Shown here in pieces: positions 1 to 29,312 of a stretch of DNA of 29,312 nt. The DNA comes from a virus, in the IMG/VR virus record IMGVR_UViG_3300049434_000097, positions 1 to 29,312 of that record; one strand, 5' to 3'. A model generated the notes under the pieces. That model saw only the letters and a program-made list of their open reading frames with translations. It searched no databases and had not been told where the DNA came from. How positions within the stretch are numbered: position 1 is the first letter of the stretch; every line of letters starts with the position of its first letter. The position numbers and the translations under genes are program-made.

Positions 1-285
1 TCATTCCGCGGAAGGGAGCGGCTCGGAAAGCGCGCGCTGGCTGGTGCCGCGCATGATATCGAGCGTCGCCTCGATCCGCGCCGTGCGGGCGTCGATCCGG
101 CCGAGCGCGTCGCCGCGCTGGCGATCGGCCGCCTCGAGCAATTCGACCCGGCGGGCATTTTCGGCGACGCGCTGGCTGGTCACGCCAACCTGCCAGAAGG
201 CGCCGAACAGGCTGAACCCGAGCGCGATCCAGGCCGGGCTCAAGGTGAAGCGGCGCGCGGCCGCATCTTCGGGGGCGCTCTCCAT
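1..285 (-). CDS. Small membrane-anchored coiled-coil protein, possibly lysis-related
   Basis: A 94-residue protein whose stop codon is the first three bases of the window. Residues 18-35 form one hydrophobic, aromatic-rich membrane segment. Residues about 36-80 are charged with heptad-like spacing, consistent with a coiled coil. I chose the ATG at 285 because it overlaps the stop of a 10-codon leader with a strong ribosome site; a GTG at 288 in the same frame is possible. It is the last minus-strand gene visible, downstream of the virion lysozyme and a secreted protein. An N-terminal anchor followed by a coiled coil is the layout of inner-membrane spanins, so a lysis role is possible, but no family motif confirms this and it could be another small phage membrane protein. 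Confidence 0.6.
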   Translation of the reverse strand: MESAPEDAAARRFTLSPAWIALGFSLFGAFWQVGVTSQRVAENARRVELLEAADRQRGDALGRIDARTARIEATLDIMRGTSQRALSEPLPSAE

Positions 286-317
286 CACGAGCGCCCCCGG
301 CGAAGGGGGCTGGGCAT
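285..317 (-). CDS. Possible 10-residue leader peptide coupled to the membrane protein
   Basis: An AAGGAG site at 325-330 lies 7 nt before an ATG at 317. This opens only 10 codons, ending in a TGA at 285-287 that overlaps the ATG of the next gene (TGATG). The next gene has no good ribosome site of its own, so ribosomes may reach it by terminating on this leader and restarting. Alternatively the downstream protein once started here and a frameshift split it. Confidence 0.3.
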   Translation of the reverse strand: MPSPLRRGRS

Positions 318-517
318 GTTCAATCTCCTTGGGAAATTTTCCGGCGCCGCGCGGCGTCGGGGAAGCATCAATCAGGCTGGTTCAAGCGAAGGCGCGAGGG
401 CGCGAAGTCGTTCATGGAAGATGCCGAACGTGTCCGCGTAGTTTCCCCGAGTTCCCAGTGCCGCGGGTGGCACATTGGTCAGCGTGCCGGGGAGCTCGCC
501 CCTGAAGCTGAGGCTGG

Positions 518-910
518 CTACCATTTCACGCATGGGCTGGGACGAAAAGTGACATCTGTCACGTGCGTATCGCTTTCCTCCTGCCCTGCTTCCGGCTGAC
601 CTCCCCTAGTTCCGAGGTACAAACACCGATTGCCCCTTCTAAAGACCATACCACAAGGAGCCGGCCAAACGCCGGAACAGGTCTGAATTTCAGGAAAGCT
701 TGCACATTCACTCTCCGCTATTGCCTCGCACGGCCCGTTCACAGGCTCCCAGCCGTAACTCAGGATGATCCTGCGGGCAGGAACATAGTCCATCCCCTCC
801 AGCCTCAACGGTCTGCGATGCGGAACCGCAGCCTTCAGCATGTACGGGGGAGACGGTTGCGCCAGACCACCAAGAAAGAGGGCACTTAGAGCCAGGAAGA
901 GCTTGTTCAT
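518..910 (-). CDS. Secreted Cys-containing protein of unknown function
   Basis: A 130-residue protein with a typical signal peptide (Lys near the start, then a Leu/Ala-rich core to about residue 18). The mature part has five Cys, most in the pattern GPC...SEC...QTC...APC...NRC, suggesting disulfides formed in the periplasm. I recognise no named family; the arrangement (an alkaline Arg-rich stretch, a Trp-Glu-Pro-Val turn, spaced Cys) resembles small secreted proteins of sphingomonads. It starts 13 nt after the lysozyme-like gene and is read in the same direction, so it may be co-transcribed. Base composition is less G+C-rich than the core virion genes, as in the adjacent lysozyme gene, which hints at a shared separate origin. 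Confidence 0.65.
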   Translation of the reverse strand: MNKLFLALSALFLGGLAQPSPPYMLKAAVPHRRPLRLEGMDYVPARRIILSYGWEPVNGPCEAIAESECASFPEIQTCSGVWPAPCGMVFRRGNRCLYLGTRGGQPEAGQEESDTHVTDVTFRPSPCVKW

Positions 911-923
911 GTGCAGATTGCCT

Positions 924-2432
924 TCACCTGTGCAAATTCATCAGGTAGCGCCTTACGGCGCCAGTTGCCCTAGAACTAGCTCTATTTGCGGGCCCCCCAT
1001 CGTAGAAGGTCGTTCCGCCATCGGAAAGCCGTCCGTGTCTGGTTCGGTAGTTTTGGGGAACAGCGACAGAGGCCCATTCCTGCGCAGCCGCGTATTGCGC
1101 ATCATCGACTGACCCGGTCCCATGGAATATGAATCTAGCCAAAGGGGCGCGACGTTGAACCAGATATTCCGCGAAAATACGGTCCTGCAACTCGGGGGTA
1201 AGGCGCTCATTGCCGGTCAAATGCATTGCGGATACTGCGTCTCTCAAAGTATTTCGCGTTATTTGATACCGCCCCACGGCGAACAGGCGGCGGGTGTCCG
1301 TTCCAGGCAGTGATGATGTGCGCAAAACCTCGTTAATGGTTCTTCCTGTCACGGTGCCGCGGGGGGGGGTCAGATAGGAATGACCAACCCGGCCGTGCGG
1401 GACCCCACGTGTGCCGGTATTATAGGATTCGTAGTTACCTTCCCCTAGAGAAAGCGCTTCCGCGAGTCCTTCGAGATCAGGGCTGAGCGTGCTGCTTCTA
1501 TCCGGCTGGCGCATCGCGCGCCTGTCGGCCAGTCTCGGACCCGTAACCACAATCGGGTCATCGCCCTGATTTTGGCGGTTGGGAAGTGGGTGATCGGGCG
1601 GTAGGGGCTCTGCGCGGACGTTGTGCGGAAACGAGTCCAGGACCGGCCGTATCTCGGCGGCGAGTTCATCTGCGCGCTGCCTCATCTGTGCATCCGATAA
1701 TGGGGTCCCGGGGCTGTGCCCGTCGCCGTTGAGCCCGCCTCCAAGCTTGTAGGGAGGCAGGGTGTCGCGATGGTCTTGCGTATAGGCTATGGGATAGAAT
1801 CTTGCGTCGGGCCCCGATTGGGCCCGTGTGAACATGCCGGTTCGATCAGGGCTCGCTCCGTCGGGCCTCACGAGCACCTGCGGTAGTTTCGAATTGCCGG
1901 CATCTCGCGAGACCGGCATCTGCGCAAAAGTGCTACCGGCGAGACTGTTCGAACCGAATGGCGGCTGGTCAGCCGCGAGCATCCCATGTTGCGCCACTTC
2001 GGACGGGTTCATTATTCCCGGCACTTGGCGATCGACAGGCATGAGATCGAAAAAGGGGTCCGGGGGCTCGAAACCCGGGTCGCCCAATCCCACCTGACTC
2101 AGCCGCGCACGAACCGCCTTCGGATCGGCGCCGCTCCGAATCGCGGCCGCCGCCTGTTGAATTGCGGCGCTGCGGCCAATAACCGGCGCACCGCCACTGT
2201 CCGCTAACGGCGCCTCAACCGCAGTTCGGTCCAAATCCGGGCGCCCGGCAAAATAACTGGGGTTGAAGGCGCTAGGCGGCCCCTGAAACGGGTCGATCGC
2301 TGCGTTCGGCAAGTGCGCCTGCGGTGCCATGCCGGCGCCGGGTAATACTCCGCCCGGCCCGGGCAACGGCCGCTGACGGGCTGCGGGCGAGGGCTGCACT
2401 TCGGGGAACATTTCCCACCAATTCTGAGGCAT
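924..2432 (-). CDS. Virion-associated protein with C-terminal lysozyme-like domain
   Basis: A 502-residue protein. Residues 1 to about 310 are rich in Pro, Gly, Ala and Asp, with little predicted fold. From about 320 the sequence looks like a lysozyme or lytic-transglycosylase domain: SLGEGNYESYN at 328-338, where Glu331 is the likely catalytic acid, and GRYQIT at 387-392, typical of the substrate cleft in this superfamily. The probable role is local peptidoglycan opening during DNA entry, since it lies among structural genes. Just before the domain, residues 291-299 contain DPIVVTG, resembling a TonB box. The ATG overlaps the upstream stop (TAATG) and has an AAGGA site 9 nt before it. A holin-dependent endolysin is less likely given the long N-terminal region. 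G+C is lower than in neighbouring tail genes. Confidence 0.7.
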   Translation of the reverse strand: MPQNWWEMFPEVQPSPAARQRPLPGPGGVLPGAGMAPQAHLPNAAIDPFQGPPSAFNPSYFAGRPDLDRTAVEAPLADSGGAPVIGRSAAIQQAAAAIRSGADPKAVRARLSQVGLGDPGFEPPDPFFDLMPVDRQVPGIMNPSEVAQHGMLAADQPPFGSNSLAGSTFAQMPVSRDAGNSKLPQVLVRPDGASPDRTGMFTRAQSGPDARFYPIAYTQDHRDTLPPYKLGGGLNGDGHSPGTPLSDAQMRQRADELAAEIRPVLDSFPHNVRAEPLPPDHPLPNRQNQGDDPIVVTGPRLADRRAMRQPDRSSTLSPDLEGLAEALSLGEGNYESYNTGTRGVPHGRVGHSYLTPPRGTVTGRTINEVLRTSSLPGTDTRRLFAVGRYQITRNTLRDAVSAMHLTGNERLTPELQDRIFAEYLVQRRAPLARFIFHGTGSVDDAQYAAAQEWASVAVPQNYRTRHGRLSDGGTTFYDGGPANRASSRATGAVRRYLMNLHR

Positions 2433-2992
2433 TACATGTTCCTTCTGATCGAGCCGTCGGGGGCGAAGAAAAAGGCGCCGCGCGGGAGCGAGGCGGCCTG
2501 GGCATGGGAGTGGGCACGTGGAATGCCGCCGGCCGAAGCCGCGCTTTCAGTGAAACCGGGCGCGCGAGGGGGACCGAGCGACGCCGAGGTGAACACGGCG
2601 CGGGGCGGAGGCGCCCCCGGCGGGGGCGCGAAGCCCGGTGCCGGCTGTGACGCGGCGTCCGCGGGCGGCGCTCCGCCGCCGTCGCCCTCCCCTCCGGGCG
2701 CGCCCTCATCGCCGAACATCCGGTCGGCGATACGCTGCCGCGCCGCCCAAGATAGATCCTGCTCATTCATCGCCCCGATCTCGTCATTGCTGAAGCCCAT
2801 ATTCTTGGCGCCGATCACCTGCGCGTCGCGGGCGTCGTTCTGGCGCTGCAATAGGGCCTGCTGCAGTTGCAGCGCGCGCAACCGCGGGATCGCGCCGGTG
2901 TCGCCGCCGGCCGCGGCGAGCGCCGCCTGCAGCCGGTCGCCAAAGCCGGGCGCGCGGAGCGCGCGGCCGATGCCGGAAAGAAAAGAAGACAT
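2432..2992 (-). CDS. Phage virion-module protein, Ala/Pro-rich, unknown function
   Basis: A 186-residue protein. The N-terminal half (about residues 1-95) is predicted helical, with several Gln/Ala/Leu-rich stretches; the C-terminal half is low-complexity Pro/Gly/Ala. I recognise no family. The start at 2992 directly follows the stop of the upstream gene and is preceded by GGGGAG 9 nt away. The stop overlaps the start of the lysozyme-like gene. This tight spacing and its position between the large Ala/Gln-rich protein and the virion lysozyme suggest an internal virion or ejection accessory role, which is inference from context only. Confidence 0.65.
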   Translation of the reverse strand: MSSFLSGIGRALRAPGFGDRLQAALAAAGGDTGAIPRLRALQLQQALLQRQNDARDAQVIGAKNMGFSNDEIGAMNEQDLSWAARQRIADRMFGDEGAPGGEGDGGGAPPADAASQPAPGFAPPPGAPPPRAVFTSASLGPPRAPGFTESAASAGGIPRAHSHAQAASLPRGAFFFAPDGSIRRNM

Positions 2993-3307
2993 TTATCGAA
3001 CTCCCCAAAGATAAGGTTGCATCCAATCCGGCGCCGGCATGAGCGGGCGCCGGGCGAGGCGTGGCGCGTTGCGCAGGTCCGTCATCGCCGCAGACGGCGG
3101 CGGCATCGGCATCCAGTCGGGCGGGGGCGGCAGTGGCGGCGGGCCGCCGCCGCCCAGCCCCTGGAGGGCCGAGAGGATCGAGGTCACGACATGATTGCCC
3201 TTCGGCTTCTCGTCTTTCCCGGTCGGGAATTTCTCGGGCATGAGGGGATGGACGGACCCGCCGAACAGCTCGCCGAACAGGCTGCCGGTGTTGCTGAGAA
3301 AACCCAT
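2993..3307 (-). CDS. Short Pro-rich phage protein, unknown function
   Basis: A 104-residue protein with an amphipathic Phe/Leu/Gly N-terminus (residues 1-20), a Lys-rich stretch near 30-37 and a long Gly/Pro linker from about 50. It has an ideal ribosome site, AGGAGG, six nt before the ATG, and that site overlaps the stop of the large upstream gene, a strong sign of real, coupled expression. Short proteins like this between ejection-type genes are common in podovirus genomes and rarely have a known function. No motif supports a specific call. Confidence 0.6.
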   Translation of the reverse strand: MGFLSNTGSLFGELFGGSVHPLMPEKFPTGKDEKPKGNHVVTSILSALQGLGGGGPPPLPPPPDWMPMPPPSAAMTDLRNAPRLARRPLMPAPDWMQPYLWGVR

Positions 3308-3316
3308 TGACGCCTC

Positions 3317-5140
3317 CTACATGAACGCCGCGGCGGCCTGGCCGGCCTGCAGAAGCGTGCTGAACAGGCTCGGCGTCTGGCTCGAAATCTGCGTGCCCGT
3401 CCCCGTCGTCTGCCCGGTCGTGTTGCCGTTCACCTGCCGCCCGACGAGGATGTCGTAGGGGGTCATGCCGCTGAGCTGGCCCATGAGCTGGAGCTGGGCC
3501 GGCCCCGCCATCGCATAGGCCTGCTCGATCGCCCTTTGCTGATCGCCGAGCTGCGCCATGGTGGCGAGATCGGCGCGGGTGCCGGCGCCATAATCGTTGG
3601 CGAGACCGCCGATCATGCCCGCCGCCTGAAGCGCGCGATTGGCGGCATTGTCGGCCTGGCCGGCGTTGAACTGCGACATCGCGTTGTTCGCCGCCGCGTT
3701 CGCTCCCGAAACGGCGGTGCGGTTCGCGACGTTGAACTGGGCGGCGCCGGCGTCGAGCTGGCCCTGCGCCAGGCCGTATTGGCCGGATATATTCTGGTTC
3801 GCCAGCGCGGCCTGCATCGCCGAATCGGCGCCGTAGCGCGCCGCGGTGTCGGCAAAGCCTGCCTGCGCGAGATCCCGCTGCTGCTGCTGCCCCAGCCCGA
3901 ATTGCGCGGCGGTGTCCGCGCGTCCGGCAAAATCGAGGGCCGCCCGGTTGGCGGCGTCGGCCGATTGAAGCCGGGAGGCATTGAAGGCCCCGCTGCCGAA
4001 CTGGCCGGCGGCGTCGGCCCGGCCGGCAAAATCGAGGCCCGCCTGCTGCCCGAACCCGGCATCGGCAAGCGCGCGCTGATAATCCTGCCCGGAATTGGCG
4101 AGGCTGACGCCGGTCTCGTTCTGCGCGTTGAACTGGCTCGCCTGCTGCCGGTTGGCGGCATCGGATTGCGAGAGGCCGGCGGCGGTGCCGAAGCCCTGGC
4201 TGAGGAGGCCGCTCTCCAGCGTGGCGCGGCCGCGAGCGAGATCGCCCTCCATCTGGCCCTGGGCGATGCCGAAGCGGGAGCCGCCGAAGGCGCCGTTGCG
4301 GGCGCCCTGCGCCTCGAGCGCGGCCCGCTGCTGCGCGGCATGGTTGTCGTAATCGGCCATGGCGGCATTGACGACCTGATCCTGCCACGGGTTCTGATAG
4401 GCGTTCAGATCGGTGAGCATGGTGGCCGGATCGGCGTGGGACGCCGTGGCGCCCGGAGTCCGCGCGACCTGGGCCGCGGCGATGTCCGCCGGGGCATAGG
4501 CCTGCGTCGCCGCGCCGATCGGCGCCCCGGTCCGCGCGGCGGCATAGGCTCCGGCCTGGCCGAGCTGCGGCGCCGAATAGCCCTGCCCGCCGACCAGATG
4601 GGGCCCGCCGAGTCGGGGCGCGTCGTAGCCGAAGGCGGTCTGCCGATAGGCCGGGCCGGGCTGGGTCGCGCCGCCGAACATGCTTTCGGGCTGGGCGCCG
4701 GCTCGAGGCTGGCCGGCGGGCAGCGGCATGTTGCCGCTATGGGCGGGCAGCGCCTTGTCGCCCGTCGGCATCCGCGCCCCGGCGGCGCTCAATTGCGGTG
4801 GCGGGGCGAGGCCCATGCCCGGGGCAAGGCCTCCCATCGCCCCGGCAAGGTTCGGCCCCCGGCTCCCGGCCTGCTGGGCCAGTTGCGAAGCCGCGGCGGT
4901 CTGTCCGCGCCAATCGCCGAGGCTGCCGGCATTCTGCCAGGCCATTTGCTGCAGCGGAGCGGCGGGGGCGACGGAGCCGTTCGGATCCATGTCGCCGAAC
5001 GCGCCGATCCGGCCGACATAATCCTGCGCGGCATTGGTCAACCAATCGGGCGTGACCGGCGTCGTCGTGCCGGTCTCGGTCTGGTTGCTGTTCTGCGAGG
5101 TGTTGGACGTGGTCTTGGTCCTGGAGGAGCTGAGGCCCAT
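3317..5140 (-). CDS. Large Ala/Gln/Gly-rich virion protein, probable DNA-ejection protein
   Basis: A 607-residue protein. I chose the ATG at 5140 because GAAGGAAAG lies just before it; upstream in-frame codons run through a terminator hairpin. Residues about 1-30 are Ser/Thr/Asn-rich. The middle is Gly/Pro/Ala-rich, and from about 270 there are degenerate helical repeats in which DFAGRAD, QSADAANR and AQFG-like motifs recur. No Cys is apparent. Such long Ala/Gln/Asn-rich helical proteins in the late tail region of podoviruses are often internal or ejected proteins (P22 gp7, gp16 and gp20 play this role), but I see no direct family match. It is followed by three tightly packed genes. A diverged copy of its leader is found at 9277-9442. 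Confidence 0.65.
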   Translation of the reverse strand: MGLSSSRTKTTSNTSQNSNQTETGTTTPVTPDWLTNAAQDYVGRIGAFGDMDPNGSVAPAAPLQQMAWQNAGSLGDWRGQTAAASQLAQQAGSRGPNLAGAMGGLAPGMGLAPPPQLSAAGARMPTGDKALPAHSGNMPLPAGQPRAGAQPESMFGGATQPGPAYRQTAFGYDAPRLGGPHLVGGQGYSAPQLGQAGAYAAARTGAPIGAATQAYAPADIAAAQVARTPGATASHADPATMLTDLNAYQNPWQDQVVNAAMADYDNHAAQQRAALEAQGARNGAFGGSRFGIAQGQMEGDLARGRATLESGLLSQGFGTAAGLSQSDAANRQQASQFNAQNETGVSLANSGQDYQRALADAGFGQQAGLDFAGRADAAGQFGSGAFNASRLQSADAANRAALDFAGRADTAAQFGLGQQQQRDLAQAGFADTAARYGADSAMQAALANQNISGQYGLAQGQLDAGAAQFNVANRTAVSGANAAANNAMSQFNAGQADNAANRALQAAGMIGGLANDYGAGTRADLATMAQLGDQQRAIEQAYAMAGPAQLQLMGQLSGMTPYDILVGRQVNGNTTGQTTGTGTQISSQTPSLFSTLLQAGQAAAAFM

Positions 5141-5155
5141 TGGCTTTCCTTCATG

Positions 5156-5177
5156 AAAAAAGCGGCCCGTGGGCCGC
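5156..5177 (-). terminator. Rho-independent terminator just upstream of the ejection-type gene
   Basis: Read on the minus strand, GCGGCC, a 4-nt loop and GGCCGC form a perfect 6-bp G+C stem followed at once by six Ts (plus-strand A tract 5156-5161). The tract ends only 15 nt before the ATG at 5140, so it lies in the leader of that gene and would stop transcripts coming from the cargo block. Confidence 0.7.
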
Positions 5178-5256
5178 CCTGCTGCTGGTGATGGTTTGGA
5201 ATCGGAACGGCAGGAACCCGACCGGCTTTGGAAGGCGGGCAATGGCCCGTGCCGGG

Positions 5257-5408
5257 CTAGAGCGTATCGACATTCAAAGGTCGCTGAGCATCCCCTCTCC
5301 CCGGCGGGGTGAGGGGGCTCGGCCTTCGGTACTGAATCTCGAACTCAGAACCCCCTCACCTAACCCTCTCCCCCCTGGGGAGAGGGCTTTAGGTCGCTGA
5401 ATGTCGAT
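5257..5408. repeat. MITE-like inverted-repeat element
   Basis: The outer part has a perfect 10-bp inverted repeat, ATCGACATTC at 5266-5275 against its complement at 5399-5408. Inside it, GGTGAGGGGG (5308-5317) pairs with CCCCCTCACC (5351-5360), and CCCTCTCCCC-type blocks flank these. The left end also carries CTAGAGCG (5257-5264), shared with the element at 12136. It has no coding capacity. The related segment at about 9397 lacks it, so it looks like an insertion of about 150 bp. Confidence 0.65.
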
Positions 5409-5703
5409 CCGTCCTAATTGTTCACGCCTTGCGTCGAATGTGTGGAGACGACCCATTGCGGGGCCAGATCGCGGGCGCCTTCGTGATTGAGCGCAGCACC
5501 TGGCGGCCCGCATCGCCTGGCCGGCAACGCTCCCGCAACCGGCATCCATCGCAGCCGGACTTGCGAGCGCGGTACTTGTCGATGCCATCGGGCGGCGGCT
5601 TCGCCTTCGCAGCGCCGGCGTCCCGCCTGGTCCGAACGGACCAGACGCGCCCTGTTGACTTCGCGCGCGCGGCGGTGAGAACGGAACGGTTCAGGAGACC
5701 GCA
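5409..5703. other. Non-coding gap with degraded repeat sequence
   Basis: No convincing gene. The first 50 bp (to about 5461) match the segment after the cargo-side leader copy at 9398-9442 and include the CGACCCATTGCGG half of the palindromic repeat. The rest is G+C-rich with no motif I recognise. Near the right end, TTGACT at about 5655 could be a -35 box for the secreted gene that follows, but no good -10 box is seen. Confidence 0.4.
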
Positions 5704-6372
5704 ATGACATTCACATTCGCTCGCACGATGCTCGCCTGCGTCGCCCTCGCGCTGGCGGGCACGGCGGCGATGGCCGGCGAACCCATTCCCGGCGTCGACA
5801 TCATCGTGAGGAAGAATCCCGGAGGGGATCTCATCGTCCACACCGACGGCAGCGGACGGGCCAGGCTCGAGCGGCTCGTACCCGGCAACTACACTCTTAC
5901 CATTCGGAGCGCGAGCCTGGCGGCGGCGATGGAGAGGCTCGCGGCGCCGCGGAGGTCGAACATCAAAGACGAAATGGGCCGCGAGTGGGACGCCCCTGCC
6001 GAGCGCGGCGGATCGCCTGGCAACAGGCCGCATGGCGGAGCGGTGCCTCCCCCCGGTGGCGCCCGCAGCTTACCCAGTTCCGGGCATCAAACCTCGCCCC
6101 GTGCCGGAATCGCCGTCGGCGACTTGAACGGCGACGGCCAAGTCGACGCCGCGAGGCGCGGCGCGCCGGTCATCCAGGTCGTCGTCGATCTGGGGCCGGC
6201 CGGCCGCTTCTCGCGGACCGCGCCTTATCGCCGCGACCATGCCGGAGAGGGCCTAACGCTCACCTTCACCATCCCCAACCGTGGGGGCGCCCGCCCAAGC
6301 GCGGCCGGCGGCACGATCGCAATCGACGCGATCTCCGACCAGGCCAGCGCCGGCAACCTCACTTCCTACTGA
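5704..6372 (+). CDS. Secreted protein with transthyretin-like fold segment, unknown function
   Basis: A 222-residue protein with a clear signal peptide (residues 1-25, ending AMA-GE). Residues about 28-66 (pattern PGV-I-V-KNPGG...DGSGRA-L--L-PG-Y-L-I) resemble a carboxypeptidase-regulatory or prealbumin-like beta-sandwich, common in secreted sphingomonad proteins. A DLNGDGQVD stretch near residue 140 is an EF-hand/dockerin-type calcium loop. The C-terminal part contains further beta-like strands. The ATG has GGAG about 7 nt upstream. It reads opposite to the phage genes, at the left end of the large cargo block. Function unknown; a periplasmic or surface role is inferred from the signal peptide. 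Confidence 0.65.
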   Translation: MTFTFARTMLACVALALAGTAAMAGEPIPGVDIIVRKNPGGDLIVHTDGSGRARLERLVPGNYTLTIRSASLAAAMERLAAPRRSNIKDEMGREWDAPAERGGSPGNRPHGGAVPPPGGARSLPSSGHQTSPRAGIAVGDLNGDGQVDAARRGAPVIQVVVDLGPAGRFSRTAPYRRDHAGEGLTLTFTIPNRGGARPSAAGGTIAIDAISDQASAGNLTSY

Positions 6373-6391
6373 CCAAATGCGAGAGAAGTTC

Positions 6392-6447
6392 ATGAGGACG
6401 ACCATGATCCGTGCCGCGCTCGCCTGCGCCGGCAGTCGCCCAATCTC
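6392..6447 (+). pseudogene. Truncated start of a second secreted protein
   Basis: After the stop of the secreted gene, a GAGAAG site precedes an ATG at 6392 encoding a typical export-signal start (Met-Arg-Thr-Thr-Met-Ile-Arg-Ala-Ala-Leu-Ala-Cys). The signal sequence is then lost in the 3' end of the oppositely oriented kinase gene. This looks like a gene cut at a recombination junction, though a chance reading is possible. Confidence 0.3.
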
Positions 6448-6912
6448 TCAGGCTACCGAATGCGGCTCGTCCAGATCAAGAGGTTCAAACCGTGCCTTGA
6501 GCAGCTCGAAGGTGGCAGGAGCGATATAAAGGCTTCGGTGAGCAGCCTCGTTTCTTAGCGCGATGCGCTTCAGGGCCTCGTCGTCGGTACAGCTCACGGA
6601 CCACAATAGGGGGGTAGCGCCGATAGCGCCCACCACGACCCGCACGCGATCCCGTTCAGCCCGAGACCAGAAACCGTAGTCGAGCACAACGTCGAGACCC
6701 AGCGCCAGGCAGCGAACCCAAAGAGGCTGCATGATATCGAGGATAGAAGCTGCCCTGTCCTGAAACGTGTCTGCGGGCGGGTCTTCGCCAAACAGGCGCG
6801 CCATCCACTCATCAGGCGTGAAGCGAACAGCGCTATGTTGACGCTCAAGCCTCCTGGCCAGCGTCGTCTTTCCCGATCCTAGGAAGCCGAACACAAGATG
6901 CGCCGTAGCCAT
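6448..6912 (-). CDS. P-loop small-molecule or nucleotide kinase (AAA_33-like)
   Basis: A 154-residue protein with a Walker A motif, GFLGSGKTT, at residues 9-17. Asp34-Glu35 follow in a position typical of zeta-toxin/chloramphenicol-phosphotransferase-type kinases, and D78-YGFWSR-AER87 supplies the core Asp and lid Arg residues. Size and motif order match single-domain ATP-binding proteins of the AAA_33 group, which phosphorylate small substrates or sugars. The substrate cannot be read from the sequence. It is a stand-alone minus-strand gene in the cargo block, facing the secreted gene to its left, with repeats upstream. Confidence 0.75.
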   Translation of the reverse strand: MATAHLVFGFLGSGKTTLARRLERQHSAVRFTPDEWMARLFGEDPPADTFQDRAASILDIMQPLWVRCLALGLDVVLDYGFWSRAERDRVRVVVGAIGATPLLWSVSCTDDEALKRIALRNEAAHRSLYIAPATFELLKARFEPLDLDEPHSVA

Positions 6913-7046
6913 TCCGTTCCGCGATCGCTTTCCTCTTCAATAGCAGACGACGTCAGACGCCGGCGACCCCGAGCATCGATCGCTTTCCAGGCCGAGGCAA
7001 TCACCCAGCCAATCACCCGTAAGCGCTAATCACCCGTAAGCGGCCG

Positions 7047-7095
7047 GTCCGCTTTCCACCCAAAGCGTACCGGCAGCTGCCGACCCATTGCGGAC
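7047..7095. repeat. Palindromic intergenic repeat (compound copy)
   Basis: A GTCCGC-TTTCCACCC start (7047) and a CGACCCATT-GCGGAC end (7090-7095) bracket a variable middle with its own CCGGCAGCTGCCG inverted repeat. Just before it, AATCACCCGTAAGCG is repeated in tandem (about 7011-7042). The same ends recur at 7590, 8185, 10020 and 12325. Confidence 0.6.
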
Positions 7096-7147
7096 TTTCC
7101 GGGCGTCTGCCAGTCTTAGCCTCAATTGGCGGTCAAAGGGCGTCCAT

Positions 7148-7582
7148 ATGAAGGTCTCCACTCTCGTCGGCGTTGCCATGTTGGCGACCATTTGTGCGAC
7201 GCCATCCCGCGCGAACTTCATTCCCCAAATGTCCCTGCAGAGCCAACTGATCGCGGCGGACCTGGCCCTGGTCGGAAGGCTCGGCGAGCCCACAGCCTGC
7301 GTGATCGAACGGCAATCGGAGCCCTGCGCAGAGATCCAGGCCGACGTCGTCCTTAAGGGGTCGCCGGCGACGTTCGGCATTCGATACCTTTTGCTCAGGC
7401 CGATGGGCATTAGCGAGTCCAGCGTTGAGGGAATGGCGCCATCCGGGACGGTGCTGATGTTCCTGCAGGCGACTAGGCCGCAAGGCCCGCAATCAAACCT
7501 GCTCACTGCGCGCCCGGAATATTATACTGCCGTTCAAGCCTACCGGTCCATCCTGCCGGTGAACGATCAAAACCTTCGATAA
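7148..7582 (+). CDS. Small secreted protein, unknown function
   Basis: A 144-residue protein starting at the ATG at 7148, preceded by AAAGGG. The first 22 or so residues are a signal peptide ending near ATPSRA. The mature part contains two Cys in an ACVIERQSEPCAE stretch and a predicted mixed alpha/beta body with a VVLKGSP turn, similar in feel to small periplasmic proteins that follow a lipoprotein/export path. No named family recognised. It is bracketed by palindromic repeats on both sides, like a self-contained cassette. Confidence 0.65.
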   Translation: MKVSTLVGVAMLATICATPSRANFIPQMSLQSQLIAADLALVGRLGEPTACVIERQSEPCAEIQADVVLKGSPATFGIRYLLLRPMGISESSVEGMAPSGTVLMFLQATRPQGPQSNLLTARPEYYTAVQAYRSILPVNDQNLR

Positions 7583-7589
7583 TCCCGCG

Positions 7590-7637
7590 GCGGCTTTCCA
7601 CCCCTACCGGACCGGCAGCTTTCGACCCATTGCGGAC
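7590..7637. repeat. Palindromic intergenic repeat (compound copy)
   Basis: A GGCTTTCCACCCC start and a CGACCCATT-GCGGAC end (7632-7637), with CGGACCGGCAGC in the middle. It is closely similar to the copy at 7047-7095, so the secreted gene lies between two directly repeated copies. Confidence 0.6.
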
Positions 7638-7672
7638 ATAAGCGCGCGGAACGGCCGACTGTGCTCCCACGG

Positions 7673-8140
7673 CTATCCAGCTCCTGCCATCATCGCGTCG
7701 ACGTCGGCGACGAAGGGCGGGATCAGGCCGGCTGAAGGAGCACTCTTCCACCACTCGGCGCCATAAGGCGTGCGCAGGAGGACAACGAACTGGGCGCAGG
7801 AGAATTCGAAGGTGCCCGGCGGAAACACGCCGCGCTGCGTCCGGTCCCAGATATGGAAGCTCGCCCAGGCATATTCGTTGAGCATCATGTCGAGCCGCAG
7901 CCGGTCGGGGGTGTCAAGCGCCCTCTTCCCGGAAAGGCCCTCGGTCATCAGCTCGGCGATGTCGCGGTGCTGGGTGATCGTCATGCGGACCGCGGTCCAC
8001 TGCGCCATCGTGCTGTTGTGCTCATTGCGTTGCAGCTCCGCAGTCTGCTGCCGGATCTGCAAGCCGACGAAGACCAGGGAGAGGATGACGCCCACACTTG
8101 CGACGATCTGTGACAGATAGGATAGCTGTTCGAGCGACAT
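7673..8140 (-). CDS. Single-span membrane protein, unknown function
   Basis: A 155-residue protein from an ATG at 8140, preceded by GGGGGGAA. Residues 9-27 form a single membrane helix, followed by a Gln/Arg-rich helix (LQIRQQTAELQRNEHN) and a predicted helical soluble domain. This layout, a short N-terminal anchor then about 120 helical residues with conserved Trp and Arg, matches a family of hypothetical proteins common in proteobacterial chromosomes. The soluble part would lie in the cytoplasm or periplasm depending on topology. It is divergent from the NTF2-like gene, with a repeat between them. Confidence 0.65.
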   Translation of the reverse strand: MSLEQLSYLSQIVASVGVILSLVFVGLQIRQQTAELQRNEHNSTMAQWTAVRMTITQHRDIAELMTEGLSGKRALDTPDRLRLDMMLNEYAWASFHIWDRTQRGVFPPGTFEFSCAQFVVLLRTPYGAEWWKSAPSAGLIPPFVADVDAMMAGAG

Positions 8141-8184
8141 GGCGCGTTCCCCCCAAATGCCGAGGGAGGGTAGACGAATGCAGC

Positions 8185-8208
8185 GTCCGCTTTCCACCCG
8201 TTGCGGAC
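8185..8208. repeat. Palindromic intergenic repeat (simple copy)
   Basis: The cleanest 24-bp copy: GTCCGC, TTTCCACCC plus three bases, then GCGGAC, so the ends pair perfectly. It lies between two divergent genes. Confidence 0.7.
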
Positions 8209-8262
8209 GCGAGGCTTCCAGCGCATCAGCTGTGGTGCGAACGTGGTGAGGGGGAATCCGCG

Positions 8263-8610
8263 ATGGGTGGTGCCGAGTTGGTCGAGCGGGCGGTTTCAGC
8301 CTTCAATGCTCACGATCCTGCGGCGTTTTCCGCGACCTTCGCCGAGGATGGGGCGATCTACGAATTTCCGGATCGGGCCGCCGCACAGGGAAGGAACCAA
8401 ATCAGAGACTATGTCGGCGGCATGTTCGAAGCCTTTCCCGCCGCGAAGGTCGCTCTCCTCGGCCGCATAGACCTTGGCCTGCGGCAGATCACGCACGAAC
8501 GTATCGACCGGGGAGACGGGTCGCCGGCCTATGAGGCCGGGCTGATTTACACCTTGTCGGGAGATGCGATTTCACGGATGGATTTCATCCGTGAGGCCCG
8601 GGGAGACTGA
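8263..8610 (+). CDS. NTF2-like / SnoaL-like fold protein
   Basis: A 115-residue protein with AGGGGGAA before the ATG at 8263. Its opening (ELVERAVSAFNAHDPAAFSATFAEDGAIYEFP) is the classic N-terminal helix-plus-strand of SnoaL/NTF2-like domains, with the 'N..D...F...F..D' pattern; the next strand has GRNQIRDYVGGMFEAFP, the family's second helix. The length is right for one domain. Members are ring-opening enzymes, isomerases or simply small-ligand binders. No catalytic set can be assigned here, so the activity is unknown. It is a plus-strand single gene within the cargo block. Confidence 0.75.
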   Translation: MGGAELVERAVSAFNAHDPAAFSATFAEDGAIYEFPDRAAAQGRNQIRDYVGGMFEAFPAAKVALLGRIDLGLRQITHERIDRGDGSPAYEAGLIYTLSGDAISRMDFIREARGD

Positions 8611-8687
8611 TCGCGACGGCCCATCGCCGCCAGATCGCTCCTCCCAACGAGGCGTGAAGCGGCTGAACAATCGCCGCGTCGAATCGG

Positions 8688-9152
8688 CTACAGGTGCAGA
8701 CCCAGAAACGACGCGCCGGGAACCGGATTGAATGAAACCGGATCGGCTGCAACGAAACCCATCGCCTCATATAGTTTCCGTGCGGAGACGGAGCTCTCCA
8801 TCACGTCCAGCCTCATCTCGCGGTAGCCGACGGTTCGCGCCTCAGCGATCAATCGGCCGACGAGGGCACGACCGAGATGGTGGCCACGCGCGCCCGGCCG
8901 GACATAAAGTCGTTTCATTTCACATATTTCGATACTGACCTTTCGAAATGCGACGCAGCCCTGGATGAAGCCGCCCCGATCGGCGAGCAGGACGCACCCG
9001 GGAGGCGGTGCGTATTTGCCGGGCAAGTTCTCGAACTCGGCGTGGTTTCCCTGAAAATCAAGATTCACCGGGGAATTCGCGATAAACTCTCGCCAGATGC
9101 CGAGCACCGAGGCTGTATCGTCGGGAAACGATGCGTGCCTGATGACGGTCAT
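8688..9152 (-). CDS. GNAT-family N-acetyltransferase
   Basis: A 154-residue protein. Residues 85-95 carry the acetyl-CoA pyrophosphate-binding loop (R-P-G-A-R-G-H-H-L-G-R), and ARKLYEAMGF at 124-133 is the typical motif B/C-terminal element. Length and motif order fit a standard single-domain GNAT. It transfers acetyl from acetyl-CoA to an amine; the substrate cannot be inferred. The start at 9152 is chosen because homologous domains begin near TVIRHA; longer readings upstream run into duplicated leader sequence and are not credible. No strong ribosome site is visible. Confidence 0.8.
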   Translation of the reverse strand: MTVIRHASFPDDTASVLGIWREFIANSPVNLDFQGNHAEFENLPGKYAPPPGCVLLADRGGFIQGCVAFRKVSIEICEMKRLYVRPGARGHHLGRALVGRLIAEARTVGYREMRLDVMESSVSARKLYEAMGFVAADPVSFNPVPGASFLGLHL

Positions 9153-9156
9153 AGGA

Positions 9157-9279
9157 TCACTGGTTGGCGGGAGACCATGGCAGCATTGCGGCGGCCGTTT
9201 GCGGCAGCCTCGGCGGTCCATTGCAGAGCATCCGCGGCGCGGGTGATCCGGACGAGGATCCGCGGGGGGGCAAGCCCAT
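9157..9279 (-). pseudogene. Remnant of a duplicated phage gene start
   Basis: A diverged copy of the leader and first codons of the ejection-type gene at 5140: GAAGGAAA-type site, an ATG at 9279, then Met-Gly-Leu and a Ser-rich stretch, as in that gene. The frame closes after 40 codons at 9157, five bases before the GNAT gene. The rest of the gene is absent. A real small peptide is possible but unlikely. Confidence 0.4.
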
Positions 9280-9442
9280 GGGGTTTCCTTCATGAAAAAG
9301 GCGGACCCGGGGGCCGCCTTGCTTCCGGTGATTGTTGGAATGGAGCGGCCGGAGCCCGACCGGGTTCGGAGGGCGGGCAAAAGCCGGTGCCGGATTATCT
9401 GTTCACGCCTTGCGTCGAAGGTCTGGGAACGACCCATTGCGG
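9277..9442. repeat. Diverged duplicate of the 5138-5461 leader segment
   Basis: The plus strand from 9277 to about 9397 aligns with 5138-5258: shared TTTCCTTCATGAAAAA, terminator stem, CGACCGG, GGCGGGCAA and GTGCCGG landmarks in the same order. About 9398-9442 then aligns with 5416-5461 (TTCACGCCTTGCGTCGAA, CGACCCATTGCGG). The element at 5257-5408 is missing here. Confidence 0.65.
9295..9318 (-). terminator. Terminator hairpin in the duplicated leader
   Basis: The counterpart of the terminator at 5156. On the minus strand a G+C stem (GGCGGCCC paired, with one mismatch, to GGTCCGCC) is followed by five Ts (9295-9299). It may still stop transcripts running towards the GNAT gene. Confidence 0.5.
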
Positions 9443-9574
9443 ACATTCCCGCTTCGGGTACGGTAACCAGGATGAGCGCGATCAAAGCGGCGGCCCACGA
9501 TCATCGGGGCCGCAGCGCCCGTACCTCCGATCGTTTTCTGGGCGGCGACAGGGCAACAGTCGCCCTCGAAATCC
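9319..9574. other. Non-coding gap downstream of the XRE gene
   Basis: The left part is the duplicated leader and the half-palindrome CGACCCATTGCGGAC (9430-9443). The right part, up to the XRE stop codon at 9575, is G+C-rich with no recognisable gene or hairpin. Confidence 0.4.
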
Positions 9575-9922
9575 CTACGTTCTGACCACGATCTCAACTT
9601 GCTGAGGAGACACCTCAAACAGAGCGGCGATCTGGTGCCGAAACTGATCCAAACGCTCGCCTCGGCTTAATTGGGGCTGATCCGGGGAACGAGCGACTTC
9701 GGCGGACGGGGGTTGCGGCCTACCGTTGAGCTGCATCCAACTGACTTCAAGTGCCTTCTCCAGCTTCAACAGGACTTCCAGTCGGGGCCTGACGCCATGC
9801 TCCTCCCAATTGTTCACGGCAGTCGGGCTTACACCCACTCTCCGGGCCAGATCAGACTTGCTGAGGCCGGCAAGCTTCCGGAAGTGCTTGATTGGGCTGC
9901 CTTCATGTCGCGGCATAGCCAT
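9575..9922 (-). CDS. XRE-family HTH transcriptional regulator
   Basis: A 115-residue protein with a helix-turn-helix of the Cro/C1 type at residues about 11-63; the recognition pair is SKSDLARRVGVSPTAVNNWE. The C-terminal part (70-115) is a short helical tail ending in QQVEIVVRT. GGAGA lies about 8 nt before the ATG at 9922. Upstream lie two copies of TTGTTTAAAC at an 18-bp spacing, which look like its own operator. It could be a cargo regulator or a decayed phage repressor; no phage cro-like partner is seen beside it. Confidence 0.8.
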   Translation of the reverse strand: MAMPRHEGSPIKHFRKLAGLSKSDLARRVGVSPTAVNNWEEHGVRPRLEVLLKLEKALEVSWMQLNGRPQPPSAEVARSPDQPQLSRGERLDQFRHQIAALFEVSPQQVEIVVRT

Positions 9923-9954
9923 GGTCTGTCTCCGAGGTTGGGGTCACCACGGTG

Positions 9955-9991
9955 GTTTAAACAAAACTTGAAGTTTAAACAAGGTGTTTAA
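9955..9991 (-). promoter_or_regulatory. Probable operator/promoter of the XRE gene
   Basis: Two identical GTTTAAACAA blocks (9955-9964 and 9973-9982) start 18 bp apart, and a third partial GTTTAA lies at 9986-9991. On the gene's strand they read TTGTTTAAAC, so the first could supply a -35 TTGTTT and the second a -10-like TTTAAA. The A+T richness stands out sharply in this G+C-rich window. Autoregulation is inferred. Confidence 0.55.
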
Positions 9992-10019
9992 TGTCGGCGC
10001 CGCGGGCGAATGGGTCAGT

Positions 10020-10043
10020 GTCCGCTTTCCGCCCATTGCGGAC
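10020..10043. repeat. Palindromic intergenic repeat (simple copy)
   Basis: A GTCCGC-TTTCCGCCC-ATT-GCGGAC copy with one change from the 8185 copy in the middle. It lies between the divergent XRE gene and the following secreted gene. Confidence 0.65.
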
Positions 10044-10069
10044 GATGGGATCAGCAGTAGATTGAGGTC

Positions 10070-10468
10070 ATGTGGCAACTGGCTGCGCTTGCCCTGGTCC
10101 TGGAGCCTCCCGACCGAGCCGGCGGTGTGACCGCGGAAGGCGTGGCCTTCGGGCCTCGGATGACGCTCACGTGCACATGGTTCACAAACTTCGAGAACAG
10201 CAGGTTCGAGCAGTGCCGGAGCGATGGAGCAAACCTCCTTCCCTCCAGAGACGGAGCTTCGGTGCAGTGCGTCGGGCGAAGCTGTGAGCAACTGGACGCG
10301 GGGGCTCGACGGGCCGATCGCTCGAGAAGATCGGAGCCGCCCCGGGGGAGCTTCACCGTCCGAATAGTGGGCCGAATAAGCGTTCACCAACACGAGCGCC
10401 GGTATCTTGGGGACGGCGCCAGCACGGTGCTGGTCGAAAGAGTCCTGAGCGTCCGCAGGTCGAGGTAA
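10070..10468 (+). CDS. Small secreted protein, unknown function
   Basis: A 132-residue protein. It starts with a short hydrophobic stretch (WQLAALALVL) that may be a signal peptide or anchor. The body has Cys in TCTWFTNFENSRFEQC and QCVGRSCEQ contexts and a beta-rich C-terminal section (GSFTVRIVGRISV...RRYLGDG...VLVERVLSV). Composition and Cys spacing look like a real protein rather than a chance reading. GAGG stands 3 nt from the ATG, which is short; a leaderless transcript is possible. I recognise no family. It is divergent from the XRE gene and shares its upstream region. Confidence 0.6.
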   Translation: MWQLAALALVLEPPDRAGGVTAEGVAFGPRMTLTCTWFTNFENSRFEQCRSDGANLLPSRDGASVQCVGRSCEQLDAGARRADRSRRSEPPRGSFTVRIVGRISVHQHERRYLGDGASTVLVERVLSVRRSR

Positions 10469-10601
10469 GAGTCCGTGTTTCCTGTGGATGCGATCGTCGC
10501 TGGACGGCGGGGTGCCAGGGCGGAACTCCTTCCTGAGCGCCTGGAGACGGAGTCGCCGCCGCCGTCAGAAAGCGTCGAGAACGCGATCGTTCGATTCGAT
10601 C

Positions 10602-10625
10602 AATCGGATCGCAAGCCGCTCTAAG
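10602..10625. repeat. Isolated inverted end matching the 12136 element
   Basis: Reading AATCGGATCGCAAGCCGCTCTAAG, the reverse complement differs by only about three bases and one insertion from the first 23 bases at 12136. It lies 17 bp from the beta-lactamase-family stop codon, in inverted orientation to the 12136 end, so the gene is flanked by the two. Confidence 0.5.
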
Positions 10626-10641
10626 GGCGTGCTTCGAGCCG

Positions 10642-12099
10642 TCAGTTGGCAGGCAGTCGATGCGCGGCGAACAGCGCGATGCTCTCGGCGGTGCCAGGAT
10701 CCCGGTTGGAGAGGACGATCACGGTGAAGCCACTGCCCGGGAAATAGTATAGCGCGCCGCACTGGCCGGGAGCGTCGCCAGTATGTCCGATGTAACGGCC
10801 GGTTCCCTCCATCGACCCACCGAAATCGAAGTGGGCGAACTGCCCGTCATCCGTTCTTATCCCGCCGTCGACAAGCCTCTGGAGCGTGTCGCTCCGCAAC
10901 AGCCGATGGGACGTCAGGCCGTTGACGAACCTGTAGAAGTCGCCGACTGTCGAGTAGCCGCCCCCAGCAGACGTGCCGCCGAGTGGAAGCGTCTCATCGG
11001 CCCGCCTGAGCCGAGGTCCGGACCCCATATAGCCGATGGCCCGGCGCGGCAGAACGATGCTCTCCGGCAGGTTTCCGGTGGAGGCCATGCCCGCCGGATC
11101 GAAGATATTCCGCCGAATATAATCGTCGTAGCTGAGCCCGGATACTTCTTCCACGATCCGTCCAAGCAGGATGAAGCCGTAGTTGCTGTATTCGGAGCGG
11201 CTTCCGGGGGTGAAATCCAAAGGACGCGGGCCAAACAGCTCCACATAATCCCTCAAGCTGCGCAGCGACGCCCTGTGCGCATCGCGTTCGGGCCCGAATA
11301 TGTCTCCCGTTCCGCCGCTGTGGGAGAGAAGGTGGGCGATCGTCACCCTGGCTGCGACGTCCCGGTTCGGGTAATCGGGCAGATAGCGTCCGATGGGCGC
11401 CGCCAGGTCGAGCCGGCCATCCTGGGCCAACTGCATGATCGCGACGGCCGTGAACATCTTGCCCATCGAACCGAACCGAAACTGAGTGTCGAGGGCGTTC
11501 GGCCTGGGGTTCTCGCGATCCGCCAGACCATAAGCTCTCTGGAAGAGCACACGCCCCCTTCGCGCCAACAGGACGGCCCCCGAAAACCGATCGCTTGCCA
11601 CCCTGCTCGCCAGCCGCGCCTGGACAGCCTGGATCAGCATGGGTGGCGCGAGCTTCGGCGGTCTGGCGAAGCCGGGCGGAACCTCATCGGTCATGCGAAG
11701 GAAGACGAATTCGATCCTGTCGGCGGCGGTTGCGCCCAATCTGAATTGCGCGGTGGCGTAGGAATCGAAGTTCGGATCGAACATCCACAGGTCCACGCTG
11801 CCCGGATCGGCGGATTTGACGCCGCAGAGCTGAAGGCCGCGCAGATTGCTCCTCAATTCCAGCCACCGCTCTCGAGGCCCAAGCAGCACGGGGCCACGAT
11901 CCTCGATGAAGCGGAGGTAAGCCGCGTCATCCGCGGTGTCGATCGCATGGAGCCATTCCTGGGCCAGCCGCACCGCCGAAATGGTCGACGGCAACTGCGA
12001 GCCACCCGTTGGCGGAGCCTGTGCACAATCGGTCGGTACCGACGAAGGCGAGCCAGGACTTGCAGCGGCAAGCAACATTGCGAGAGCGGTCGGAAGCAT
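10642..12099 (-). CDS. Serine beta-lactamase-family hydrolase (class C/esterase type)
   Basis: A 485-residue exported protein with a signal peptide at residues 1-18. Residues about 40-145 form an N-terminal NTF2-like region. The catalytic domain follows with all three family motifs: S211-M-G-K214 (nucleophile and base), Y304-S-N306, and H439-T-G441 in place of the KTG box. The HTG variant is common in EstB-type esterases and D-aminopeptidases of this fold, so hydrolysis of an ester or peptide is more likely than antibiotic resistance. It should act in the periplasm. GGAG lies 8 nt before the ATG. CTAGAGCG-type repeat ends flank the gene on both sides, as if moved as a unit. Confidence 0.85.
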   Translation of the reverse strand: MLPTALAMLLAAASPGSPSSVPTDCAQAPPTGGSQLPSTISAVRLAQEWLHAIDTADDAAYLRFIEDRGPVLLGPRERWLELRSNLRGLQLCGVKSADPGSVDLWMFDPNFDSYATAQFRLGATAADRIEFVFLRMTDEVPPGFARPPKLAPPMLIQAVQARLASRVASDRFSGAVLLARRGRVLFQRAYGLADRENPRPNALDTQFRFGSMGKMFTAVAIMQLAQDGRLDLAAPIGRYLPDYPNRDVAARVTIAHLLSHSGGTGDIFGPERDAHRASLRSLRDYVELFGPRPLDFTPGSRSEYSNYGFILLGRIVEEVSGLSYDDYIRRNIFDPAGMASTGNLPESIVLPRRAIGYMGSGPRLRRADETLPLGGTSAGGGYSTVGDFYRFVNGLTSHRLLRSDTLQRLVDGGIRTDDGQFAHFDFGGSMEGTGRYIGHTGDAPGQCGALYYFPGSGFTVIVLSNRDPGTAESIALFAAHRLPAN

Positions 12100-12135
12100 T
12101 TCTCGACTCCAGGTTACGTCCGGTCCCAGGCCAGC

Positions 12136-12302
12136 CTAGAGCGGTTTGCGATCTGATTGCATCAGATCGACCGCTCCAGGTTGTTGTCTTGCCGCGATTT
12201 CCGAGTCGTCGGAATGAGCGGGTGCGGATGTCCCCCGGACATCCGCAGCCATGCCGGGGGCATGGCGGCCCGCTCATGCCATCCGACTAGAAATCGCTCT
12301 AG
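12136..12302. repeat. CTAGAGCG-ended MITE-like element
   Basis: A 167-bp non-coding element with terminal inverted repeats: CTAGAGCGGTTT at the left and AAATCGCTCTAG at the right. Internal inverted repeats include GATCTGATTGCATCAGATC (around 12150) and a CATCCG/GGACATCC-type cluster. It has no reading frame of note. The same end occurs at 5257 and, inverted, at 10602. Confidence 0.65.
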
Positions 12303-12324
12303 TCTCGGCTTTTAGCGCAGACAT

Positions 12325-12348
12325 GTCGGCTTTCCACCCGTAGCGGAC
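12325..12348. repeat. Palindromic intergenic repeat (simple copy)
   Basis: GTCGGC-TTTCCACCC-GTA-GCGGAC, with one end base changed from the 8185 copy. It is the last copy before the phage genes resume at 12405 and so marks the edge of the cargo block. Confidence 0.65.
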
Positions 12349-12404
12349 AATCCCGCGACGCCGGTTTGTAAGCGACACAAAGCCCACTTTGGGGTCTTAG
12401 AACA

Positions 12405-12779
12405 TCAAGGCCGCAATTCCTTCCTGAGCGCGACCTGGTGCGGGGCATAGCCACGGGCTTTGAGGGCGCGCATCCAGCCGGAGCGGCTTTCGACGATCGC
12501 GCAGGTGCAGCCCAGCGCCTTCCCCCACGCCTCGGCCCGGGGGATGAGCTGTTCATTGATCTCCTCGATCCGCCCCGCCGCGACGAGCCCGTGCACGGCT
12601 CGCGCGCCGCCGGGATAATCCCTTATCTCGGCAACGATGGCAGCGTGCTCGCCGACCCAGAGCCGGGCGCGGCCGGAGAGGATCAGGGCGTCGAGATGCT
12701 CGATGGGGTAGAAGGCAGGATCCATCGCCTCCGCGAGTTGGGGGCGGAAGCGGACGTAGCCTGCCCAATCGGGGATCAT
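12405..12779 (-). CDS. GNAT-like phage protein, probable virion accessory
   Basis: A 124-residue protein whose C-terminal part (CAIVESRSGWMRALKARGYAPHQVALRKEL) is the typical last helix and strand of the GNAT fold. No clear acetyl-CoA pyrophosphate loop is seen, so enzymatic activity is doubtful. Its ATG overlaps the stop of the gp10-like gene by four bases (ATGA), showing it belongs to the tail operon. GNAT-like small proteins without obvious activity occur in podovirus virion modules (T7 gp13 is one), which supports a virion or assembly role by analogy. It is the last phage gene before the large cargo block. Confidence 0.7.
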   Translation of the reverse strand: MIPDWAGYVRFRPQLAEAMDPAFYPIEHLDALILSGRARLWVGEHAAIVAEIRDYPGGARAVHGLVAAGRIEEINEQLIPRAEAWGKALGCTCAIVESRSGWMRALKARGYAPHQVALRKELRP

Positions 12780-14269
12780 CGCTGGCCCGTCGCGACCACG
12801 TCCAGACAGGGCTTGCCGAACCGAAACGCGGATAGCGCGGCCGAACTGGAGAACTTGAACTCCCCGATCATGCCCGAAGCCCTGAAATCCTTCTTCGTCG
12901 CGCCCACAGAGAGTGTGTAAGGCCCTATCGTCACCGCAGTCGATTGCGGCCTGTCGCGCATATAGGCGGTGAGGGAAATGTCGCCGATCTGCCCGCTGAA
13001 ATCGGGGATGATCCGGGTTATCATTGTCCGGCGCGCCGCGTTGTCGAGATACATGTCCCCCACGGTGATCGAGGGGCTGATCGAAGATGCGACGCCGCCC
13101 CCGTCATAGGCAACGCCCGTCGTGTCACCGTGCTTGAAAATGTGGAGGTCATTCGCGGCGAGGAAGGTGAGCGGGGCCTGATCCAGAGAGTTGATGATCG
13201 GCGAGACACAGATTGCGGTTCTCGGCATCGATCCGCGGAACCAGACCGGGCGCTCGGCGCGGGCGCTCTCCGCGATCGAATACGCGACATAGCGAGAGCC
13301 CGACGAGGCGTTGTCGCGGGTGTCAGCGTAGAAAAACCAAAGCTCTAGATAGACGGGCAGCGCCACCATCCGGTCATATGGAGCCGCGCCTGGATCGTAA
13401 TTCGCCAGGAGTTCATTACGGATGGGGCATGGGATCGTGAAGGGCAGCGCCCCCGGCGTATATTGATGCAGGCTAAGGTCGGTTCCCATCCAATAGGCCG
13501 ACGCATTGACCACGCAGACCGCGTCGCGGCTCGTCGGACCGGCAACATCGTCGATAATGTCGAAGCGGTAGGTCTGGCTGGGGTCGCCGATATATTGGCC
13601 GAGATAGACCTTCGCCTGCGTCCAAACCACGACATAGCTACCCACCCGACGCGCGGCGACGATCGAGCCGGAGCCTTCAAGGATATGTTCGAAAGCGTTG
13701 TTCGTCGCGCTGGTCGTCCAGTTGGTGTAATCCTCCAGATCGGAGCCGCGGATGCACAGCCCGTTGAAGGTTGTCGAGACTTCCTCGTTGCAGCCGAATG
13801 CGAGAACCTGGCGCTGGGCCGTGACGAGCATGTCCGTGATCGCGTCCGGCGCCTGCGTGACTTCCGTCGCGACGCCCGCGCCCGTATATTTGTAGAGCGT
13901 GGAGCCACTTGGCACGAACAATGCGACTGCGCCGAAAGCATCGAACGCCCAAGATGTAATCGTGCCGCCGGCCGGGACGCCCACAGCCGTTATGTCGCTG
14001 ATCGTGGTTGTCAGGCTCCCGGCGGAGCTCGCGTAAGTCTTGCTCGTCATGCCATAAAGGGCGCGATAGGAGCTGCCGACCTTTAGCACCGCTATGCCAT
14101 TGCACCCGCCGCCTGCGGCGATCGTCGCGGGCGCTGACCAGCCCTCAATGACTTGAGGCTTCCCCTCGTAAAAGCGCACATTGTTGCCGTCGATATACCG
14201 GCCCGCCGAGGAAAAGGCCGTGTCGTCGGAATTCAGTCCAGGCTGCGGAGCAAGTGGAACGAGGGTCAT
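12776..14269 (-). CDS. Tail hub/DNA-stabilisation protein, P22 gp10-like
   Basis: A 497-residue protein starting at an ATG at 14269 with GGAGG 9 nt upstream; further upstream in-frame codons overlap the glycosyltransferase and are not part of it. It is beta-rich throughout, with repeated aromatic-Gly turns suggesting a propeller-like fold, as in P22 gp10, which closes the portal and joins the tail needle. The opening (PLAPQPGLNSDDTAF...GRYIDGNNVRFYEGKPQVIEGW) is a typical start of this group. P22 gp10 is 472 residues, so the size agrees. It is followed by the GNAT-like gene with ATGA overlap. Confidence 0.75.
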   Translation of the reverse strand: MTLVPLAPQPGLNSDDTAFSSAGRYIDGNNVRFYEGKPQVIEGWSAPATIAAGGGCNGIAVLKVGSSYRALYGMTSKTYASSAGSLTTTISDITAVGVPAGGTITSWAFDAFGAVALFVPSGSTLYKYTGAGVATEVTQAPDAITDMLVTAQRQVLAFGCNEEVSTTFNGLCIRGSDLEDYTNWTTSATNNAFEHILEGSGSIVAARRVGSYVVVWTQAKVYLGQYIGDPSQTYRFDIIDDVAGPTSRDAVCVVNASAYWMGTDLSLHQYTPGALPFTIPCPIRNELLANYDPGAAPYDRMVALPVYLELWFFYADTRDNASSGSRYVAYSIAESARAERPVWFRGSMPRTAICVSPIINSLDQAPLTFLAANDLHIFKHGDTTGVAYDGGGVASSISPSITVGDMYLDNAARRTMITRIIPDFSGQIGDISLTAYMRDRPQSTAVTIGPYTLSVGATKKDFRASGMIGEFKFSSSAALSAFRFGKPCLDVVATGQR

Positions 14270-14302
14270 ATCCGCAGCCTCCGTCTGTGCTATGTAATGG
14301 AG

Positions 14303-14965
14303 ATGAAAACAGCTATTTTGACCCCGGTCCACGGCTCGCCCCGCGCGCTCTACACGCAGAGCCTCGGCAACATGCTGCTGCGCACCGCGCGGGACCGGCC
14401 CGACATCGAAATTCTCTACCGGATCGCCGAAGGGCATTTGATCCAGAACCGGAATTTCCTGGCGAAAACCGCGATCGAATGGGGCGCCGATTATTGCCTG
14501 TGGATCGATGCCGACATGAAATTCCCCGATGGCGCGCTGATCGCGCTGGCCGCGCACGAATTGCCGATGGTCGCGGCCAACTGCCCGACCCGCTCCACCC
14601 CGCCCTGCCCGACCGCGGGCGCGAACGGAAAACCGGTTTATTCCCCCGCGGGCGCGACCGGCCTCGTGCCGGTCGACTTCATCGGACTGGGCTTCACGAT
14701 GATCCGCACCTCGGTGCTGAAGGAGCTCGGCACGCCCTTGTTCGCCGCGGACCCGTCGCAGGACAAATGGCCCGGCGAGGACATGCACCTGTGCCGCCGC
14801 ATCCGCGCCGCCGGCATCCCCATCCAGATCGATCAGGACCTTTCGCAGCATATCGGCCATGTCGTCGAGCATGTTTACACCAACGACATCGCCGCCAGGC
14901 TGGAGGCGGCCCGCCCCGGAATCAGCCCGCCTCCAGCGCCGAAACCCGCGCCTCCAACCGTTTGA
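14303..14965 (+). CDS. GT-A-type glycosyltransferase, phage cargo
   Basis: A 220-residue protein on the strand opposite to the virion genes. Residues 1-10 begin a Rossmann-like strand (MKTAILTPVH). D69-A-D71 is the metal/nucleotide-sugar DxD motif, in WIDADMKFP. GEDMHLCRRIRAAG (158-171) is the usual acceptor-side helix with its conserved E/D. The C-terminus is Pro-rich. The likely role is transfer of a sugar to host surface polysaccharide or a virion protein. No good ribosome site is present, but TATGTA at 14291-14296 could be a -10 box giving a leaderless transcript. An ATG at 14297 is also possible. Its 3' end overlaps the tail-fibre gene by 44 bp, tail to tail. Confidence 0.8.
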   Translation: MKTAILTPVHGSPRALYTQSLGNMLLRTARDRPDIEILYRIAEGHLIQNRNFLAKTAIEWGADYCLWIDADMKFPDGALIALAAHELPMVAANCPTRSTPPCPTAGANGKPVYSPAGATGLVPVDFIGLGFTMIRTSVLKELGTPLFAADPSQDKWPGEDMHLCRRIRAAGIPIQIDQDLSQHIGHVVEHVYTNDIAARLEAARPGISPPPAPKPAPPTV

Positions 14966-16226
14966 CGACCGAGAGCAGGCCGACGACGATGCGTTCGTAC
15001 CGGACGCTCTCGGGCGCGCCTTCCCCATTGAAATGGACCAGCGGCCTCAGCGCGGCCGCGACCTCTTCGGCGATCAGGCCCCAATGCTTGCGCCGGCCAT
15101 CGTCCGCTTTGGCGGTCGAGCGATAGCTGACCGGCCTCAGGGCGAGGATCCGATCGGCTTCGGCATCGGAAAGGCCGCGGACATCCGTCTTGTAGCGGGC
15201 CGACGAGGTCGAGCGCAGCAGGACCGCGCCGTCGCTCGCCTGGTAGAGATTCGCCGCCGAGGCGGTGGTGGACGAGGCGGGATAGATGCCGCCCGTATCG
15301 ATCTTGCAGTCCTGGACGCCGCTATGGTTCTGGAACAGATAGCCGCTGATCGCGTGCAGCTCCATATAGACGGAGCCGTTGCCGAGGATGATCTGGTTTC
15401 GGCTGTCGATGGGCGCGTAGAGCGTGGCCGTCATCACCGAAGAGGGCGCGATCGCGCCCAAGGTCAGGGTCAGCGACGGCGTCGCCCCGCCCGAGGAGGA
15501 TCCCGAGACGCCGTTCGCGGTGGTGACGCCGATCGCGGTGACGGTCCCCGCATTGCCGTTCAGCGTGCCGCCCGAGAAGCTGAGATTGCCGCCGATGGCG
15601 ACGGCGCTCCAGCTATCGACGCCGGAGCGGTAATAGATGGTGCCGGTGCCGGTCAGCGCCTCCAGGGCCGCGAGATCGTTGGCGAGCGCGAAGGTCGGGT
15701 TGCCGGCCGCTCCATTCCCGTTCGCGACCGAAAGGCCGGCGGCCGGGCCGGTGATCGTCCGCACCGCCCAGGCATCGGTCCCGGTCCGCGCCGCGATGCC
15801 GCTCCCCGCCAGCCCCTCGACCGCGGCCAGATCGTTGGCGAGGGCGAAGGTGGGATTGCCGGCAGCCCCCGCCGGATTGGCGATCGTCAGGCCGGCCGCC
15901 GGGGCCGCAAGCGAGCGCTTGGCGAAGGTATCGGCGGCACTTTCCACGACGAAGCCCGCCGCCGCGTCCAGCCCCGCCAGCCCGGCCAAGGTGGCGTCAA
16001 AAGGCTGGAGCTGCTGCCACCCCGCCCCGTCCGAATAGGTCACCCGCGAGACGGTCGCGTTCCAGGCGAGGCCCTGGGCGAAATCCGCGGCGGCCGGCAG
16101 ATCGGCGGCGGCATAATCCTTCAGCCGCAGCGGCGCCGGCCAGATGTCGCCCAGAGCGGCGCGGATCGAATTCAGCACCTGCCGCAGCCAGACGGGGGAT
16201 GCGGTGGGTTCGAAGAAATTGCGCAT
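14922..16226 (-). CDS. Tail fibre with S74 self-cleaving chaperone domain
   Basis: A 434-residue protein. Residues about 1-110 form the base. Two 52-residue repeats (113-164 and 165 to about 212, motif LTIAN/LSVAN...AAGNPTFALANDLAA) and a weaker one before them form the shaft. The C-terminal 100 residues match the intramolecular chaperone/peptidase S74 domain: S341-S342-A-R-Y-K346 (the Ser-Lys autocleavage pair), ALRPVSYR, HWGLIAEEV and a final coiled coil (VVKRLEARVSALEA). The chaperone would trimerise the fibre and then cut itself off. The ATG lies 6 bp after the adaptor stop with no strong ribosome site, so coupled translation is likely. Confidence 0.85.
   Translation of the reverse strand: MRNFFEPTASPVWLRQVLNSIRAALGDIWPAPLRLKDYAAADLPAAADFAQGLAWNATVSRVTYSDGAGWQQLQPFDATLAGLAGLDAAAGFVVESAADTFAKRSLAAPAAGLTIANPAGAAGNPTFALANDLAAVEGLAGSGIAARTGTDAWAVRTITGPAAGLSVANGNGAAGNPTFALANDLAALEALTGTGTIYYRSGVDSWSAVAIGGNLSFSGGTLNGNAGTVTAIGVTTANGVSGSSSGGATPSLTLTLGAIAPSSVMTATLYAPIDSRNQIILGNGSVYMELHAISGYLFQNHSGVQDCKIDTGGIYPASSTTASAANLYQASDGAVLLRSTSSARYKTDVRGLSDAEADRILALRPVSYRSTAKADDGRRKHWGLIAEEVAAALRPLVHFNGEGAPESVRYERIVVGLLSVVKRLEARVSALEAG
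15591..15890. repeat. Two in-frame 156-bp repeats in the tail-fibre gene
   Basis: Two directly repeated units of 52 codons. The AGATCGTTGGCGAG...GCGAAGGT core at about 15678 is matched, nearly identical, at about 15834. A weaker third copy precedes them. Such repeats allow the fibre to change length by recombination. Confidence 0.6.
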
Positions 16227-16232
16227 CGCGGG

Positions 16233-16871
16233 TCAGCCCGCGCGGATGTTGAAGCCGGAGGGCGCGGGAAGATCGGCGGCGAGCGGCGCGGCGGCGCGGC
16301 GGCGGGTCTCGCGCCGCAATCCGGCCAGCGCCTCGCGGGCCTCGTCGGCGGCGAGCGCCAGCCCGTCCAGATCGCGCAGCGGGCCCCGGCAGAGGATCTT
16401 CTTCGCCTCGGCGAGGATCAGCCGGTAGCCCTCCACGGTCCAGGCGTTCGAGCCCGCGGGCACGCCGAGATCGGCGATGCCGCCGACGGCCAGCGCATAG
16501 GCCGCGTCAGGCATCGGCCAGAGATGGATCGCGGCGCCATCCTCGGCCCACAGGCATGGCGGCCCGGCGACCGGCGCCGCGCTGTTCTCGGCTTTCCGGA
16601 TTTTCTCGAGCGGAACCTTGCGCAGCGCCGCGCCGAGATACGTTACCAGCTCGGCGATGCGCATGCCGGCGGGGAGCGCGACGGTCGCGACGCCGGCGAC
16701 GGCCGAGGCCGTCCCGCTCGCGCGGTTGAACCAGAACAGCTCGCTCGCATGGCCCTCGATCGCGTCGGCGACCGCATCGATCTTCGCCTGCTCCAGCTCG
16801 CCGCCGGAGCCCATATCGTCGCGGTTCGTGTCCAGGACGATGCGCGCATAGAGCTGGTTCAAAGTAGCCAT
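16233..16871 (-). CDS. Head-to-tail adaptor protein (gp4/SU10-adaptor type)
   Basis: A 212-residue, largely helical protein from an ATG at 16871, with GGAAGAA about 8 nt upstream. Its order (N-terminal helix ATLNQLYARIVLD; a second helix with 'AIEGHASELFWFNRA'; a central beta section with a WPMPDAAYAL turn; a C-terminal Arg-rich helix) is that of the small adaptor proteins that cap the portal in P22-like and SU10-like podoviruses. The Phe-Trp-Phe-Asn motif is especially characteristic of the SU10 group. P22 gp4 is 166 residues. The next gene, the fibre, follows after 6 bp. Upstream is a divergent region with the DUF3597 gene. Confidence 0.7.
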   Translation of the reverse strand: MATLNQLYARIVLDTNRDDMGSGGELEQAKIDAVADAIEGHASELFWFNRASGTASAVAGVATVALPAGMRIAELVTYLGAALRKVPLEKIRKAENSAAPVAGPPCLWAEDGAAIHLWPMPDAAYALAVGGIADLGVPAGSNAWTVEGYRLILAEAKKILCRGPLRDLDGLALAADEAREALAGLRRETRRRAAAPLAADLPAPSGFNIRAG

Positions 16872-16953
16872 GGCGGGTTCTTCCGTTTCGAGAGATGCGG
16901 GCGATCGGGCCGGCCGCGATTGGGGTAAGTCGTTCGAATCACGCGAAGTCCGG

Positions 16954-16979
16954 GGAAACCAGGACTCCGGCGGCACGTT
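16954..16979 (+). promoter_or_regulatory. Possible EcfG-type general-stress promoter for the DUF3597 gene
   Basis: GAAAC at 16955-16959, 16 nt, then CGTT at 16976-16979. The known alphaproteobacterial general-stress (EcfG) promoter is GGAAC-N16/17-CGTT, so this has one mismatch. It lies about 49 nt before the ATG at 17028, a reasonable distance. Confidence 0.4.
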
Positions 16980-17027
16980 GAGCGTCCTGCGAGCGGGGCC
17001 ATCCCGGCCTCGGCGAAGGAGATCATC

Positions 17028-17432
17028 ATGAGCATATTCGGAGCCATCAGGGACGCCATTTTCGGCCAAAGCCAGCAGGCGGCGCCTGCCCAGCCCGCCG
17101 CCGCCCAGCCCGCTGCGATGCCGCAGATGGGCACGCCCGCCGCTCCGGCCGCGCCGGCGGCAGCCCCGCCCCAGGCGGTGGACGTCGACGCCGTGCTCGC
17201 CGGCCTCGCCGCGCAGAAGGGCCAGCCCTCCAATTACAAGAGCTCGATCGTCGACCTGATGAAGCTGCTCGATCTCGATTCGAGCCTGCAGAACCGCGAA
17301 AAGCTGGCGCAGGAGCTCGGCTATACCGGCCCGCTCGACGGCAGCGCCGAGATGAACATGTGGCTGCACCGGCACACGATGCGGCAGCTCGCCGCCGGCG
17401 GCGGAAGGGTCAGCGCCGAGCTGCAAGGCTAG
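17028..17432 (+). CDS. DUF3597-domain protein
   Basis: A 134-residue protein with AAGGAG about 6 nt before the ATG. Residues 1-14 form an amphipathic start (MSIFGAIRDAIFGQ), followed by an Ala/Pro/Gln linker to about 50. The C-terminal domain (VDVDAVLAGLAAQKG...SSIVDLMKLLDLDSSLQNREKLAQELGY...MNMWLHRHTMRQLAAGGG) is a typical DUF3597 domain. The family's function is not established; it is frequent in proteobacterial chromosomes, often beside stress genes, and in some phages. Here it is cargo on the strand opposite to the virion genes, possibly with its own stress promoter. A strong hairpin follows. Confidence 0.85.
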   Translation: MSIFGAIRDAIFGQSQQAAPAQPAAAQPAAMPQMGTPAAPAAPAAAPPQAVDVDAVLAGLAAQKGQPSNYKSSIVDLMKLLDLDSSLQNREKLAQELGYTGPLDGSAEMNMWLHRHTMRQLAAGGGRVSAELQG

Positions 17433-17441
17433 GAAGCGTCA

Positions 17442-17467
17442 GGCGCCGCGGCGTAAGTCGCGGCGCC
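17442..17467 (+). terminator. G+C-rich hairpin after the DUF3597 gene
   Basis: GGCGCCGCG (17442-17450), an 8-nt loop and CGCGGCGCC (17459-17467) form a perfect 9-bp stem about 10 bp after the stop codon. No T tract follows, so it may act as a weak or factor-assisted terminator. Confidence 0.45.
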
Positions 17468-17639
17468 GGCACCCCCATGGATTTCAGACTACTCCAGTCC
17501 CATACCCCTCATCGCGTCATCGGCGCGACTGAGGATAGGTCAAAAATGGAGCAGCGTCGATTTCGATAACATCGGCGACGGCGTCCATCTTCCGCGCATC
17601 GCCGGGCGGCGGGCTCTGTGAGTTCGCTACCGCGCTCGC

Positions 17640-18293
17640 CTAGCGGTAGCTTTCCAATATCTCAGCGAGCGGCGTGAATGATGGGTGCTGAAAATCGATT
17701 AAGCCCGCAAAGGGCGGATCCTGAAAAACTGAACCTAGCGGCACGAATGGATCACGTTGGCAGGCGGCAGCTAGATAGGACCGCAACCACATTTTGCCGT
17801 ATTGCTGAGGCGGCCAAGCGTCAGCGTGCGTCGTGGCGCCAAACATATCGACATGCCCAGCAATTATCCCGTTTGCAGAAGCCGCACCGTCTAAGCACAC
17901 CGTCTCAAGATTGCCTGGCTGATTCATTAGAGGCAGCATTAAAATCTGCATCGAGGGATACCCCCCCCGACGTATGAACGGCTCTAAAGGTGGTTCATGC
18001 CCTCGGGCTTCAAGTTGGCTTCTGATCAACGCGAAACTGGCGTTCTGATCAGCATCATTGTCCGCCACGATTACAATGTGGCGAACTGACGCAAAGCTTG
18101 GGATAGTCTTCAACGCGGAAAGTGCGCCCGCAAATTTCCCGTTGCCGCCCTTCGGGGCGTTTAAGCCGGAGTGGAGGATTTTGAATGCGGGCAGATTCCG
18201 TTCAGTTATGAGCCGCTTAAAAAAGAACTTATCTTCCACCCCTTCAACCAACAATAGCAGAGGCTGGTTGAATCTAATATCAAGTCCGGCCAC
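17640..18293 (-). CDS. TOPRIM-domain protein, DUF3226-like, partner of the ATPase
   Basis: A 217-residue protein. Residues 12-22 carry the first TOPRIM motif (LLLVEGVED, with Glu17 and Asp21) and 73-82 the second (IVIVADNDAD, with Asp78, Asp80 and Asp82), the metal-binding set of OLD-type nucleases and topoisomerases. The overall length and 'FFFKRLI' context fit the DUF3226 family. A GTG start follows directly on the ATPase stop codon (TGA-GTG), with GGAG about 9 nt before it, so translation is coupled. No AAA domain is present; this looks like the separate effector subunit of a split OLD-type or PARIS-like system, nicking DNA or RNA. Low G+C sets it apart from the virion genes. Confidence 0.75.
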   Translation of the reverse strand: MAGLDIRFNQPLLLLVEGVEDKFFFKRLITERNLPAFKILHSGLNAPKGGNGKFAGALSALKTIPSFASVRHIVIVADNDADQNASFALIRSQLEARGHEPPLEPFIRRGGYPSMQILMLPLMNQPGNLETVCLDGAASANGIIAGHVDMFGATTHADAWPPQQYGKMWLRSYLAAACQRDPFVPLGSVFQDPPFAGLIDFQHPSFTPLAEILESYR

Positions 18294-19394
18294 TCACCTC
18301 ATCTCCAAGCCGAACTCCAACCCCTCTCGGAGATCGCTCATCGTGAGCTTATTGATACAGGGCTCGCCCTCTTCATTTCTACGCATCCGCCAAAAGGCGA
18401 TCTCGTGTTCGTACTCCACGCCAGCTTCAGCAAGCGCCTTAAGCCATTCTTCGTTGTGCGTAGAGAGAAATAATTGACTATCCATCAGCTTGTTTGCATT
18501 TAGAAGTGCTCTCCAGAAAGGCAAGTGGTGGGTATGGTAGATCCCATTCTCGATTTCATCCACTAATACGACTGATCTTTGACGAGCAGCAATAGATAGT
18601 AAGATTGCGACCATTCTGTTAATTGCACCAGAGGTCTCATTAAGAGGTATTTTAACGGGGGACCCTTCCACGGTTGCGTGCACTGCAGGCTGACCAGCAA
18701 CAGAACCCACGCTCAACCCTTTTATCCAAGGATATTCATGGTTGAAAATCTCCAGGAACGCCTCTTCTCCAAATCTGTTGCTCAGTTTTGTGAATTCATC
18801 TGCTACCTCGGAAGGACCTGGAGCATACCCTGCATTGTAGAAATGGAATTCAGGGAGCTTCTCTATCACCGGGTCCAACCCAATCCCCTGAGCCGTATAC
18901 TCAGGGACGTGCGAATAAAGAACTCCTTCATTGTCCCGCCACGTGAAGGTGGTGTTTCCCCCTGCCTTAGGAGCATCATCCGCCAGCGGTATCAGCCCCT
19001 TTTGCGGCCCATGAGAAAGAAAGAACGAACGCGCCTCCGGTCCACTCCCCGACAAGGTTACCGATATCGGCCGATCAAAATCGAAATGGCGAAAGAGGCT
19101 ACCCCATAGAGCCTCCTCGATCCTATTCGCGGTTCCCGTGGCCATAGGTGCCATCCCCCGCCATTGTCGAATTCTCACCGCGCCGCCCGGAGAATTACAT
19201 AGCGCTAGAAATATGGCTTCAAGCAGAGCGGTCTTTCCGCTTCCATTATCGCCAACGATGACATTGACGCGGGCTACATCCTCGACAGTAAGCCTCTCGA
19301 AACAACGAAAATTCCTAATCTCGATGTTTCGGATCATCTGATACCCCGCAGCCAAGCAGCCGCGGTGGCCGCGACTCTCTAAGTGACAGGTCAT
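18294..19394 (-). CDS. ABC/OLD-type ATPase, sensor half of a putative defence pair
   Basis: A 366-residue protein from the ATG at 19394, which has a strong GGGAGG site; an internal ATG at 19337 gives 347 residues beginning MIRNIEIRNFRCF, the usual family start. In the short numbering: Walker A GDNGSGKT at 29-36, an ABC signature-like NETSGAINR at 233-241, Walker B VVLVDEIE at 256-263 and the switch STH at 292-294. This is the ABC ATPase of OLD, RecF-like and AriA proteins. The C-terminal nuclease domain of full OLD proteins is missing and is replaced by the separate TOPRIM gene that follows. G+C is about 40% at 18541-18600 against 75% at 20221-20280 in the coat gene. It lies directly downstream of the coat gene, with no visible promoter. 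Confidence 0.8.
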   Translation of the reverse strand: MTCHLESRGHRGCLAAGYQMIRNIEIRNFRCFERLTVEDVARVNVIVGDNGSGKTALLEAIFLALCNSPGGAVRIRQWRGMAPMATGTANRIEEALWGSLFRHFDFDRPISVTLSGSGPEARSFFLSHGPQKGLIPLADDAPKAGGNTTFTWRDNEGVLYSHVPEYTAQGIGLDPVIEKLPEFHFYNAGYAPGPSEVADEFTKLSNRFGEEAFLEIFNHEYPWIKGLSVGSVAGQPAVHATVEGSPVKIPLNETSGAINRMVAILLSIAARQRSVVLVDEIENGIYHTHHLPFWRALLNANKLMDSQLFLSTHNEEWLKALAEAGVEYEHEIAFWRMRRNEEGEPCINKLTMSDLREGLEFGLEMR

Positions 19395-19478
19395 AGCGAA
19401 CCTCCCGTCGAGTGAGAAGAAGCGGGTACACCAAAGGTGAGATGCCGCTGCCGCCAACGCCGGGCACCAAACGAAGCC

Positions 19479-19499
19479 GGAGGGGCGGCGAACCCCTCC
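19479..19499 (-). terminator. Hairpin between coat gene and defence pair
   Basis: GGAGGGG (19479-19485), a 7-nt loop and CCCCTCC (19493-19499) form a perfect 7-bp stem a few bases after the coat stop codon. The transcript lacks a clear U tract, so it may attenuate rather than stop, or stabilise the 3' end of the coat message. Confidence 0.45.
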
Positions 19500-19504
19500 C
19501 CCAC

Positions 19505-20704
19505 CTAGCCGGCGAGGTTCGCCAGCCGGCACGCCAGAGACGGCCGCAGGGTCTTGTACCCGTAGAGGATATCGACCCTGGTCGGCAGGCGATCGTTGTT
19601 GATGTCGTAATCGCGGACGATGCGGAGCGAGATGCCGTCATAGACCTCGCGCGCGCCCCAATCGACGCCCTTCGGCATGACCAGATCGGCCGTGGCGAAG
19701 GTGAACGCGTCCTTGTGATAGACCATCGACTGGCCGTAATTGGTGGAGGCGGTGCCGGCGATCACCACGGCCTTGCCGGCGCCGGCCGAATTGATCACGA
19801 CATTCTGGGTCGCGCCGGACGTCACCGGGACCGGCGAGACGGTGATGTTGCCGGCGCCGCCAGCATAATCCGCGGTGACCACGAACTGCTGGAGCACGCC
19901 GGTATCGACCTTCGATTCCGGATGGACGCTGTCGATCCCGGCAATGGTGATGACCTCGCCCTGCTTGATCGTGCCGGTGCCCACCGTGACCGCGATGGTG
20001 GCGGAGCCGGACGTGACTCCGGACGAGGTGTTGACCACGTAGGCACCGTCGCCGGCGCCGCGGAGCTGGGTCGACAAATGGGTCGATTCCGCGAAGTCGA
20101 AGCCCGCGGTCCGCCCCATATAGCCCTCGCGATATTGCTTCGCGATCTGCCCGTCGTCCTGGAACAGGCCCTTCAGCGCATCGACCAGATTGGCGCTGTC
20201 GTTGGACGACAGCAGCGCGGTGCGGTCGCCCGGCGGCGCAAGCGCGTCGTTGAGCTTGCGCCGGCCGGACAGGACGTTGGCGAAGGTGATCGCCGCGGCC
20301 GTGTTGTTCGCCTGCTGATAGACGTCCTTGCGCATCGTGCCGAGCGCGTCGGCTTCGACGTTCGCCGCCAGCACCGCCATCGCCGGCTCGATGATCCGCT
20401 TCGAGAAATCGTCCATCGACAGGGTCAATTCGGCGGAGGTGAAGTTCATGCCGACATGCTTCTGGGTGGCGACCTGAAGCGAGACCGAGGTCTCGGACGT
20501 GTCCTGGGTGACCAGGGTGGCGCCGCTGGTGACGGTATATTGGTTGGGCAGCCGGATCTTCAGCGTGTCGCCGATCTTCGCGCCTTCCCTGGCGAAGCTG
20601 TCGTCATATTGGCGGTTGATCGAGCCGATGAAGGTCAATTTCTGATGCAGAATACGCAAGGCTTCCCTTGTGACTGCGGTGGGAGTGAGCAGTGTGTTTG
20701 CCAT
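19505..20704 (-). CDS. Major capsid protein, P22 coat-like
   Basis: A 399-residue protein. The start (MANTLLTPTAVTREALRILHQK) and the section LKIRLPNQYTVTSGA--VTQDTSETS--L----HVGM-FTSAELTLSMDDFS are those of P22 gp5-type coat proteins (HK97 fold). A beta-rich section with many Gly/Val/Thr in the middle (about 230-320) corresponds to the inserted I-domain. The C-terminal part ends at RPSLACRLANLAG. P22 gp5 is 430 residues. It builds the icosahedral shell with the scaffold encoded 60 bp upstream. The ATG at 20704 has a weak ribosome site. The defence pair follows, and a hairpin lies between them. Confidence 0.9.
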   Translation of the reverse strand: MANTLLTPTAVTREALRILHQKLTFIGSINRQYDDSFAREGAKIGDTLKIRLPNQYTVTSGATLVTQDTSETSVSLQVATQKHVGMNFTSAELTLSMDDFSKRIIEPAMAVLAANVEADALGTMRKDVYQQANNTAAAITFANVLSGRRKLNDALAPPGDRTALLSSNDSANLVDALKGLFQDDGQIAKQYREGYMGRTAGFDFAESTHLSTQLRGAGDGAYVVNTSSGVTSGSATIAVTVGTGTIKQGEVITIAGIDSVHPESKVDTGVLQQFVVTADYAGGAGNITVSPVPVTSGATQNVVINSAGAGKAVVIAGTASTNYGQSMVYHKDAFTFATADLVMPKGVDWGAREVYDGISLRIVRDYDINNDRLPTRVDILYGYKTLRPSLACRLANLAG

Positions 20705-20764
20705 GGTGAAAATTCCATCTGAGGGAGGGTCGGCGCCTCACGGCGCGGATCCGTTGGGTAAAGC

Positions 20765-21628
20765 TCAGGCCCGCGATTTGCGGGTCTGGGCGTTGCGTCG
20801 GCGCATCCACTCGTCGGCGCTCAGCCGGTCGTCCAGCCCGGCCGGCGGGGCGCCGCGCGCCTTCACCGATGCCGCCGGCTGGACCTGCTGGGCCGCGAGC
20901 GTGTTCTGCACCTTCCTTGCCGTTTCGGCGTTGCGCGATCCGCTGAAGGCTGCGTGAAGGACTTTCGCGACGCGGGGATCGGCTTCGAGGTCGTCGAGCT
21001 CGTCGCGACTGAAGCCGTAGCCCGCGGCAAAGCCGATCAGCCTGGCCTTGAGGTCCTCGGACCATCCGGGGATTTCCTTCGCCAGCGCGGCCCGGCCTGC
21101 TTCCATGCGCCTGGCAGCATCCTGCTGCGCGAGGGAGGTCCGCTGTCCGTGGAGCTGCGAAAGCTGCCCGATCGCCTGGCTGTGCTGGTCCCGGAGCATA
21201 TAATATTCACTGGTCGCGGCCGAGGCGGCGAACGGGTCGCTGTCGTGCCAGGCCCGCCAATCGACCTGCTGATATTGGGCGAGCTGCTGCCCGAGCGTGG
21301 TGGCGCGGGCATAGGCGTCCAGCTCCGCCTGCGAGGTCTGATGCAGAGCCTGGCGCTCGGCCATCACGGCGCGGCGCTGCTCGGCGACCTCCTGCGTCTT
21401 CCTGGTATAATCCGCCTGCATCAGCAGCAGCGGCTTCAGCGCCTTGGGCACCAGATATTTGCGGCCGTCGTGCTCGATCTCGTCCTGCTCCTCGGGCAAA
21501 TCGCCCTCGGCGCTCCCCGAGCCGGACTCGTTGTCGACGGCCTGCGGATCGACTTCCTGCGCCTCGGGAAGGATCGCCTCTGCATTGTGCTCGCCCTCGG
21601 CCGGATTGGTCGCACTTTCTTCTGTCAT
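20765..21628 (-). CDS. Capsid scaffolding protein
   Basis: A 287-residue protein with GAAGGA before the ATG at 21628. The first 60 residues are acidic; the middle is a long Gln/Ala/Arg-rich helix typical of scaffolds; the final 15 residues (WMRRRNAQTRKSRA) are basic, like the coat-binding C-terminal helix-turn-helix of P22 scaffold (gp8, 303 residues). Its position just before the coat gene agrees. The stretch HDGRKYLVPKALKPLL near residues 53-68 is conserved in the decayed copy at 23288-23483. Confidence 0.8.
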   Translation of the reverse strand: MTEESATNPAEGEHNAEAILPEAQEVDPQAVDNESGSGSAEGDLPEEQDEIEHDGRKYLVPKALKPLLLMQADYTRKTQEVAEQRRAVMAERQALHQTSQAELDAYARATTLGQQLAQYQQVDWRAWHDSDPFAASAATSEYYMLRDQHSQAIGQLSQLHGQRTSLAQQDAARRMEAGRAALAKEIPGWSEDLKARLIGFAAGYGFSRDELDDLEADPRVAKVLHAAFSGSRNAETARKVQNTLAAQQVQPAASVKARGAPPAGLDDRLSADEWMRRRNAQTRKSRA

Positions 21629-21809
21629 GATGTCCTTCTTTCGGGAAAATGGCGTCTCGCGACGCGGGTGAAGCCGCTCCGGTGAGCCGGGTTGGCGGCG
21701 AATTCCTGACCTGCCTCCGGGCGCCTTGCCGGCAGGCCGATCTCAATAAAGGCTTAACCCGCACGGACTTAGGAGTGAGGCGCGGGGGTGGCTCGAGTCG
21801 GAGTCGCCA

Positions 21810-22178
21810 ATGAAGAAAATGTCGTTTCAACTTTCCAAGGCGGTGGCTTCGGGGCGGGCGAGCAACGCCGCGCCCGAGAGCCGGGAGGTCGTGCTCGAGC
21901 GCCTGCTGAGGAAGCGCGCCGCGGCGCATCAGGCGGGGCTCAAGGATCAGGAAAGGATGCTTCGCAACCAGATCGTCTGGTCGCTTCCGCTGATCTCTCC
22001 GCCCGACAAGACCGGATCGGCGGCTGAACGCGAGATCGACCGTCTGCTCGATTGCGCGACCCATTGCCGCAAGGTGGAACGCGCGGGCACCGACGCGGGG
22101 ACGGCGGCCGGGCTGCTCATGCTCGCAGACGAATGCGAGGGCGAAGCGATCGAAATCGCGACGCGGCAAAGCGCCTGA
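21810..22178 (+). CDS. Helical cytoplasmic protein, unknown function (cargo)
   Basis: A 122-residue protein on the strand opposite to the virion genes, with GGAG 7 nt before its ATG at 21810 (a second ATG at 21819 is also possible). It is mainly helical with charged residues, and has a C-terminal section CATHCRKVERAGTDAGTAAGLLMLADECEGEA containing three Cys. No signal peptide or membrane segment. I recognise no family. It is the first gene of the cargo between scaffold and portal. A -10-like TAAAGG lies about 75 bp upstream but no convincing promoter is seen. Confidence 0.5.
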   Translation: MKKMSFQLSKAVASGRASNAAPESREVVLERLLRKRAAAHQAGLKDQERMLRNQIVWSLPLISPPDKTGSAAEREIDRLLDCATHCRKVERAGTDAGTAAGLLMLADECEGEAIEIATRQSA

Positions 22179-22255
22179 TCGACCTGGGCCGGCCGGCTCG
22201 ATCGGCCGCCGGTCAAGGCGCCTCGGCCCGCTTAACCCCGCCTTCCGTCGCGGCC

Positions 22256-22969
22256 TTATTGCTGCCGCGGCTGCGGCGCCGTCGGCGCGCGCGGCACCCT
22301 GCGCCAGGAGACGATCCGGTTGGCGGTGTCGGTGATCACTTCCAGCGCCTGGCCGCTGCGATCCGTCACCTGCCGCACGGTCTGACCCGCGGCGTTGGCG
22401 GTGTGCGAGACTTCGGTGAGGCCCGCGGCAGCGAGGTTCAGCACCTGGCCGTTGCGCAGCAGATTGTTGGCGACGCCGCCGACCGTGCTCACCGTATTGT
22501 TGGCGACCCCGCCCACGGTGTTCACCGTATTGTCGACGGTGGAGAGCAATTGGGTGACGATCGCCGGATTGTTGTCGAGCGTCTGCAAGGTCCGTTCGAT
22601 GATCGCCCGGACATTTTCGAGCCGGACGATCAGCGTCGCCTGCGCCCGCACCCCGCGCAGGTCGATCCGGACATTGTCGATCCGCGCGTCGGCGCCGGCG
22701 GTCAGGTGAAGCAGATTGGCGAGCTGGGCGTCGAGCGCGAGATGGAGCTGGAGGTTGGTCACGTCGACGGTGAGCTGCTCGACCGAAAGATTGGGAACGT
22801 CGAGGAGGACGTCGGGCTGGCTGCTGCCCTGCATGGCCTGCATCGCCAGCGGGGAATTCTGGACCGGCCCGGGCGCGGCGTCGCGCTGGTTGCGTTGGGC
22901 CAGGGCCGGGGTTGCGGTGAGCGAGGCGAGAGCGAAGGCCGCGGCGGCGGCCGTCAACGAAGCGCGCAT
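22256..22969 (-). CDS. Secreted protein with VGGVANN repeats, unknown function
   Basis: A 237-residue protein with a clear signal peptide (residues 1-24, ending PALA-Q). The mature part is rich in beta-branched residues and Asn; VNTVGGVANNTVSTVGGVANNLL contains a 10-residue repeat in tandem. The C-terminus is a Pro/Arg-rich tail. GGGAGA lies about 6 nt before the ATG. It follows the next gene to the right by 24 bp in the same direction, so the two form an operon. It is probably periplasmic or surface-exposed. I cannot assign a family; the pair is cargo between scaffold and portal. Confidence 0.65.
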   Translation of the reverse strand: MRASLTAAAAAFALASLTATPALAQRNQRDAAPGPVQNSPLAMQAMQGSSQPDVLLDVPNLSVEQLTVDVTNLQLHLALDAQLANLLHLTAGADARIDNVRIDLRGVRAQATLIVRLENVRAIIERTLQTLDNNPAIVTQLLSTVDNTVNTVGGVANNTVSTVGGVANNLLRNGQVLNLAAAGLTEVSHTANAAGQTVRQVTDRSGQALEVITDTANRIVSWRRVPRAPTAPQPRQQ

Positions 22970-22993
22970 ATCTGTCTCCCTGTTATGGGGAGC

Positions 22994-23287
22994 CTAACGT
23001 GGATCGGGGTTGGCGGTTTCAGGCGGGGTCAAATTTGTTGCGGGGTCGGCGATCCGGGCCTCGGCATGAATGTCCACGACCCGGTTCCGGCCGTCCGAGC
23101 GGACATTGGCGGGGCTCGCGAACGTCACCCTGCTATTGGCGTCGGGCGACGCGTGAACCTGGAGCGAGGTCTCCCCCCGCTGCCGGATGCGGACCTCCCG
23201 GATGGTCGCGTGGACGTTCAGCTCGATGTCCGGCGGCGGCAATGTTGCGTCCGGAACCTGGGCAGCGAAGAGGGCGAGGAGCAGCAT
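22994..23287 (-). CDS. Small secreted protein, first gene of a secreted pair
   Basis: A 97-residue protein starting with a short hydrophobic signal-like stretch (MLLLALFAAQ). The rest is beta-like with alternating charged residues (IELNVHATIREVRIRQRGETSLQVHASPDA) and a Pro-rich C-terminus. No strong ribosome site precedes the ATG at 23287. It lies immediately upstream of the VGGVANN protein and probably shares its transcript and compartment. Its upstream region is the decayed scaffold copy, so it may have been inserted there. No family is recognised. Confidence 0.55.
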   Translation of the reverse strand: MLLLALFAAQVPDATLPPPDIELNVHATIREVRIRQRGETSLQVHASPDANSRVTFASPANVRSDGRNRVVDIHAEARIADPATNLTPPETANPDPR

Positions 23288-23483
23288 GGCGGATCAATGC
23301 CAGGCCCGAGGCGAAGTTCCGCGGCAGCAGCCGCTTCGGCGCCTCCGACACGAGATATTCGCGCCCGTCATCCCCGGTCTCCCCGCTCCCGCGCACATCG
23401 CTCTCGAAGTCCGACCCGCTGCCGGCGGCTTGCGCTCCGGACAAGGCGTTTTCGCCCCACCGCTTCCACGGTTCGCGCGGCAA
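23288..23483 (-). pseudogene. Remnant of a duplicated scaffold gene start
   Basis: On the minus strand this region encodes a stretch GDDGREYLVSEAPKRLL that matches HDGRKYLVPKALKPLL of the scaffold protein. At DNA level, 23325-23369 and 21425-21469 agree at 37 of 45 positions, both in the same orientation, and the flanking acidic/Ser-Gly codons also resemble each other. The frame is not followed by the helical core, so the copy is truncated. It separates the secreted pair from the GlsB-like gene. Confidence 0.55.
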
Positions 23484-23545
23484 ATCGCGTGCAGCCTACC
23501 CGACAGCCCCGGTGCAGCCGCGACCGCCGCGGGAGTGCGCCGCTG

Positions 23546-23809
23546 TCAGGCCCTCCTTCGCACCAGGCCGATCAGCACCAGCAGCACGACGGCGCCGATC
23601 GTGGCATAGACGATCGAGGTGACGAGCGGGCTGCCGACGGAGAAGGCGACGCCGAGCCTGGGCAGCAGCCAACCGGCGAGAAACGCCCCGACGACGCCGA
23701 CGACCAGATTTCCGACCAGGCCGAGGCCGTAGCCCCTGACGAGCACGCCGGCCAGGAAGCCGGCCACGATGCCGACGACGAGAAAGATCACCAGGGATTC
23801 ACCAGACAT
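23546..23809 (-). CDS. GlsB/YeaQ/YmgE-family small membrane protein
   Basis: An 87-residue protein consisting of three hydrophobic segments separated by Gly-rich turns (IFLVVGIVAGFLAGVLVRGYGLGLVGNLVVGVVGAFLAGWLL), the pattern of the transglycosylase-associated/GlsB family. Members sit in the inner membrane and are usually induced by stress, with no proven biochemical role. GGAGAG lies before the ATG at 23809. It is cargo between portal and scaffold, in the same direction as the virion genes. A 14-bp palindrome, CCTGAAGCTTCAGG, is found at 23848-23861 in its upstream region. Confidence 0.85.
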   Translation of the reverse strand: MSGESLVIFLVVGIVAGFLAGVLVRGYGLGLVGNLVVGVVGAFLAGWLLPRLGVAFSVGSPLVTSIVYATIGAVVLLVLIGLVRRRA

Positions 23810-23970
23810 GCCGCTCTCCGTTGTCGAGGGGGCCCGTTGGCCGGACCCCTGAAGCTTCAGGCATAGCAGGCGGCCGGCGTAAAAGCGCCCACGAATTTTT
23901 CGGCACCGAAACGATCCTGCGGCGGGCCCGCGCCACCTTTACTGCGCGCCATCGCCGGCCTGCGGCACCT

Positions 23971-25944
23971 TCACGAAAGTGCCCGCCCCGCCCCGATCCG
24001 CGCCGTCTCCGCCTCATACCCCTTGATCCGCAGCTCCTGCTCCCTGAGATCGAGCTCCCGCGCCTTGATCGCGGCGCCCTGCTCCAGCGCCTGGATGCGC
24101 TGCTGCGCCTGCTGGAGCTGCTGCCCCTGCTGCCGGATCACCTGCATCCCCTGCTGGATCTGCCCCTGGAGCTCGGGCGGGATTTGCGGCTGGGCGCCCC
24201 CGCCCTGGAGCTGCGGCGGCAGCAGCAGCTTCAGCCGCTCGCCGATCTTGCCGGCCAGCGGCCAATCCAGCGCCTCCGCATAAAGATCGCCGATCAGCGG
24301 TGCGGCCTGCGGCACCTTCTGGATGAAGCTCTCCATCTGCATCGCCGCCTCCTCGCGCCTGGTGGTGAAGGACGGGCCCGAGGAGACGGTGAGGTCGTAC
24401 TTCCCCGCGGTGAGATCGTAGATGCGTCCGACGATCCGCCCGGCCTCGTCCGCCTGCTCGGTGACCGGCTGCCCGGTCGGCGCGATCTTCACCGCCGCCG
24501 GCGCCAGATCCTCGCCCAATATCCTGACCATCCGCTCGCTGCTGTACACTTTGGGGATGAGATCGAGCAGGATGCGGCCGCCATGGCGGATCGCGCGGCT
24601 GAGATTGTCGATGAAGTGGAAGGTGGAAACGTCACCCTCGCGCTGCCGGGCCAGGATCGCCCGCCCGGAAGTCTCGTTGCTCCGCGCGCCCAGCGAGGCA
24701 TCGTACATGCCGATGATCGATTTCATGTCGTCATTGGCGTTCAGCGCCTCCTGCAGCGCCCCGGCGGGGACGCCGGAGAAAGGCTGGCGCTGCGGCGGCG
24801 GCGCGCCCTTCGCATATTCGAGCTTGGCATGGCTGGTGCTGTTGGCCGTGTCCCAATGGGGATCGGCGTCGAACGCGCCCTCCTCCCCGATCCACGGCGC
24901 TTTCGGGGCCAATGCGATCAGCTCGGTCGTCGTCGTCCGCCAGTAATTGAACATGCGCTGCGCCGATCTGGCGTCGCGGATCAGCGAGCGGAACCAGCGC
25001 TTGCCGCGCTCGTCGATCACCTCGTCGCCATAGACCGGGACGATCGGGATATATTTGCCGGCCCAATCGACGCTCTTCAGCAGCTCGGCGCCGGACAGGA
25101 TGTGCTGCGTCACCTTCCAGCTCTCGATCTCGCGCCGGCTCCCGACCACTTTGATGCCCGCGGCGGCAAGCTCCGCCGCCCGCCGCTCGACCTCCTCCAC
25201 CCGCTCGATCGTGCCGTCGGAAAGCGCGACGATCGCGCGCCTCACCTTCTCCCGCGTCCAATATTCGGCGACGGTGACCTCGTCGCCGTCCAGCCATTCG
25301 GGGCAGTCCCTGAAATCATGATCCCAGTCGGTCTTCTCCGCATCGGGATATTCGCGCTCGAAATCGTCCTTCGGCAGGGTGGTGACGATGAACGCCACGT
25401 CCCAGTCGGAGGAATCCGCCGCGGTCGAACGCGGGTCGCCATAGACGGTAAACGGATTCGCCACCCGCTCGACGACGATGTCCTTATCGAAGGCGTCGTC
25501 GCTCGTATAAGCGAGATTGTAGCGCCAGAAGCCGAACCCCTGCCCCACCGCATGCTCGATCGCGGTATCGGTGGCGACGTCGGCGTCGGACGCGGTCTCG
25601 ATATTGCGGATCAGCCCGTCGAAAATCTCGGCGACCCTCTTGTCGGCGCCGCTGTCCTGCGGATGGACCTTGATCCTCGGCTTGTTCTGCCGCGCGTCGT
25701 TGACCACCTGGCGGATGAAGGCCGGCATCTTGTTGAAGGTGAGGCAGGGCCGGTTCTCCCGCTTGCGCTGCTGCTCCATCTCCGCCGGCCATTGCTCGCC
25801 GAGCCTGGCGAAGCGCAGATCCTCGCGCGCGCTTTCCTGGTTCTGCTGCCAGGCGTCGCGGCAGCGCTCATAATCCTTGCGCGCGCGCTCGATCAGGCGC
25901 TCATCGCTGCCGGCATCGTCGGCGGGTTTCGGCTTGCGGCTCAT
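23971..25944 (-). CDS. Portal protein, P22 gp1-like
   Basis: A 657-residue protein. The ATG at 25944 overlaps the terminase stop (ATGA) and is 9 nt after GAGGAAGG, so it is preferred over the ATG at 25953. Family features include RENRPCLTFNKMPAFIRQVVNDARQNKPRIKV near residue 65, WDVAFIVTTLPKDDFE, and a large helical/Gln-rich C-terminal barrel (residues about 580-650) typical of P22 gp1 (725 residues). It forms the twelve-part ring at one capsid vertex through which DNA passes. After it the virion operon is interrupted by cargo before the scaffold gene. Confidence 0.9.
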   Translation of the reverse strand: MSRKPKPADDAGSDERLIERARKDYERCRDAWQQNQESAREDLRFARLGEQWPAEMEQQRKRENRPCLTFNKMPAFIRQVVNDARQNKPRIKVHPQDSGADKRVAEIFDGLIRNIETASDADVATDTAIEHAVGQGFGFWRYNLAYTSDDAFDKDIVVERVANPFTVYGDPRSTAADSSDWDVAFIVTTLPKDDFEREYPDAEKTDWDHDFRDCPEWLDGDEVTVAEYWTREKVRRAIVALSDGTIERVEEVERRAAELAAAGIKVVGSRREIESWKVTQHILSGAELLKSVDWAGKYIPIVPVYGDEVIDERGKRWFRSLIRDARSAQRMFNYWRTTTTELIALAPKAPWIGEEGAFDADPHWDTANSTSHAKLEYAKGAPPPQRQPFSGVPAGALQEALNANDDMKSIIGMYDASLGARSNETSGRAILARQREGDVSTFHFIDNLSRAIRHGGRILLDLIPKVYSSERMVRILGEDLAPAAVKIAPTGQPVTEQADEAGRIVGRIYDLTAGKYDLTVSSGPSFTTRREEAAMQMESFIQKVPQAAPLIGDLYAEALDWPLAGKIGERLKLLLPPQLQGGGAQPQIPPELQGQIQQGMQVIRQQGQQLQQAQQRIQALEQGAAIKARELDLREQELRIKGYEAETARIGAGRALS

Positions 25945-27251
25945 CCCATCCATCCTTCCTCGATCACCGGCCGGTCCCTGATCCTGCGCTTCTCGCTCGG
26001 CGCCTCATAGGCCGCCGCGCCGAGCCCGAAGGCGTCGGCCGAATGCGAGGCCCAGTCATGGGCGGGCCCGAGCCCGATCCCCCGCGCCTCGTCCTTGCGT
26101 TCGTGATAGGCGCCGAGCGCATCCAGGCCCGCCGAGCAGGTCGCTTCGTTGAACCACATATTGGGGAAGAGCCGCCGCGCCGCCTCGATCCGCAGGGTCG
26201 CCGCGCCCTTGCCCTGGTTGCGGACGACGACGACCGCGAAGCCGGCCTGCCGCAGCGCGCTCTCATAGCTTGCGTCGTGCACGCGGTCGTGCGTCGCCCC
26301 GTCATGCGGCAGCACGCACAGGGCGCTGCCATAGCCCTTGGCGCGCAGCCAGCCGACATGGGTGGCGAGCGGCTGGCCCTGCGCCTCATAATGGTCGAGC
26401 CACCTTAATTCGCGGCCGACATATTGGACGATCCAGATCGCGACCGCATCCGCCTTGGCGCCGGTCCCGCCGATGTCGAACACCGCGCGGATGGTCATCA
26501 GCGGGTCCGGAGCGACCCGGCCGATCCGCCCGCCGGCACGCGCCTCGCTGAGCTGCCGGGCATAATAAGCGCCTTCGGTCACCTTCGCATAACCGCCTTC
26601 CCAGATATGGTCGTACTGATCGGGGCTCATCCTCAGGCAATCCTGCCGCTCCTGCTCGAGCTCGGCCGTAAGCCGGGGGTTGTCCGACCAATTGACGCGC
26701 ACGACGGCCGCGCCCGTCGGGATTTCCGGGCCGCGCAGCATAAGGTCGACCGGGTCGGTCCGCCGCCGCGGGTTCCACGCGAACCAGAGCTCGGAGCCCG
26801 CCGCGCGGATAGTGGGCCGCAGCAGCGCCAGGCTGCGCGCGGACAGACTCTGCGCCTCTTCCACAAAAGCGCGCCGGAAGCCTTCGAGCGACTTGATGCT
26901 CTCGGCCGTATGATCCTGCATGCCCTGGAAGATGATGATGCCGTCGCCCGGAGTGCGGATCAGCTCGCGATAGATTTTGAACCCGGCGCTCTCGCCGAGC
27001 CCGAGCCCGGCGAGCTTGCTTTCGATCAGCCGTTTGGCGCTGTCCTTCAGCGATTTCTGCACCTCGCGGATGCAGACGCTGAGCAGGCCCGGCTCGCGCC
27101 AGCTGTCCTCGATCAATTTCTCCGCGAAGAAATGGGATTTGCCCGATCCCCGCCCGCCCCACGCGCCCTTGTAGCGCGCCGGCGCCACCAGGGGCTCGAA
27201 CACCGGAGCGGTGGCGATCTCATGGACGGATAAACGTGCGCCTGATTTCAT
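25941..27251 (-). CDS. Terminase large subunit (packaging motor)
   Basis: A 436-residue protein with Walker A GGRGSGKS at 32-39 and Walker B AFVEEAQ at 128-134 in the ATPase half. In the nuclease half VFDIGGTGAKAD begins at 257 with the first metal Asp (259); later acidic groups are in VLPHDGATHD and near HDWASHSADAFGLG. It drives DNA into the prohead and cuts the concatemer. The start at 27251 lies inside the preceding gene (32 nt overlap), suggesting coupled translation. The stop overlaps the portal start. Confidence 0.9.
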   Translation of the reverse strand: MKSGARLSVHEIATAPVFEPLVAPARYKGAWGGRGSGKSHFFAEKLIEDSWREPGLLSVCIREVQKSLKDSAKRLIESKLAGLGLGESAGFKIYRELIRTPGDGIIIFQGMQDHTAESIKSLEGFRRAFVEEAQSLSARSLALLRPTIRAAGSELWFAWNPRRRTDPVDLMLRGPEIPTGAAVVRVNWSDNPRLTAELEQERQDCLRMSPDQYDHIWEGGYAKVTEGAYYARQLSEARAGGRIGRVAPDPLMTIRAVFDIGGTGAKADAVAIWIVQYVGRELRWLDHYEAQGQPLATHVGWLRAKGYGSALCVLPHDGATHDRVHDASYESALRQAGFAVVVVRNQGKGAATLRIEAARRLFPNMWFNEATCSAGLDALGAYHERKDEARGIGLGPAHDWASHSADAFGLGAAAYEAPSEKRRIRDRPVIEEGWMG

Positions 27252-27480
27252 GGATCACCGGGTCCTCGGCATCGCCGCCGGGCTGGAGCGGGATGATCTT
27301 GGCGTAGATGGTGGCGTAGAAGATCTTGCGATTGTCCTCGCTCGCCTCCACCCAGGCAGCCAGAGCGGAGACCCCGCCGACCTCCTCGAAGGCCAGAGCG
27401 ATCGCGTCCCGCGCGGCGGTGACGGGCTTGCCCGCGAATTTCGCCGTTCGCCCGGCTGCGGCCGGCGCTCGTTCGTGCAT
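27220..27480 (-). CDS. Putative terminase small subunit
   Basis: An 86-residue protein from the ATG at 27480, which is preceded by GGAGGAAAG at 7-8 nt; an ATG ten codons upstream lacks such a site. The sequence is helical, with VTAARDAIALAFEEVGGVSALAAWVEASEDNRKIFYATIYAKIIPLQ: the final 'F--IYAKIIPLQ' pattern is typical of small proteins placed directly before large terminases in podoviruses. It would bind DNA at the packaging start site. It overlaps the large subunit gene by 32 nt. The assignment rests on position and this pattern. Confidence 0.65.
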   Translation of the reverse strand: MHERAPAAAGRTAKFAGKPVTAARDAIALAFEEVGGVSALAAWVEASEDNRKIFYATIYAKIIPLQPGGDAEDPVIHEIRRTFIRP

Positions 27481-27564
27481 GGGGCTTTCCTCCATCTGGT
27501 CGAAAGACATTCCCGTCGCGCGCGCTGGAGCGATTTCCGGTCGGATGGCAGCTCGCGCCCTTGT

Positions 27565-27592
27565 CCCTCCTCCCTGCGCACAGGGAGGAGGG
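27565..27592 (-). terminator. Perfect 12-bp hairpin after the tailspike gene
   Basis: CCCTCCTCCCTG (27565-27576), a CGCA loop and CAGGGAGGAGGG (27581-27592) form a perfect 12-bp stem just after the tailspike stop codon. It lacks a T tract and so may work as a transcript-end stabiliser, attenuator or terminator between tailspike and terminase genes. Confidence 0.55.
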
Positions 27593-27605
27593 GAGGAAGG
27601 CCGGG

Positions 27606-29312
27606 TCAGCTCTGCGTGCCGACGATGGTCCCGTTGCTGTCGGAGGTCGGCTCGCTCGCATTGACCCGCACCTTGCCGCCGCTGTCGGCCCACAAATAGC
27701 CGAGGCTCGGATGCGACAGCGGATTGCAGAAGTTGGCCGCCGCTCCGGTGGCGAGCGCGCCGCCGACGACCGCCGCCCGCCCGACATAGGCATAGCCGGC
27801 ATGGCCGCTGCGCACCCGATAACCGCTCTGGTCGCTCGCGGTCGCGTCGGTCGAAAGCAGCAGCGCCGGAACATTGGCATTGTCGTAGAGATAGACGTTG
27901 TAGAGGCCGTTGCTCAGCCCCGAGGCGCTCACCGCGATGCCGGAATCGCGGACGCGGAGCGTCACCCATTCGCCGCTGTCGACCGCGCCGCCGCCGGCGC
28001 CGGCATGATAGGCCAGGCGATAGGGGATGCGATTGCCGCGAACGGTCGGCGCGAGCGTGACCGTGCTGCCCGAGAAGGAGAGCGCCGCTTCGGAGGGAAT
28101 GCCGTCATATTCGATGCCGTCGCCGGCGAAGCGGACCTGCCCCGAATAGCCGAAATTGTGCCAGACGACGTTGCGGATCCGGACGCGATTGGCCTCGGCG
28201 GAAAAGGCCTTGGTGACCTTGAACGCGGTATAGGGATTGTTCTCGGACGTCGCGCGCACGAAGACGCCGTCGATGTCGACGCACTGGATGACCCCGGCCG
28301 GCCCGTAGAACTCCATGCCGACCTCGGCGACGTTGGAGCCGTTATTGTACATCTGGAGGTTGCGGCCCACGAAATTGAAGCAGGAATTGACCAGCAGGCT
28401 GCGCTTCCTGTTATTCTCGAAAGTGGTGTTGATGAGGGTCGCGTTCGACGGATTGCCGCTCTCCGCGGGAAGGTAGAGGGCGACATTTTCGCAGATCGTG
28501 AAGGCGCTGTCCGCGATCGACAGCACCTGCCCCTTCCAGCGCATGCCGCCGCTGGTCGGCGCCGCCGAGATCGCGGCCGCGGTCCCGCAGGCCTGGATCC
28601 AGACATTGTCGAGATTGAGATAACTGATTTCATTATGGCCGGACCCGGGCTTGCAATCCACGCCCCAGCCGCCGCAGTTCAGGACCTGGACCTGCTCCAG
28701 CTTGATCCAGCCCGATCCGTCGACATCGCCATTGTCGCACTCGATGTTGATGCCGTCCGTGTCGAAGCCGTGGACGTTCACCTGGCGGAGATGGATGTTA
28801 TAGCAGGATCGGAAGTTGATGCCCCCCGTGCCAGCCGAGTCGCCCTTGGCGATGGTCAGCCCCTCCATCACCACGCCGAGCAGCGCCTTGAAGCTGCTAT
28901 GGTCGTTGCTGCTTTCGATCTTGAACAGGAAGTCCTCGCCCTCCGCGTCGACGTCGCTCTTGAAGATGGTCGAGCCCGAGCCGTCGCCGCGAATCCAGAG
29001 GCCCGGCGCGAACAGGCCCAAAGTGGCGACGGCATCGATCCAGTCGTCGTTGACGATCGAGATCATGCTTCCGCAGCGATAGACGCCGGCCGGCGCATAG
29101 AGGCCCTTGCCCGCCGCGAGGGCCGCGTCGACCGCGGCCTGGATGGCGGCGGAATCGTCGGTCGCATCGTCGCCGACCGCGCCATAATCCTTGATCGAGA
29201 TGAATTCGCGCAGCTTGTCCTGGGCGGTGCGGAGCACGCCCGGGCTCGGCTGCGAAAATCCGACCAGGCTGCTGCCGTCGGCGGCGGCCAATTGCGTATC
29301 GGTAATGTACAT
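27606..29312 (-). CDS. Tailspike with right-handed beta-helix domain
   Basis: A 568-residue protein if it starts at the ATG formed by the last three window bases; it may extend further. Residues about 1-35 are the head-binding start (ADGSSLVGF...PGVLRTAQDKLREF). IKDYGAVGDDATDDSAAIQAA (from about 40) is the classic opening of the pectate-lyase-3 beta-helix of phage tailspikes, followed by repeated short beta turns with Asn stacks to about residue 400. The C-terminal 150 residues are a distinct receptor-binding or trimerisation part. It binds and may degrade host surface polysaccharide. It lies before the terminase genes, separated by a hairpin. Confidence 0.85.
   Translation of the reverse strand: MYITDTQLAAADGSSLVGFSQPSPGVLRTAQDKLREFISIKDYGAVGDDATDDSAAIQAAVDAALAAGKGLYAPAGVYRCGSMISIVNDDWIDAVATLGLFAPGLWIRGDGSGSTIFKSDVDAEGEDFLFKIESSNDHSSFKALLGVVMEGLTIAKGDSAGTGGINFRSCYNIHLRQVNVHGFDTDGINIECDNGDVDGSGWIKLEQVQVLNCGGWGVDCKPGSGHNEISYLNLDNVWIQACGTAAAISAAPTSGGMRWKGQVLSIADSAFTICENVALYLPAESGNPSNATLINTTFENNRKRSLLVNSCFNFVGRNLQMYNNGSNVAEVGMEFYGPAGVIQCVDIDGVFVRATSENNPYTAFKVTKAFSAEANRVRIRNVVWHNFGYSGQVRFAGDGIEYDGIPSEAALSFSGSTVTLAPTVRGNRIPYRLAYHAGAGGGAVDSGEWVTLRVRDSGIAVSASGLSNGLYNVYLYDNANVPALLLSTDATASDQSGYRVRSGHAGYAYVGRAAVVGGALATGAAANFCNPLSHPSLGYLWADSGGKVRVNASEPTSDSNGTIVGTQS

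Follow-up and report, generated by a model that had tools for sequence, protein, structure and literature searches.

A cargo region of a P22-like phage, running from about 5.46 to 12.32 kb of the window (the whole stretch of DNA analysed here, an IMG/VR record of 29,312 bases), is best read as a gene-cassette array that is integron-like in organization without being an integron; its cassettes would be moved by a host recombinase acting in trans, and a second array would be stacked on the first. We put the probability of this reading at roughly 0.77. Seven short sites, all in one orientation, cut the region, two sister phages differ by one site-bounded segment, and in bacterial chromosomes arrays of such sites converge on the gene of a small tyrosine recombinase.

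The phage hotspot and its repeated leader

The record belongs to the P22-like phages by its portal (PF16510, E 7e-192) and coat (PF11651, E 1e-34) proteins in Pfam, and it also encodes the terminase large subunit (PF04466) and a scaffold, the virion genes lying on the minus strand. The host is probably a Sphingomonas-like bacterium; this genus is named solely through a Sphingomonas daechungensis record, the order searched is that of a genome (G001) in which a protein related to the ejection-type one is encoded, and the genomes were sampled unevenly, some as incomplete assemblies. Since the ejection-type gene has no Pfam or PHROG match, its label refers to position only; when ejection-type proteins were used as queries in a genome scan, one locus only was retrieved.

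Related IMG/VR loci, chosen because they encode a protein related to the ejection-type one or to that of virion gene 12776-14191 and mapped with the record's proteins, reveal what lies at the junction in other phages. In three of them (L009, L011 and L016), gene 12405-12779 directly adjoins the ejection-type gene, cargo being absent, and in a fourth (L017) the 127 nt between the two genes hold the hairpin, T run and leader only. The cargo amounts to about 2.5 kb in two sister contigs (L014 and L015) and to 7 kb in the record, and because it varies from none to 7 kb among related phages, this junction is a hotspot. No cassette sites were found in the cargo-free relatives. Within the record, the cargo genes occupy both strands, all sites lie on the plus strand, no site separates the carboxypeptidase-regulatory-like gene from the AAA gene, and an Rfam scan of the cargo returned nothing credible. 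The features are as follows (PWM, score of the site).

3317-5140, minus: ejection-type virion gene, 607 aa (open reading frame; homologs at the same place in several IMG/VR phages)
5135-5258, minus: leader copy 1, gene-proximal part, with ribosome-binding site, GC hairpin plus T run, and leader (alignment)
5259-5418, no strand: inverted-repeat insert of 160 nt splitting leader copy 1, MITE/REP-like (DNA fold z = -6.7)
5419-5461, minus: leader copy 1, distal part, ending in a degenerate cassette site at about 5438-5461 (91% to 9400-9442)
5704-6372, plus: carboxypeptidase-regulatory-like domain gene (PF13620)
6448-6912, minus: AAA_33 ATPase gene (PF13671; protein 95% identical in L014 and L015)
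7047-7095, plus: pair of cassette sites, 7047-7070 and 7072-7095 (PWM 17 and 23), where homology of the AAA unit begins
7148-7582, plus: cargo gene without Pfam match (open reading frame)
7589-7637, plus: pair of cassette sites, 7589-7612 (weak) and 7614-7637 (PWM 11 and 32)
7673-8140, minus: cargo gene without Pfam match (open reading frame)
8185-8208, plus: cassette site (PWM 35)
8263-8610, plus: SnoaL-like gene (PF12680)
8688-9152, minus: GNAT acetyltransferase gene, downstream of leader copy 2 (PF00583)
9274-9442, minus: leader copy 2 (blastn and alignment)
9421-9444, plus: cassette site at the distal end of leader copy 2 (PWM 30)
9575-9922, minus: HTH_3 regulator gene (PF01381)
10020-10043, plus: cassette site (PWM 36)
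10070-10468, plus: possible cargo gene (open reading frame only)
10642-12099, minus: serine beta-lactamase-fold hydrolase gene (PF00144)
12325-12348, plus: outermost cassette site, at the end of phage backbone homology (PWM 37)
12405-12779, minus: phage virion gene bounding the hotspot upstream (88% to L014/L015)

An earlier sequence-only reading had proposed that the leader of the ejection-type gene recurs, in the same orientation, inside the cargo, and this is borne out: 9274-9442 is a second copy, corresponding to 5135-5258 plus 5419-5461 (86% over 165 columns). A blastn comparison within the record matches 9274-9393 with 5135-5255 (84%, E 3.7e-30) and 9400-9442 with 5419-5461 (91%, E 2.5e-12), both on the same strand, and 142 of the 165 columns are identical once the insert is left out. 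The local alignment score is 191; 1000 shuffles reached no more than 32, and the 1388 other 169-nt windows of the record, taken on both strands, no more than 40. As for the first codons, which had also been said to recur, ATGGGC alone does, and the sequence beyond it is unrelated. The hairpin of leader copy 1 was read by eye and is not among the hits of a consensus terminator scan. The 160-nt insert is absent from leader copy 2 and from both sister contigs.

The possibility that the leader is a dispersed repeat applies to its outer ~24 nt, which in either copy belong to a dispersed family of sites (the member at leader copy 1 scoring under the PWM threshold), but not to the remaining ~120-145 nt. 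These form the true leader of the ejection-type gene, with a homologous leader in L014, L015 and, partly, L017. Searched against 296 genomes of one order, leader DNA gave only partial matches of 26-31 nt in 8 genomes, and a 35-nt pattern of the distal leader had no match in 99 genomes; hence the leader proper is not dispersed. A 28-nt leader pattern, limited by an indel between the copies, retrieved nothing from viral contigs.

Cassette sites and the edges of units

Each leader copy ends distally in a ~30-bp dyad site with the consensus AATGTCCGCTTTCSACCCATTGCGGACATT, whose 24-nt core, GTCCGCTTTCSACCCATTGCGGAC, occurs at 7047, 7072, 7614, 8185, 9421, 10020 and 12325, always on the plus strand; each sister contig has five sites, all five oriented alike with respect to the phage. 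The core is also common in some genomes of one alphaproteobacterial genus, with 32 and 33 occurrences in two of them (G307 and G317), where the reversed control gave 0-1. These chromosomal sites cluster at distances of 300-1000 bp, with about one gene per interval, and in 16 loci chosen for clustering the orientation was kept between 45 pairs of consecutive sites and changed between 6 (p = 1.8e-8). The Sphingomonas daechungensis record (NZ_CP060781.1) holds 16 sites on one strand between 21.3 and 58.9 kb.

From 93 sites a consensus GTCCGCTTTCSACCCATTGCGGACATT was derived, with the arms AAY-GTCCGCTT and TTGCGGACATT around an asymmetric centre that is conserved as strongly as the arms and has C or G equally at one position, giving two centre types, TCCACCCA or TCGACCCA, in a partly palindromic site. 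Arm positions 4 and 21 pair as C-G in 59 cases, T-G in 14, C-A in 9 and T-A in 2, as expected without covariation. This arrangement of arms around an asymmetric centre is the layout of a tyrosine-recombinase core site; the arms differ from the dif consensus, although they may still resemble the host group's own dif site. No description of the site sequence or of sphingomonad cassette systems was found in the open-licence literature.

Edges of exchanged DNA coincide with these sites in several instances. The two sister contigs are about 94% identical, with 94-95% identity on either side of a single differing segment; the match breaks off where one site ends (7190-7213 in L014, 7449-7472 in L015) and is picked up again midway through another (8103-8126 and 8120-8143), with unrelated sequence of ~0.9 and 0.65 kb in between. 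Backbone homology of the record to the same contigs likewise stops at site 12325 (12774-12323 and 12773-12325). The AAA unit (6427-7070) is 94.6% identical to L014 from site 7047 on and has different neighbours in L014/L015; its far (3') edge is not at a site. Finally, two genomes share, at 80% identity, a chromosomal unit of 669 nt whose two ends both fall exactly at sites (L076 4221-4882, and L081). Some site-to-site intervals contain two genes.

These edges bear on the idea, raised in the sequence-only reading, that 5.3-9.3 kb was one acquisition event and would be missing as a unit from relatives. Cargo is indeed absent from L009, L011, L016 and L017, but one acquisition of 5.3-9.3 kb is not supported: the cargo ends not at 9.3-9.4 kb but at ~12.32 kb, the point from which related phages are homologous again, and its 5.46-12.32 kb are divided by the seven same-strand sites. 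A single acquisition is further opposed by the AAA unit, which on its own, between different neighbours, is shared with L014/L015, and by the exchange of one site-bounded segment between those two contigs.

A tyrosine recombinase between converging arrays

One of the site-rich genomes (G307) encodes, inside an array, a XerC/FimB-like tyrosine recombinase of ~195 aa (P0001). Its homologs were sought in 396 genomes of the order, using protein searches only. As required of a tyrosine recombinase (R, K, HxxR, H/W and Y), the catalytic R-K-HxxR-H-Y set is invariant in 13 homologs. PF00589 is matched, and among proteins of solved structure XerD is the closest in sequence. Sites were present within 1.5 kb of all six closest homologs with fetched loci (69-80% identity) against 3 of 24 distant ones (56-61%; p = 1.4e-4), and of 0 of 20 other integrase loci in site-bearing genomes (p = 4e-6). 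Around seven homologs (69-81%), two arrays converge on the recombinase gene, with 74 of 75 sites pointing to it (p = 4e-21); in 20-kb stretches, this holds for 34/34 sites on the 3' side and 40/41 on the 5' side. Measured from the matched part of the gene, a site is found 65-119 nt upstream in five of these seven, and ~570 nt upstream for the two recombinase copies in genome G330.

At one such locus (L151), 9 and 13 sites flank the recombinase on its two sides, and open reading frames occupying the intervals encode a SpoU methylase, a GNAT protein, a DUF4304 protein, an acyltransferase-SGNH protein and proteins without assigned function. A large serine recombinase in this array (13979-15730) was set aside as the candidate enzyme, since it is the small tyrosine recombinase that recurs at the point of convergence. 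Some distant homologs (L106, L123 and L134) have a variant site with a different centre on both sides, a hint at joint evolution of site and enzyme. No homolog was detected in the record, L014 or L015. In the one genus searched, most genomes with sites likewise had no full-length homolog, though some of these assemblies may be incomplete, and many arrays thus have no enzyme in cis. The most economical reading is a gene-cassette system made up of a small tyrosine recombinase, its ~30-bp sites and the arrays converging on it, with arrays devoid of the recombinase found in chromosomes, a plasmid-like record and this phage family.

Under the proposed mechanism, most cassettes would consist of one gene bounded by ~30-bp sites in the same orientation, and the small recombinase, comprising the catalytic domain only and encoded in host-type genomes, would target and recombine sites of this family. 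The phage would carry a recombinase-less array in the hotspot between virion gene 12405-12779 and the leader and hairpin of the ejection-type gene, anchored by an outer site next to the former and by an inner site at the leader, degenerate in copy 1. Cassettes may then be gained, lost or swapped at the sites, with the recombinase coming from the host.

Other explanations can be weighed against this cassette mechanism. The sites are short, dispersed, palindromic and largely intergenic, as expected of REP/BIME-type palindromes spread by a Y1 (RAYT) transposase, in which case the cargo differences would stem from unrelated nearby events. We consider this very unlikely: a Y1_Tnp gene was present in none of 10 site-bearing genomes (the control search being positive), the asymmetric centre equals in conservation the arms, whose pairs lack covariation, and neither uniform orientation over many genes nor convergence on one tyrosine recombinase would be expected. 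RecA-dependent homologous recombination between dispersed short repeats, with no dedicated recombinase acting on the phage, would suit phage contigs devoid of a recombinase of this family and the many arrays without one in cis; it is nevertheless improbable, because 24-60 nt at 70-90% identity is a short substrate for RecA and the recombinase-centred geometry in chromosomes is left unexplained. A classical integron or CALIN, with attC sites and IntI, shares with the present system a tyrosine recombinase and an integron-type array of short, mostly single-gene cassettes with sites in one orientation. It is the least probable alternative of all, since the protein has no N-terminal domain and falls under the cut-off of every integron-integrase model: no NCBIfam model identifies it as an IntI-type integrase, NF040815 (archaeal XerA), the only model naming the integron integrase, gives 60 of 220 bits, and XerC-type models score far below cut-off. 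Moreover, the attC core boxes GTTRRRY/RYYYAAC are absent from the 93-site consensus, and without arm covariation the sites show no conserved pairing of an attC-like folded single strand.

The second leader copy leaves more room for disagreement. It had been suggested that cargo genes entered between two related leaders, or that a tandem gene copy was replaced. The second leader is real, but recent tandem duplication is unlikely, because the copies (86.1% identical) are as distant as leaders of different phages (86.3% between copy 1 and L014, 83.6% between copy 2 and L014). Of a replaced tandem copy, ATGGGC would be the only trace. A remnant of a tandem ejection-type gene, later replaced by the GNAT and SnoaL genes, is compatible with a cassette system and deserves some weight while being doubtful: leader, hairpin, ribosome-binding site and ATGGGC are retained in order, with the GNAT gene downstream on the same strand, yet coding homology is absent past ATGGGC, the leaders diverge as between phages, and no relative of this GNAT gene was found in viral contigs. 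In the stacked-array reading, leader copy 2 would instead be the anchoring end of a second array, giving two in a row, one from leader 1 to site 8185 and the other from leader 2 to site 12325, with the SnoaL and GNAT genes between them. Given the equal leader distances, the second array most probably came from a different phage within this family.

Known cassette systems compared

More broadly, it is more probable than not that sphingomonad-type alphaproteobacteria possess a gene-capture platform distinct from integrons, built from a minimal tyrosine recombinase, two converging arrays and ~30-bp sites with two centres, and that phages and plasmid-like replicons ferry its recombinase-less arrays. 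If it is a separate cassette system, it would explain how single accessory genes are traded among these bacteria and phages, and it would represent a second, independent case of integron-like evolution. Phage cargo regions would then be explained as shufflable arrays and not as single insertions, and the site offers a ready sequence tag for listing cassettes in any genome.

Integrons and CALINs resemble these arrays in their mostly single-gene cassettes, their single site orientation and the recombinase adjoining some arrays; phages, too, carry recombinase-less arrays in both cases, phage CALINs being clusters of attC sites without an integrase (PMC9892861). They differ in that the recombinase here is a short XerC/FimB-like protein and not IntI, that the site is a ~30-bp dyad without the attC core, that two arrays converge on the recombinase, and that the bacteria concerned are alphaproteobacteria, among which integrons are very rare (PMC9024848). 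The pdif modules of Acinetobacter, in which accessory genes lie between short tyrosine-recombinase core sites on plasmids, on chromosomes and, once, in a prophage, likewise have two classes of central sequence (PMC6449649). In contrast, pdif relies on host XerC/XerD and alternating orientation (XerC/D, XerD/C) (PMC6449649), whereas here the arms are near-symmetric (GTCCGC/GCGGAC), a dedicated recombinase lies between the arrays, and orientation is uniform (same to opposite, 45:6 and 11:0), unlike the oppositely oriented bounding sites of pdif. FimB/FimE-type invertases likewise are tyrosine recombinases of ~200 aa that have no distinct N-terminal domain, and here too inverted sites bracket the gene; the match is weak (NF007370, E 1.8e-5, far below cut-off), and the sites here delimit cassette arrays and not a phase switch. 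With the P22-like podophages, finally, the record has portal, coat, scaffold and terminase in common, and it differs from them in its ejection-type gene and several neighbours without a family match and in the hotspot that holds the cassette array.

Recombinase homologs and cassette sites at other loci

At three loci (L106, L123 and L134), more distant homologs of the XerC/FimB-like tyrosine recombinase are flanked by variants of the cassette site, which are arranged as inverted pairs; TTTTAGCCAAAA and TTTCGGCCAAAA are examples of their centres. The viral contigs L166 and L167 each encode a 63% homolog of this enzyme, with weak sites located on one strand, downstream of the homolog. The exact site consensus is present in six more viral contigs (L144–L149), and relatives of the window's proteins are encoded in none of the six stretches fetched from them. 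A cassette array of L151, a locus with a close recombinase homolog, includes as one of its genes:

L151 13979-15730, large serine recombinase with Resolvase and Recombinase domains

Additional elements of the window

Two further features were observed, lying within leader copy 1 and within the structural operon, respectively:

5259-5418, MITE/REP-like inverted-repeat element of 160 nt
14254-14965, + strand, glycosyltransferase-like ORF (weak Anp1 match)

The former has partial matches on Azospirillum plasmids, at up to 17 places per record, and the latter is oriented opposite to the operon and is 70–74% conserved in the two sister phage contigs (L014 and L015).

A candidate defence gene pair

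Between the coat and distal virion genes lies:

17640-19328, two-gene pair (AAA_15 ATPase and DUF3226 protein)

This pair is likely a phage-borne defence system: the best PADLOC match of the ATPase is AbiLi/PDC-M38A, and the DUF3226 protein matches PDC-M38B.
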